Origin: Pseudomonadota bacterium
GTDB taxonomy: Bacteria; Pseudomonadota; Gammaproteobacteria; Acidiferrobacterales; Acidiferrobacteraceae
Assembly: GCA_021785035.1 (NCBI GenBank)
Contig: JAJYGP010000004.1
Coordinates: 1 to 55,930, forward strand
DNA: 55,930 nt
Reading direction: 5' to 3'
Numbering within the stretch: position 1 is the first letter of the stretch; the number at the start of each line of letters is the position of its first letter. The position numbers and the translations under genes were made by a program. The notes under the pieces are model-generated. The model made no database searches. It was not told the origin of the DNA and was given only the letters and a program-made list of their open reading frames with translations. Of the stretch, positions 1 through 55,930 are shown piece by piece.

Positions 1-66
1 CCGCAGCGTCGTAATCGACACGCCCAGCGCTACAGCGGCTTCGCCTATCGCTACATACCTATCCAT
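1..66 (-). CDS. MerR-type HTH protein N-terminus, probably IS607-like resolvase (partial)
   Basis: Only the first 22 codons lie in the window, read leftwards from ATG at 66. The peptide opens MDRYVAIGEAAVALGVS and continues ITTLR, a MerR-type winged helix-turn-helix. This resembles the start of IS607-family serine resolvases (TnpA) and of excisionase-like regulators. In IS607 elements this helix-turn-helix precedes a serine recombinase domain, which would lie beyond the left edge. The start codon sits inside a 10-bp inverted repeat (59-68 and 86-95). The family call is inference from a short stretch; a plain MerR regulator remains possible. Confidence 0.45.
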   Translation of the reverse strand, partial: MDRYVAIGEAAVALGVSITTLR

Positions 67-95
67 AATGAACAGTATAAGTTAGTTATGGATAG
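59..95. repeat. 10-bp inverted repeat at the start of the HTH gene
   Basis: CTATCCATAA at 59-68 is perfectly repeated in inverse orientation as TTATGGATAG at 86-95, with a 17-base spacer. It covers the start codon and leader of the partial HTH gene. It could be an autoregulatory operator or part of an element end. Confidence 0.5.
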
Positions 96-427
96 ATTTC
101 AAGTGAACTGTGCAGACCCCTCGAGAGCCGGACCTTGCACACGCCAGGCCGTACAGTGCCAGCTATGAGGCTGACCTCGAACCATCATCGTCACAGTCGC
201 TGTCCGTCGCGATCCTGGTACGCAGGAGAGCGCCATGGGCAAAGGCCCGACGACGCGATCAACCACGACGAACCGAGGGCTAGAAGGCCGTCGGACCGAC
301 GCTCGCTGGGTCACCATCGATGCCCACGAACACCCCGAGGCGCTGATCATCACGGCCATGAGCACAAGAAGCCCGCACCAAAGATGGTCGTCTGTACGAT
401 GCCTCACCCAAAATCTTGCGTCCCCCA
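96..427. other. Gene-free stretch between HTH gene and opgG
   Basis: No convincing gene was found. Open frames exist on both strands, as expected at this GC content. The minus-strand frame 99-431 begins at an ATG overlapping the opgG stop and has one hydrophobic segment, but the rest is Arg/Ser/Pro-rich and looks non-coding. No opgH-like sequence is visible downstream of opgG. Confidence 0.5.
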
Positions 428-2008
428 TCATCGACTTCGGCGCCGCCCAGACACCCGGAACGGCGCCTCTTCATGAGCCACGACATAATCCCATATCTCG
501 CTTATGGGTCGCTTATGGAAGAAAAGCGCGGCCCGCACCCGGACCGCGTGCCCAGTGAGAGAGTGCACTCTAAACGTGATTTGGACCGTGCGCGCACCGA
601 TGTCTTGAAGGCGAATCCGCGAGAGCCTCGCTCCCGTCCCGCCCCAAACCCGCGCCCGTATCCGCCCGTGCCGCACCTTGGCCCCGAGCCCCTTCTGCCG
701 AAAATCGATGGCAAAACGCACCGGATACCTAAGACACCGGGCACTGGCAAAGGTGTGGACAATGCGCGCAACCGCCTCCTGTGGCCCGCCCCCATTCCAC
801 AGGAGGCGATAATCGAACGGATAAGGGCGCCCTGAAACCGGCATCACAGCCGGCTGCCAAAAGGCCACGATGTTATCGTTGGTCTCATTCGGGGTCGGAA
901 TTTCGATCAAAGTCGCCTTCCCCGCCCCCCAGTGCCCTTTAGGCTCCACCCACACGCTCGGGCGACCTTGGTAGCGCATGGACGCCGATTCGTAATCGAA
1001 GAAGTCACGGTCCCTTTGAATGAGCCCAAAACCCTCGAGGTCACGGGTCGGGAATACGAACTGCATGACGCGTCGGGGGTTCGCCAGCTGCCGCCATACG
1101 ATCTTATGCAGGGTCTTCAACAAAAACCCCTCCGAATCGTGGACAGCGGGCGGCAAATAGGCCCAGGGCCTACGGTCACAGAGATCGTACATATACATAC
1201 TGGAGAGCGGCGCAAACCCCAATTCATGGACCGGTCGACGCAAATAAAGCAAGGAATGGACGGCCACCGTGGCCGCGCGCCCGGGGTGTATGCGCAGCCG
1301 ATAGGCACCGGCAACACTCGGGCCGTTCAAAAGCGCGTAGACCGTGATCCTGTCGGCTTCAGGCGTCGGCCGTTTAATCCAAAAGGCGATAAAGTGCGGG
1401 AACTCTTCGGGATGCGGCGCGATGGTATCGATCGCCAGCCCGCGGGCCGAGAGCCCGAACTGCTCTTGCGCACCTTTCACACGGAAATAGCTGGCCCCCA
1501 AAAACACAATCACTTGATTATTTTCCGCGACCGGCGAGCGTCCCGGGTGATAACCATTATAGAGGAGACGAAACCCCGCATAGCCAATAGGGGCCGGCAA
1601 GACCCGGGGATAAAGCCCCCGGGGGAATCGAAAGTCCGTCAACCGAAACGGGAGCCGGGTATCCCGGCGATCGGCGATAATGTGAATCGCCACGGCTCGT
1701 ACGAAACGGTAACCCGGCGCGAAGAGTTGGAGATGAAAGCGACGACCGGGCCACAGCGTGCATGTCGGCCGAAAGTGTATGCTTCGATAATTATCGTAGC
1801 TAAAGTCGCCTATGACGGGTATACGCGGCTGGGCCTTGAAGGGCCGGGCGGCGAGCGCCTGCGCCTGACGCGCAAGGTCAGCGAAATCAAAGGCCTTAGC
1901 GCCCACCGGAAAAAGCGCGTTGACACACAAAAGCGCGCCCAAAGACCGGGCAATGCGCCCGCGGCCTCGCGTGCCGCCACCTCCTTCTAAACGTTCACAC
2001 TTCCCCAT
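428..2008 (-). CDS. opgG: Periplasmic glucan biosynthesis protein OpgG/OpgD family
   Basis: The 526-residue product matches the OpgG/MdoG family, periplasmic proteins acting in the making or modification of osmoregulated glucans. The chosen ATG gives an Arg-rich n-region and a hydrophobic core ending in a plausible signal peptidase site (VGAKA, near residue 40). The mature start FDFADLARQAQ and the inner stretch GDFSYDNYRSIHF are typical of the family. Length fits the usual 500-540 residues. The frame stays open further upstream, but that part overlaps the hybrid kinase gene and looks unlike protein. The glucosyltransferase gene opgH, the usual partner, is not next to it, so an OpgD-like role is equally possible. 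It follows the kinase gene on the same strand after a hairpin. Confidence 0.88.
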   Translation of the reverse strand: MGKCERLEGGGGTRGRGRIARSLGALLCVNALFPVGAKAFDFADLARQAQALAARPFKAQPRIPVIGDFSYDNYRSIHFRPTCTLWPGRRFHLQLFAPGYRFVRAVAIHIIADRRDTRLPFRLTDFRFPRGLYPRVLPAPIGYAGFRLLYNGYHPGRSPVAENNQVIVFLGASYFRVKGAQEQFGLSARGLAIDTIAPHPEEFPHFIAFWIKRPTPEADRITVYALLNGPSVAGAYRLRIHPGRAATVAVHSLLYLRRPVHELGFAPLSSMYMYDLCDRRPWAYLPPAVHDSEGFLLKTLHKIVWRQLANPRRVMQFVFPTRDLEGFGLIQRDRDFFDYESASMRYQGRPSVWVEPKGHWGAGKATLIEIPTPNETNDNIVAFWQPAVMPVSGRPYPFDYRLLWNGGGPQEAVARIVHTFASARCLRYPVRFAIDFRQKGLGAKVRHGRIRARVWGGTGARLSRIRLQDIGARTVQITFRVHSLTGHAVRVRAALFFHKRPISEIWDYVVAHEEAPFRVSGRRRSR

Positions 2009-2023
2009 AGGTGCAGTGTGCGA

Positions 2024-2057
2024 GGACCGAGCGGACGGGACAAGCCCCGCTCGGTCC
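2024..2057 (-). terminator. Hairpin between kinase gene and opgG
   Basis: An 11-bp perfect inverted repeat (GGACCGAGCGG at 2024-2034, CCGCTCGGTCC at 2047-2057) with a 12-base loop lies just after the kinase stop. There is no T-run on the minus strand, so it may be a weak or Rho-assisted terminator or an mRNA stabiliser. Confidence 0.5.
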
Positions 2058-2072
2058 GTAACGCTACGCGCG

Positions 2073-5000
2073 TCAACCCGCGAGGACCTGTGCCAAAGTG
2101 TCCGAGAGTTCGTCGAGGCGGTAAGGCTTTTGGACCACGGCCGCAAAACCGTAGGCGCGAAACTCCGCCACGATCGGATCCGTACAATAGCCCGTGGCCA
2201 CCACCACCCGCACGCCGGGATCACGCTCGCGCAAAACGCGCACACACTCCTTGCCACCCATGCCGCCTGGCACCGTAAGATCGAGAACAACACCATCGAA
2301 ACGCGCCCCGGACAAGGCCTGCTCGAAAAGCCCAATGGCCTCCTCGCCGGTACGGGCCTCAGACACCGCATATCCTAGGGTGCGCAGCAGATGGGCGCCG
2401 GTCGCGCGCACATCGGGGTCATCGTCCATCAACAGGATGCGCCGGCCGCGGCCGGTTGCGGGAATCTCCCGAAAGGCCCTCGGACGCCCCGCGGCCAACG
2501 GGGCATAACGCGAACCTGAGCGCGGCAAATAAAGACTCAAGGTCGTCCCCTGCCCGACCACGGACTCCGCTACGACGAGACCCTGGTGGCGCTTAACCAC
2601 GGAATAGGTAACCGCAAGGCCCAAGCCCGTACCCGTCGGCTTTAAGGAGAAATAGGGGTCAAATATCCGCTCCAGGTGCTGCTTTTCGATGCCGCGGCCG
2701 GTGTCCTCGAAGGCGATCCGGACGTACTCCCCCGCCGGCAAATGGCCGACCTCGCCCTCTTTTAGGGTCATATTGGCGGCCCGCACTTTCAAGACCCCCG
2801 CTCCGCTCATGGCTTCCTTGGCATTTAATACGATGTTTTGGATGACCTGTCCCATTTGGTCGGGATCGAATTCTGTGGTCCACAGATCGTCCGGCAAGGT
2901 GAATTCGCAGCGTACCGAAGAACCCTTGACGAAGAAGCCCGACAAATCTTTCACGGTTTCTCCGATCGAGCCCGGCTTTTTGACCGGCGCCCCGCCTTTT
3001 GCAAAGGTGAGAAGCTGGAGTGTGAGTTCGCGCGCCCGCCAACTCGCCCGTTCGGCGTCGGAAAGCGCGCCCTGCAAAACCTCATGGGCCGGGGCATAGA
3101 TCTTGGCGAGCGTGATGTTGCCAAAGATGGCGGTCAAAATGTTATTAAAGTCATGCGCGATCCCGCCCGCCAAGACCCCCAAGGCCTCAAGACTCTTGGC
3201 CTTCATGGCCTGCTCTTCTAGGACACGTCTTTGAGTCACGTCGCGAAACACGATGACGGCGCCAGTGACCGCCCCGTCCTCGTCGCGGATCGGGGCCGCC
3301 GAGTCGCTGACCTGAAGGATACGGCCGTCACGGGCCTTCAAGACCACAGCCTCCTTCAGGCGCTGAATTTCGCCGCTCCCTAGGGCCGCGGCGACCGGCG
3401 CCTCTATGGGGGCCCCGTTGACATCCTGATAGAGCGGCAAGATATGCGCCAGGGCGCGGCCGTGCGCCTCCTCGTCGCGATAGCCCGTGAGCCGTTCTGC
3501 CTCGGTGTTCATGGCCAGTACCCGGCCCGCGACGTCGGTCACGATCACCCCGTCACCTATACTCATGAGCGTGACCCGCCAGCGCTCGCGTTCCTCACGC
3601 AAAGACGCGGTGCGGGCCAAGATCAGGCTCTCAAGCCCGGCGTTCATGCGGTCCAGCGACTGGGCATGCCTCTGGGCCTGCTGCATGGCATAGACCGCGG
3701 CCGCCGAAAACAGCGCCAGCAGAAACCCACTCATCAAAACAATCCCCGGAAGGCCCACCTCGATCTTATTCACGATGCGTCGCGTCGGACTCACCGCTAA
3801 GGAAAGCGTTTGGCCTAAAAAGCGCACCCGACCCGTGACCAGAGCGGCGTTATCGCCGCGCCCGCCGCGCGTGAAGAACGGGACGTGATGGAGGCTTACC
3901 ACCACGTGGTATCCCTGCCACAAATTGACCACGAGATGCGAAAAAAAGCCGCTGGTATTGAAGATGCCTGCGACCGCACCTAGGTAGCGCCCCGCCCGAC
4001 GGACCGGGGCTACGACCACAAAACCGACCCCTCCTCGGAATAAGTGAATAAGAGGTGTCATCTCTACGCGGTTTAAAGTCCGCGCCCGCAAAATCGCGCG
4101 AGCGCGCGCGGGGGCGGCGTCCAAAAAGTGTCCGACCACCCTACGGCTTCCCCTGAAGGGGACTCGCCAACGCACGCGGCTCGACGGGGCGACCCGGATC
4201 ATGGCCTTAAGGCCCGGGACCCCTCGGATGAGTATTCTGGCTTCGCGTTCGGCCTCAGTCCGGGGTGGCACCCCAAACACCTCCCAGCGTTCGGCAAGAC
4301 GCGCGATAGCGAGTGGTCTATGGGTCTGCTCGCGTATCTGATCGGATACGCCCTGCCACACAGACTGGGTCGTACGGGTCAATTCGTCTTGTTCGTAGGT
4401 ATGAAGGGCAGCAGCTAAGACCACCGTCACGGTCAGAAAAATGGTCGCGGTCACAAAGGCAAGCCCAAAGCGGCGCGCCCGAATCTCCATCCAACCGTAA
4501 TTCAGGGACGCGGCACCAATCGCAAAGAACACGCACGAGGTCGGAAACGACACCGAGCGCAAGCCCCGCCATATGGGCCACAAAGGCGCCAATTGGCCGA
4601 CAAGACCGGCGGTCGCCAAGGCCATGAGCAAAGCCCCGGCCGCCGGTCCCATGGCCGGCGATCGGGTCAGGGCCGCAAAGGCCAGCGCGAAGCTGCCGAC
4701 CATCAGCATCAAGGCGGTCAAAGGTGAAATGCGCGCCGAGATATGCCGAAGACTCATACCCACCATGAAAAAGGCATGGGTAATCCCGAAACGTGTCCCT
4801 ACCAAGTAGCTGGTGGCGGCCGCGCTATACAAAACCACCGGGAGCGCAACCAGCAGCGCGAGCCGAAACGCCCGGCGATTGAGGAACATGAGTCCCAACC
4901 CGATCAGAACCAGGGACAAGGCACCATTCAGTGGGATAGGCGCTAAGTGCCGATTCCATTGCACGAGCGCCGGGCGCAGAGTCGCCCAGCCAACCAGGGC

Positions 5001-5096
5001 CGCGCCCCCTATGGCCACACTAAAAGCGGCCGCTAAAAACGCCATGTAAGAACGGAGACGGACGTTATGGGTAAGGGACACTAAGGGGGGGACCAT
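2073..5096 (-). CDS. Hybrid sensor histidine kinase (membrane domain, PAS, HisKA, HATPase, REC)
   Basis: The 1007-residue protein starts with about seven hydrophobic segments in the first 235 residues. A probable extracytoplasmic domain (about 240-440) and one more membrane helix near 450-470 follow. Then come a PAS domain with PAC motif (about 510-630), a HisKA domain with the phospho-accepting His648 in GGIAHDFNNI, and a HATPase with N-box Asn758 and the later GTGLGLA box. The C-terminal receiver (from about 885) has DDD, the acceptor Asp939 and Lys990. The kinase can thus pass phosphate to its own receiver. No separate response regulator or histidine phosphotransferase lies beside it. The signal is unknown. 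The ATG at 5096 is only weakly supported; an ATG 17 codons later is possible. Confidence 0.9.
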   Translation of the reverse strand: MVPPLVSLTHNVRLRSYMAFLAAAFSVAIGGAALVGWATLRPALVQWNRHLAPIPLNGALSLVLIGLGLMFLNRRAFRLALLVALPVVLYSAAATSYLVGTRFGITHAFFMVGMSLRHISARISPLTALMLMVGSFALAFAALTRSPAMGPAAGALLMALATAGLVGQLAPLWPIWRGLRSVSFPTSCVFFAIGAASLNYGWMEIRARRFGLAFVTATIFLTVTVVLAAALHTYEQDELTRTTQSVWQGVSDQIREQTHRPLAIARLAERWEVFGVPPRTEAEREARILIRGVPGLKAMIRVAPSSRVRWRVPFRGSRRVVGHFLDAAPARARAILRARTLNRVEMTPLIHLFRGGVGFVVVAPVRRAGRYLGAVAGIFNTSGFFSHLVVNLWQGYHVVVSLHHVPFFTRGGRGDNAALVTGRVRFLGQTLSLAVSPTRRIVNKIEVGLPGIVLMSGFLLALFSAAAVYAMQQAQRHAQSLDRMNAGLESLILARTASLREERERWRVTLMSIGDGVIVTDVAGRVLAMNTEAERLTGYRDEEAHGRALAHILPLYQDVNGAPIEAPVAAALGSGEIQRLKEAVVLKARDGRILQVSDSAAPIRDEDGAVTGAVIVFRDVTQRRVLEEQAMKAKSLEALGVLAGGIAHDFNNILTAIFGNITLAKIYAPAHEVLQGALSDAERASWRARELTLQLLTFAKGGAPVKKPGSIGETVKDLSGFFVKGSSVRCEFTLPDDLWTTEFDPDQMGQVIQNIVLNAKEAMSGAGVLKVRAANMTLKEGEVGHLPAGEYVRIAFEDTGRGIEKQHLERIFDPYFSLKPTGTGLGLAVTYSVVKRHQGLVVAESVVGQGTTLSLYLPRSGSRYAPLAAGRPRAFREIPATGRGRRILLMDDDPDVRATGAHLLRTLGYAVSEARTGEEAIGLFEQALSGARFDGVVLDLTVPGGMGGKECVRVLRERDPGVRVVVATGYCTDPIVAEFRAYGFAAVVQKPYRLDELSDTLAQVLAG

Positions 5097-5503
5097 CCCA
5101 AGCGATCTGCGACCGACGCTATGCTAACCCAGCCCCGCCCGTGCGAAAAGCGACCCACCTGCCCAGTCAGAGGGCCCCCTGGCCCGGGTAGCCCCGTGGT
5201 CAGGGCCAGGCCCCATAGAGGGGGCCCTCGACGCGCGGCCCCTTTTTAGGGCGGGCCATACTTTCCGTTCTCAACGGTGGAAGGGCACACCCTGACCGTG
5301 CCGCGTCAGGGCCGCGGGCCGGGCCTGCGCCCAGGGCTCGCGACATCATGCTCGGCCGATTACCGCACACCTTGCGATGGTGCTAGCCTTCATCTAGACG
5401 ACACCCCAAAAGGTGTGGCGCAAACACCGCTCTTACGAGAGGGATATCAGGAGACGTCGTCTTCTTTTCATGACACATTCACCCAAAAACGGAGGGACTT
5501 CCC
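5097..5503. other. Gene-free region with nested hairpins
   Basis: No gene is supported over about 400 bp. The region has GC-rich inverted repeats (5171-5228, listed separately) and the leader of the secreted repeat protein. No clear sigma-70 promoter was found. Confidence 0.5.
5171..5228. repeat. Nested inverted repeats
   Basis: AGGGCCCCCT (5171-5180) pairs with AGGGGGCCCT (5219-5228). Inside and partly overlapping it, CCTGGCCC (5178-5185) pairs with GGGCCAGG (5203-5210). The two stems share bases, so they could be alternative folds. No T-run follows on either strand. Confidence 0.45.
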
Positions 5504-5938
5504 ATGAAAGTCACTTATCTCCGAGTGGCCCTACAGGCCGCTCTGCTTGTCACCACCGGCCTCTTGATCAGCAATCGGGCGGGAGCCACCCTGCGCTCCG
5601 TTCACGCCGCAACCACCCCCGTCTCGGCCGGCCGGTCCGTGGCCTTGGGCACTGGTCCTGGGGTCGGGCCACATCTTTTAGCGCCACGCGTCGGCTTCGC
5701 CCCGCGCACCGAGACCACCGCGCGGCTTTCGCGCGTCGATGACCACCGAGATCGCGAGGACGAGGACGGCCATCGTTATCGAGGAAACATCGGCGATCGC
5801 GGACAGTACGGCAACTACGGTGATCGTGGCGATTACGGTGATCGTGGCGATTACGGAAACTTTGGGGACCGCGGTGTCGGTGGCGATCGCGGACATTACG
5901 GCGACCGCCGCGACGATGGCGAGGACCGCGACCACTAG
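5504..5938 (+). CDS. Secreted Asp/Gly/Arg/Tyr-repeat protein, unknown function
   Basis: The 144-residue product opens with a signal peptide (MKVTYLRVALQAALLVTTG, cleavage likely after ISNRAGA). The last 60 residues are low complexity: repeats of the type GDRGDYG, varied to GDRGQYGNYG and GDRGHYGDR. The repeats also show at DNA level around 5815-5860. A ribosome-binding site (GGAGGG) precedes the ATG. I do not recognise a family. The charged, Gly-rich, probably disordered tail suggests an envelope or secreted protein. A hairpin follows. Confidence 0.6.
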   Translation: MKVTYLRVALQAALLVTTGLLISNRAGATLRSVHAATTPVSAGRSVALGTGPGVGPHLLAPRVGFAPRTETTARLSRVDDHRDREDEDGHRYRGNIGDRGQYGNYGDRGDYGDRGDYGNFGDRGVGGDRGHYGDRRDDGEDRDH

Positions 5939-5972
5939 CCCCGCACCCGCCCTTCCAACGGCTTTCGGGCCC

Positions 5973-5991
5973 GCGGACAACACCTGTCCGC
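5973..5991 (+). terminator. Hairpin after the secreted repeat protein
   Basis: GCGGACA (5973-5979) pairs with TGTCCGC (5985-5991) across a 5-base loop, followed by CGCCCTCTT. It lies between convergent genes, so it may act as a weak terminator. Confidence 0.45.
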
Positions 5992-6024
5992 CGCCCTCTT
6001 GCCACTTGCGGGGGTGCGATCCCC

Positions 6025-6933
6025 TCAGATGACATCCCATGGTGGATGGGGGCCGAAGCGCTCGGCGACGAAATCGATGAAGCTCCGAAGTTTGGCCGGG
6101 ACATGCTGGCGGCTCGAATAGACGGCGTAGAGCGACAAGGGCGACAAGGGGTAATCTTGCAAAACTGCGGTCAAGCGCCCGGCCTTCAGATCCTCGCCCA
6201 CCAAAAAGGTCGGCTGGAGAATGATGCCAAGACCGCTTAACGCGGCCGCGCGCAGGACATCACCGTTATTGGCACGCAAACGGCCGGACACCGTCACCGC
6301 CCGCTCCTCGCCCGCCACACCCGGAAACCGCCAGCGGCCTTCGCTCGCCCAATAGCTATACCCTAGACAGTGATGCGTCGCGAGGTCTTCCGGGCATTGC
6401 GGGAAGCCGTGTTTCGCGAAATACGCAGGGGCCGCGCAGACCACGAGCCGCACCGGTGCGAGCCGGCGCGCGATCAAGCGTGATTCCACGAGCGTCCCGA
6501 TGCGCATCGCGACGTCATACCCCTCCTCGACGAGATCGACTAGACGGTCGTTCAGCGTAAGATCGACGCGCACCTCCGGAAAAGCCGCCAAATAATCGCC
6601 CAAGGCCGGCGCTAAGTGACGCACGCCGAACGAAAGCGCAGCGTTGACCCGCAAAGTCCCACGCGGCACAGCCGTGAGACGCATCGCCGCCTGATCGGCC
6701 TCGGCCACCCCCTCGAGCGCCGCCAGACAGTGCCCATAGTAACTGGCCCCGACCTCGGTCAGACTCAAGCGCCGGGTGGTACGGTGCAAGAGCCGCACCC
6801 CGAGGCGATCTTCGAGATACCGGACATATTTCGTCACCATAGTCCGCGAGAGCGAGAGCCGTTCGGCGGCGGCGGCAAAGCTTCCGGCCTCCACCACGGT
6901 AGCAAACACCCGCATGCTCTGCAGTGTATCCAT
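6025..6933 (-). CDS. LysR-family transcriptional regulator
   Basis: The 302-residue protein has the LysR layout. An N-terminal winged helix-turn-helix (residues 1-60: MDTLQSMRVFATVVEAGSF, then SLSRTMVTKYVRYLE) precedes a periplasmic-binding-protein-like effector domain (about 90-295). It resembles the large subgroup that includes AaeR and DmlR-like regulators. It is transcribed away from a DoxX gene and a LigB-type dioxygenase gene, a common arrangement in which the regulator controls the divergent genes. A T-N11-A palindrome lies 7 bp before its start. The effector is unknown. Confidence 0.93.
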   Translation of the reverse strand: MDTLQSMRVFATVVEAGSFAAAAERLSLSRTMVTKYVRYLEDRLGVRLLHRTTRRLSLTEVGASYYGHCLAALEGVAEADQAAMRLTAVPRGTLRVNAALSFGVRHLAPALGDYLAAFPEVRVDLTLNDRLVDLVEEGYDVAMRIGTLVESRLIARRLAPVRLVVCAAPAYFAKHGFPQCPEDLATHHCLGYSYWASEGRWRFPGVAGEERAVTVSGRLRANNGDVLRAAALSGLGIILQPTFLVGEDLKAGRLTAVLQDYPLSPLSLYAVYSSRQHVPAKLRSFIDFVAERFGPHPPWDVI

Positions 6934-6939
6934 TGCGCC

Positions 6940-6962
6940 ATTATTCCCTAAAAAGAAATAAT
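6940..6962. promoter_or_regulatory. Probable LysR operator (T-N11-A palindrome)
   Basis: ATTATT (6940-6945), 11 bases, then AATAAT (6957-6962) forms the symmetric T-N11-A site preferred by LysR proteins. It sits between the regulator start and the divergent doxX gene, so it probably mediates autoregulation and control of the neighbours. Confidence 0.65.
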
Positions 6963-7131
6963 GTATGTCTGAATAGTGGGTTTATCAACTCTTTACGGCT
7001 TGTTACTGTTCCTTCGTGCCAAAAACCGCTGACGACGACCGGCCCGACCCATCCCCGCGGATCGAAGGGCCGCGCAGCCGCAAACGGACCTATCCATTCA
7101 CGGTCATTTGAGAGAAAAGGAGTGTCATTTT

Positions 7132-7563
7132 ATGATAAATAGGATGAATTCGCGCGACAGAGCCTCTTACGGGGCCCTAATCTTACGACTGAGTCTGGGC
7201 GCCATGTATATAGCGCACGGAGACTTAAAGCTTCTCGTCTTTACGCTCCCAGGCGCGGCCCATTACTTTAGTTCGCTCGGACTGCCCGGAGGCCTTGCCT
7301 ATGTGGTCACGGCGGCGGAGCTTATGGGTGGCGTGATGTTGATCACCGGGGTCTATGCACGCTTTGTAGCGCTCGCCCTGGTGCCCGACCTGTTGGGGGC
7401 CATTATCTGGGTCCATGCGCACAACGGCTGGCTCTTCACCAATCCGGGCGGCGGCTGGGAATATCCGGCGTTCTTGATCGCCGCCTCGCTGGCGCTCTTC
7501 ATCATGGGCGATAGCGCCTTCGCGCTCGCCCCCTGCCCACGGGGGCCCCAGGCGATCTCTTAA
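7132..7563 (+). CDS. DoxX family membrane protein
   Basis: The 143-residue protein has four predicted membrane helices and the DoxX pattern: an N-terminal RLSLGAMYIAHG, then VTAAELMGGVMLITGVYARF. Members are linked to redox or stress metabolism, often beside LysR genes; exact functions are mostly unproven. ATG at 7132 follows AAGGAG with good spacing; an upstream in-frame TTG at 7108 is less likely. A strong terminator follows, so it may be transcribed largely separately from the dioxygenase gene. Confidence 0.9.
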   Translation: MINRMNSRDRASYGALILRLSLGAMYIAHGDLKLLVFTLPGAAHYFSSLGLPGGLAYVVTAAELMGGVMLITGVYARFVALALVPDLLGAIIWVHAHNGWLFTNPGGGWEYPAFLIAASLALFIMGDSAFALAPCPRGPQAIS

Positions 7564-7581
7564 GGGATCGGCGACACTACC

Positions 7582-7607
7582 CCCCGAGACCGCGGTCTCG
7601 GGGTTTT
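7582..7607 (+). terminator. Intrinsic terminator after doxX
   Basis: An 11-bp perfect stem, CCCCGAGACCG at 7582-7592 with CGGTCTCGGGG at 7593-7603, is followed by TTTT and CTTT. It is a classical Rho-independent terminator 19 bp after the doxX stop. Confidence 0.85.
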
Positions 7608-7621
7608 CTTTGGGAGCAGAC

Positions 7622-8404
7622 ATGGCCACTTTACCCAGCCTCTTTATTTCGCACGGAGCGCCTTTGTTGGCCACCGAATCCCACCCCATCACGAAAGTCT
7701 GGCGCGATCTCGGCGCACGAATCGGCCGTCCGCAAGCGATCCTTGTCGTATCGGCCCACTGGGAGACCTCGGGGCTACGCCTCACAAGCGCAGCAGAGCC
7801 TGCGACCATTCATGACTTTTTTGGCTTTCCCGAGCCTCTCTACGCCCTTCGCTACCCGGCCTCCGGCGCGCCTGACTGGGCACAACGCCTCAGCGAACAC
7901 GTGGCTCCCCATGGCTTTGCCATCGAGCTCGACTCCCTACGAGGCTGGGATCATGGGGTCTGGGTCCCGCTTTTGCACCTCTACCCGGCGGCCGATATTC
8001 CGGTCCTTGCGCTCTCGCTCCCCCGGGGCGCAAAACCAGAATGGTTATTTGCCTTGGGTCAGGCGCTGCGCACCGAGGGCCTCCTCATTATCGGATCGGG
8101 CGGGGCCACCCATAACCTACGGGCCCTGGGCGCAAGCGGCCCCGATGGCGGGCCACCGCCCTGGGCCCGCGCCTTCCAGGAGTGGCTCCACGAGGCCCTC
8201 GTCAATCACCGGCTCTCGGACCTCTGGAACTATCGCCACAAGGCCCCTTATGCCACCCAAAACCACCCCAGCGAGGAGCATCTTTTGCCACTCTTCGTGG
8301 CCCTGGGGGCCGCGGGCGAAGACGGGCAGGCCCATCGGGAGTGCGCGGGTTTTCTGTATGGCTCGCTGGCCATGGATAGCTATAGCTTCGACGCGTCAAG
8401 CTAA
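7622..8404 (+). CDS. LigB/DODA-type extradiol dioxygenase family protein
   Basis: The 260-residue protein matches the class III extradiol ring-cleavage dioxygenases of the DODA/YgiD type. Metal-ligand motifs seen are ISHGAP near the N-terminus, VVSAHWET, WDHGVWVPL and GSGGATHNL. Family members use a divalent metal to open catechol-type rings such as DOPA; the bacterial substrate is usually unknown. The ATG at 7622 follows GGGAGCAG; an in-frame TTG four codons earlier is less likely. It is probably under the divergent LysR regulator. A strong hairpin follows the gene. Confidence 0.9.
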   Translation: MATLPSLFISHGAPLLATESHPITKVWRDLGARIGRPQAILVVSAHWETSGLRLTSAAEPATIHDFFGFPEPLYALRYPASGAPDWAQRLSEHVAPHGFAIELDSLRGWDHGVWVPLLHLYPAADIPVLALSLPRGAKPEWLFALGQALRTEGLLIIGSGGATHNLRALGASGPDGGPPPWARAFQEWLHEALVNHRLSDLWNYRHKAPYATQNHPSEEHLLPLFVALGAAGEDGQAHRECAGFLYGSLAMDSYSFDASS

Positions 8405-8473
8405 CGCCTCCCGAGGGCCATAAGCGCGCGACAAAGGACTCACAACGACCTCTGTCCTTTAAGCGTCCCGCCT

Positions 8474-8516
8474 GCCCCCGGTCTGGGCCGCGTCGGGGGC
8501 CCGGACCGGGGGCTTT
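8474..8516 (+). terminator. Terminator after the dioxygenase gene
   Basis: A 16-bp stem (8474-8489 with 8498-8513, one G-U pair) closes an 8-base loop and is followed by TTTCCCC. It marks the end of the dioxygenase transcript and the left limit of the Wadjet block. Confidence 0.65.
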
Positions 8517-8700
8517 CCCCGCAGGACCGATACCAAAACTGCCGCGTCTCGACCGCCCCGAGCGCCTGGCCTACAGGGCACAGGCGCCATAGACCCGAGC
8601 GGATTGTGATAATCATGCGGTGCACCAAGCCTAGGCGCGTCCCCGCGGTCGGCTTTTGCGGCTACGGGGTCTTTGGAGGTACTCTTCCGGGGTCGGCCTC

Positions 8701-8737
8701 CCTCTGGCCGCCCCGATACTATCCGGGCGGCCAGAGG
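8701..8737. repeat. 13-bp inverted repeat upstream of jetA
   Basis: CCTCTGGCCGCCC (8701-8713) and GGGCGGCCAGAGG (8725-8737) are perfect inverted copies with an 11-base spacer, ending 55 bp before the jetA start. No T-run follows, so an operator or leader structure is at least as likely as a terminator. Confidence 0.55.
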
Positions 8738-8792
8738 GGCGTCATTCCCAACACCGATTCCAACCCCAGAGTGCGGCCCGGTCATCCCGTCT

Positions 8793-10247
8793 ATGAGTCT
8801 CGATTACACGACCCTCGACCTCCTGCGCCGCAACCATCCCGCGTGGCGCCTCCTGTGCTCGGACCACGCACCGCTGATTGCGAGCTTTTTGCAGCGGGTC
8901 TTTATCACCCCCAATAGACGCGTCATACCCCAAGCCGATCTCGTGGAGGCTCTGGAGGATGAACTCTTTGGCCTACGCGAACGCCTGGGTCCCGAGAGCT
9001 TCCCAAGGCCCGCGCGCGACTACTTGGACGACTGGGCGGCGATCGATCGAGCGTGGCTACGCAAGTTCTACGCTCCAGGGTCCGATGAACCCCAGTTCGA
9101 TTTGACGCCGGCGACCGAAAAGGCCGTTGCTTGGCTCGAGACCCTGACTGCACGCAGCTTCGTCGGCACCGAATCGCGCCTCCTCACGCTCTTTACCTTG
9201 TTGCGGCAAATGAGCGAGGGCAGCGAAACCGATCCGCACGTGCGACTTGCAGAACTCCGTAAACGCCGTGACGAGATCGATCGGGACATAGCGCGCATCG
9301 AGAGCGGCGACATACCGCTCCTCGACACTACGGCACTCAAAGATCGATTTCAGCAGTTCACCCAACTCGCGCGCGAATTGTTGTCCGATTTTCGCGAGGT
9401 CGAGCACAACTTCCGGGCCCTCGATCGGCGCGTTCGCGAACGCATCGCCCTCTGGGAAGGCTCTAAGGGGGCACTTCTCGAGGACATCATGGGCGAGCGC
9501 GACGCGATCAATGACTCGGACCAGGGCCGCAGCTTTCGCGCCTTTTGGGACTTCCTGATGTCGAGCGCGCGCCAAGACGAGTTGTCGACGCTGTTGGGCC
9601 GCATCTTAGCGCTCACCCCGATCACCGAGCTCAAACCCGATGCGCGCGTAGTCCGCGTCCACTACGATTGGCTGGAGGCCGGCGAACACACACAACGCAC
9701 GGTGGCCCAACTCTCGCTCCAGTTGCGGCGCTTTCTAGACGATCGGGCCTGGCTCGAGAACCGGCGCATCATGGACATCCTGCGGGGCCTAAAAAGCCAG
9801 GCCCTGGGGCTACGCGGTGCGCCGCCGTCGGGCAACATCATAAGCCTCTCGGAGACCGGAGCGACCATCGAGTTGCCGATGGAGCGACCGCTCTACACGG
9901 CACCGGTCAAACCCGTGATTGCCACCGTTGCGCTTTCGTCCGGGGACGCCGACATCGACGCCGGCGCCCTTTATTCCCAAGTCATCGTCGATCGCGCCGA
10001 GCTGACGCGCTACATACGCCGCGCCCTCCAGGACCGCTCCCAGATTAGCTTGCGGGATCTCTGTGCTCTCCATCCTTTGCGCCACGGGCTCGCGGAACTG
10101 ATAGTCTACCTCCAAATCGCGAGCGACGACCCCCACGCGGTCATCGACGAAAGCGCCTCCGAAATGATCGCTTGGGATATCGTAGGAGCCGAGAACGAAG
10201 GACGAAAAGCCCGCGTGCCACGCATCCTCTTTGTGAGACCGACATGA
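8793..10247 (+). CDS. jetA: Wadjet anti-plasmid system protein JetA (DUF3375)
   Basis: The 484-residue protein matches JetA of type I Wadjet (DUF3375) in size, in its start (MSLDYTTLDLLRRNHPAWRLL split by no gap) and in operon position. JetA is the kleisin-like subunit, comparable to MukF, that bridges the SMC heads of JetC. Visible features are an N-terminal winged-helix-like region, a charged helical middle (about 180-270) and a C-terminal domain. The ATG at 8793 is chosen because upstream sequence contains an inverted repeat and family similarity starts here. Its stop overlaps the jetB start as ATGA. Together the four proteins recognise and cut closed circular plasmids. Confidence 0.93.
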   Translation: MSLDYTTLDLLRRNHPAWRLLCSDHAPLIASFLQRVFITPNRRVIPQADLVEALEDELFGLRERLGPESFPRPARDYLDDWAAIDRAWLRKFYAPGSDEPQFDLTPATEKAVAWLETLTARSFVGTESRLLTLFTLLRQMSEGSETDPHVRLAELRKRRDEIDRDIARIESGDIPLLDTTALKDRFQQFTQLARELLSDFREVEHNFRALDRRVRERIALWEGSKGALLEDIMGERDAINDSDQGRSFRAFWDFLMSSARQDELSTLLGRILALTPITELKPDARVVRVHYDWLEAGEHTQRTVAQLSLQLRRFLDDRAWLENRRIMDILRGLKSQALGLRGAPPSGNIISLSETGATIELPMERPLYTAPVKPVIATVALSSGDADIDAGALYSQVIVDRAELTRYIRRALQDRSQISLRDLCALHPLRHGLAELIVYLQIASDDPHAVIDESASEMIAWDIVGAENEGRKARVPRILFVRPT

Positions 10248-10867
10248 CCGACGAGATCCTGGCCGACGCGGCCCCGTCCCTATCGAATCTAGTCATCCCT
10301 CTTCTGAAGGGGGTGATCTACCAGGAAGCCGATGGAACCTTATGGGCCCAGCTCCTGTCCCTCCAGGCCCGGGTGCGAGATTATGTGGCCGTGATCGGAC
10401 TTGAGTTGATATTAGACGAGGCTGAAGGGTACGCGTTCTTGCGGTCGCGGCCGCAAACCGAAGACGCAGCCCTGCCCCGTCTTGTCGCGCGCCGGCCGCT
10501 CTCTTATCCGGTGAGCCTGCTCTTGGCGCTGTTGCGCGAGAAGCTTGCCGAATTCGATGCGAGCGGCGGTGATACACGCCTCGTTCTTACCCGCGACGAG
10601 ATTGCCGAGATCGTACGCGTGTTTCTGCCGGACCACAGCAACGAGGCACGCTTGGCAGACCAGCTTGAGACCCATCTGAACAAGATCGCGGATATGGGCT
10701 TTCTGCGGCGATTGAAGACGAGCGCCGGCGGGCACGACACACCGACGTTCGAGGTCCGGCGTATCCTGAAGGCATTCGTGGATGCCCAATGGCTCGCCGA
10801 TCTGAGCGCTAGGCTCGCCGCCCAAGGCGCCCCGGCTCCCGGGGACAGAGAGGAAGACGATGAGTAA
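10244..10867 (+). CDS. jetB: Wadjet anti-plasmid system protein JetB (DUF4194)
   Basis: The 207-residue protein corresponds to JetB (DUF4194), the MukE-like winged-helix subunit that binds the JetA kleisin. It includes the stretch [20 protein letters not shown] typical of the family. The start ATG overlaps the jetA stop (ATGA) and its end overlaps the jetC start by 8 bp, indicating translational coupling and fixed stoichiometry. The frame is open from 10172, but that part lies inside jetA. Confidence 0.92.
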
Positions 10868-13800
10868 AGGTTCGGACAAACCCGAATCCCTGAGCCTAGA
10901 TTTTGCGAGCAACAACGCGCTTTCGGGGTTTCGTCTGCAGCGGCTTGAGGTCTACAACTGGGGGACCTTCGATGGGCAGGTCTGGACCCTCGATCCCCAG
11001 GGCCAGAACGCCCTCCTGACGGGTGACATCGGGTCCGGCAAATCGACACTGGTCGATGCCGTAACGACTCTGCTCGTGCCCGCCCAACGCATCACCTACA
11101 ACAAGGCCGCCGGCGCCGATAGCAAGGAGCGCTCGCTCCGCTCCTACGTCCTCGGGCACTACAAGTCGGAACGCAACGAGATCAGCGGATCGGCCAAGCC
11201 CATCGCGCTGCGCGATCACAATAGCTATTCGGTCATACTCGGGGTCTTTTATAACGCCGGCTACGACCAGACCGTGAGCTTAGCGCAGGTGTTTTGGATG
11301 AAAGATCAACAAGGGCAACCGGCGCGCTTTTTTGCAGCGACCGACCGCGCTTTAGCGATCGCGACCGATTTCGCGAACTTCGGCACCGACATCAGCGGTC
11401 TGCGCAAAAAGCTGCGCGCCCAGGGGGTGTCGCTCTTCGACAGCTTCCCACCCTACGGCGCCTGGTTTCAGAGGCACTTTGGCATCGATGCGCAGGCGCT
11501 GGAGCTCTTCCATCAGACCGTCTCCATGAAGTCGGTCGGCAACCTCACGGACTTCGTGCGCAACCACATGCTAGAACCAGGCGACGTGGAGACGCGCATA
11601 AGCGCCTTGATCGCCCACTTCGATGACCTAAGCCGCGCCCATGAGGCGGTCTTAAAGGCCAAGCGCCAAGTCGAATTATTGACCCCCCTGGTGGCCGACT
11701 GGGAACAGCACACCCAATTGTCCGTAAGGGCTACGAGCTTGCGCGGGGCCCGCCAAGCGCTCAAACCCTATTTTGCGCGCGTAAAGCTCGTCTTAATCGA
11801 GAAGCGTCTCGCGGATTTGGCCGCGGAGTGGGACAAACGCGACAAACAAGTGGCGCGGGCCTTGGAGGAGCGCTTGAAATGGAGCGCAAGCGAGACCGAT
11901 CTTAGGGCGCATATCGCCGCAAACGGCGGTGATCGCCTGGAACGTCTGACGGCCGAGATCCACAAAAAAGAGGAAGAGCGCGGGAGTCGCCAAAAAAAGG
12001 CCGCTCGCTATGGCGATCTGTGCCGCGCGGTGGCCGAGACCCCGGCTACGAACGAAGAGACCTTTGATGCGCAAAAGGCCCGGCTCGCGGCACTCCTCAA
12101 GGCCAGTCGCAGCGAGGAGGCAGACCTCCAAAACGCGCTCACCGAAAATGCCGTGGCCTTGCGTCAAGGAAAAGAAAAACACGATGGCCTCATGGCCGAA
12201 ATCCAAAGTTTACAGGCCCGACGCAGCAATATCCCCTCCCACCATATCGCTTTACGCCGGGCCTTGGCCCATGGCCTGAATCTTGTCGACGAGGACATGC
12301 CGTTTGCGGGCGAACTTCTCCAGGTGCGGACTACCGAACGCGATTGGGAAGGGGCCGCGGAACGGCTTTTGCACAACTTTGGCCTGGCGCTTCTCGTTCC
12401 CGATCAGCACTACGCCGCGGTCTCAGCCTGGGTCGACAAGACCAATCTCCGCGGGCGCCTGGTCTATTTCCGGGTGCGGGCCCAAGTGGGCCAGGCCCGC
12501 GCCGAACTCCACCGCGACTCCTTGGCACGCAAGCTCGAGATCAAACCCGATTCGCCCTTCTATGACTGGCTTGAGCGGGAACTCGCCCAACGTTTCGACT
12601 ACGCCTGCTGCGCGACCCAGAAGCAGTTCCATCGCGAGGTGCGAGCTGTAACCCGCGCCGGCCAAACAAAGGCCCCAGGAGACCGTCATGAAAAAGATGA
12701 CCGCCACGCGCTCGACGATCGCAGCCGCTACATTCTCGGCTGGACCAATGCCGCGAAGATCGCGGCCCTCGAGGATAGCGCCGCCGCGCTTGCAAAAAGT
12801 CTCGCCGAGCGCGGCGCCGTACTCGGCGGCATCACCCAGCAGCAAGGACTCCTCAAGGAACGTCTGACGGCGCTCTCGCAGTTCAGGGAGTACCAGGATT
12901 TCCCGGAGCTGGATTGGGCGGCACTGGCCACCGAGATCGCCGAATTGACTGAGGAACGACGGGCGCTGGAATCGGCCTCGGACACCTTGGCCGAACTCAC
13001 GGGACAATTGCGGCTGGTCAGCGCCAAACTCGCAGGGAGCGAGAAATCCGCCACGGATGCCCGAGATCTGCGCGCAAAATGCGAGCAAAAACAAGCGGAC
13101 ATCGAAGCCTTGCGCGCCCAGACGGAAGCCCTGCTTGATGAGTCGACGCTTGCCGTGCACGGGCCGCTCTTCCCGCGGCTCGACGCCGAACGCCAAGAGG
13201 CGCCCCATGCCCCACCCCTGACACTTGAGTCCTGCGATGCCCGCGAACGGGAGATGCGCGATTGGTTGCAAGATCGCTTGGAGTCGGACGAACGCAAGCT
13301 GAGGACCTTGAGGGACAAGGTCATCCAGGCGATGAGCGCCTACAAGGAGGCCTTTAAACTCGAGACCGCCGAGGTCGACGCAAGTGTCGACGCCGGCTCC
13401 GAATACCAGAAGATGCTCCATGACCTAGAGGCCAACGGCCTTCCCCGCTTCGAGGCACGCTTCAAGGAATTGTTGAACGAGAACACCATACGCGAAGTCG
13501 CGAACTTCCAATCGCAATTGGCCCGCGAGCGGGAAACGATCAAGGAACGGATCACGCGGGTCAATGCCTCACTGACCCAGATCGACTACAACCCTGGGCG
13601 CTACATCACGCTCGAGGCCCAAGCGGCCGCCGATGCCGATATCCGCGATTTTCAAGGTGAACTGCGGGCCTGTACCGAGGGGGCTTTGACCGGGTCGGAC
13701 GACGCCCAGTACTCGGAGGCGAAGTTCCTGCAGGTGCGCCGCATTATAGAACGCTTTCGCGGGCGCGAGGGTCAATCGGAACTCGATCGCCGCTGGACGA

Positions 13801-14243
13801 CCAAGGTCACAGACGTGCGCAATTGGTTCACGTTCGCCGCAAGCGAGAGGTGGCGCGAGGATCAGAGCGAGCATGAGCACTACTCGGACTCGGGGGGCAA
13901 GTCCGGCGGCCAAAAGGAAAAACTCGCCTACACGGTGCTTGCAGCGAGCCTCGCCTATCAGTTCGGCCTGGAGGCCGGCGCGATCCGCTCTCGCTCGTTT
14001 CGCTTCGTGGTCATAGACGAGGCCTTCGGACGCGGCTCCGACGAATCCGCGCAGTACGGCCTGCGCCTCTTTGGCGAACTGAATCTCCAGCTTTTGATCG
14101 TGACTCCGCTGCAAAAGATCCACGTCATTGAGCCGTTCGTGTCGTGCGTAGGCTTTGTGCACAACGACGAGGGCCGCTCATCGAAGCTGCGCAACCTGTC
14201 CATAGAGGAGTACCGCGCCGAGAAGGCCCGGATAGCGAGATGA
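10860..14243 (+). CDS. jetC: Wadjet anti-plasmid system SMC-like ATPase JetC
   Basis: The 1127-residue protein is the SMC/MukB-like motor. Walker A is GDIGSGKST (residues 55-63, Lys61). The ABC signature SGGQ is at about 1015-1018 and Walker B FVVIDEA has Asp1053-Glu1054, so the ATPase looks intact. Between them lie two long coiled-coil arms (about 270-450 and 640-900) around a hinge-like domain near 460-600. Published work on type I Wadjet shows that JetABC extrudes DNA loops until a small circle is used up, after which JetD cuts. Here it sits third in the operon and overlaps both neighbours. All catalytic motifs are present, so nothing suggests inactivation. Confidence 0.95.
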
Positions 14244-15409
14244 GCTGGACTAGGCCCGCCGACCTGCGCACCCAGCTGGAACGCTTGTGGGCGCGCGGCG
14301 AGATATTATCGAGCCTGGCGTCGGGTAGCTCACTGTTCCCGCGCCGCTTGAGCTTGAGGGGCCCGAGTTCATCAGAAATGGTGGATCAGTTCGACGAGGT
14401 CCGCGCTTGGACGGCTGAGCTTGGGGCCTTAGCCCACTACCGCCTCGAGCGGCGCGTCATCCGTCATCGAGTACTGGGGGCCAATTCTCTACCCAACGAG
14501 GTCTGGGTCTCGTCTCTCGAGGATGCGATAGCGATCCTCGGTAAAGCAGGTGAGGTGAAACGCTTTAGACGCTTAATCGATATCACCTTAGCCAGCGCCC
14601 CCGCGCTTTTGGGATGGCTTAAAGAAAAGCCTTTGCGGGCCCTCGAATTCGCGGCCGAGTGGGATCGCCTTCTTGCCATCGTTACATGGCTTAGCGCCCA
14701 CCCGCGCCCCGGTATTTATCTGCGGCAAATCGACATCCCCGGATTAGACAGCAAGTTTATCGAGGCGCACCGCGCAGTACTCGCAGAACTTCTCGATCGC
14801 GCGCTACCGAAGGAGGCGTGCGACCCCGCGGCGTGCGGCATCAACGCCTTCGCCCAGCGCTACGGGTTTCGCGACAAGCCGGTGCGCGTCCGCTTTCGAG
14901 TCTTGGACCCCAATCTTGCGGCCTCGTTTGTCGGACAAGACGTGGCCCTGGACGCGGGGAGTTTCGCGCGTCTTGAACTCAATATCTCCCGGGTCTTTAT
15001 CACTGAAAATGAGATCAACTTTCTGGCCTTTCCCGAGCGCCGGGGGAGCTTAGTGATTTTCGGGGCCGGATACGGCTTTACCATGCTGCGGGAGGCCCGC
15101 TGGCTCGAGCGTTGCCGCCTCTCTTATTGGGGTGACATCGACACCCACGGATTTGCCATACTCGACCAACTTCGCCAAGACTGGGCCCATGTCGAATCGT
15201 TCTTGATGGATCGCGCGACCTTGCTCGCGCACGAATCTCAATGGGGGTTCGAGGACCATCCCACTATACGCGAGCTATCGCGACTTGGGCCCGAGGAACG
15301 GCTGCTCTTCGATGATTTGCGCGACAACCGGATACGCCCAAACCTGCGTCTTGAGCAAGAGCGCATCGCTTTTGGGTGGGTAGAAGAGGCGCTTTCCCAG
15401 CTCGACTAG
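14240..15409 (+). CDS. jetD: Wadjet anti-plasmid system Toprim nuclease JetD
   Basis: The 389-residue protein is JetD (DUF3322/DUF2220), the nuclease of type I Wadjet. An N-terminal arm domain (about 1-190) is followed by a Toprim domain. Its metal-binding residues are visible: Glu256 in FITENEINF and Asp299/Asp301 in [10 protein letters not shown]. The ATG overlaps the jetC stop as ATGA; the frame is open from 14144 but inside jetC. The gene ends the operon and is followed by a terminator hairpin. Confidence 0.94.
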
Positions 15410-15441
15410 GCTGAACTTATTCCTGGGTCGTAACGCCTTCC

Positions 15442-15475
15442 CCCCTGAACCCCAGTGATTTCCGGGGTTCAGGGG
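15442..15475 (+). terminator. Terminator of the jetABCD operon
   Basis: A 12-bp perfect stem, CCCCTGAACCCC (15442-15453) with GGGGTTCAGGGG (15464-15475), has a 10-base loop and lies 32 bp after the jetD stop. No real T-run follows. The 13 bases CCCCTGAACCCCA recur at 18539-18551 in the rpmG terminator. Confidence 0.65.
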
Positions 15476-15715
15476 AGTTATGTGTGGTCACTCAATCATG
15501 GTATTCGGCAGTGACGATAACCCCCGTTCTTACGCTAGGTTCGGTCGCCCCTCATCGTACGGCGGCATGGCGGTTATCGGGACGACCGGCTCGATTCTTT
15601 CCTATCTTGCCGCAGCGATTTCCAACGTACCCACTTTGGATTGCACCATCCCCAAACAGATTTGTAGGCGCGGGGTCGTGGTGTCATATTTAATATATAA
15701 CTCTCGGAGGTGCCT
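15476..15715. other. Leader region of the toxin-antitoxin pair
   Basis: No gene is supported. A short open frame at 15484-15693 has no recognisable features. The last 55 bp turn AT-rich and carry a plausible promoter. Confidence 0.45.
15662..15698 (+). promoter_or_regulatory. Possible promoter/operator of mazEF-like genes
   Basis: TTGTAG (15662-15667), 17 bp, CATATT (15685-15690) gives a sigma-70-like promoter. The -10 box overlaps an AT-rich near-palindrome at 15686-15698, where a MazE-type antitoxin could bind for autorepression. An unusual drop in GC marks the spot. Confidence 0.4.
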
Positions 15716-15973
15716 ATGCACACCACAAATCTACGCAAGGTCGGCGGCTCTATCATGCTCGCTGTCTCCCCACCGCTGCTCGATGTTCTGCAGCTGTCGG
15801 CCGGGGCCACGGTCGGCCTCGTCGTCGATAACGGACGACTTGTTGTCGAACCGAAGGTGCGGCCACGCTACACGATGGCTGAGCTTCTGGCTGCATCGGA
15901 CTATTCGCCACCCCAGCCGCCTGAGGAACGCGAATGGGTTGATGCTTCCGCCATAGGCCGCGAGCTTCTGTGA
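15716..15973 (+). CDS. AbrB/MazE-type antitoxin
   Basis: The 85-residue protein starts with a SpoVT-AbrB-type DNA-binding fold (MHTTNLRKVGGSIMLAVSPP), followed by an acidic, disordered tail that would wrap the toxin. ATG at 15716 has a strong CGGAGG site; GTG two codons earlier overlaps that site. Its stop overlaps the toxin start as GTGA. The pair lies between the Wadjet operon and a broken transposase gene, a typical place for such modules. Confidence 0.9.
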   Translation: MHTTNLRKVGGSIMLAVSPPLLDVLQLSAGATVGLVVDNGRLVVEPKVRPRYTMAELLAASDYSPPQPPEEREWVDASAIGRELL

Positions 15974-16296
15974 GGCGCGGCGAGGTCTATATGATCGATC
16001 TGGAGCCGACGCACGGCCGCGAACAACGCGGATACCGTCCGGTCGTTGTCGTCTCACCGGATGAGTTCAACCTGGCAACCGGCCTACCCGTGATCCTGCC
16101 AATCACGAATGGTGGTGATTTTGCCCGCCGTATTGGCTTTGCCGTGCCTCTTGCCGGGACCAAGACAATCGGCGTTGTCCGCTGCGATGAGGCCCGCGTG
16201 CTCGATCTCAGCGCCCGCAATGGGCGCAAGGTGGAAAGCCTGCCTGTGGCCGTCATGGATGAGATTTTAGCCAGGGTCGCCACACTCTTTGAGTGA
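15970..16296 (+). CDS. MazF/PemK family endoribonuclease toxin
   Basis: The 108-residue protein matches the MazF/PemK fold. It opens MRRGEVYMIDLEPTHGREQ, has RGYRPVVVVSPDEFN, and a second strand region ITNGGDFARRIGFAV. Family toxins cut mRNA at short motifs and are neutralised by the upstream antitoxin. GTG start overlapping the antitoxin stop ensures coupling. Intact length and motifs suggest an active toxin. Confidence 0.92.
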   Translation: MRRGEVYMIDLEPTHGREQRGYRPVVVVSPDEFNLATGLPVILPITNGGDFARRIGFAVPLAGTKTIGVVRCDEARVLDLSARNGRKVESLPVAVMDEILARVATLFE

Positions 16297-16623
16297 ATCG
16301 GCTTTGGTGCGTAAGCCGACGAATGAACGCCCGAAGTGTCTGCCAAAAAAGAGGCCCGCCGTCATGCACGATTCAGTCCTGGCGAGATCACCCTAACCCT
16401 CTCGAATCCGCACACCGCGGAGGCTACGGCATCGCCCGCCTCGTGAGAGGGAAGCCACACCCGCTGCCCCTTGTGTCACAGGCGTTGTCGCCTCGCCATA
16501 AATCCAGATTTCCCATTAGCCCCTCATTCCCAATGGAAGCCATGAGGGTAAGTGGTTAGTTCATGAGTGTTCAGGGGGTGATTGACCAACAGCGCGGCCG
16601 CACTTTTTCTGTACGGGGGATCT
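16297..16623. other. Gene-free stretch between toxin and transposase remnant
   Basis: About 330 bp with no supported gene. Short open frames give Ser/Pro/Arg-rich translations without family features. It may include the left end of the decayed insertion sequence, but no terminal repeat could be matched. Confidence 0.4.
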
Positions 16624-17437
16624 ATGGGCTTTGAACTCCGATTGACGGATAAAGAAATCACCGCCTGGGGTGTTATGGGCCTTATGAAACGGATGCTCGA
16701 TCACCTCCATTTTGATGAGGCGTTGCAGATAAGCGGTCTCCCTCAACCCGGCAGCAATCGCGGCACTCGTCCCAGGCAATTGATCACCCCACTCATGCTC
16801 TCTGGCGGGTAGTGGCGCCAATCGCTTCGAACACGGCGAAGTGACCCGTGCAGAAAAAGCTCTCTCATGTGATCGCTCTGCGTTTAAACCCACCCCTCCA
16901 ACGGGCCCTGGTCGAATTCTCTGGCTGGTGGATACTAGATGATGGCATCGATCCCGTCATTATCGCCTAGTTGGTCACGGCCGCGCCGCGTGGTCGGCAT
17001 CCGGCAACCTATCGAAAGACGGGCACAGGCCAAGGGCAAGACCCTCTCGCTTTTTGCCGATGATCCGCAGTGGGGTGAATATCGATTCGCTGCCCTGGTG
17101 ACCGATCTCACGGTGCCGGCCGTGGAGATCTGGCGTCTCTATCGCGGGCGCGCCGACTGTGAGAACCGCATTAAAGAATTGCAGTACGACTTCGCTGCTG
17201 ACAGCTTTTGTTGAAAGAATTTCTGGGCCACCGAGGCTTGTCTTAACACAGCACAATCTGATGAGCCTCTTCCGCCGGGCGGTGCTGCGGGCACGTGTCC
17301 TAGAAAGTGGCGGCCAAGATGTCCAACACACCTTGAAGACCCTCCGTTACAAGCTCTTTGCCAAGGCCGGTTACACCACCACCGAAGGCCGCAAAAACAT
17401 CCTGAAACTCGCGATCGACATGCGCCAAAGAGAGTGA
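16624..17437 (+). pseudogene. Decayed IS1380-like DDE transposase
   Basis: Fragments of one transposase lie in different frames. The N-terminus from ATG 16624 reads MGFELRLTDKEITAWG and LPQPGSNRG, ending in a shifted stop at 16812. Its continuation in another frame reads GANRFEHGEVTR near 16814-16855. A C-terminal piece (about 16990-17214) has RQPIERRAQAKGKTL and WRLYRGRADCENRIKELQ. The last piece (about 17220-17437), in yet another frame, has HNLMSLFRRAVL and LKTLRYKLFAKAGY. A full copy has about 430-450 codons, so the middle is deleted. Flanking inverted repeats were not found. The family call rests on remembered motifs. Confidence 0.85.
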
Positions 17438-18068
17438 ATGGAAGGTCTTTGGGATTGCTCGCAGACCTTTTCTTTGCCGGTCCGTTTCACGCCCACCTTT
17501 TCCTCGGCGTAGGGGTCTAATGGAAAATCTGGGGTAGAACTCATACTTTTGCCGAACGCGATCGAGGGCTTCGCTGCGCGCCCTCGGCTGAGTGGTCCAC
17601 GGCACTGATCTCAGACCATGCGTACCGTGACGGTGCAGGCGTGTGTCAGGGTCTCGCTCACCACCCCAAAGCAAGGGTCGCAGGTTTTGAGGGGTCCCAG
17701 AACGCGACTCTAGCAGAGGCGGGGCATGTAGATGTCAGTGCGATCTAGGACGTTTAAAGAATTTTCGCCGACGAACGCTGCCGAATCGCGACAATCGACG
17801 GAGATCACACAGATCTGGCGTGGGGATCCGCAGACACGAAAGCCTCCTTACGGCAGCGGAAATAACCGGTACCGAAAGCCGCCAGTCTATGAGTCCCGTC
17901 ACTGTATCAAGGATACAAGTCCGGCCGTTATCCGCTCACGGTGCGATTCCGGGGCCTGGAGCCCGAGTCGCACCGGACAAGGTGGCAATAGCGTGCCATC
18001 GGATCATGGTCCTAAGGGCGGCCTCGTGGGCCGGCCCGCCGGGTGCCCCGATAGGGAGGAGGAAGGGA
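17438..18068. other. Gene-free stretch upstream of rpmB
   Basis: About 630 bp without a convincing gene. A 142-codon frame at 17732-18160 overlaps rpmB and has no recognisable features. One strong hairpin is present at 17939-17975. The usual neighbour of rpmB, radC, is absent here. Confidence 0.45.
17939..17975. repeat. Hairpin in gene-free region
   Basis: CGGTGCGATTC (17939-17949) pairs with GAGTCGCACCG (17965-17975), 11 bp with one G-U pair and a 15-base loop. There is no T-run. It does not fit a tRNA. It could be a remnant of the mobile region or part of an RNA. Confidence 0.4.
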
Positions 18069-18107
18069 TTGGCACCGGCCCGGGTTTGTGGCAGAATCGC
18101 GCGATTC
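18069..18107 (+). promoter_or_regulatory. Promoter of rpmB-rpmG with overlapping palindrome
   Basis: TTGGCA (18069-18074), 17 bp, CAGAAT (18092-18097) is a good sigma-70 promoter, with transcription expected near 18104. The 14-bp perfect palindrome GAATCGCGCGATTC (18094-18107) overlaps the -10 box and start point. Confidence 0.65.
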
Positions 18108-18120
18108 ATGCGGGGGTTTT

Positions 18121-18357
18121 ATGTCTAAAGTATGCCAGGTCAGCGGCAAGCGGCCTATAAGTGGTAATAACGTATCGCACGCGAACAACAAGACGCGGCG
18201 ACGGTTTTTGCCAAATCTGCACTACCGGCGCCTCTGGGTCGAAAGCGAGAAGCGGTGGGTGCGTCTGCGTTTGTCGCATCACGGCTTACGGACGATCGAC
18301 AAGAAGGGTATCGACGTTGTGCTCGCGGAAATGCGGGCGCGCGGTGAGGCGGTTTAG
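18121..18357 (+). CDS. rpmB: 50S ribosomal protein L28
   Basis: The 78-residue protein is a full-length bL28: [20 protein letters not shown] and a C-terminal [12 protein letters not shown]. It has only one Cys, so it is the zinc-free form. The ATG at 18121 gives the canonical N-terminus; an upstream in-frame start at 18088 is not used in the family. It is followed 9 bp later by rpmG, its usual partner. Confidence 0.97.
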
Positions 18358-18366
18358 GAGAGCGCT

Positions 18367-18522
18367 ATGCGTGATAAGATAAAGCTGGTATCGAGCGCCG
18401 ACACGGGTCATTTTTACACGACGACGAAGAATAAGCGTACGATGACCGAGAAGTTCGAGATCAAGAAATTCGATCCGATTGCGCGTAAGCACGTGGCCTA
18501 CCGCGAGGCAAAGATTAAATAG
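18367..18522 (+). CDS. rpmG: 50S ribosomal protein L33
   Basis: The 51-residue product [20 protein letters not shown] continues through [17 protein letters not shown] to AKIK and a TAG stop. It is a typical bL33 of proteobacteria, and its lack of zinc-binding Cys pairs puts it in the zinc-free class, like the neighbouring L28. It lies 9 bp after rpmB and is co-transcribed. A terminator follows immediately. Confidence 0.97.
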
Positions 18523-18528
18523 TTAAAC

Positions 18529-18554
18529 CCATGGGGCGCCCCTGAACCCCATGG
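18529..18554 (+). terminator. Terminator of rpmB-rpmG
   Basis: CCATGGGG (18529-18536) pairs with CCCCATGG (18547-18554) around a 10-base loop, followed by ATGTTGTTC. It lies 7 bp after the rpmG stop. Confidence 0.65.
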
Positions 18555-18716
18555 ATGTTGTTCCCCACCCCTCAAGGTTTCTTTCAGGCCTCGCCGCGCG
18601 TTTGTGAGCCCAGGCGACCTGTGGTCTTGTCGCTGTGCCTGTCGCTCGGTATATTAGTCCCAATCCTCGGTTGAGGCCCATTGCTGTCGATGGCAGGCTA
18701 TCCTGCCAGGGTTGCC

Positions 18717-19343
18717 ATGTACCCTCTTAGCCAACAAGTTTTGCGTACGGATGTTGCCGGTATGCCGCTTGAGTGGATCGATTTCCGCGAAGCGGTCCGT
18801 ATTTGTCATCTAGGCCAGGTCGCTTATACCTGCGGCGTTCTTTTGTACCGAGTTCATGGTGGCTATAACGCCGTCACGGGGCGGCGCAGCGTCATTGACG
18901 TGAATTCCATCCTGGCGACTTACGGGGAGAACGGACAGCTGTTGCGGCAACGTGATGAGTACGTGCCGCCGCTTAGTAACCCCGCCTTGTTTGCGCGTGA
19001 CGCTCGGCTATGCCTTTACTGCGGCGAACGATTTTCAGTGCGCGATTTGTCTCGCGACCATGTGACCCCCCTTAGCCGCGGCGGCGGGGATGTGTGGCGC
19101 AATGTCGTGACCGCCTGTAAGCGCTGCAACAACCACAAGGCGGGCCGCACGCCAGAAGAGGCGGGGATGGCGCTCTTGGCCGTGCCCTTCGTGCCCACTC
19201 ACGCCGAATATATCTTTTTGCAGGGGCGTCGGGTTCTTGCCGACCAAATGGCGTTTCTGCGCGCCCATTTTCCGCGTACCAGCCCGCTGCACAAGCGCTT
19301 GGATCGCGTGGTCCATCTTTCTTCGCAGGATTGGGCGGGCTAG
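18717..19343 (+). CDS. HNH endonuclease
   Basis: The 208-residue protein contains a zinc-supported HNH nuclease domain: CLYCGERF, RDHVTPLSRGG and CKRCNNHKAGRTPEEA (about residues 100-150). The first half matches a common proteobacterial HNH family (VLRTDVAGMPLEWIDFREAV). These are often stand-alone chromosomal genes of unknown role, possibly DNA repair or defence. ATG at 18717 has CAGGG just upstream; ATG at 18690 is a possible longer start. The gene ends in a bidirectional terminator shared with the desaturase gene. Confidence 0.88.
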   Translation: MYPLSQQVLRTDVAGMPLEWIDFREAVRICHLGQVAYTCGVLLYRVHGGYNAVTGRRSVIDVNSILATYGENGQLLRQRDEYVPPLSNPALFARDARLCLYCGERFSVRDLSRDHVTPLSRGGGDVWRNVVTACKRCNNHKAGRTPEEAGMALLAVPFVPTHAEYIFLQGRRVLADQMAFLRAHFPRTSPLHKRLDRVVHLSSQDWAG

Positions 19344-19380
19344 AGAGTCCGGGGTCGGCGCAAGGGAACCACCCAAAGGA

Positions 19381-19413
19381 AAGCCCAGGGGCCTTAAGGC
19401 CCCTGGGCTTTTT
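19381..19413. terminator. Bidirectional intrinsic terminator
   Basis: A 30-bp perfect palindrome (19381-19410; arms AAGCCCAGGGGCC, centre TTAA) is followed by TTT on the plus strand. It lies between the convergent HNH and desaturase genes and can stop both. Confidence 0.85.
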
Positions 19414-19437
19414 ACTGAAGGGCAGTTACGACTGAGC

Positions 19438-20628
19438 TCAGATCTTCACCGAGTTGGCCGTATAGGTGCGGATATTGGCCGAAAACTCCCGGAGGGCTTG
19501 AATCCCTGTGGCTTCCGCCTGATGGCACCACTCCTGAAGGGCTACGAGTAGCTGCTCCTGGGTTACGGCCGACCGACGCCAGACGTCCTGGAGACGTTCT
19601 TTCATCAGATAGACCGTATGCAAGGTCGTGTTATTGGCCAGTATTTCTTGGAGGTGTTGGTGATCAGCCTCTCCGATGAGCGTCTTTTCCCGCACCATGA
19701 GTCGCTTCGCCCGCTTCAAGAGAAGCGCAGCCTGACTGTCGGCAACCGCGACCTTACGGACCTCTTCGGCATGGACGCGGTGCAAGACTTCACGCGCAAA
19801 CCGGGCCATGATCTGAAAGCGATGGTGTACCACGGCTTTGACCGTCTCGAGATCGCAGGTGTCTTTGGCGGCGGTGTAGGCCGGGATCGGGGCCACCTTT
19901 TTGACGCTCGCAAGACCAAAGGTCTCGAGCATCCGGATGTAGGTCCAACCGATGTCTAGCTCCCATGGCTTACAGGAGAATTTGGCCGAGCTGGCATAGG
20001 TGTGGTGATTGTTATGCAGTTCTTCGCCGCCGATCAGGATCCCGATGGGAAGGATGTTGGTGGCGGCGTCCGGGCATTCGAAGTTCCGGTAGCCAAAGTA
20101 ATGGCCGACCCCGTTGATGATCCCCGCAGCGAAAAACGGAATCCAGATCATCTGGATCGCCCATATGCTCAGACCCAGCGCACCAAAGCACAGGAGGTCG
20201 ATCACCAACATGATCCCGACCCCGGTCGCGCTATAGCGCGTATAGAGGTGGCGTTCGATCCAGTCGTCTGGCGTGTTATGCCCGAATTTAGACAGTGTCT
20301 CGGCGTTTTTGCTTTCCTTGCGGTAGAGTTCCGCCCCTTCCCATAGGACCTTCTTCAGGCCCAGCACTTGTGGGCTATGGGGGTCTTCTTCGGTCTCGCA
20401 GCGCGCATGGTGCTTGCGGTGGATGGCGACCCATTCCTTCGTCACCATGCCCGTGGTGAGCCAGAGCCAGAAGCGAAAAAAGTGGGCGACCGCCGGATGC
20501 AGGTCTAGGCCCCTATGGGTCTGGTGGCGATGCAGGTATATGGTCACCGAGACAATGGTGATGTGGGTGAAGGCGAGCGCTACCAGAACATAGCCCCACC
20601 AAGGCATAACAACGAGACCTTGCAACAT
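19438..20628 (-). CDS. Acyl-CoA (delta-9 type) fatty acid desaturase
   Basis: The 396-residue integral membrane protein has the three histidine boxes of membrane-bound desaturases: HRHQTH (33-38), HRKHH (70-74) and HNNHH (near 195). These hold the di-iron centre that puts a double bond into acyl chains, controlling membrane fluidity. Hydrophobic pairs flank the boxes. A C-terminal extension of about 150 residues, helical and charged, is longer than minimal members. ATG at 20628 follows GAGGGA; an in-frame ATG 10 codons earlier lacks a site. Confidence 0.93.
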   Translation of the reverse strand: MLQGLVVMPWWGYVLVALAFTHITIVSVTIYLHRHQTHRGLDLHPAVAHFFRFWLWLTTGMVTKEWVAIHRKHHARCETEEDPHSPQVLGLKKVLWEGAELYRKESKNAETLSKFGHNTPDDWIERHLYTRYSATGVGIMLVIDLLCFGALGLSIWAIQMIWIPFFAAGIINGVGHYFGYRNFECPDAATNILPIGILIGGEELHNNHHTYASSAKFSCKPWELDIGWTYIRMLETFGLASVKKVAPIPAYTAAKDTCDLETVKAVVHHRFQIMARFAREVLHRVHAEEVRKVAVADSQAALLLKRAKRLMVREKTLIGEADHQHLQEILANNTTLHTVYLMKERLQDVWRRSAVTQEQLLVALQEWCHQAEATGIQALREFSANIRTYTANSVKI

Positions 20629-20704
20629 GATCTTTCCCTCTACTGAAAACGCGCCCATTGTAGGATAACGCGATACCTGAATGAAGCTCCGCAGAGGTCT
20701 TTGC

Positions 20705-20908
20705 TCATTTATCGCCCAGACCCTTTGGGTAGTCTCGCGCCCACTCCACCATCTGTTTGCCCCAGGTATGGGCTGATGCGGGATCGAGTTCGAGAGTAAA
20801 GTACTTCACACCGTCACGGATAATAACGCGTAACAGACGAACGCCGCTATCGTGAAATATCTGCCGAAGCTCTATCACCTGGCCAAACGGGGCGGTAATC
20901 TGTTCCAT
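20705..20908 (-). CDS. Small conserved-looking protein, unknown function
   Basis: The 67-residue product (MEQITAPFGQVIELRQIFHD, then LRVIIRDGVKYFTLELD) alternates hydrophobic and charged residues like a small mixed alpha/beta fold. It ends in an amphipathic helix with two Trp. There is no signal peptide or membrane helix. A ribosome-binding site (AGGGGGA) and a TATAAT box lie directly upstream, which strongly supports expression. I do not recognise its family with certainty. The NUDIX gene starts divergently 33 bp away. Confidence 0.75.
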   Translation of the reverse strand: MEQITAPFGQVIELRQIFHDSGVRLLRVIIRDGVKYFTLELDPASAHTWGKQMVEWARDYPKGLGDK

Positions 20909-20916
20909 GTCCCCCT

Positions 20917-20922
20917 ATTATA
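20917..20922 (-). promoter_or_regulatory. -10 box of the 67-residue protein gene
   Basis: TATAAT on the minus strand, 8 bp before the start codon with AGGGGGA in between. The transcript leader would be nearly absent if this box is used. It sits inside the 33-bp divergent gap. Confidence 0.5.
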
Positions 20923-20941
20923 GCACGACATGAGGAATACT

Positions 20942-21400
20942 ATGGTGGCCCCGCAGACACCCCGTGTTACCGTCGATATTGTGATCCGCCTGAAAGATGA
21001 ACCCGAGAGTCTCATTCTTGTGGAGCGTCGTTACCCCCCTCACGGCTTTGCCTTGCCGGGCGGATTTGTGGATGTCGGTGAGTGGGTAGAGGACGCGGCG
21101 CGCCGCGAGGCCTACGAGGAGACCGGCCTTCACGTCGCCTTAGAGACCCTTCTGGGCTGTTATTCCGACCCTCAAAGGGATGTGCGCGGTCACACGGTTT
21201 CGCTCGTCTATGTGGGCATGGCCGAAGGCCATCCGCGGGCCGGGAGCGATGCTGCCGCGTGCCACGTGGTGTCGGCACTTGTGGGCGATCTGCCCTTGGC
21301 CTTTGACCACGCGCATATCTTAGAGGACTACCGGGCTTTCTTGCGGACTGGCGCTCTACCCCGGCCGCGGCCGGGGAACGTCACGGCCGCGATTCCGTAA
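20942..21400 (+). CDS. NUDIX hydrolase
   Basis: The 152-residue protein has the complete NUDIX box (GGFVDVGEWVEDAARREA then YEETGL, about residues 45-67) that binds Mg2+ and hydrolyses nucleoside-diphosphate-linked substrates. The region CYSDPQRDVRGHTVSLVYVG resembles ADP-ribose pyrophosphatase-like members. ATG at 20942 follows GAGG with normal spacing; ATG at 20930 is the alternative. Its last 73 bp overlap the convergent beta-propeller gene. Confidence 0.92.
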   Translation: MVAPQTPRVTVDIVIRLKDEPESLILVERRYPPHGFALPGGFVDVGEWVEDAARREAYEETGLHVALETLLGCYSDPQRDVRGHTVSLVYVGMAEGHPRAGSDAAACHVVSALVGDLPLAFDHAHILEDYRAFLRTGALPRPRPGNVTAAIP

Positions 21401-22446
21401 GGGTCCGCATAGGATGCCTCTTTTGTGGTCCCGATTGCGACCAAGCGGCCCGTATCGCGGTTCAGGCGATAGCGGCTGATCGTGCTATTACCGAAGTTTA
21501 CGGCATAGACAAAGCGGGCGGCGGCATCGAGCGTAAGTGAAAAAGGATAGCCCCCTGTGGCTACACGGCCGACGTGAGTCAGCTCCCCGGTCGCCTGATT
21601 GATGTGGAATATTGAGATGTCGTTGGCGCTGGTATTGGCCACGAAAAGGTAGCGACCGCTGGGATCGATCACCAGCGAATCGGGATGGTGATCAAAGGGT
21701 TCCGCCACGCGGTCGCGCACGCTCAGCCGACCCTGCGGCCCGATCGCAAGCACCAGGAGGACGTTGGCGCGAAAGTCGGCCACGTAAAGAAATCGTCCGC
21801 TCGGCCCGACGGACATACCATAGGGCCCGTCCCCGAGTGGCTCGTGGAAGACCCCTAGCCGGCGCACGTGTCCGTGGCCTGGGAGACGCTCGTACATGCC
21901 GATCGTGTCATTACCGAAATTCGCAATGTAGACGTACCGGCCGTGCGGCGTTAGCACCACGGCATAAGGGCTGGCGCCGTGGGATTCGCGGATCTGCCCA
22001 TCTTTGGTCACGGTCCCTGTGTGGGTATGGAGGCGGTAGATGGTCACCGTGCTGTCGCCGCTATTGGCGACGTAGAGGAAGTGCCCCTGGGGGCTGGTCG
22101 TGAGGCTGAACGGATTGGCGGTCGGCCTCTCGACCTGCACCGCGGTTCGGATGAGCCGGCCGCTCGCCTTGTTAATGCGGTAGACGCTGATAGCGTGAGC
22201 GAGGCTATCTGCAGTGACGACAAAGCCCTCTTTGTCTATCGCAATCGACTCGGGGCCGGTTGGGGTGGCGTTCGAGCCGTTCGGAATCAAAAGACCGTCA
22301 GAGCGCTCGATGAAGGCCGCGATCGTACTGTTGTTGTAGTTGGCGACATAAACGAAGGTCTTTGCCGAGATGGCCCCGCATGCCCAGATTAGGCTCGCGG
22401 CCAGCAGCCGCCGCCCTCGCCTTACCGTCGCGGATGCCTTAGACAC
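21328..22446 (-). CDS. Lactonase-type seven-bladed beta-propeller protein
   Basis: The 372-residue protein has an N-terminal signal (RRLLAASLIWACGAISA) and about seven repeats of the YVANxxxxTI type (FVYVANYNNSTIAAF, FLYVANSGDSTVTIY, YVYIANFGNDTIGMY, YLFVANTSANDISIF). This is the lactonase/YncE-like propeller fold. Some members are 6-phosphogluconolactonases; secreted ones are often of unknown substrate. GTG start overlaps the anti-sigma stop by 8 bp, so it belongs to the sigma factor operon and may be its output or sensor. The 3' end overlaps the NUDIX gene. Confidence 0.88.
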   Translation of the reverse strand: MSKASATVRRGRRLLAASLIWACGAISAKTFVYVANYNNSTIAAFIERSDGLLIPNGSNATPTGPESIAIDKEGFVVTADSLAHAISVYRINKASGRLIRTAVQVERPTANPFSLTTSPQGHFLYVANSGDSTVTIYRLHTHTGTVTKDGQIRESHGASPYAVVLTPHGRYVYIANFGNDTIGMYERLPGHGHVRRLGVFHEPLGDGPYGMSVGPSGRFLYVADFRANVLLVLAIGPQGRLSVRDRVAEPFDHHPDSLVIDPSGRYLFVANTSANDISIFHINQATGELTHVGRVATGGYPFSLTLDAAARFVYAVNFGNSTISRYRLNRDTGRLVAIGTTKEASYADPYGIAAVTFPGRGRGRAPVRKKAR

Positions 22447-23170
22447 GAATGTAAGTCCACCCGCGGTGTTGCAGGCGCACGATCTCAGCGATTGCCGACG
22501 GCACGATGACCGCCTGTGGCAGAAGGTGTGGGTCGATACCTTTGCGCCGCTCGAGACGATTGATCGTGTCTTGGCAGGCAGCGAAAATCAGGTTCGGGTA
22601 GCGCCTCTGAAGCGTTGCGATTTGCGCGGCAAACGGCGTCATGTGTTCGCGAAGCAAGGCAAGCCCCGGGCCGTCCGCCAAAATCTCGACCTTGGCCGTC
22701 TTGTGGTCCGCCCGGTAGCGGGCAAGCAGATGGCGGGCCTCTTCCAGGACTTGGTGCATATGGGCGCGATCACCATTGTCCAGGTGGAAAAGGACCTTGG
22801 TCATCGGGGGCTGCGAAACCGCAGCCGCGGTCGTGCGCGCTTGCTTCGGTATCCCTAAGGGCCCCGATAGTGCTCGCAACGACCACCCCAGCGTAAGCCC
22901 GAGGGCCAGCAAGGCGGGGGCCACGAGCGGCCCTAGGTAGCGGCGCAGACCCTCATAGCGGGCGCGTCGCCGCCGCGGCGGCGGGGGCGGGGTATCGTAG
23001 GCCATGCGCACGAGGTCCGAGACCTTGCGCAGCTCGCAGACTTGGCGATTGAGTTCACTGTCGGCGTTGATAAGCGGGTAGGCACGACCCTTCTCGTCGG
23101 CATCGATCTGATTGTCGACAAAGGCGTTCAGGAACTCGTCAGAGAACCGTGGGTCGCCCTGTTCTTTCAT
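22439..23170 (-). CDS. Membrane anti-sigma factor with outer DsrE-like domain
   Basis: The 243-residue protein has three parts. Residues 1-60 resemble a cytoplasmic anti-sigma domain (DEFLNAFVDNQIDADEKGR, SELNRQVCELRKVSDLVRM) without the zinc HxxxCxxC motif. A Pro/Arg-rich linker leads to one membrane helix (about 79-100). The C-terminal part (about 124-243: TKVLFHLDNGD, LADGPGLALL, FAACQDTINRL) resembles the DsrE/DsrF sulfur-carrier fold and keeps a Cys near 199. It should face the periplasm. It overlaps the sigma gene as ATGA. I infer that it holds the ECF sigma factor at the membrane until a periplasmic signal acts on the DsrE-like domain. Confidence 0.8.
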   Translation of the reverse strand: MKEQGDPRFSDEFLNAFVDNQIDADEKGRAYPLINADSELNRQVCELRKVSDLVRMAYDTPPPPPRRRRARYEGLRRYLGPLVAPALLALGLTLGWSLRALSGPLGIPKQARTTAAAVSQPPMTKVLFHLDNGDRAHMHQVLEEARHLLARYRADHKTAKVEILADGPGLALLREHMTPFAAQIATLQRRYPNLIFAACQDTINRLERRKGIDPHLLPQAVIVPSAIAEIVRLQHRGWTYIRV

Positions 23171-23715
23171 TTCACCCTCCGTATTTTTGGGCTGTGTTGC
23201 GCCGCCTGAAGTTCCGGTAACAGCAAGGTCTTTAGGGCTGCGCGCGCCCGGCACAGGCGGCTCATCACGGTACCGCTTGGTATCCCGAGTATAGATGATA
23301 CCTCAATATAAGAGAATCCTTCTAGATCAACAAGGGTCACGACCTGTCGTTGTCCTTCGGGCAAGCTCTCGATCGCCTTGCGTACCCGGCCCACAAGCTC
23401 GGAGCGGATCTGTTCGGTCTCAAGGCACTGGTCGCCAGGGATCTCCATCTCGTCGATATCGTCGGTCTCCCGGTGGCGCCGGTAATGGTCACGAAAGCAG
23501 TTGGTGAGGATACTGAAAAGCCAGGCCTCTTGCGCCTTGGGGTCGCGCAGTTGATCGTACTTTTGCCACGCCTTGGTCAGGGTTTCTTGGACCAAGTCGT
23601 CGGCCAAGGCGGCGTCATGAGTCCAGGAATAGGCGAGCCGGTAGAGTCGCGGCCGACTGGTTTCTAACACCTGCTTGAATTCTCGTGATCGGCAAAAAAT
23701 ATCGCTTATACGCAT
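23167..23715 (-). CDS. ECF RNA polymerase sigma factor
   Basis: The 182-residue protein has sigma region 2 (LADDLVQETLTKAWQKYDQL, then AWLFSILTNCFRDHYRR) and region 4 (ESLPEGQRQVVTLVDLEGFS, IEVSSILGIPSGTVMSRL), with no region 3, so it is an ECF-type factor. It heads an operon with its anti-sigma factor and a beta-propeller protein. ATG at 23715 follows AGAGG with 7-bp spacing; the ATG five codons upstream is less likely. A probable autoregulated promoter lies just upstream. Confidence 0.94.
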   Translation of the reverse strand: MRISDIFCRSREFKQVLETSRPRLYRLAYSWTHDAALADDLVQETLTKAWQKYDQLRDPKAQEAWLFSILTNCFRDHYRRHRETDDIDEMEIPGDQCLETEQIRSELVGRVRKAIESLPEGQRQVVTLVDLEGFSYIEVSSILGIPSGTVMSRLCRARAALKTLLLPELQAAQHSPKIRRVK

Positions 23716-23737
23716 CGCATAACCTCTCAACGGGAAA

Positions 23738-23763
23738 GACGCCGTCCGGTTGGCGTTTATTCC
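23738..23763 (-). promoter_or_regulatory. Probable ECF-type promoter of the sigma operon
   Basis: On the minus strand GGAAT (23759-23763), 17 bp, CGTC (23738-23741) fits the GGAA...CGTC pattern of ECF promoters. Transcription would start about 15 bp before the sigma start codon. This suggests that the factor activates its own operon. Confidence 0.6.
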
Positions 23764-23807
23764 GACATAAACTCAGTCTATATCGCGGGACAAGGAAGGG
23801 GAAGGTG

Positions 23808-24578
23808 TCAGGGTTGCCCGATCATGCGTGTGAGCGTGATAGTGAGGGTGCGGCTGCCGCTTGTTTTGCGGAGCTTGACCGCGAGATCGTGGAGGCGCGG
23901 GGCTACCCAGATCGTGAACCGTGTCACATGGCGTAAGCAGCGGGACACCTGTGGACTAGGACGCGCACGGCAGGCGTTTCGGGCCCTGAGTTCAGCCGGG
24001 TTTAAACGCAGAATCTCGATTGTGCCGAAAACCCCCGCGGGGGTGCGAATACGCTCGCGTCCGCGGTAAACAAAGCGATAGGGGGTAAGTGTGGCGCCAT
24101 TGGTGATTGCGATGTCACGTACGCCCTTCGTGAGGGGGTGGAGCATGAAGGCATAGAACACGCTCTCCTCATCTTGCGCGCCCGCGGGGATGGAAACTTG
24201 TTGCCCTGTGCCGAATATCAGACGCTGCCTCTGCCACGAGAAAATGGCATGCCGGCGGTAGGCCTTTGAGTCGCCGCGCCGGGTCGCGACATAGGAAAGC
24301 GGCTGAACGGCCCCTGAGGCGATGCGGAATGTCCCGTTGTCGGCCAGAACGACATGAGTCAAAAGGCGCGCGAGACCAACGGCATGTGCCACCATTGTCT
24401 CCTGGTACAGGCCGTGGGGTCCACGCGTCAGGGTTTTTGTGATTTGGCCTATGGTCCAGTCGTCGAAGGCAAAGGCGTAACGCAGGGCAAGGTGCGCGGG
24501 CAAGGGCAAAGCCTTAGCCGCGTACCCAGAAAGCGGGGTCATGATGAGTATCCAGAACAAAATGGAAAGGTGTTTCAC
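23808..24578 (-). CDS. DUF3108 family periplasmic protein
   Basis: The 256-residue protein has a signal peptide (MKHLSILFWILIMTPLSGYA) and the DUF3108 pattern: LRYAFAFDDWTIGQITKTL, a middle ESVFYAFMLHPL, and YRGRERIRTPAGVFGTIEIL. Members are exported proteins of unknown function often found next to purN/purM in proteobacteria, as here. It starts 9 bp after the purN stop, so it is probably the last gene of the purM-purN operon. Confidence 0.85.
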   Translation of the reverse strand: MKHLSILFWILIMTPLSGYAAKALPLPAHLALRYAFAFDDWTIGQITKTLTRGPHGLYQETMVAHAVGLARLLTHVVLADNGTFRIASGAVQPLSYVATRRGDSKAYRRHAIFSWQRQRLIFGTGQQVSIPAGAQDEESVFYAFMLHPLTKGVRDIAITNGATLTPYRFVYRGRERIRTPAGVFGTIEILRLNPAELRARNACRARPSPQVSRCLRHVTRFTIWVAPRLHDLAVKLRKTSGSRTLTITLTRMIGQP

Positions 24579-24587
24579 ATCGTGACT

Positions 24588-25184
24588 TTAAGGTGGAGGG
24601 AGGGCAATCTGTCCGCGGGCAAAGCGCCCGAGAACCCGCGGGTAGAGGGCATGTTCTAGGACCAGGACTCGCGCGGCGAGCTGTTCCGGGGTCTCGTTTG
24701 CGTGGACCCTTAAGCGCGCCTGCTCAATGATCGGCCCGCCGTCGAGGGCATCGGTGACAAAATGCACGGTCGCCCCATGTTCGGTCGCCCCCGCTTGCAG
24801 GGCACGGGCATGGGTATTGAGTCCAGGAAACGCCGGGAGCAGCGATGGGTGGATATTGATGAGGCGCCCGGCATAGCGACGGACAAAGGTGGTTCCAAGG
24901 ACCCGAAGAAAGCCGGCGAGAGCGATGATGTCGGGGTCGTAATGATCGAGAGCCGTGGCGAGCGCCTCATCAAAAAGCGTGCGCGTGGCGTAGTTTCGGT
25001 GATCGACGACCGTCTGCGGAAGCGCTTGGGAGCGGGCATAGAGCAGTCCCGGGGCGTAGGCTTGGTTACTGACGACACCGACGATCTCGTACCCCTGGTC
25101 ATCGGCTGCGGTATGAAGCGCTGTGAGATTGCTGCCTCGGCCGGAAATGACCACCGCGACCCGAAGTCGCTGGCTCAGGCCCAC
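24588..25184 (-). CDS. purN: Phosphoribosylglycinamide formyltransferase
   Basis: The 198-residue enzyme transfers a formyl group from 10-formyl-THF to GAR in purine synthesis. Motifs seen are [13 protein letters not shown], the catalytic region [17 protein letters not shown] and [17 protein letters not shown] (catalytic Asp). GTG start lies inside the end of purM (10-bp overlap), which indicates coupling. Confidence 0.96.
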
Positions 25185-26212
25185 ACAAACTCACCTGGTC
25201 CGGCCTCGATAAAGCCCAGCGCGACCGGATCCTCGCCTTGCGTGCGCAAGGCCTCCATCGTGCGCGTCGCCTGGTCTGGTGCCACGATCACGACCATTCC
25301 TATGCCACAGTTAAAGGTCCGGTACATTTCCTCTTCCGGAATATTCCCCCCTTCTTGAAGCCAGCTAAAGATCGGCGACCATTCCCACGCCGACTTTTCG
25401 ACGACCGCTCGGAGCGAGGAGGGAATGACGCGTGGGACATTGCCGGGCAGCCCACCGCCGGTAATATGGGCCATGGCGTGAACATCGACCATCGCCTGCA
25501 GGGCGAGTAGGCTTTTCACGTAGATGCGTGTCGGAGTCAAAAGGGTATCGGCAAGGGTTTGCGATCCGAATGCCTGACCAAGGTCAGCCTTTTGGCGCTT
25601 TAGGACGCTGCGGATGAGCGAGTAGCCGTTCGAGTGAGGACCGGACGAACGCAGTCCAATAATATGGTCCCCGGCGGCCACGCGGGTGCCGTCAATGAGC
25701 TTTTCGCGTTCGACGACGCCCACGCAAAAACCGGCGAGATCGTAGTCCTGGTCCTGGTACATACCGGGCATTTCGGCCGTTTCTCCGCCCACGAGCGCGG
25801 CACCCGCCAATTCGCACCCGCGGCCAATGCCTGCAATAATGCGTTCGGCCTTTCGGGTATCAAGCCGTCCCGAGGCGAAGTAATCGAGGAAAAATAAGGG
25901 CTCAGCGCCTTGCACGACGATATCGTTGGCACACATAGCCACGAGATCGATGCCGATATCGTCATGGCGGTCTAGGGCGATGGCCAGCAAAAGCTTGGTT
26001 CCGACACCGTCGGTGCCCGAAACCAGGACCGGGTCGCGGTACTTGCCCGACAGCGCAAAAAGCGCGCCAAAGCCCCCGAGTCCGGCCATGACGCCGGGTC
26101 GCGTGGTCTTTGCGGCTATCGGTTTGAGGGCCTCGACCAAGGCGTCACCAGCATCGATATCGACGCCAGCATCGCGGTACGTCAGGGGTGTAGGGGGTTT
26201 GTGTGCAGTCAC
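25175..26212 (-). CDS. purM: Phosphoribosylformylglycinamidine cyclo-ligase
   Basis: The 345-residue AIR synthetase has the typical [17 protein letters not shown] start, [12 protein letters not shown], and [11 protein letters not shown]. Full length. First gene of the purM-purN operon and divergent from a phosphatidyltransferase gene. The purM / perM / hda neighbourhood is known from other gammaproteobacteria. Confidence 0.97.
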
Positions 26213-26459
26213 GGCTAGGCTCCCAGGATCGGGCTATGGTAGGACTGCGCGTCTGTTAAGTAAATCTTGACTTCTGTTCGGAAGAGACGGTAAACGGACA
26301 GAGCTAGGCGATCGCGCCCCTTGCGGGCCGACGTTTTGCGGTAGAGGGGGCGATCAGGGTCGCTGCCGCAACTTGCGCGACCGAGATCCCCTTGGCCCAA
26401 GTCCTCTGCCCCGTAGGGCTTGGGTTCCCGAATTGGCATGACAATAATGAGGACTGGTT
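26213..26459. other. Divergent intergenic region purM / phosphatidyltransferase
   Basis: About 250 bp between divergent genes, expected to hold both promoters. I found no convincing boxes, riboswitch or PurR-like palindrome by eye. Confidence 0.4.
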
Positions 26460-27026
26460 GTGAAGAAATGGCACCATCTTCCGAATGTGATCACGATGGC
26501 GCGTATGGCCTGTGTGCCACTTTTGATTTTGGTTCTCAGGAATGATCACTATCTCGACGCCCTATGGGTCTTTCTTCTCGCTGGGTTGTCCGACGGGCTC
26601 GATGGCTATATCGCCAAGCGCTTTCATTTCGTGAGTCCTCTCGGGGCCATTCTGGATCCCACGGCCGACAAGATTCTGTTGGTGAGCGCCTATGTCATGC
26701 TAGCGTTACAAAACCTCGTGCCTTTCTGGTTAGTTCTTGTGGTGACCTTTCGCGATCTGCTCATTGTCGGCGGCTATTTGGTTTATACGTCCTTGTACGG
26801 CCCTGTGCAGATGCGTCCGAGCATCGCAAGTAAGGTGAACACCTTCATGCAGATTCTGCTGGTGGTGTTTCTCCTTGGCGAACGCGCCTTTGGGTTCCAT
26901 GTCGCGCATGTGCAAGTCATATTGATATTCGGGGTGCTGGCCACGACCGTGGCCAGCGGCGGCCACTACGTTTGGGCGTGGGGTATAGTCAAAGACAACG
27001 AGGCCTCGCGTGCTAGGCGGGGGTGA
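26460..27026 (+). CDS. CDP-alcohol phosphatidyltransferase (PgsA-like)
   Basis: The 188-residue membrane enzyme carries the CDP-alcohol signature DGLDGYIAKRFHFVSPLG and then LDPTADK, and has about five membrane helices. It joins a CDP-diacylglycerol to an alcohol, most likely glycerol-3-phosphate. Because a separate housekeeping pgsA usually exists, the exact acceptor is not certain. GTG start at 26460 has GAGG upstream. It is followed without gap by the PerM-like gene. Confidence 0.92.
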   Translation: MKKWHHLPNVITMARMACVPLLILVLRNDHYLDALWVFLLAGLSDGLDGYIAKRFHFVSPLGAILDPTADKILLVSAYVMLALQNLVPFWLVLVVTFRDLLIVGGYLVYTSLYGPVQMRPSIASKVNTFMQILLVVFLLGERAFGFHVAHVQVILIFGVLATTVASGGHYVWAWGIVKDNEASRARRG

Positions 27027-28034
27027 GCGTCGGCCACTTTATATCGCGTCGGCGGTGTTGCTCGAAGCCGGCGTGCGCTACCTTTTGGCCCTCGTCTTCA
27101 CTTGGTTTTGCTGGCGGCGTATATCGCGAACCCGCTGGTCGCACGGCTTAAAGCGCTGCACGTTCCGCGCAGCGTTACAATTCCCCTTTTGCTGCTCGTC
27201 GTGATGTTCTTTGTGACGGCGCTGCTCGTGACGCTCGTGCCGATCACCAAGAAGGAGGTGCTGACCTTCGGTGCCCATGCTCCGGATTATATGAATTGGC
27301 TTCAAGGTCAGATCCACCAGCCTACGCATGGCCGCTATATCCTGGATCTCCTGATGCTGAAACGTCGCGTTCTTCACCAGTGGCGGAGCGTGGGCGCGGC
27401 ACTTGGCCAGTTGCTGTCGGCCGCGAATTATTCCAGGCGGCATGTCTTGGGAGGGCTTGCGCGGCTCGTGCTGGTTCTTGTCATCACGGTCTCTTTGTTG
27501 TGGAATTGGGATCAGATGTTGGTGACGATCGGGGAGCTTATTCCCAAGTGCCATAGCGAGCGCATGATCCGCTGGGCGCGTGATGTGGATGTGGCGCTTG
27601 ACCGGCTTTTGCGCGGCCTGTTGTCGGTTATGTGGTTTATGGCCTTTATCTTCTTTCTGGGACTGAGCCTTGCGGGTCTTGATCTTGCGCTGCCGATCGG
27701 CATGATGACGGGCTTTATCAGCTTCATCCTGCATCTCGGATTTTTTACCGGCCTACTCGCTGCACGCCTTGCCGTTCTCCTCCAATACGACGATCCGGCG
27801 CACCTCTTTTTAGTGTTCGTGGTGTGGGAAATGATGGAGAGCATGGTCCTTGGCCCACGGTTCGTTGGGCGTTCGCTCACATTGCAGCCGGTGATGGTGA
27901 TTTTCGCGGTTTTGACCGGCGCGCGGCTGTTCGATTTTGCCGGGACATTGTTGGCGTTGCCCATGTCTGCGGCGACAACGGTTTGGTTTCGGTGCGTCCA
28001 TGCGTGCTACCAAGAAAGCGCGTGGTCAGAGTGA
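27010..28034 (+). CDS. PerM/AI-2E family permease with apparent frameshift near 27100
   Basis: From 27102 an open frame of 310 codons encodes a membrane protein of the PerM (AI-2E exporter-like) family: AAYIANPLVARLKAL, a central periplasmic part, and C-terminal helices with DFAGTLLALPMSAA. Its expected N-terminal helix lies in another frame from GTG 27010: RRPLYIASAVLLEAGVRYLL then ALVFT, which runs into the main frame at about 27097-27103. A one-base loss there would explain it. If real, the protein is cut short or starts at TTG 27102. The gene lies between the phosphatidyltransferase and hda genes. Confidence 0.8.
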
Positions 28035-28714
28035 TGCGCCAGTTGCCGCTCGATTTGCGTATTCAGGATAAGCCGTCATTCGCCAACTTCTGGCCGGGTG
28101 AAAACGACATTGTGCTAAGTGCCGCCGAGGCCTTGGCAGCTGGGGGACGCGGGCCACTCTATGTGTTCGGGCCGAGTGGCTGTGGCAAGACCCATCTGCT
28201 GGCGGCCGCGGTGCGCGCGGCCGCGGATCGTGGTCCGTGCGCCTATCTGTCGATCGCTCACGCGTCGGATGTGCAATGGGAGGGGCTCGAAGATCTCCCC
28301 TCGACCGCGCTTTTGTGTGTCGATGATCTCGACGCACTTGTCGGGCGGCCCGAGTGGGAGCGTCGGCTTTTCGTTCTTCTCGAGGATCTGGCTCCCGACC
28401 GTAGGGCGATTTTGGCGGGCCGCAGCAACCCTGCGGGCCTTGCGATAAGCCGCTCGGATCTGCGCACGCGATTGGCGAGTGGGCCGGTGCTGGCCTTGTC
28501 CGCGCTTTCCGATGAAGCAAAGGCCGAGGCCTTGCGCTATCGGGCGGCGCTTCGGGGACTTTCCCTCAACGCCGCCACTGCGGCCTATTTGCTGGCTCAC
28601 GGCCCTCGTGATTTACGGGCCCTATTCGTTTTGTTGGAACAATTGGATCAGTCTACTCTAGCCGACGGCCGTCGGCTCACGATTCCGTATTTGAAGATGA
28701 TTCTGCGCCGCTGA
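28034..28714 (+). CDS. hda: DnaA regulatory inactivator Hda
   Basis: The 226-residue AAA+ protein is Hda-like: QLPLDLRIQDKPSFANFWPG contains the N-terminal clamp-binding QLPL motif, followed by Walker A GPSGCGKTHLL and Walker B LLCVDDLDAL. Hda with the sliding clamp stimulates DnaA-ATP hydrolysis to limit replication starts. It lacks the DnaA DNA-binding domain. The ATG overlaps the permease stop (TGATG). The P-loop keeps a full GKT. Confidence 0.93.
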   Translation: MRQLPLDLRIQDKPSFANFWPGENDIVLSAAEALAAGGRGPLYVFGPSGCGKTHLLAAAVRAAADRGPCAYLSIAHASDVQWEGLEDLPSTALLCVDDLDALVGRPEWERRLFVLLEDLAPDRRAILAGRSNPAGLAISRSDLRTRLASGPVLALSALSDEAKAEALRYRAALRGLSLNAATAAYLLAHGPRDLRALFVLLEQLDQSTLADGRRLTIPYLKMILRR

Positions 28715-28738
28715 CCGCGGCCCTACAGCCGGGCAGGA

Positions 28739-29347
28739 CTAGGCGGGACCAGAGGTGTGCGCGAGTCGAACGGCGATGCGCGCCACGCGCTCGCCAGCCC
28801 CTATACACAATATCTTTTCTTCGGGGCTGATGGCGCGGTCGTCCTCCGGACCTGCGACATGGCTTGCTCCGTAGGGGGTTCCCCCGGACTGGGTCGTGGA
28901 CAGTTCCGAGTGAGTGTAGGGTAGTCCGACGAGTAGCATCCCGTGGTGCCATAGCGGCAGGGCCATGGATAGGAGGGTCGCCTCCTGGCCGCCATGCAGG
29001 GATCCGGTCGAGGTAAATACCGCCGCCGGTTTTCCCGAAAGAGCGCCCGTTAGCCAAAGGGGAGTGGTCGTTTCCAGAAAATATTTCAGTGGTGCTGCCA
29101 TATGGCCAAAGCGCGTAGGACTGCCGAGGATAAGGCCAGCGCATGTGCGCAGGTCGTCTAGGCTGACGTAAGGGGGGCCCGAGTCCGGTATGGCCGGGGT
29201 GACGGCCGCATTTACGGGGGAGATCTCAGGCACCGTGCGCAGCACGCACACGCAGCCCGGTATGCTTTCTACGCCGCGGGCGACAAGCTCCGCCATGCGC
29301 CGGACGCTCCCATGTCGACTGTAATAAATAACCAGGATTTGTGTCAT
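28739..29347 (-). CDS. wrbA: NAD(P)H:quinone oxidoreductase WrbA
   Basis: The 202-residue flavodoxin-like protein binds FMN (YYSRHGSVRRMAELVARG) and has the WrbA motifs GSPTRFGHMAAPLKYFLE and AVFTSTGSLHGGQE. It reduces quinones by two electrons, avoiding radicals. Start overlaps the stop of the upstream aspartase-like gene (TAATG). Confidence 0.94.
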   Translation of the reverse strand: MTQILVIYYSRHGSVRRMAELVARGVESIPGCVCVLRTVPEISPVNAAVTPAIPDSGPPYVSLDDLRTCAGLILGSPTRFGHMAAPLKYFLETTTPLWLTGALSGKPAAVFTSTGSLHGGQEATLLSMALPLWHHGMLLVGLPYTHSELSTTQSGGTPYGASHVAGPEDDRAISPEEKILCIGAGERVARIAVRLAHTSGPA

Positions 29348-30732
29348 TAAGGCTCCACGCCCCGGGCAGCCTTGGCTACAAGCTCGGCGAAGGCCGCCTC
29401 GTCCATCAAGCCCTGTTCGCGCACGAGTGCGCTGATCGGGCGGCCGCTGCTTTCCGATTCTTGGGCGAGGCGGGCTGCCGCGCTATAGCCGATGGCGCGA
29501 TTTAAGAGTGTTGCAAGCCCCACGCTGTCGTGGGCGTACGCTTGGCACCGTGCCCGGTCGCAGGTGATGCCCGCGATGCACTTATGGGTCACGGCGATGA
29601 CGGCCTGGGTGAGCCAGTCGAACATATCGAAAAGCGCCGACCCGAGCGCCGGCATCATGACGTTAAGCTCGAGCTGGCCGGCTTGCACCATGGCGGCAAT
29701 CGCCGCGTCCTGCCCGAGAATTTGGTAGCACACTTGGTTTAGCATCTCGAGCATGACGGGATTGATCTTGCCCGGCATGATGCTCGACCCAGGTTGGACT
29801 GGGGGAAGTGTGATCTCCGCAAATCCGGTTCGTGGCCCCGACGCCAAAAGGCGCAGATCGTTCGCGATCCGGGTGAGTTCCAGGGCGAGTCCGCGCACGC
29901 TGGCCGAGACCTGACCCAAATCGGCCATCGACTGCATTTGCGCGGCCAGGTCCGCAGCCGGCCTTAGGCGTTCCCCGGTGAGTCTCTCAAGTTCGGTACA
30001 AACCTGTTTGGCGTAGTGTGGGGCGGTGTTAAGGCCGGTGCCTACGGCGCTACCGCCTAGGCCTATGTCGCTGAGATCGGTCGCTGTGTCCTGAATACGG
30101 CGCGCACACCGGGCAAGCGTCCAGGCATAGGCTGAGAATTCGCGTCCTAGGGTGGTCGGAACCGCGTCCTGGAGGTGCGTGCGTCCACTCTTTACGGTGT
30201 CGATCTCTTGTTGCCCGAGCTGCGTAAAGGCGCGGGCCATATCGTGTACAGCCGCGACCAGCCGCGACAATTTGGCAAGAGTCGCCAAGCGGATCGCGGT
30301 CGGAATGGTGTCGTTCGTGCTTTGCCCCATGTTCACATGGTCGTTTGGGTGGATCGGGGTGTAGCGCCCGCGTATGCCTCCCAACTCGACATTGGCGAGG
30401 TTGGCTATGACCTCGTTGGTATTCATGTTGTGGCTCGTTCCGGCCCCGGCCTGAAACCTATCAACCACAAACTGCTCATGGTGCTGTCCCTCGGCGATGG
30501 CGGAGGCAGCGCGCACGATCGCCGCAGCGAAGTCTTGCGCAAGCCAGCCGGCACGCGCGTTGACAAGCGCGGCCGCGACTTTGATACGGGCGTGGGCGAT
30601 AATGAAATCGCGGTCTGGTCTGCGGCCGGAGATCGGGAAGTTGTCCCGGGCTCGGGCCGTTTGGATGCCATACCAAGCGGTTTCGGGAACGGCGTATTCT
30701 CCCAGGCTGTCGTTCTCGATACGTGTTTTCAT
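29347..30732 (-). CDS. aspA: Aspartate ammonia-lyase / class II fumarase family
   Basis: The 461-residue enzyme belongs to the aspartase/fumarase superfamily: the signature GSSIMPGKINPV (catalytic loop), AGAGTSHNMNTNEVIANLA and GQSTNDTIPTAIR. The N-terminus TRIENDSLGEYAVPE with YGIQTARARDNFPISG fits aspartase better than fumarase, so the likely reaction is aspartate to fumarate plus ammonia. ATG at 30732 follows AAGAGGG. The call between aspA and fumC is a judgement from motifs. Confidence 0.82.
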   Translation of the reverse strand: MKTRIENDSLGEYAVPETAWYGIQTARARDNFPISGRRPDRDFIIAHARIKVAAALVNARAGWLAQDFAAAIVRAASAIAEGQHHEQFVVDRFQAGAGTSHNMNTNEVIANLANVELGGIRGRYTPIHPNDHVNMGQSTNDTIPTAIRLATLAKLSRLVAAVHDMARAFTQLGQQEIDTVKSGRTHLQDAVPTTLGREFSAYAWTLARCARRIQDTATDLSDIGLGGSAVGTGLNTAPHYAKQVCTELERLTGERLRPAADLAAQMQSMADLGQVSASVRGLALELTRIANDLRLLASGPRTGFAEITLPPVQPGSSIMPGKINPVMLEMLNQVCYQILGQDAAIAAMVQAGQLELNVMMPALGSALFDMFDWLTQAVIAVTHKCIAGITCDRARCQAYAHDSVGLATLLNRAIGYSAAARLAQESESSGRPISALVREQGLMDEAAFAELVAKAARGVEP

Positions 30733-30829
30733 GGAGGCCCTCTTTTGGGCGATTATAACCGAGACTTCGTTCGCGGCTAGCCTTGGTCGGAATTTGGCGA
30801 GTGGGTATCGTGCCACTCAAGGGAGAGAG

Positions 30830-31615
30830 ATGGGAATGACGCTTTCGAACCAGGATAGGAAGCGGTTTTTGCGCTTTGCCATGACGCTTTCGGATCGGGC
30901 CCGGCAGATTTTGGGGGACAGACCCCGGGGCGAGGTCGAGGTTTCCCTCAAGGCCGACGGTTCTTATGTGACCGCCGCCGATCGCGACATCGAGGCGGTA
31001 TGGCGCGAGGCTATCCATAAAGAGTTTCCGGACCATGGTCTGATCGGGGAGGAGTATCCGGCCGAGGGCGGCGGGAGCTCTTGGCAGTGGGTCCTTGATC
31101 CCATTGACGGCACCGACAATTTCGTGCACGGCATCATGACCTTCGGTACGCTCGTGTCCTTGCGGCATGAGGGGCGGGCGGTCGTGGGCGTAGTCGACCA
31201 TCCCGCGCTCGACGTTCGATTTCACGCCGCCCAAGGGGCCGGCGCGTGGCGTAACGGGGAGGCGGTTCAGATCATCGATGGCCCGGAAGCCGCGTCCCCT
31301 ATCATCGTGGCTACCGCCCCTGAGAATTTTGCCAAAGCCGGGGACACGGAGATCTTTACACGGCTCTGTGTCGAGTTTCCTAATTTACGGATTTATCGCG
31401 ATTGTTTTGCCCACGGCTGTGTTTTTCAAGGTAGTGCTGCGGCTATGGTCGATTGGCATGCGAGGCTTTGGGACATATCGGCGGCCGAGGTGATCACCCA
31501 CGAGGCGGGCGGCACCACTGTGCGTTTGGACGGCCCCCCCGACCGCTATCAGGTGGTGTTCGGTCGGCCGGCCATAGTGTCTCGGGTTGTAGCGGCCGTG
31601 ACGGCTCATAAGTAA
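30830..31615 (+). CDS. Inositol monophosphatase family phosphatase (HisN-like)
   Basis: The 261-residue enzyme has both metal motifs of the IMPase family: DPIDGTDNFVHG and WDISAAEVITHEAGG, plus GLIGEEYP. It removes phosphate from a small phosphomonoester, possibly histidinol phosphate (HisN) or inositol phosphate. ATG at 30830 is preceded by GGGAGAG. It is divergent from the aspartase-like gene. Confidence 0.9.
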   Translation: MGMTLSNQDRKRFLRFAMTLSDRARQILGDRPRGEVEVSLKADGSYVTAADRDIEAVWREAIHKEFPDHGLIGEEYPAEGGGSSWQWVLDPIDGTDNFVHGIMTFGTLVSLRHEGRAVVGVVDHPALDVRFHAAQGAGAWRNGEAVQIIDGPEAASPIIVATAPENFAKAGDTEIFTRLCVEFPNLRIYRDCFAHGCVFQGSAAAMVDWHARLWDISAAEVITHEAGGTTVRLDGPPDRYQVVFGRPAIVSRVVAAVTAHK

Positions 31616-31640
31616 ACTGTACACAAGGAGGAGATGACAA

Positions 31641-32300
31641 GTGGAACCCGAATTCTGGCATGAACGATGGCACGAGAACCGCATCGGTTTTCATCAAAGC
31701 GAAGTCAATCGGTTTCTACTCCGCCATTTCGCGCGACTTGCGTCGGTCGCAAGCGGGCCAGTCTTTGTGCCGCTCTGCGGCAAGAGCCGCGATATGGCGT
31801 GGTTGCGTGAGCAAGGCCGTGAGGTCTTGGGCGTCGAGTTGAGCCCGCTCGCTATAGAAGCCTTTTACAAGGAGGCGGGGTGGGTCCCTACCCGCCAGGG
31901 CCGCGAGGAGTTCCTCGAATACCAGGGGGGCGGGGTGACGATCCTCTTGGGGAACTATTTTCAGCTGACACCAGCTCTGGTCGGCCCCATTTCCGCGGTG
32001 TACGATCGAGCGGCACTCATCGCCTTGCCTCCCGATACCCGTAAGGCCTATGCCGCGCATATGGCGGAGATTACATCCGCGGGCACCCCGGTACTCCTGA
32101 TTGCCCCCTTTTCTTTGAAAGACCCCCAGAGCGGTCCGCCTTTTGCGGTTTCGAGTGACGAAGTGCGGGGGCTATTTTCGGGCCATTTCACAGTGGAGGT
32201 CCTGGAATGCGAACGGGAGACCGCGGCCCGTAACCCAAGTCTCGCAGAGCAAGGTCTTGAGTGGCGCGAGGAGACCGTTTATCTGCTGACGCGGCGCTAA
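31641..32300 (+). CDS. tpm: Thiopurine S-methyltransferase family protein
   Basis: The 219-residue protein is close to bacterial TPMT: EPEFWHERWHENRIGFHQ and FVPLCGKSRDMAWL (SAM-binding). Bacterial members methylate selenium and tellurium compounds, so detoxification is likely. GTG at 31641 follows AAGGAGG. Confidence 0.92.
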   Translation: MEPEFWHERWHENRIGFHQSEVNRFLLRHFARLASVASGPVFVPLCGKSRDMAWLREQGREVLGVELSPLAIEAFYKEAGWVPTRQGREEFLEYQGGGVTILLGNYFQLTPALVGPISAVYDRAALIALPPDTRKAYAAHMAEITSAGTPVLLIAPFSLKDPQSGPPFAVSSDEVRGLFSGHFTVEVLECERETAARNPSLAEQGLEWREETVYLLTRR

Positions 32301-32416
32301 GGATTTTGTGTTTCGCTAAGCCGCAGTTGGACTTGGCCGGTCGGTACCGAGCAGCAGCCAAGCGGACTAGTGGGCACGCGGAGGCTGTGCCAAGATAGGC
32401 GCAGGAGGGGTTGTTC

Positions 32417-33298
32417 ATGAGTCCGCTTGAAAATATCGCTGGGGGAAGTTGGCAAGGACCGTTTTCGGACGCCGTTGCAAAGCGCGCCGTGGCCGCTCTT
32501 GAGGGCGGTCGCCTGCTCTTTTTCCCGGAGCTTGCCTTCGCTCTGCAAGCCGACGAGATGGTGTTTCTTGATCCCGACTGTTCGGATGGACGGGCAAAGA
32601 ACCTGAGCTACGATTCCCGCAGCGGGAAGTTGAAGGGTACGGCCCTGCCTCTGCCTGAACGGGAACGGCTGAAGGCCATGGTGGCGCGTTTTGCGAAGCA
32701 TGCCCAGGCGCTCGTTGCCGGTCTGTTACCGGGCTATGTCCCACATTTGCGTCTCGGGCGCACAAGCTACCGTCCCATTGAGGTCAAGGAGCGCCCTTCC
32801 TCGTACCGCAAAGATGACAGTCGACTGCATGTCGATGCCTTTCCGTCGCGACCGAACGGCGGCGAGCGTATTTTGCGCGTGTTTAGCAATGTGAATCCCG
32901 ATGGCCAGGCTCGGGTGTGGCGCGTCGGCGAACCCTTCGAGGTCTGCGCTGAGCGATTTTTGCCGCGGCTCTGCCCGCCGTTTCCCGGCAAAGGCAAGCT
33001 CCTCCAGGCCCTAAGACTGACGCGTGGCTACCGTTCGCCATACGACCACTACATGTTGTCTTTACATGACAGCATGAAGGCTGATGAGACTTACCAGCGG
33101 CAGTGTCCGCAGTGCGAGGTACCGTTTCCGGCGGCCACGAGCTGGATGGTTTTTACCGACCAAGTTTCGCACGCGGCGATGGCCGGTCAGTATGTCTTCG
33201 AGCAGACCTTTTATCTCCCGGTACAGGGCCTACATGACCCGAGTACGGCCCCCTTAAAGGTACTGGAACGCCTCCTGGCACGCGAACTTGTGGCTTGA
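32417..33298 (+). CDS. kdoO: Kdo hydroxylase (Kdo2-lipid A dioxygenase family)
   Basis: The 293-residue protein matches the Fe(II)/2-oxoglutarate Kdo hydroxylase family, which hydroxylates the 3-position of the Kdo sugar in lipopolysaccharide. Visible motifs are SYRKDDSRLHVDAFPSRP with the metal-binding HxD, and a C-terminal Phe-rich TFYLPVQGL. ATG at 32417 follows GGAGG. The modification makes the inner core more acid-stable in some species; this is inference for this organism. Confidence 0.88.
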   Translation: MSPLENIAGGSWQGPFSDAVAKRAVAALEGGRLLFFPELAFALQADEMVFLDPDCSDGRAKNLSYDSRSGKLKGTALPLPERERLKAMVARFAKHAQALVAGLLPGYVPHLRLGRTSYRPIEVKERPSSYRKDDSRLHVDAFPSRPNGGERILRVFSNVNPDGQARVWRVGEPFEVCAERFLPRLCPPFPGKGKLLQALRLTRGYRSPYDHYMLSLHDSMKADETYQRQCPQCEVPFPAATSWMVFTDQVSHAAMAGQYVFEQTFYLPVQGLHDPSTAPLKVLERLLARELVA

Positions 33299-33327
33299 GT
33301 CGTCGGCGAGAAACGCCCGACCCGCGC

Positions 33328-33645
33328 CTAGAATCGCTCGATTCGCGCTTCGTACGGAAACAAAAGCAGTCGATAGAGTGCGTCCCCGAACTGAATGTGG
33401 GTGGCGCTTGGCCGTCCGATGGCGAGCGCATTGCCGCCGTGGGGGGACAGAGCGGCAATGCCGAAGCGGCGTTCGGTAATGAGACCGTTCAGGACCTCGA
33501 TCAGGTCCTTTCTGGAGACCGAGCAGGTGTTGTCCACGATCCGACAGGCGCGGCCGGTGTGGGTGCGACTCTCGATGATGATGGCATCGGGGTGTATCGA
33601 CTCGGGCCCAGGACAGGGGACGTTGGGATCAATATAGGTCTCCAT
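33328..33645 (-). CDS. Hypothetical protein
   Basis: A 105-residue frame fills most of the otherwise gene-free 33299-33689. It reads like protein (IESRTHTGRACRIVDNTCSV, LNGLITERRFGIAALSP, IQFGDALYRLLLFPYEARI), with alternating hydrophobic positions and two Cys. AGGGG lies unusually close to the ATG. An opposing longer frame exists but looks like a shadow. I do not recognise a family. Confidence 0.5.
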   Translation of the reverse strand: METYIDPNVPCPGPESIHPDAIIIESRTHTGRACRIVDNTCSVSRKDLIEVLNGLITERRFGIAALSPHGGNALAIGRPSATHIQFGDALYRLLLFPYEARIERF

Positions 33646-33689
33646 GCCCCTAGTCTAGCGCGCTCCCCTAGTGCTTGTCAGGCATCGCC

Positions 33690-34070
33690 TCAGAAGGTGT
33701 TGACCACGGCGCTCACCCCGGGGACTCCCCGCACCACCTTTTCTACCACGTTGCGCAGATCAAGCACCGAATTGGGACAACCGGCGCAGGCCCCTTTCAT
33801 GCGGACGCGCACGACTGAGCCTTGGATGTCGACCAGTTCGATATCGCCTCCGTCGCGCTGCAGAATTCGGCGAACATCGTTGACCGCGTCTTGGACGGCG
33901 CGGGCATCGGGAGGTTCGTGGCTCACGATCGGTTGAGCGGCTTCGGCCCGCGTCGCCATGGCCTGGGCCCGAGCGATACGGTAGGCGCTATCCGGATCGT
34001 GGGCCTCGAGCGCGTCAAGCTCCTCTTCCGTATAAAAGCGGATCGCCCTCATGTGTTCTGTCTCGCTCAT
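33690..34070 (-). CDS. NifU C-terminal domain protein (NfuA-like)
   Basis: The 126-residue protein ends in a NifU-type scaffold domain (RDGGDIELVDIQGSVVRVRM, GACAGCPNS with the CxxC that binds a shared iron-sulfur cluster, and VPGVSAV). The first 50 residues are a short unrelated helical segment (TEEELDALEAHDPDSAYRIA), not the A-type domain of NfuA. It likely carries Fe-S clusters to target enzymes. ATG at 34070 has GAGGA upstream; the frame is open 12 codons further. Confidence 0.88.
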   Translation of the reverse strand: MSETEHMRAIRFYTEEELDALEAHDPDSAYRIARAQAMATRAEAAQPIVSHEPPDARAVQDAVNDVRRILQRDGGDIELVDIQGSVVRVRMKGACAGCPNSVLDLRNVVEKVVRGVPGVSAVVNTF

Positions 34071-34141
34071 GGATGATTCCTCGTAGGCCGCGCTGACATC
34101 GCCCATTCTACCTCATGTCCTCCGCCTTTTTGGCCGACTGA

Positions 34142-34170
34142 TTGACTGCCGAGATGGGCTTCTCTAGGGT
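34142..34170 (+). promoter_or_regulatory. Promoter of the small membrane protein gene
   Basis: TTGACT (34142-34147), 17 bp, TAGGGT (34165-34170) is a good -35 with moderate -10. Transcription would begin about 22 bp before the ATG at 34200. Confidence 0.5.
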
Positions 34171-34199
34171 AAGAACTGCTCAATGCAGAGGGAACTGCT

Positions 34200-34346
34200 A
34201 TGTTATGGACGATCTTCGTTATCCTGCTCGTGTTGTGGATTATTGGTATCGTGAGCGCTCGCACTTTAGGCGGCTTTATCCATATTTTGCTCGTCATAGC
34301 CTTGGTTTTGCTGGTCGTAAATTTGGTTCAGGGACATGCTCTGTGA
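34200..34346 (+). CDS. Lmo0937-like small membrane protein (DUF5670 type)
   Basis: The 48-residue product MLWTIFVILLVLWIIGIVSA, continuing RTLGGFIHILLVIALVLLVV, has two membrane helices separated by a short turn. It fits the Lmo0937/DUF5670 family of tiny membrane proteins, widespread and without known function. GAGGGA precedes the ATG. Confidence 0.85.
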   Translation: MLWTIFVILLVLWIIGIVSARTLGGFIHILLVIALVLLVVNLVQGHAL

Positions 34347-34476
34347 GACCGATTGACAGGGGAGGGAAGGGGTCCTTAGAGTGGCGGCCCAAGCCAAGGG
34401 AGGCTTGGAACGGGACTCGGGGTAGCTTCTCCCAGGAGGCGTCCTGACGGGCAGGGTACTGTTAAGGAGCGGTGTT

Positions 34477-34740
34477 ATGACGGATGTTAGCGATGTGCGC
34501 AAGGATGTGTTGTCGATAGTCCAGACCTACGGGAAGCTCAAAGGCCCGGTTGCGGCCGACCGAGACCTGTATTCGGAACTCGGGGTGGAATCTGTGAATG
34601 CCATAAGTATTCTTTTGGCTCTCGAGACCCGTTTTCATACCACCATAGACGATGCCCGCTTCATAGAGGCCAGAACCTTAAACGGGCTTGTTGACCTTGT
34701 AACCGCGGAAGAGTCCCAGCAGGGCTCGCGCGTGGCCTGA
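34477..34740 (+). CDS. Acyl carrier protein-like protein
   Basis: The 87-residue protein has the carrier fold pattern with Ser in GVESVNAISILLALE, the position of 4'-phosphopantetheine attachment (DSL in standard ACP). It is not next to fatty-acid synthesis or polyketide genes, so its partner enzymes are unknown. ATG at 34477 follows AAGGAGCGG. Confidence 0.88.
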   Translation: MTDVSDVRKDVLSIVQTYGKLKGPVAADRDLYSELGVESVNAISILLALETRFHTTIDDARFIEARTLNGLVDLVTAEESQQGSRVA

Positions 34741-34885
34741 GGGTGTGGTCCCGGAGTATGCGGGGCCGGGCCATTTTCCCCCTTCTGAGTTGACTTTGGC
34801 GATTTTCCCTCTAAGGTCAAGGAAAGGCTTTTGGGAACAAGGCGTTGATTCCTGACCTTAATCTCCACCGATAGAAGGGGTGAGA

Positions 34886-36136
34886 GTGAGTGCGACTACC
34901 GCAGTAATGACGGCGCGCAGCGCTGGCCGAGTTCTTGTGGTCGATGATTCGGCTGTGATCCGTCAGGCAATCAGTAAGATGTTGAAGGTCGACTTCGATG
35001 TGGCGGTCGCAAACGATGGTGAGGCCGGTTGGGAGGCGTTGGTCCAAGCCCCTGATATCGGAGTTTTGATTACCGACATTGAAATGCCCCGGTTGGACGG
35101 CTACGCCTTTATTTGTCGGGTGCGGGCCAGTGACGATCCGCGTATTCGTGATCTCCCCATTATCGTCATCACTGGGGCGGATGATGACGAGACCAAGACC
35201 CGTGCTTTTGCCTGCGGGGCTACCGATTTTATTACCAAACCGTTAAATTTGGGGCAGTTGCAGGCCTGCACGCAGGCCTATATGCGCTTTGAGCAACCGT
35301 TGTCAGAGGGCGAAAGCCTCGAGGACGGCTTGCTGGGGCGGCGGGCTTTTTGCGAACAGGGCGAGACGCTCTGGCGCGGCGCCGGGGCCGAGGCACCGCT
35401 CACCCTCTTGGCGCTGGCCATCGACAATGTCCGAGTCTTGTACCGCGAGTATGGCGATGAAAGGATGGAGGTATTCGTAAAGCACGCCATCGCCGTGATT
35501 CGATCGGAGGTCCCGAACCAGGGCGCCTGTTTGGCACGCATGGGCGGCGCGGAATTCGGGATATTGGTCACCGGCATGCGGAAGGCCCAAGGGCTGGCCC
35601 TAGGCCAGCATCTCGTCACGGCCTTGGCTGCCCGTCCGGTTCTCGGTGGTAAGGCCTTGACCTTAAGTGTCGGGGTCGCGTCCTCGGAGGATGGGGTCGA
35701 GGATTTTACGGCGCTTCGGCAGATGGCCGAGGAGCGCTTGAAGCGTGCTGTGGCGATGGGCGGCAACCAGGCCAGCGCTTCGGCGCTCAGCGACACTTTG
35801 GGCGGTGCTGAGGAGTTGGTTTTGGATGGCGTTCCCACCGCTCTCGATCCGGACGGCGGGGGGGACCCGCTGCTTGAGCCCGAATTCGTGGCCGAGTCCG
35901 CGCCGGCGCTTGATTTTCTGGCTGAGGATGTCCGCATTGCGGGGGGGCCAAGCCTCATCGGTTTGGACCGCGTGCTTTGGTCTTTGGAGCGTCATGAAAC
36001 CAAGGCGCTTATCCCGCACCTCGATCACATCACCGCCGATGTGTTGGTCTTGCTTGAGTTCTTGGACCGTGAGCGGGAGTTGGGTCTAAAGAGTGCCATC
36101 GACGCCCTGCATCGTTCGCTACAGGGGCGCAGCTAG
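34886..36136 (+). CDS. Response regulator with degenerate GGDEF-like domain
   Basis: The 416-residue protein has an N-terminal receiver (VLVVDDSAVIRQAISKML, acceptor Asp in LITDIEMPRLDGYAF, Lys in ITKPLNLGQ) and a middle domain shaped like a diguanylate cyclase. The active-site loop reads ARMGGAEFGILV, i.e. GGAEF instead of GGDEF/GGEEF. It may therefore bind but poorly make cyclic di-GMP. A C-terminal helical part of about 110 residues is unassigned. GTG at 34886 is favoured by AAGGGG five bases before; GTG at 34880 overlaps that site. Confidence 0.85.
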   Translation: MSATTAVMTARSAGRVLVVDDSAVIRQAISKMLKVDFDVAVANDGEAGWEALVQAPDIGVLITDIEMPRLDGYAFICRVRASDDPRIRDLPIIVITGADDDETKTRAFACGATDFITKPLNLGQLQACTQAYMRFEQPLSEGESLEDGLLGRRAFCEQGETLWRGAGAEAPLTLLALAIDNVRVLYREYGDERMEVFVKHAIAVIRSEVPNQGACLARMGGAEFGILVTGMRKAQGLALGQHLVTALAARPVLGGKALTLSVGVASSEDGVEDFTALRQMAEERLKRAVAMGGNQASASALSDTLGGAEELVLDGVPTALDPDGGGDPLLEPEFVAESAPALDFLAEDVRIAGGPSLIGLDRVLWSLERHETKALIPHLDHITADVLVLLEFLDRERELGLKSAIDALHRSLQGRS

Positions 36137-36231
36137 GGTCTCCCTCGTCCTCCCGCGTGGCACTTAAGTTCCGCTTGGCCCCTTATCACGGTCCCGCTTT
36201 CTTGCCTCCCTTCCAGGAGACCGGGCCGGTC

Positions 36232-37296
36232 TTATATCCGCGCTCTATCATAGGGGAGGGGCCAATCCGCTTGGGCATGCAGGGCCTTGGCGGCGCGCTG
36301 CGGCCAATAGGGGTCGCGGAGCAGTTCACGCGCCAGAAACACGCAATCGGCAAGCCCGGTCGCCACGATATGCTCAGCCTGCATCGGGTCGGTAATGAGC
36401 CCAACGGCTCCGGTCGGGATATTGACTTCCTGGCGGATGCGGGTCGCAAAAGGTGTTTGAAAACCCGGGCCGGCGGGGATCTTGGCATCCGGTATCAGTC
36501 CGCCGCTTGAACAGTCTATGAGATCCACTCCTCGCTCTTTGAGGGCGTGCGCCAAAGTGACCGATTGCTCGATGTCCCATCCGCCCTCGGCCCAGTCAGT
36601 CGCCGATATTCTTACAAAGAGTGGGAAGGCCTCGGGCCAGACCTCGCGAACGGCCTCGGTGACGGCGAGGGGGAGCCGGATCCGGTTTGCATACGACCCG
36701 CCGTAGAGGTCGGTGCGCTGGTTGCTCAAGGGTGACAAGAACTCGTGCAGCAGATAGCCATGAGCCATGTGAATCTCCAGCACCTCGAATCCCGCCTCCC
36801 AGGCCCGCCGGGCGGCATTGCGGAAGGTCGCGATCAGGTCTGGCAACTCTTCGGCGGCATAGGGTTTGGGGCGGGGCGATTGCGGACCGAACGGGAGAGC
36901 GCTTGGGCCCCGCACCTCCCAGCCGCCTTGGGAGGGCGCTAAGGCGTTTCCCCCAAGCCAGGGGGCCTCTACCGAGGCCTTGCGGCCGGCATGAGCGATC
37001 TGGATGGCCGGGACCGCCCCCTGAGATTTGATAAATTGGGTGATAGGCTTCAAGGCCGCCGCGTGGTCTCCGTGCCACAGGCCCATATCGCCTGGGCTTA
37101 TGCGGCCATCAGCTGTGACCGCGCTGGCCTCTACCATAACAAGCCCAGCCCCGCCCACGGCACGACTCCCGAGGTGGACAAGGTGCCACGCCGTGGGAAA
37201 GCCGTCGACGCTCGAGTATTGGCACATCGGAGAGACGAAGACGCGGTTGCGGAATGTGAGGGAACGTAAGGTCCAGGGCGAGAATAATAGGCTCAC
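36232..37296 (-). CDS. Old yellow enzyme family NADH:flavin oxidoreductase (YqjM-like)
   Basis: The 354-residue FMN enzyme is YqjM-like: SPMCQYSSVDG with Cys25 that tunes the flavin, QIAHAGRKAS, and EIHMAHGYLLHEFLSPLSNQ with the ligands for the substrate carbonyl. It reduces activated C=C bonds with NADPH. It starts 30 bp after the epmA stop and may share that operon. Confidence 0.94.
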   Translation of the reverse strand: MSLLFSPWTLRSLTFRNRVFVSPMCQYSSVDGFPTAWHLVHLGSRAVGGAGLVMVEASAVTADGRISPGDMGLWHGDHAAALKPITQFIKSQGAVPAIQIAHAGRKASVEAPWLGGNALAPSQGGWEVRGPSALPFGPQSPRPKPYAAEELPDLIATFRNAARRAWEAGFEVLEIHMAHGYLLHEFLSPLSNQRTDLYGGSYANRIRLPLAVTEAVREVWPEAFPLFVRISATDWAEGGWDIEQSVTLAHALKERGVDLIDCSSGGLIPDAKIPAGPGFQTPFATRIRQEVNIPTGAVGLITDPMQAEHIVATGLADCVFLARELLRDPYWPQRAAKALHAQADWPLPYDRARI

Positions 37297-37326
37297 AAGT
37301 AGTCCTCAAGAGTAGGTCATGAAGGG

Positions 37327-38292
37327 TCAGGCGCGATCGATGGCAAAGGCCAAGGTCTCGTTGATGTGCGCGGCCCCGACCGCCAGCATAATAAGCCTGT
37401 CAAATCCGACAGCGACCCCAGCGCAATCCGGTAGGGGCCGGTCGGTGAGCGCAGCCAGCAGCCGCTCGTCCGCCGGGATCGCGCATAGGCCTCGTTCGCG
37501 GCGTCTACGGGCCTCTTCTTCGAATCGATCCGCATACTGCCTAGAATTCGCCGCCTCATAGAACCCATTGGCGAGTTCAAGGGCGCCGCAGTAGACTTCG
37601 AAGCGATCTGCGAGGCCGTCTGCGCGAACGCGGGCGAGCGCCGCTTGACTCGCGGGATAATCAGTAACCACGGTCAAGTGATGATCGGGGAACCGCGGTG
37701 CCACCGCTTGACTCATAAGAAGATCGAGTATTTCGTCGCGTGTGTCGAGGGTTAAGTGCTTGGCTGAAGGAACGAGAGTGTAGGCGTTCTTGCGCAGTGC
37801 GTCGATCGGATCCTCGAGCGGGTCGACCCCAATCGTGTCCTTGAAGGCGGCGCTAAAGCTCAGGGTGCGTGGGGTGTTTTTCAGGTGCGGCAGGAGCTCG
37901 GCTATCAAAGCGCAAACCTCCTCGCGCAAGCGTTTGTCATCGTACCCGAGCGCGTACCACTCGATGATCGTAAACTCCGGGTTGTGGCGGGAGCCTACCT
38001 CGCCTTGGCGAAAGGCCTTGGCGACTTGAAAGATCGAGCCGCTGCCAGCTATCAAGAGCCGCTTCATAGCGTACTCGGGAGATGTTTGCAGGTACATCTG
38101 TCCGTGGATCGGATCCTCGATCATGAATTGCGCGAGCTGGGCATCGGCGGCACCCGCGTGCGCCAATATCGGCGTCTCGACTTCAAGAAAGTCACGCTGG
38201 GCAAAAAATCCCCGCACCCGAGCGAGCAGTGCGGCTCGCAGACGCAGTGTGGTAAGCGGCGCGGTGGGCTGCCAGTCGTTCTTGTGGCCCAA
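37327..38292 (-). CDS. epmA: EF-P lysine ligase EpmA (PoxA/GenX)
   Basis: The 321-residue protein is a lysyl-tRNA-synthetase-like enzyme without the anticodon domain. It has motif 2 FRQGEVGSRHNPEFTIIEWY and a C-terminal VAVGFDRLIMLAVGA. It attaches beta-lysine to EF-P. A TTG start at 38292 preceded by AAAGG gives the N-terminus MGHKNDWQPTAPL; upstream frame extends into efp and is not family-like. It lies 13 bp after efp. Confidence 0.93.
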   Translation of the reverse strand: MGHKNDWQPTAPLTTLRLRAALLARVRGFFAQRDFLEVETPILAHAGAADAQLAQFMIEDPIHGQMYLQTSPEYAMKRLLIAGSGSIFQVAKAFRQGEVGSRHNPEFTIIEWYALGYDDKRLREEVCALIAELLPHLKNTPRTLSFSAAFKDTIGVDPLEDPIDALRKNAYTLVPSAKHLTLDTRDEILDLLMSQAVAPRFPDHHLTVVTDYPASQAALARVRADGLADRFEVYCGALELANGFYEAANSRQYADRFEEEARRRRERGLCAIPADERLLAALTDRPLPDCAGVAVGFDRLIMLAVGAAHINETLAFAIDRA

Positions 38293-38305
38293 GACCGAGC
38301 CTTTT

Positions 38306-38875
38306 TTATTCCTTGGCCCGGGCGATATACTCCCCGGTCTGGGTATTGACCTTGAGGCTATCTCCGATATTGATGAAGAGCGGCACGCGCACGACCGCGC
38401 CGGTCTCGAGGGTGGCGGGCTTTCCGCCACCACCGCTCGTGTCGCCGCGTACGCCGGGGTCGGTGTCCGTCACCTTCAGGATCACATGGTTCGGCGGCTC
38501 GACGCTTAATGGCACTCCGTTCCAGAGGGTAACGAGACAGACGGCCTGCTCCTTCATCCATTTAGCGGCATCGCCCACGGCGGTCTTGTCGGCCGCCAAT
38601 TGCTCAAAGGTTTCCGGCGACATGAAGTACCAGAACTCCCCATCGTTATAGAGGTATTGCATCTCGGCATCGACCACATCCGCGCCCGGGACGGTGTCGC
38701 CCGATTTGAAGGTCCGCTCTACCATGCGCCCGGTCTTCAAGTTGCGAATCTTGACGCGGTTGAAGGCCTGTCCCTTGCCTGGCTTTACGAACTCGTTTTC
38801 AATAATGGCGCAGGGGTCGGCATCAAGCATGATCTTGAGGCCGTTCTTAAATTCATTTGTGCTGTAGGTCGTCAT
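38306..38875 (-). CDS. efp: Elongation factor P
   Basis: The 189-residue protein has the three-barrel EF-P pattern and the modified lysine in [13 protein letters not shown] helps ribosomes through polyproline stretches. First gene of the efp-epmA operon and divergent from epmB, so the factor and both modifying enzymes are together. Confidence 0.97.
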
Positions 38876-38949
38876 GACGATCTCGTAGTGGATGTGGGTC
38901 GGTCTGTGTCTCTTGCCTTTTATCGGTCGAACACGGACAGTGCGCGTAT

Positions 38950-39984
38950 ATGATACCTGGAACTTTCGTTATACGTCAGGCGACCTGGCGGGCCGAGCTC
39001 GCGGCCGCTATTAGTGCACCCGAGGAGCTTCTGGAGACCCTGGAACTTCCTGCAAACCTGTTGCCCGAAGCCAGAAGGGCTCATGCTCTCTTTCCGGTAC
39101 GCGTGCCCTGGCCCTATCTCCAGCGTATGACCCCGGGCGACCCGTTTGATCCGCTGCTGCGTCAAGTGCTCCCGCTCGGTATCGAGGAGGCGATCGTGCC
39201 CGGGTTTGGGACGGATCCCGTGGGAGACTTAGCCGCCCATGTGGCTACCGGTGTCTTGCATAAATACGAGGGGCGGGTCCTGCTCACGGCCACCGGGGCG
39301 TGCGCTATTCATTGCCGCTACTGTTTCCGGCGCCATTTTCCTTATGCCGAGGCCAATGCCGCTCGGAATCATTGGCGCGACGCCTTAGCCCACGTGGCCC
39401 AGGACCAGTCCTTAAGCGAGGTGATTTTGAGCGGTGGCGATCCACTCACGCTCGGTGACGAGAAACTGGCGGAATTTGTCCATGCGCTCAAGGAGTTGCG
39501 GCATATCAAGCGGCTGCGTTTCCATACCCGGGTGCCGGTGGTGGTGCCGAGTCGGGTCACCCCCGAACTTCTGGCCTTGCTGCAATCGTCGCCGGTCCCA
39601 GTGGCCATGGTCTTGCACATCAACCACGCCCAGGAGATAGACGAAGCGGTGCAAGAGGCCTGCGCCCGCTTAGCGGCTGCGCGTGTCCTCTTGTTAAATC
39701 AGGCCGTGCTGTTGGCCGGGGTGAACGACGATTCGGAGTCTCTGGTCGCGCTCAGTGAGCGGCTTTTTGCATCCGGCATCCTTCCCTACTATCTTCATAT
39801 GCTCGATCGTGTCCAAGGGGCTGCCCATTTCGCGGTCGACGAGGGCCGGGCCGTGCGCCTGGTCGAGGTCTTGCGCACACGTCTCCCCGGCTACCTCGTA
39901 CCACGCTTGGTGCGTGAGGAGATCGCGGCGCCAGCCAAGGTACCGCTCACTGTCAAGGTTGGCGGGATCGGGCGTTGCGGTTAG
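38950..39984 (+). CDS. epmB: EF-P beta-lysylation protein EpmB (lysine 2,3-aminomutase-like)
   Basis: The 344-residue radical SAM enzyme has the cluster motif CAIHCRYC (Cys118, 122, 125), then [15 protein letters not shown] and [14 protein letters not shown]. It converts (S)-alpha-lysine to (R)-beta-lysine for EF-P. Read divergently from efp with a 74-bp gap. Confidence 0.94.
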
Positions 39985-40011
39985 AGTAGCCGGTTCTTGG
40001 AGGAGAAGCGT

Positions 40012-40896
40012 GTGACGATCGGCGACATCAATTTGTGGAATCCTGGGCCTCTTGGGCTCAGCGTGGGTTTGGCGCTTGTGACCGCGTTCTTCCTTGGCAT
40101 GGTGCATGGTATTACGCCGGACGAGCATACCTGGCCTATCACCTTTAATTACGCGATCGGTTCCTATTCCATACGCGGGGGCCTTAAAGCCGGCCTTTTG
40201 TTTTCCTTGACTTTCACTTTGCAGCGGGCGATCGCGAGCGAGTTGGCTTATTTCGCGATGGCGGAATTTTTGAAAGGAGTTGGGTGGAACTTCGCGGTCT
40301 ATGTGGTAGTCGGTCTGGTCATGCTCGGTTCTGGCCTTTATATCTTGCGCCGGGGCCGCATCCCCCACCTCTTTCATAGTCACGCCGTGGACCATGAGGC
40401 TGCACCCGCGGAGCCCGGCGCTTTGCCGACTTATATGCCGCTCGTTCATGGTTTTATTGCCGGTTGGGGGACCGGGGCCTTTGCGCTGATCGTGTACACC
40501 GTTTTGGCGCCGGCCATGCATAGCCCATATCTCGCCTTTTTGCCGGGTTTGTTGTTTGGTTTTGGCACCATGATCATGCAAATGCTGTTCGGTTCTTTTT
40601 TCGGAGCCTGGATGGCCCGTCGCAAGCTCGACGACCGCGCCCGGATCTACGTGGCGCGCAAAATGGCGGGCCGGACCCTGACCGGAGGAGGGGTCTCCTT
40701 CGTCTTGGCCGGCATTGTTGGTGTTCTTGACCCGGGTCTTGTGACCGGCTCGATATCCACGGGCGTCTCTATCCATAACCTCAGCCATTTAGGTGTCGGT
40801 TTTTTCCTGGTCCTGATCCTTCTCGTCCCGATCGCCGGCTATTCTTTTTGGAAGTCCCTGCGCGAAGCGCAGGGACTTTTTCCGCTCGTTCCCTGA
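40012..40896 (+). CDS. Polytopic membrane protein, NiCoT/UreH-like
   Basis: The 294-residue protein has about seven membrane helices. Early in helix 1 lies HGITPDEHTWP (His32, Asp37, His39), reminiscent of the HAxDADH metal motif of nickel/cobalt carriers. A second His-rich stretch, HLFHSHAVDHEA, sits in the loop near residue 115-127. It could move a divalent metal. GTG at 40012 follows GGAGGAG; a TTG five codons earlier is less likely. No metal enzyme gene lies next to it. Confidence 0.65.
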   Translation: MTIGDINLWNPGPLGLSVGLALVTAFFLGMVHGITPDEHTWPITFNYAIGSYSIRGGLKAGLLFSLTFTLQRAIASELAYFAMAEFLKGVGWNFAVYVVVGLVMLGSGLYILRRGRIPHLFHSHAVDHEAAPAEPGALPTYMPLVHGFIAGWGTGAFALIVYTVLAPAMHSPYLAFLPGLLFGFGTMIMQMLFGSFFGAWMARRKLDDRARIYVARKMAGRTLTGGGVSFVLAGIVGVLDPGLVTGSISTGVSIHNLSHLGVGFFLVLILLVPIAGYSFWKSLREAQGLFPLVP

Positions 40897-40914
40897 GCCG
40901 AATTGGCCTGAGTC

Positions 40915-41553
40915 TCAATGGCTGGGCTGCGGGATCATGCGCAGATAGGGTGTGGTCTCGCGGTGGCCTTTAGGAAATTTGGCGGTCAGCGTGTCCTTGT
41001 CTTTTAGGGAAGGTGAGATCACGACCTCGTCGCCGTTGTGCCAGTTGGCCGGGGTCGCAACGTTGTACTTGTCGGTTAATTGCAGCGAATCGATGACCCG
41101 AAAGATTTCGCCGAATTCTCGCCCGGTGCTGGCCGGATAGGTCAGAATCGTACGGATCGACTTTTTGGGGTCGATTGTAAAAACCGAGCGCACGGTGCGC
41201 GTGTTGTTTTGTTTCGGATGTATCATGTCGTACAAGCCTGCCACCTTGCGGTCTTGATCCCCGAGGATCGGGAAATTGACGTGGGCTTTCTGCGTTTCAT
41301 TGATATCCTCTATCCAGTCGGTATGGCGCGCCACCGGATCGACGCTGACGGCCAGGACCTTGACGTCGCGTCGGCAAAACTCCTCGACCAGCTTGGCGGC
41401 GCTTCCGAGCTCGGTCGTGCAAACGGGGGTGTAATCGGCCGGGTGAGAGAAAAGTACGGCCGAATGGTCGCCAATCCATTTATGAAACTGAATGGGCCCT
41501 TCCGTGGAGTTCTGGGTAAAGTCGGGGGCGGTATCGCCAAGATGTAAGGTCAT
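40915..41553 (-). CDS. 1-Cys peroxiredoxin (Prx6 type)
   Basis: The 212-residue enzyme has the active site PADYTPVCTTELG with Cys45 and the long C-terminal part of the Prx6 family, ending in GHRETTPYLRMIPQP. It reduces peroxides with external thiols. Divergent from the acylphosphatase gene. Confidence 0.96.
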   Translation of the reverse strand: MTLHLGDTAPDFTQNSTEGPIQFHKWIGDHSAVLFSHPADYTPVCTTELGSAAKLVEEFCRRDVKVLAVSVDPVARHTDWIEDINETQKAHVNFPILGDQDRKVAGLYDMIHPKQNNTRTVRSVFTIDPKKSIRTILTYPASTGREFGEIFRVIDSLQLTDKYNVATPANWHNGDEVVISPSLKDKDTLTAKFPKGHRETTPYLRMIPQPSH

Positions 41554-41639
41554 GGAATGACTCTCCTATGCGAGGGGTATGAACGGTCCGCAAGCTTAAG
41601 AAATGGCGAGGATTCGCTAAAGAGGCTAAGGGAGAAGTC

Positions 41640-41921
41640 GTGGCGTGTTTTCGGTATCTTGTATCTGGAACGGTCCAGGGCGTGGGCTTCCGGTCTTATG
41701 TATGGAGAGAGGCGCAGGCATTGGGCCTTCGTGGCTTTGTTCGTAACCGTAGCGATGGAAAGGTAGAGGTTGAGGCCTGCGGCACGGGCTCGCAACTACA
41801 GCGCCTGGCGACCGCTCTTGCGCGTGGCCCGCGCGAATCGCGGGTTACGAGCGTGGAAAAATGTGATATCCCAGATCCTGGCGGGCCGGCGGTTTTTGCT
41901 ATCCGGCGCGACGTTGATTAA
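41640..41921 (+). CDS. acyP: Acylphosphatase
   Basis: The 93-residue protein has the acylphosphatase signature VQGVGFRSYVWREA with the catalytic Arg and GFVRNRSDGKVEVEACG with the catalytic Asn. It hydrolyses acyl phosphates. GTG start at 41640 follows AAGGGAG. Confidence 0.94.
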   Translation: MACFRYLVSGTVQGVGFRSYVWREAQALGLRGFVRNRSDGKVEVEACGTGSQLQRLATALARGPRESRVTSVEKCDIPDPGGPAVFAIRRDVD

Positions 41922-42064
41922 ACTGAATATGATGGATGCCCCCTACATTGCCAGCACGGATTCGCTTTGGAATTAGGGTCGGACTGCATAAATACCGCGT
42001 ATAAATATATCCGGCCTCTGATGTGTCCGTCGAGACAAGCCCGCCCTGAACCGAGGAAGCCGAT

Positions 42065-42505
42065 ATGATCGAAAGAAGCGGAAATTGCCTTTGTGGTGCC
42101 GTGCGCTACTGTATTTCAGGCGAACCTGTGCTAACGCGTGTTTGCTGGTGCCGAGATTGTCAGTACCTGGCTGCCAACGGCACCGTCAATATTGTGGTAC
42201 CGACGAACGCGCTGGAGATATCAGGTCAGCTCAGCACTTTCACGAGCACGGCAGACAGCGGGAATCAAATGAGCCGCCGATTCTGTCCACAATGTGGATC
42301 GCACCTTTTTTCAAATTCACCAGCACGCCCGCAATTCACCGTGGTCCGCGTTGGCACCCTGAGCGATCCGTCATCTGTGCAGCCAGTGGCGAATATCTGG
42401 GCTAGCAGCGCGCCGAAGTGGGCGTGCCTTGATTCCACCTTGGAGCACATCGAGCGGCAACCTCCGCCCCCGCCGAGCCCGGGATCCACACAACCTGACC
42501 TATGA
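42065..42505 (+). CDS. GFA family zinc protein
   Basis: The 146-residue protein belongs to the GFA family (glutathione-dependent formaldehyde-activating enzyme-like). Cys pairs for zinc are seen in GNCLCGAVRY, CWCRDCQYLAANG and FCPQCGSHLFSN. The name reflects similarity; most members are uncharacterised. Base composition is a little less GC-rich than the neighbours, and it may be acquired. Confidence 0.9.
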   Translation: MIERSGNCLCGAVRYCISGEPVLTRVCWCRDCQYLAANGTVNIVVPTNALEISGQLSTFTSTADSGNQMSRRFCPQCGSHLFSNSPARPQFTVVRVGTLSDPSSVQPVANIWASSAPKWACLDSTLEHIERQPPPPPSPGSTQPDL

Positions 42506-42752
42506 TGAGCATCGGCCTATGATTCTCTGTTCATACGTGTGGTGAGTGAAAGCGTGCTGCCCACCTATCGTTCCCGCAAAGCGCCTTCGGCGACCTCTGA
42601 ACTCAAACGTTATATTGCAGAACGGCGTCGACCACATTTCACGGTACTCACCGAGCGGCTCCGACTCACTGTGCGCAGGTATTGTCACCGCGCGGAGTCT
42701 ATCCGGGTGAAAGGAAAGCGTTGGATTTGAGCCCACAGCAAAGATGTGGGAA
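42506..42752. other. Gene-free stretch between GFA gene and transglycosylase
   Basis: About 250 bp without a supported gene or clear structure. The composition is less GC-rich than the rest. Confidence 0.4.
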
Positions 42753-43325
42753 TTACTGGTGAAACCAGCGGGCATGGAACACGGCATAGACCCGGTCTGG
42801 ATAGTAAGGGAGGCCGTTACTGCCGTTGTAGGCCGCGAGCGCCGCAAAGAGGTCTCCGCGGTGGCGGTTGAGATAGTGGCGCAGTATGTAGCAACCGATG
42901 CGCAAATTGGTCCGCATCCGAAAGAGATTGGCCTTCGGTTCGTCAAGACGCCTAGTCCAAAAGGGCATGACCTGCATAAGGCCAAGCGCCCCCATCGGGG
43001 ACACCGCGTAAGGATCGAAGCTGCTCTCGACTTCGATCACCGCGAGGACGATCCGTGGGCGAAGTCCATCGCGAAGGGCCGCGTAGCGCACGTCTTCAAG
43101 AAACCGTAGGCGGAAACGTCGCCCGGGGACCAAAGGCGCGAGGCGCTGCGACATATCGGCAAGCCACACCTCGGCGGCGAAGCGGCTCGTGAACCCATCG
43201 CGGTGCACAGGAATGTGGCCCCAGGGCGATGTCTGTGCCTCGGCCCGGGTTGTGAAGAGCGATAGGCCCAGTACGAGAAGGCTAGCGCCGCAAACGTTCC
43301 GTAAGCTCTGCGACCACCCGCTCAA
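42753..43325 (-). CDS. Lytic transglycosylase (SLT domain)
   Basis: The 190-residue protein has a signal peptide ([16 protein letters not shown]) and an SLT domain with catalytic Glu in [28 protein letters not shown], and [11 protein letters not shown]. It cuts peptidoglycan in the periplasm. A TTG start at 43325 with CGGAGG ahead lies inside the end of proS (44-bp overlap). Confidence 0.9.
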
Positions 43326-44982
43326 GGGGCCAGTCCTCCGATTGGGTTTCGCGTCGCGCCTTGTATTCGACGACGCCGTTTTTCAAGCCCCGTTCGCCGA
43401 CAACAAGACGGTGAGGGATGCCGATCAGGTCCATGTCGCCGAACAGGACTCCCGGACGCTCGTCGCGATTATCAAGGAGTACGTCGATACCGGCGGCCCG
43501 CAAGTCGTCGTAGAGGCGTGCCGCGACCTCGGCCACCTGCGGCGATTTGTTCTGACCGATCGGGACGATTGCTACCGTGAACGGGGCTATGGCGGCCGGC
43601 CACAGGATGCCGCGTTCGTCGTGGTTTTGCTCGATGGCGGCTGCGACCACCCGGGATACGCCAATTCCGTAGCATCCCATGACGAAAGGCCGGGTTTCAC
43701 CAGCGTCGTTTAGGAAGGTTGCGGCCATTTTGACGCTGTACTTCGTGCCCAGCTGGAAAATGTGCCCGACCTCTATGCCCCGGCCGCGCTCCAGCGGTGT
43801 GTTGCATTCCGGGCAGGGATCGCCCGCCACAACCTCGCGGACCTCAATGGCTTCCGGTTCCGGAAAATCCCGTCCCCAGTTCGCGCCGGTCAGATGCGTG
43901 TCGGCCCGGTTGGCCCCGCACGCGAAATCAGAGAGAGCGAGGGCCTCGGGGTCGGCGTAGGCAGTCATTGTGAGGCCGTGTGGCCCGAGAAATCCGGGTA
44001 CGCCGCCCGCCTCTTCGATTTCTGTGGCTGTACACAAAGTCAATGGGGCAAGCACATGAGGGGCCTTTTCGGCCTTGATCGGGTTTATATCGTGATCGCC
44101 GCGTACAAAGAGCACAACGGGCCCCGTGTCTCCTTTCACGCATACTGCCTTCACGATTTGGTGCGGCAAAAGGCCGAGCGATGTCGTGACCGCGTCGATG
44201 GTGCGGGCGTTCGGGGTGGCGACCGATTGCAGGGCGAGCAAAGGCTGTGTGCGGGGCTTCGGCGGCGCGCTGCGCGCTAATTCGACGTTGGCCGCGTAGG
44301 CGCATGCGGGGCAGGTGATGATGGCGTCTTCGCCGGTGTCTGCAAGGACATGGAACTCGTGTGAGGCGTCGCCGCCTATGCTGCCGGTATCGGCGGAGAC
44401 GGCGCGAAAGCGCAGGCCTAAGCGGGTGAAGATCCGTTGATAGGCCTGGTACATATCACGATAGGTCTCTTCGAGAGAGGTCTTGTCGGCATGGAAGGAA
44501 TAACCATCTTTCATCAGGAATTCACGCGCCCGCATGACCCCGAAGCGTGGCCGGACCTCGTCGCGGAACTTGGTCTGGATCTGAAAGAAATTCATCGGCA
44601 ATTGGCGGTAACTCCGGATCTCGCGCCGGGCCAAGTCGGTGATGACCTCTTCGTGGGTAGGTCCGAAACAAAACGATCGATCATGGCGGTCGGAAAGCCG
44701 CAAAAGTTCGGGGCCATAATGTTGCCAGCGCCCCGACTCCTCCCAGAGCTCGGCCGGTTGAACGGCGGGCATTAGGACCTCTTGGGCACCCGTCTGTTGC
44801 ATTTCCCAGCGCACGATCGCCTCGACTTTACGCAGTACGCGTAACCCCAGGGGGAGCCATGTGTAGAGGCCGGAGGCGAGTTTGCGGATCATGCCGGCGC
44901 GCAACATCAGGCGATGGCTCGCAATCTCGGCGTCGGCCGGGTTTTCCTTGAGGGTGGCGAGCAGTAGGGCTTGGGTGCGCAT
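43282..44982 (-). CDS. proS: Prolyl-tRNA synthetase
   Basis: The 566-residue class II synthetase has the canonical start [44 protein letters not shown] and [13 protein letters not shown], and an editing domain of the YbaK type (about 225-380). ATG at 44982 gives family length; the open frame further upstream is not family-like. It overlaps the transglycosylase gene at its 3' end. Confidence 0.97.
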
Positions 44983-44999
44983 GGCTGTTGGTCGAATCC

Positions 45000-45890
45000 T
45001 TAAAGGGGTGGTGTGGGCCACAGGTGCGCCGCGCCACGGACGCCGGAACTCGCGCCGTGGTGGGCCGGAACTATAGGGGTTATCAGTTCGTCTGTGAAGA
45101 CAGCTTGAGCCAGGGCCTCGCGGCCGACGGTATAAAGGGCAGGGATGGCACTTAAGCCGCCGCCTATGACGATGATGTCGGGATCCACGATATTGACCAC
45201 GGTGGCAAGGGCCCGTCCCCAGAGCGCGCAATAGTCAGAAAGCGTGGCCGCTGCCACCGGATCGGCCCCGAGGCGTGCGACGATATCGTGAGCGGCGAGC
45301 CCTGGCAGGCCCCCGCGGCGCACATAGTTGGCGACCAGTCCGGGTCCCGACAAGAGGGTCTCTACGCAGCCGCGGCGTCCGCAGTAGCAAAGTGGCCCGT
45401 TTTCGACGAGTCCATTATGACCCCATTCGCCGGCGATGTGCTGGCGCCCCGGCCACAGCGCGCCATCGAGCACAAGGCCGCCACCCACCCCGGTGCCAAG
45501 TATGACAGCAAAGACACAACGGTGCCCTTGACCTGCGCCATCGCGGGCCTCGCTCAAGGCCAAACAGTTGGCGTCGTTTTCCAGTCGAATCGGGCGCTGT
45601 AGGCGTGCCGCGAGATCTTGGGAAAGCGGTTTCCCATTCAAACAGGTGGTGTTCGAGTTCTTCATAGTCAAAGTGCGATGGGAAAGCGCCCCCGGGGCGC
45701 CCACGCCAACCGAGCACGCTGTGCCGGCAAACACCTCGAGCTCGGTGACGATCGCGACGAGCGCTCCTAGGATGGCGTCATATCCGCCGGCAACCGGCGT
45801 CGCGACTCGTAGGCGTCTTTTTTCGGCGCCAGTCGTATCCAAAAGAATACCCTCGATCTTGGTTCCACCGAGGTCGATCCCTATGCGCAC
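45000..45890 (-). CDS. ROK family sugar kinase
   Basis: The 296-residue protein begins with the ATP-binding [11 protein letters not shown] and has the ROK zinc motif [17 protein letters not shown]. Related enzymes phosphorylate fructose, glucose or N-acetylhexosamines; the substrate cannot be told here. GTG start at 45890 overlaps the amidotransferase gene by 10 bp, so the two are coupled. Confidence 0.92.
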
Positions 45891-46585
45891 GCGGGCCCCA
45901 GCCACTCCCCATAGAGGATGTCCGCTACCCGATGCAAGGCCTCGAGGCGCTCGTGCAGGCGCTCGTAGATGGTGGGGGTGGTCTGGATCGAGGGGGAGGC
46001 GACCAGTGCTTGTCCCTCGGGACTGCGGGTCCATTTGTCGATCATGGCCGAGGTCATCTCAATATGGCACTGCAGGGCCAGGGTGCGACCTATAGCAAAC
46101 CCTTGATGGTGGCAGAAGGGGCCTGTGAGGAGGTGAGTGGCCCCTTTGGGAATGGTGAAGGTTTCACCATGCCAGTGAAAGACCTCGAAGGCGGGCGGCA
46201 GGTGCCGTAGCCACCGCTGGCCGCTATCGGTAGCGATCCCCTGCACCATGCCCCAGCCGATCTCCGGCACCGGGTTGCGCGTGACCTGGCCGCCCAAGGC
46301 CTTACTGATCAGTTGGCCACCGAGGCAATGCCCCAAGATGGGTGACCCGGCGTCTTGGGCCTCCCGTATGAGGCGCAAGGCCTGCGGGATCCAGGGGAGG
46401 TCGTCGTTGGCGCTCATGGGACCACCCATAAAGACCAGGGCGCGGTAGGGCGCGGCCGAGGCCGGCAAGGCCGCACCCTGATCGATACAAATGGTGGTAA
46501 AGGGGACTCCGTGGCGACTGAGAAATTCAGCTAGGTAGCCTGCACCCTCGCCGGGGGCGTGGCGGAAGATTGCGATTGGTTTCAT
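45881..46585 (-). CDS. Type 1 glutamine amidotransferase
   Basis: The 234-residue class I amidotransferase has the nucleophile Cys87 in PILGHCLGGQLISKALG and the His/Glu pair in LQCHIEMT. It resembles stand-alone GuaA-like amidotransferases of unknown acceptor. First gene of a pair with the ROK kinase. Confidence 0.9.
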   Translation of the reverse strand: MKPIAIFRHAPGEGAGYLAEFLSRHGVPFTTICIDQGAALPASAAPYRALVFMGGPMSANDDLPWIPQALRLIREAQDAGSPILGHCLGGQLISKALGGQVTRNPVPEIGWGMVQGIATDSGQRWLRHLPPAFEVFHWHGETFTIPKGATHLLTGPFCHHQGFAIGRTLALQCHIEMTSAMIDKWTRSPEGQALVASPSIQTTPTIYERLHERLEALHRVADILYGEWLGPACA

Positions 46586-46730
46586 ACTCGTGTCTGTTAA
46601 ATCCCACCTCAGGGCTAAGTGTGATGTCTAGTGCTAGTTTAGCCTGTTTTGTGTCAGCGAACAGCACGCTAGACGCGTGCGGGTCGGTTTCTTGTCAGCT
46701 TTCAGTATAGCGGGCCTTGGCGCGGGTCCG

Positions 46731-48248
46731 CTAATCGGCAGCGATCACGGGCTTATTTTGCCCCCCCAAACGGCCGCCGCGCACAAACAAGGTGAGAGGG
46801 AGCATGACGACGAAACTTGCGGTAATAAACACAAAGGCGGCGTCGAACGCGACCATTTGCGATTGCCGCGCCAGGGTCGCTGCGAGCACCGCCGAGCCGA
46901 GCGGGGATCGCGGGGCGAGATGGAGTGGAGCTAAGTAGGCGCTGACTGAGGTGCCGAACTGCGTGATGTGTCCGCCTATGAGGTTCCATGCCATTTGTCC
47001 GTGGCGGATGAACACGGTGGTGACCAGCGAGATCCCAATGGACGACCCTATGGTGCGCATGAGGCTAAAAAGTCCAGCGGCCTCGGCGGCTGCTTCTTGC
47101 GGAAGCGTGGCAAACGCCACCGTAGATAAAGGCACGTAAATCATGCCGAGCCCCGCGCCCTGAATGAGTACCGGCCAAATGACGTCCCATTCGCTGATTG
47201 AGAGGTTGTAGCCGGTCATCGCCCAAGTGCCGAGGCAACTCAAGACAATACCGATCGTAATCAAGATGCGCGGGCTTATGTGGGTAATCAGTTTGCCGAC
47301 CGCGATCATGCTAATGGCGCTGATCACGCCCCGTGGGGCCATGGCAAGCCCTGTTGTGAGGGTTGGGTAATGCAGTAGGTCTTCGAGGAGTAAGGGTTGC
47401 ATCACCATAGACCCATACATCCCGAGGCCAAAGACGGCCAGCAAAAGACTTGCTATCGTGAAGTTGCGGTCCAGAAATATACGCAAGTCAAAGAGGCGGG
47501 CCCCGGTGCGCCCAATACTATGGACAAGAAAAGCCACAAGGCCGCCGATGGCGACTATGCCCGCGAGCTGAATACGCGTCGAGCCGAGCCAACCGTACTC
47601 GTTGCCGCGGTCCAACAGAAACTGGGTAGCGGCAATGCTGAGAGACAGGTAGAGCAAGCCTGCCCAATCCATCTTGCGGTCTCGGCGATCAGTATCCGGG
47701 ACGCTCGCAAGCGTCAAGGCGTACGACAAGATCCCAACTGGAAGATTGATGAAAAAGGTCCAGCGCCAACTCAAGACCTCGGTGAGATAGCCGCCCAGGG
47801 TGGGGCCAAGGATGGGCCCTAGCATGACGCCTATCCCCCAAATAGCCATAGCCCGGCCACGTTCTTCTGGGGGATAAACCGCAACCATGATGGCCTGCGA
47901 TAAGGGGACGAGGGCTGCGCCAAAGACGCCCTGAAGCAGGCGAAAGAGCACAATCTGATCAAGCGAGGTAGAGAGGCCGCAGAGTCCCGAAAACAATACG
48001 AAGCCAAAGATACTAATGAGGAGGTAACGCCGGCGTCCGAGGCGATCCGAGAAAAAACCGGTCAGTGGCATGAAAATCGCCGAGGCGACGAGATAGCTCG
48101 TCAGCACCCAGGTAATTTGATCGGGAGTGGCCTCGAGCTGCCCTTCCATATGCGGCAGCGCCACATTGACGATGGTCGTGTCCAGCACCTGCATAATGGT
48201 GGTGGACATGACCGCTATGGTGATGAGGAGACGCTGTCTTGGAGTCAC
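46731..48248 (-). CDS. DHA2/EmrB-type MFS drug efflux transporter
   Basis: The 505-residue protein has about 14 membrane helices and the EmrB-like motifs LDTTIVNVALPHM and FMPLTGFFSDRLGRRRYLL. It exports toxic compounds through a periplasmic adaptor by proton exchange. GTG start overlaps the stress protein gene as GTGA. Last gene of the marR-emrA-usp-emrB operon. Confidence 0.94.
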   Translation of the reverse strand: MTPRQRLLITIAVMSTTIMQVLDTTIVNVALPHMEGQLEATPDQITWVLTSYLVASAIFMPLTGFFSDRLGRRRYLLISIFGFVLFSGLCGLSTSLDQIVLFRLLQGVFGAALVPLSQAIMVAVYPPEERGRAMAIWGIGVMLGPILGPTLGGYLTEVLSWRWTFFINLPVGILSYALTLASVPDTDRRDRKMDWAGLLYLSLSIAATQFLLDRGNEYGWLGSTRIQLAGIVAIGGLVAFLVHSIGRTGARLFDLRIFLDRNFTIASLLLAVFGLGMYGSMVMQPLLLEDLLHYPTLTTGLAMAPRGVISAISMIAVGKLITHISPRILITIGIVLSCLGTWAMTGYNLSISEWDVIWPVLIQGAGLGMIYVPLSTVAFATLPQEAAAEAAGLFSLMRTIGSSIGISLVTTVFIRHGQMAWNLIGGHITQFGTSVSAYLAPLHLAPRSPLGSAVLAATLARQSQMVAFDAAFVFITASFVVMLPLTLFVRGGRLGGQNKPVIAAD

Positions 48249-48697
48249 AGACCGTCTTGGTTCGAGTTTTCAATGGAGACAAGGATGCTGCATACCGAGA
48301 GGTCGAGCAGCGTGACTCCGACCGACCCGCGCCACCATCGCTCAAAGGATGATCGGGTCTTATGGCCGAGCACCACCAGGTCGACTCGTAGGTCGCGGGC
48401 CATGCGCGCGATTTCTTCGGTCGGTTCGCCTAGGGCGATATGTCCTTCGGCCTTGATGCCGCGTTCAATGAGCCTCGCAACCCCCTCATGGAGGATATCC
48501 TCGACATGCCGTCTTTGCGCTAAAAATGGCGCCTCGGTCGACATCGATTCGCCGACCACCGAGGCCGCGCTCACGCGTATGACGGCAAGGAGGTGTACAT
48601 AGGCGCCACAAGCGGCCGCCAGTTCGGCCCCTTGGGCGAGGGCCGTGTGCCCTGCGCGGGTGCCGTCGTAGCATAAGAGCATGGTGCGGAATACCAT
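48245..48697 (-). CDS. Universal stress protein family
   Basis: The 150-residue protein has the USP pattern: TMLLCYDGTRAGHTALAQGA, and C-terminal DLVVLGHKTRSSFERWWRGS resembling the ATP-binding GxxG loop. ATG follows AGGAG. It lies between the adaptor and transporter genes of an efflux operon, an unusual place. Confidence 0.92.
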   Translation of the reverse strand: MVFRTMLLCYDGTRAGHTALAQGAELAAACGAYVHLLAVIRVSAASVVGESMSTEAPFLAQRRHVEDILHEGVARLIERGIKAEGHIALGEPTEEIARMARDLRVDLVVLGHKTRSSFERWWRGSVGVTLLDLSVCSILVSIENSNQDGL

Positions 48698-48712
48698 GGC
48701 GACTCCTACAAT

Positions 48713-49594
48713 CTATTTCCTTTTTTGGAAAAAGACGGTCGCGCTAGCGCTCGTGCCGATACGGAGCGGCCAACGCTTGCCGGGGTTCAAGATCAGTATC
48801 CGCACCGGGACGCGTTGCGTCACTTTGACCCAGTTCCCTGTGGCGTTTTCAGGCGGGAGAAGAGAAAACGCGGTCCCGCTGCCCCCGCTTACACCCACCA
48901 CTGTACCCCGGAAAAGGTGGCCCGGATACATGTCGACATGGACATGGGCGCGGTCGCCGATCTGAATAGGGGCGAGCGCGGTCTCCTTGAAATTCGCGGT
49001 GACCCAGTAGGCCTTGCTGGCGATCAAGGCGAAGACTGGGTTACCAGCCTCGACATAGGCTCCCGGCTGCAATTTCATGTTACTGAGGTAGCCCGCCGTG
49101 GGGGCGCGCACAAGGCAGTGCGCCAAGTTGAGTTTGGCCTGGGCAAGAGAGGCTTGGGCTATCGCTAGTGCCGCGGCGTCCGCCCGGACCTGGGTGAGAC
49201 TGTTGTCGGAGGCCTGGGGAGATAAGAATTGATGGGCGGCCATGCGATGAGTACGGCGGTTGATCATTTCGGCGTTGGTCAACACAGCCTGGCGTTCGGC
49301 GACCGTGGCCTGGGCCAAGCGGACCGCGATATCATAGGCGTGGTGGCCGATTTCAAAGAGCCGACTATGGGCGCGCACCGGCCTATTGTTATGGACATAC
49401 ACACGAGCCACTCGCCCGGAAACGAGGGGAGTTATGGCGATGACGTGGGCCCCCACGTAGGCATCATCCGTGCTCACATAGCGTTGCAGATGACGCCAAT
49501 AGACGTAGGCCCCATAGAGGGCGAGGATGAGCAAGAACGCCAGCAGGGCGCGTTGTCGGAATAGAGTTTGTCCAAGACGGGAAAGTCGGGTCAT
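48713..49594 (-). CDS. HlyD/EmrA-type membrane fusion protein
   Basis: The 293-residue adaptor has one N-terminal membrane helix (LLAFLLILALYGAYVYW), a lipoyl-like half DDAYVGAHVIAITPLVSGRV and an outer barrel. It links the EmrB transporter to the outer membrane. Shorter coiled-coil than E. coli EmrA. Confidence 0.93.
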   Translation of the reverse strand: MTRLSRLGQTLFRQRALLAFLLILALYGAYVYWRHLQRYVSTDDAYVGAHVIAITPLVSGRVARVYVHNNRPVRAHSRLFEIGHHAYDIAVRLAQATVAERQAVLTNAEMINRRTHRMAAHQFLSPQASDNSLTQVRADAAALAIAQASLAQAKLNLAHCLVRAPTAGYLSNMKLQPGAYVEAGNPVFALIASKAYWVTANFKETALAPIQIGDRAHVHVDMYPGHLFRGTVVGVSGGSGTAFSLLPPENATGNWVKVTQRVPVRILILNPGKRWPLRIGTSASATVFFQKRK

Positions 49595-49629
49595 AACGGG
49601 CTCGCTTGTGGGGTTAGCGTGAGAGGTTC

Positions 49630-50058
49630 TTAGAGGGAAAGAAGCCGATCCCGCACCCTTTTCAGGACGGTCGTACTGCAGGCGATCTCCTCTGGCGTCA
49701 GGTCGCGCAAAAGCTCCTGACTCAACTTCTCGGCCATCTCGGTAATGGGCTTCATAAGCGCCACACCATCTTTGCGCAGATGGACTGTCTTGCTGCGGCG
49801 GTCATGTACCGATTCACGACGTTCGATGAGATTGTCGGCGGCTAGGCGATCGAGGAGTCCTACCACGGTCGGCGCCTCCACGCCGAGCCGTGAGGCGAGC
49901 TCTGCCTGGGTGCAGTTGTCGCTGCAGGAAATGTGGACAAGCGCCCGCCACTTCGCCTGACTAAGACCCAAAGGCCGTAGACGGCGGTCGAGTTCGGTGC
50001 GCCATAGTCGGGCCGTTTCGTGTAAAACGCCGCCGAATGATTCCTGAGGAAGCCCCAT
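49630..50058 (-). CDS. MarR-family transcriptional repressor
   Basis: The 142-residue protein has the MarR winged helix: SQAKWRALVHISC, QAELASRLGVEAPTVVGLLD and IERRESVHDRRSKTVHL. It presumably represses its own efflux operon. A palindrome just upstream of its start is the likely binding site. Confidence 0.94.
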   Translation of the reverse strand: MGLPQESFGGVLHETARLWRTELDRRLRPLGLSQAKWRALVHISCSDNCTQAELASRLGVEAPTVVGLLDRLAADNLIERRESVHDRRSKTVHLRKDGVALMKPITEMAEKLSQELLRDLTPEEIACSTTVLKRVRDRLLSL

Positions 50059-50072
50059 AATTCGCTCCTTTC

Positions 50073-50094
50073 TAGCCTAACTATTAGCAGGCTA
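50073..50094. promoter_or_regulatory. Likely MarR operator
   Basis: TAGCCT (50073-50078), 10 bases, AGGCTA (50089-50094) forms a 22-bp symmetric site 15 bp before the marR start codon, AT-rich at its centre. It fits the size of MarR sites. Confidence 0.65.
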
Positions 50095-50128
50095 ACAGGT
50101 TGGAGCGATGGGGCGCAAGGACTCTGTT

Positions 50129-50944
50129 TTAGGAGGAGGTTTTGTCTTTGGTAATGAGGGCGTAGGCCGAGTGATTGTGGATCGATTCGAAATTCTCGGA
50201 CTCCACGGTGTACGCGTCGATACGCGGATCTTCGTTCAAAAGCCCCGCCACCTCGCGCACCATGTCTTCGACAAAGCGCGGGTTGTCGTAGGCCCGCTCC
50301 GTGACATATTTTTCGTCCGGACGCTTCAAAAGGCCATAGAGTTCACAACTTGCCTGCTTTTCGACCAGATCGATCAGGTCTTCAACCCATACGAACTGGT
50401 TGGTTCGCACACTCACCGTCACGTGTGAGCGTTGGTTGTGTGCGCCACGGTCGGATATCTCCTTGGAACAGGGACATAGGCTCGTGACCGGGACCACCAC
50501 TCGGGTCGTGGTACGGCTCTGGCCATCGCGGATCTCCCCTAAAAAGCTCACCTGGTAATCCATGAGGCTGCGCACGCCTGAGATCGGCGCGGTCTTCATA
50601 ACAAAATAGGGGAAGGACATGTCGATGTGTCCGACATCGGACTCAAGGCGCTTTGCCATGCTGGCCAACATGTCGTGGAATGACTCGACCGAGATCTCGG
50701 TCTCGTACTGGTTCAGAATCTCGACAAACCGCGACATGTGGGTCCCCTTGAAGTTATGGGGTAGCTCCACGTACATATTGAAGAGGGCGACAGTGTGCTG
50801 TTCGCCTTGGCTACGGTCTTTGACGCGTACTGGGTGGCGGATATCCTTGATTCCGACCTTGTCGATGGCGATACGACGCGAGTCCGGGCTGTTTTGCACA
50901 TCAGCAATACAGTCAGTTCGTGCCCGAGGGGGGGTCCCGCTCAT
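50129..50944 (-). CDS. folE2: GTP cyclohydrolase FolE2 (type IB)
   Basis: The 271-residue enzyme belongs to the metal-flexible GCYH-IB family: [35 protein letters not shown] with the active-site Cys, and [10 protein letters not shown]. It makes dihydroneopterin triphosphate for folate synthesis and is often used when zinc is scarce. Confidence 0.95.
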
Positions 50945-50978
50945 AGGTCAGCCTTAATCTTGAGTAATTTGGTCAATT

Positions 50979-52859
50979 TTAGGCGGATTCGGAGGCCCGG
51001 GCAAGTCCTGGCATGGCATCAATCACCTGACGCGCGATGCCAGCCGCATCCAAACCGCACGCCGCAAGCATTTGCGCGGGCACGCCATGCTCGATATACG
51101 TGTCGGGAAGGCCAAGGTTTAGTACCCGAACCGGGAGCTGGAGCTGTCCTACGAGTTCGCCGACCCCGCTCCCCGCGCCGCCCGCCACGGCATTTTCCTC
51201 GACCGTCACGAACAGTTCATGAGAGCGGGCCAGTTTGACGAGAAGGGCCTCGTCCAAGGGCTTGACGAAGCGCATATTGACGACCGTTGCGTTGAGCGAT
51301 TCGGCTGCTCCGAGGGCCGCACCAAGCAGGGAACCAAAGGCCAACAAGGCGACCCGCGCGCCCTGTCTGCGCACCTCGCCTTTGCCGATCGCAAGGGCGG
51401 TCATGGTGCGTTCGACCGTGACTCCGGCCCCGCTTCCCCGCGGATAGCGGACCATGGCCGGCCCCTCGTGGCGATAGGCGGTGTAGAGCATTTGCCGGCA
51501 CTCGTTCTCGTCGCTCGGCGCCATGATCACGAAATTCGGGAGACAGCGCATAAAGCTTAAGTCAAAGCTGCCGGCATGGGTGGGGCCGTCCGCCCCCACG
51601 AGACCGCCACGGTCGACGGCCAGCATCACCGGCAAATTTTGAAGGCTGATGTCATGGATGACCTGGTCATACCCGCGCTGCAGGAAGGTCGAGTAGATGG
51701 CTACGACCGGCTTAAATCCTTCGCAGGCGAGGCCCGCGGCAAAGGTCAAGGCGTGTTGCTCGGCGATGCCGACGTCGAAATAGCGGTCCGGAAACCGTTC
51801 GGAGAACTCAACGAGACCCGAGCCCTCGCGCATGGCCGGTGTGATCCCCATAAGCTTGGGGTCTGTCTCGGCCATATCGCACAACCATTCGCCAAAAATC
51901 TGGGTGTAGGTCTTGTTGCTGACCTTGGTTTCCATCTTGCCGGTTCTCGGATCGAAGGGGGTCACCCCATGATAGACACAGGGGTCGCCTTCGGCCGGGG
52001 TGTAGCCCTTGCCTTTGCGAGTCACGACATGGAGAAAGCGGGGCCCGGACAGTTCGCGCATATTGCGTAGGGTCGGGATGAGGCTTGAAAGGTCATGGCC
52101 ATCGATGGGGCCGATGTAATTGAATCCCAACTCTTCAAATAGGGTGCCGGGCATGATGATGCCCTTCATATGTTCTTCGATGCGTTTCGCGAATTGAAAG
52201 ACCGGGCGCACCGTACTTAAAACCGTCTTGCTCCCGCTGCGCACGCTGGTATAGGCGCGCCCCGAGAGGATGCGAGCGAGATAGTTCGATAAGGCCCCGA
52301 CGTTGGGTGAAATCGACATGTCGTTGTCGTTTAAGACGACCAGCAGGTTCGCGTCCATATCGCCGGCGTTATTTAAAGCCTCAAACGCGATCCCGGCCGT
52401 GAGCGCCCCGTCGCCTATGACTGCCACCACTTGGCGGTTCGAGTGGGCGCGCGCGGCGGCGATGGCCATACCTAAGGCGGCGCTAATCGAGGTGCTAGAG
52501 TGGCCGACGCCGAAGGTATCGTAGGGGCTTTCGGCGCGCCGCGGGAAGCCGGACAGACCCCCTTGCTTGCGCAGGGTCGGCATGAGATCGCGCCGTCCGG
52601 TGAGGATCTTATGGGGGTAAGTCTGGTGACCGACATCCCAGACTAGCCGATCCTCTGGGGTATCGAACACGTAGTGCAAGGCGATCGTGAGTTCGACCGT
52701 GCCGAGTCCGGCCGCCAAGTGTCCCCCGGTACGGCTTACGGTGTTAATCAGGTACTCGCGTAATTCTTGCGCGAGTTGCGGCAAGCGGTCCTCGGGCAAT
52801 TGCCTCAGGTCCGCGGGGAGATCGATAGATTCCAGTAGGGACTGACCGATTTTTCCCAT
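50979..52859 (-). CDS. dxs: 1-deoxy-D-xylulose-5-phosphate synthase
   Basis: The 626-residue thiamine-diphosphate enzyme begins the MEP isoprenoid pathway. Motifs: [47 protein letters not shown] and the C-terminal [10 protein letters not shown]. Starts 2 bp after ispA. Confidence 0.97.
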
Positions 52860-52861
52860 GC

Positions 52862-53740
52862 TTAGTGATTCCGCTCGACAGCGTGATATGCGATGGTCGC
52901 GAGTGTTTCGCCATTATCTCCCAAAAAGCGGAGGCTGACGAGGGCATTCTCGTAAAGGGCCCGGGCCTTGCGTCGTGCGGCGGGAACGCCCAAGACCGAG
53001 GCAAAGGTCGCCTTGCCAGCTGCGGCATCCGCGCCTACGGTCTTTCCGACAGTGACAGCCTCGCCTTCGACATCGAGAAGGTCGTCGGCAATCTGGAATG
53101 CAAGGCCGAGAGTGAGGCCATAGGCGTCAAGTTCCGGCGGGACTTCGGATTGCGCCGCGAGGGCCCCCAATCGCACCGCCGCGTGTATCAGGGCCCCAGT
53201 CTTGCGCGTATGTCGTTCCTCTAGAATTTCCACGGTCGCTTGTGGTCCCGCCTTCAGGTCCAGGGCCTGGCCTCCAGCCATTCCTTGTGATCCGGATGCC
53301 CGCGCGAGTTCCGCCACCATCCGCGCCCGTACGTCTCCCGGCACGGGGGACGGTGCGGCCAGCACCGCAAAGGCCTCGGTCTGCAAAGCATCGCCCGCAA
53401 GCAAGGCTGTTGCTTCTCCGAACGCCTTATGACAACTCGGTTTCCCGCGTCGCATATCGTCGTCGTCCATGCACGGCAGATCGTCATGGACAAGCGAGTA
53501 GGCATGAACGAGTTCGACCGCGGCTGCCCCCTGATCAAGCTGCGAAATCGAGGCTCCCAGCGCTTCCCCCGTTGCGTAAACCAAACAGGCGCGCAAACGC
53601 TTTCCGCCCCCTAAGGTGGCGTAGCGCATGGCCTCGTGAAGATCAGCGGGGAGGGTGCGCGCGGGGGGAAGAAGTTCATCCAAGACTGCTTCAAGCCGGG
53701 CCCGATAGCGCTTGAGCGCGTCTTCCGGTTGCGGGCTCAC
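52862..53740 (-). CDS. ispA: Farnesyl diphosphate synthase (geranyltranstransferase)
   Basis: The 292-residue prenyltransferase has both Asp-rich motifs: [19 protein letters not shown] and [12 protein letters not shown]. It makes FPP from the isoprenoid units. GTG start overlaps the xseB stop (GTGA). The xseB-ispA-dxs order is common in gammaproteobacteria. Confidence 0.97.
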
Positions 53741-53982
53741 TCGCGGTGTTCGCTTGGTTTGAAGGGCTCTACGCGGTAGGCGCCATTGTCGGCTACCAAT
53801 CGTTCCACCCGCTGCTCGGCGTCCTTAAGGCCAGCCTCGCAAAGGCGCGACAACTCCATCCCGCGCTGGAAGGCGGATAGAGAGTCCTCAAGGGTCTGTT
53901 GGCCGTTCTCCATCTGGGTCACGATCCGTTCGAGCTCGGCCAACGCGGCCTCAAAATCAGGAAGGGGTGTTGGTTCGGTCAC
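53737..53982 (-). CDS. xseB: Exodeoxyribonuclease VII small subunit
   Basis: The 81-residue protein has the XseB pattern DFEAALAELERIVTQMENG and QTLEDSLSAFQRGMEL. It pairs with XseA to degrade single-stranded DNA. GTG start at 53982. A TATAAT box at 54037-54042 on the minus strand is a likely promoter for the operon. Confidence 0.96.
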   Translation of the reverse strand: MTEPTPLPDFEAALAELERIVTQMENGQQTLEDSLSAFQRGMELSRLCEAGLKDAEQRVERLVADNGAYRVEPFKPSEHRE

Positions 53983-54036
53983 AGGCGGCCCTCATTGCTT
54001 ATCATGTCACCCTACTGCAAGGTTTGCGAACCGTCA

Positions 54037-54042
54037 ATTATA
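54037..54042 (-). promoter_or_regulatory. -10 box of xseB-ispA-dxs
   Basis: TATAAT on the minus strand, 54 bp before the xseB start. The -35 region is weak by eye. A second TATAAT on the plus strand at 54100-54105 serves the divergent gene. Confidence 0.5.
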
Positions 54043-54099
54043 CACGACAGGCGAGCTTGGCGGCAGAAGAGTCGGAACCCTGATGGGGTCGTAGCCGTG

Positions 54100-54105
54100 T
54101 ATAAT
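54100..54105 (+). promoter_or_regulatory. -10 box directly before the MscS-like gene
   Basis: TATAAT ends 6 bp before the ATG at 54112, so transcription would begin at or near the start codon, giving a leaderless mRNA. No ribosome-binding site is visible. The -35 is weak. Confidence 0.5.
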
Positions 54106-54111
54106 GGGCCG

Positions 54112-55146
54112 ATGGCTAAGCACGGACCTCTCAACAGACGCAAGGCGGAACGCTTTCTTCGGAACCTTCCTTGGACTACGGCCTTATGGGTAGGGCTCGC
54201 CGTAGGCCTTCTGTTCGCTGTGGCCTATGCAAAGCAGTATTATAAGTTGCCGCCGGACGAAGTCAGCGTCTTGCGCACCCTCATTGTGGTGCTGGCGGGT
54301 TTACGGGTGATCCGCGATATCGAAGGCGCTATGGCCCGGCACCGGGCTCATAAACTTGAGGCGCTGGCCCACGCCGGGGCCAGCCCCACGCTAGCGTGGC
54401 AAGACTCGGTCACTGGCACCTACCTGATCCGACTCCTCTTGTACGCAGGCCTTGCGCTGCTTGCAATCTTCGTGGTAGGCGGGACATTTAGTGGGGTCCT
54501 GGTGGGAGGTACGCTGATTTCGGTGACCCTGGGCGTCGCCGGCCAGTCTTTTTTCGGGAATTTTTTTGGCGGCCTCGCGGTAGCTTTGTTCAAGCCCTTT
54601 GAACTCGGCGACCATGTGCAGATTGTGGCCTGGCAGTTCCCGATGATGCCCGAGACCTATCCTCACCAGTTGCGCGCGCAAGGCTATAGAGGAGTCATAC
54701 GCGATATTAATCTTTTTTATTCCGAGCTGCGCTTAGATGATGGCCAGCTCTTTCGCGTACCGAATGGCATTGTCATTACCGGTGGGCTTATTCGTTCGCT
54801 TCCGCACGAGTGGGCGCGGATCGTGTTTCGATTTGATATCGCGGTACCGGCCGACCCCGCCGTCGTTTTAAGTAAGCTCGAGGCCGAGGCCAAGTTACAT
54901 TTCCGGCCGCGGCCGGAAGAGCCGCCGCTCGCAGAGGAGCCCAAGTCGAGCGCTGGCGGCGAGATAGCGAAACCAGCGCCCCCGTTTGGCTGGGACCCAC
55001 CGGTCGTTTTGATGGTCGATATCTCTCTTACCGCCTTGAGTGTGGAAGTGCGCGGCTCGGTTCCCCAACGGTTGCGCGACCGAGCAAAGGGCGAGTTCTT
55101 TGCGAGTATTCTGCCGATCGTATATCCGCCCAAGCCGCAGTCATAA
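54112..55146 (+). CDS. MscS-like mechanosensitive channel family protein
   Basis: The 344-residue protein has about four membrane helices and an MscS pore segment VTLGVAGQSFFGNFFGGLAV, ending with the FKPFELGDHVQI start of the beta domain. The part around 270-300 is Pro/Glu-rich. ATG at 54112 was chosen because the frame before it overlaps xseB; the canonical N-terminus begins there. Confidence 0.88.
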   Translation: MAKHGPLNRRKAERFLRNLPWTTALWVGLAVGLLFAVAYAKQYYKLPPDEVSVLRTLIVVLAGLRVIRDIEGAMARHRAHKLEALAHAGASPTLAWQDSVTGTYLIRLLLYAGLALLAIFVVGGTFSGVLVGGTLISVTLGVAGQSFFGNFFGGLAVALFKPFELGDHVQIVAWQFPMMPETYPHQLRAQGYRGVIRDINLFYSELRLDDGQLFRVPNGIVITGGLIRSLPHEWARIVFRFDIAVPADPAVVLSKLEAEAKLHFRPRPEEPPLAEEPKSSAGGEIAKPAPPFGWDPPVVLMVDISLTALSVEVRGSVPQRLRDRAKGEFFASILPIVYPPKPQS

Positions 55147-55238
55147 GAGCATAATGAGCGTCGCGATTTTCCCATGAGCAAAACGCGCTCGGGAGGTCCG
55201 CGTTTGTCGGAACGATTTGATGTTAAGGAGCGTAGGAG

Positions 55239-55787
55239 ATGAATCTTGATCGGGTAGGTCCTGGCGACAAGGTCCCACAAAGCGTCAACGTCATAGTTGA
55301 GATCCCCGCGCATGGGCCACCCGTGAAGTACGAGATGGATAAGGAGACGGGTGCGATGTTCGTCGACCGTTTCATGAATACGGCCATGTACTATCCCTGC
55401 AACTATGGATATGTCCCGCATACCCTATCCGGGGACGGCGATCCGGTCGATGTCCTCGTGTTGACGCCGGTTCCTCTTATCAGCGGGTCTGTGATCGAGT
55501 GTCGTCCGGTGGCTATGTTGAAAATGACCGACGAGAAGGGTGTAGATATGAAGGTTCTTGCGGTGCCCGCCGACAAGCTCTGTATCTCCTATCGCCATTA
55601 TAAGAAGTTGGCTGATGTACCATCGGGTTTGCTCGATCAGATCAGCCACTTTTTCGCACACTACAAAGATCTCGAGGCCGGAAAGTGGGCACGTATTGAG
55701 GGGTGGGTGGATGGTGAGGCCGTGGATGCGGAAATCCTTGAGGGTATAGAACGGTATCGAGCGGCCCAGAAAAAGCCCTGCTTCTAA
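55239..55787 (+). CDS. ppa: Inorganic pyrophosphatase
   Basis: The 182-residue family I enzyme has the signature [20 protein letters not shown] with the metal-binding Asp residues, then [18 protein letters not shown]. It hydrolyses pyrophosphate and pulls biosynthesis forward. ATG follows GTAGGAG. Confidence 0.97.
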
Positions 55788-55834
55788 GGGTTGCTCGTTT
55801 AGGGCGCCTCTGATGCAGTCCCTACGTAAGCCGT

Positions 55835-55840
55835 TATAAT
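55835..55840 (+). promoter_or_regulatory. -10 box near the right edge
   Basis: TATAAT after the ppa gene, with no clear -35. It may drive a gene beyond the window. No gene was identified in 55788-55930. Confidence 0.35.
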
Positions 55841-55930
55841 ACAATGGCGCAACGCAAAAGGGATAAACCTTATGCGCCAGCGCACCTGAGCCACCGGTAC
55901 CTTTGAGACCCATAGAAAGTGCATCTGTTT

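Follow-up and report, generated by a model that had tools for sequence, protein, structure and literature searches.

An intact chromosomal type I Wadjet (JetABCD) operon with a short JetB in a member of the Acidiferrobacteraceae

Type I Wadjet systems (JetABCD, also named MksFEBG) are presented in one review as machines that extrude DNA loops, sense circles and cleave them (PMC10586767). Cross-linking data summarized there place JetD in contact with an IFDR motif at the N terminus of JetB (PMC10586767). In Corynebacterium glutamicum, the MksBEFG complex of which is also a type I Wadjet, a study that used that organism's purified proteins reports that the nuclease MksG bound the kleisin MksF and that binding to MksE or MksB was not seen; it also reports that the MksG substitutions E236A and D279A drastically impair cleavage and that Y258A drastically lowers it (PMC10123090). 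In addition to these systems and the solved JetABCD complexes of Escherichia coli GF4-3 and Pseudomonas aeruginosa PA14, a Wadjet is carried by pTs485 of Candidatus Thiodictyon syntrophicum, a 485-kb record labelled both plasmid and linear.

The locus described here lies in a window of 55,930 nucleotides, which is one entire contig (JAJYGP010000004.1) of a 2.28-Mb draft genome (107 contigs, 94.5% complete) containing one JetC. It shares with the E. coli GF4-3 and P. aeruginosa PA14 systems the four-gene order A-B-C-D, the profiles matched and the Toprim residues, and its sequence makes it very probable that this is a functional, chromosomal type I Wadjet operon which works as the characterized homologs do. 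The operon is a well-preserved, ordinary representative of known type I Wadjet. An earlier, sequence-only reading of this DNA had proposed a complete jetABCD operon, and its coordinates, gene order, strand and overlaps of 4–8 bp proved correct when the open reading frames were read again (Table 1): the genes lie on one strand, and neighbors share 4 (jetA/jetB), 8 (jetB/jetC) and 4 (jetC/jetD) bases. Start codons were set by this overlap and by the fit to profiles, with longer open frames extending upstream of jetA, jetB and jetD; the frames of all four genes are open throughout.

Table 1. Features of the jetABCD locus, in positions of the window.
Feature	Positions	Strand	Remarks
Near-palindrome	8700-8738		19-base arms, 95% complementary; ends 54 bases before jetA
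jetA (mksF), kleisin, DUF3375	8793-10247	+	484 aa; Pfam, PADLOC, PDB
jetB (mksE), KITE subunit, DUF4194	10244-10867	+	207 aa; short N terminus without IFDR-like motif
jetC (mksB), SMC-like ATPase	10860-14243	+	1127 aa; Pfam, PADLOC, PDB, motifs
jetD (mksG), Toprim nuclease	14240-15409	+	389 aa; E256, D299, D301, E372, E374, Y278
MazE/MazF-like pair	15710-16296		downstream of the operon

Profile searches bear out the call of a complete type I system, with Pfam families and PADLOC type I models matched nearly end to end. JetA matches DUF3375 (1.3e-154) and PADLOC JetA1 (4.1e-221, positions 1–479 of 480 in the profile); JetB matches DUF4194 (4.1e-47), MksE (2.6e-19) and JetB1 (4.1e-89); the SMC-like JetC matches AAA_29 (6.3e-26), SbcC_Walker_B (5.9e-24) and JetC1 (E = 0, 1613 bits, positions 4–1119 of 1123); and JetD matches DUF3322 (2.1e-56), JetD_C (PF09983; 3.6e-55) and JetD1 (2.1e-148). 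All of the Pfam matches exceed the curated cut-offs, the best PADLOC model of each protein is a type I model with nearly complete coverage, and the E-values of these profiles exclude chance matches. Among solved chains, JetA matches 8dk1 (1.1e-24), JetB 9qxt (2e-05) and JetC 8as8 (9.7e-62), while the closest chain to JetD is C. glutamicum MksG, 8b7f (4.4e-18, 69 bits), ahead of the JetD chains 8q72 (2.3e-10, 43.6 bits) and 7til (3.4e-10, 43 bits), which we take to come from the E. coli GF4-3 and P. aeruginosa PA14 systems. None of the four proteins matched an NCBIfam model at E 0.001, and PHROGs returned a single weak match across the operon, phrog_77 to JetC (7e-04).

The catalytic motifs, which the sequence-only reading had described as intact, are present in both enzymes. 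Pattern matching finds in JetC a Walker A (GDIGSGKS), a signature of 10 protein letters and a Walker B (FVVIDEAF), and the Walker A also aligns with solved chains in the PDB alignment. Among 34 JetC rows of the window's branch, Walker A is found in 32 (the two others are fragments), and the signature and Walker B patterns in 33 each. The Toprim acidic residues of JetD align with those of MksG: by column counting in phmmer alignments, E256 falls opposite MksG E236 and residue 248 of 8q72 (an entry named JetD(E248A)), D299 opposite D279, E372 and E374 opposite E349 and E351, and Y278 opposite Y258. The MksG partners of E256, D299, E372 and E374 are catalytic or proposed catalytic residues. When 43 of 48 JetD rows were compared, leaving aside five in which position had picked the wrong open frame (L005, L048, L050, L030 and L054), E256, N257, G298, D299 and D301 were identical in all 43, and E372-Q373-E374 was kept in 42, the exception (L043) being a JetD without its C-terminal end. 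The tyrosine at position 278 is found in 28 of 28 rows of the window's branch, as opposed to 4 of 15 other rows, and is a leucine in chains 8q72 and 7til.

All four jet genes are under purifying selection. In comparison with the sister species (G004), dN/dS was 0.112 for JetA, 0.025 for JetB, 0.147 for JetC and 0.179 for JetD, and 11 comparisons with the distant congeners G003, G001 and G007 (a set without the JetB of G003) give values of 0.147–0.238 at a dS of 1.2–1.7; within each set of comparisons, the value is highest for JetD. The earlier impression that the system looks active gains support from this selection, which also bears on the proposal that the operon, intact in sequence, has fallen silent or into disuse here through a recent inactivation outside the coding frames. 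Such a loss would fit the single draft assembly in 107 contigs, the transposase remnants that lie 1.5 kb downstream of the operon, and a simple scan of positions 8300–16600 that found no σ70-like promoter, although 1.4 would be expected by chance, so that this result says little. Set against the low dN/dS relative to the sister species and the frames that are open throughout, silence of this kind is very unlikely, and the operon is still best read as functional.

The near-palindrome before jetA is, from its sequence, a possible leader hairpin or operator. Its core pattern has one further occurrence in the genome, a longer form is absent from the 75 loci compared, and the sister species retains the palindrome only in part; for these reasons, it is given no function here.

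In addition to the operon, the window carries mdoG-, hybrid-kinase-, purM-, purN-, fumC-, proS- and pgsA-like genes, named from their Pfam families; the first six place the operon on the chromosome, and a plasmid location was rejected on the last five. The operon is unremarkable in G+C content. An HNH protein is also encoded downstream, and the MazE/MazF pair adjoins the operon in the sister species and in none of the eight other genus genomes with Wadjet loci that were compared.

Comparison with the sister species also provides information on the recent history of the locus. The dS of the four jet genes (0.049–0.087) is below that of every one of 18 other genes (0.180–0.452), a comparison that leaves out MazE (0.153) and MazF (0.130). 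Identity in 250-base blocks is 95–100% between roughly 8.7 and 15.5 kb, then falls to 90–94%, and one block before jetA is only 87% identical. Because the dS of the jet genes is so far below that of the other genes, the block was probably exchanged recently, and a recent exchange between the window's species and its sister is the simplest reading of these sequences. The same gap in dS could also be produced if the locus were passing mobile cargo instead of a stable part of the genome, a proposal that is compatible with a working operon and is favored by three congeners (G009, G013 and G006) in which the 6.7–9.9 kb examined on the corresponding side of the kinase-mdoG pair contain no Wadjet. 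However, the operon and this same kinase are no more than about 4.4 kb apart in five of the nine genus genomes that bear the window's branch (G000, G004, G001, G002 and G010; G008, one of the other four, shows no kinase at the limit applied, and in the remaining three, G003, G005 and G007, the contig breaks off inside jetA or less than 1 kb from it), and the nine genus copies form one clade in the JetC tree (SH-aLRT 100), which makes passing cargo an unlikely, though not negligible, explanation. From this shared neighborhood and single clade, the genus appears to have had the operon at its present site for a long time, with occasional exchange or loss.

A search of related genomes puts this operon into scale. 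Of 18 genomes from the family, 11 have a JetC match; all 11 are among the 14 from the window's genus, and the four from two other genera have none. JetA is likewise found in 11 of 14 genus genomes (in G005 only as a piece at a contig end) and in nine of the ten with a completeness of 90% or more and a contamination of 5% or less. A phylum-wide draw, with a limit of E 1e-20 and at most two candidates scored per genome, found JetC in 38 of 398 genomes, and in 25 of 338 of that same quality; a Fisher test of 9/10 against 24/337 gives p = 2e-9, with congeners that are not independent of each other. The earlier suggestion to record a working copy in this lineage has to be scaled accordingly: the window's genome is one of 11 in its genus with a JetC, and its copy is not a lone occurrence. 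The JetC search found none in G009, G011 and G012, the JetA search likewise found none in three of the 14, and two of these three genomes are 77% and 85% complete; these genomes without a JetC match suggest that the operon is probably dispensable in the genus.

Both the distribution and the nuclease bear on whether the operon could be mainly a chromosome-organizing condensin of the MksBEF kind, with JetD as an accessory. JetB also matches the Pfam family MksE, Condensin complex protein, and Wadjet subunits are said in the review to resemble those of MukBEF closely (PMC10586767), and both points favor such a role. A JetD that is full length, keeps its catalytic residues and is under purifying selection argues for a nuclease system, as does the lack of JetA and JetC matches in the congeners noted above, and a mainly organizing role is highly improbable, the least probable of the explanations weighed here. 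A MukBEF or MksBEF condensin without a nuclease was rejected on the intact jetD at 14240-15409.

The type I systems of the genus are not all of one kind. The window's branch is present in nine of 14 genomes (the window and eight others, at 67–98% JetC identity), and G013 and G006 hold a different type I branch (JetC1/JetD1) with a JetC about 30% identical to the window's; the best PADLOC JetC model is PDLC00512 for the window and PDLC00518 for these two. G010 carries a second, fragmentary copy, in which an 89% identical JetC fragment lies beside a 59% identical JetD; a swapped JetD was considered and rejected, and the contrast was put down to an assumed higher conservation of the JetC head.

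In a JetC tree of 49 rows (a quick tree with SH-aLRT support only, from which rows below 900 aa were dropped and in which G386 and G345 have very long branches), the window falls in a branch of 32 rows (SH-aLRT 100) that includes Nocardia and Streptomyces plasmid copies. The 32 JetBs of this branch start 11–29 residues ahead of the conserved core, and an IFDR-like motif is absent from this stretch in all of them, whereas in the 17 others (L064, without a JetB, is outside this count) 38–86 residues precede the core in 15, with exceptions at 15 and 23, and the motif is found in five. All five fall in a seven-row branch to which a P. aeruginosa plasmid copy and the closest relatives of the solved E. 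coli and PA14 chains belong. These counts use a broadened motif pattern (the exact IFDR is found in one row, L063) and were taken from genome and plasmid sequences other than the solved JetB chains. JetB starts were set by rule: scanning began 60 bases ahead of the presumed end of jetA and took the first ATG or, failing that, another start codon. Several rows with a missing or misplaced jetA frame were instead started at the earliest ATG in the open frame, and the lengths for L049 and L050, which use whole open frames, are upper bounds.

Against this background, the window's system differs in several ways from those of E. coli GF4-3 and P. aeruginosa PA14. Its JetB has 207 aa compared with 249–250 residues in the PDB chains, and an N-terminal IFDR motif was looked for in it and not found, whereas the JetBs of close relatives of those systems carry an extension with an IFDR-like motif. 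The solved systems are also remote in sequence, as illustrated by the weak best PDB match of JetB; the window's JetC is 25–26% identical to those of their nearest relatives (G183, G207, G313 and a Cupriavidus plasmid), so details may differ. C. glutamicum MksG shares its Y258 with JetD, and a plasmid record with a JetD frame equal to the MksG chain at 305 of 306 residues has a JetB in which the core is preceded by only 23 residues that lack an IFDR-like motif. The C. glutamicum JetC is about 31% identical to the window's over its best piece, and a broken jetC frame kept this record out of the tree. Among the plasmids of the collection, pTs485 carries the Wadjet with the JetC most similar to the window's (62.5% identity), and it has the same four-gene order and an equally short type of JetB, but the window's operon is chromosomal.

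The JetB without an IFDR-bearing extension, taken together with the binding of MksG to MksF, suggests that JetD in the window's branch is probably held by JetA, an analogy that spans a JetC/MksB pair about 31% identical over its best piece, from a record with broken frames. The JetB sequences also suggest that the IFDR hook of the solved systems is not general across type I Wadjet. The literature found on IFDR and JetB, in a search mostly outside subscription papers, consists of one review (PMC10586767), and the text consulted there and elsewhere does not describe this branch difference. One tentative proposal, which we regard as possible but doubtful, is that type I Wadjet has two architectures: one with an IFDR-hook JetB, like that of P. 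aeruginosa and E. coli, and one with a short, hookless JetB and a tyrosine-bearing JetD, in which JetA would recruit and gate JetD and the tyrosine would take part in cutting. The hookless branch would comprise the window's operon, other members of the phylum, and the Nocardia and Streptomyces plasmid copies.

By analogy with the characterized homologs, JetC dimers, paired by the kleisin JetA with JetB, would load onto DNA, and the loaded JetABC would extrude loops at the expense of ATP. When the DNA is a closed circle of small size, the two motors would run out of it, and this exhausted state would activate the Toprim nuclease of JetD to cut, while linear DNA and very large circles, the chromosome included, would escape. 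Recruitment of JetD through JetA is the less certain step, and the short-JetB branch makes it a directly testable question. It is important to point out that this is an intact, selected anti-plasmid operon in a lineage where most genomes examined carry one. If the operon works, such bacteria would be hard to transform with small plasmids.

Immediately after the type I Wadjet operon in the window lies a MazE/MazF-like pair, which adjoins the operon in the sister species (G004) as well and in none of the eight other genomes of the genus included in the comparison of Wadjet loci. Farther downstream are a gene whose product resembles HNH endonucleases and weakly matches models of Septu PtuB, and a joined open frame that looks as if an insertion sequence had been inserted into a desaturase gene.

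Features downstream of the Wadjet operon in the window
Feature	Position	Strand	Remarks
MazE/MazF-like pair	15710-16296		
HNH endonuclease-like protein	18681-19343	+	best PtuB model match 3.5e-07
Desaturase/transposase joined open frame	19438-20658	-	N-terminal half: fatty-acid desaturase (20-222); C-terminal half: ISL3-type transposase (276-401)

Gene order is interrupted relative to the sister species at window positions 16466-20000. Pieces of window 2075-16466 match one contig of that genome (C43) and window 20000-55900 matches another (C44), with transposase remnants situated between the two parts, and the break is possibly a rearrangement or an assembly join. On the other side of the operon, 5' of jetA, there is a near-palindrome with 19-base arms (window 8700-8738); the 141-base stretch around it has a folding z of -3.3, and sequence comparison revealed that its arms are not the same in the sister species.

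Another genome of the genus (G010) contains two contig-end fragments (L027 on C87 and L069 on C78) of a second Wadjet system of the window's kind, and its JetA piece also adjoins a related kinase gene.

Two further Wadjet loci, both on plasmid records, are notable. In NZ_CP090424.1 (L034), labelled as a Stenotrophomonas maltophilia plasmid, a 306-aa open frame of JetD is identical to the Corynebacterium glutamicum counterpart, MksG (PDB chain 8b7f), except at the first residue (GTG start), and other frames of the operon are broken, so this record may contain Corynebacterium DNA or carry the wrong label. In NZ_CP035707.1 (L031), a 59.8-kb plasmid record marked linear, the Wadjet operon adjoins parA/parB, and jetA is annotated as two overlapping genes. 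Here, a plasmid-cutting system is itself borne by a small replicon (~60 kb).
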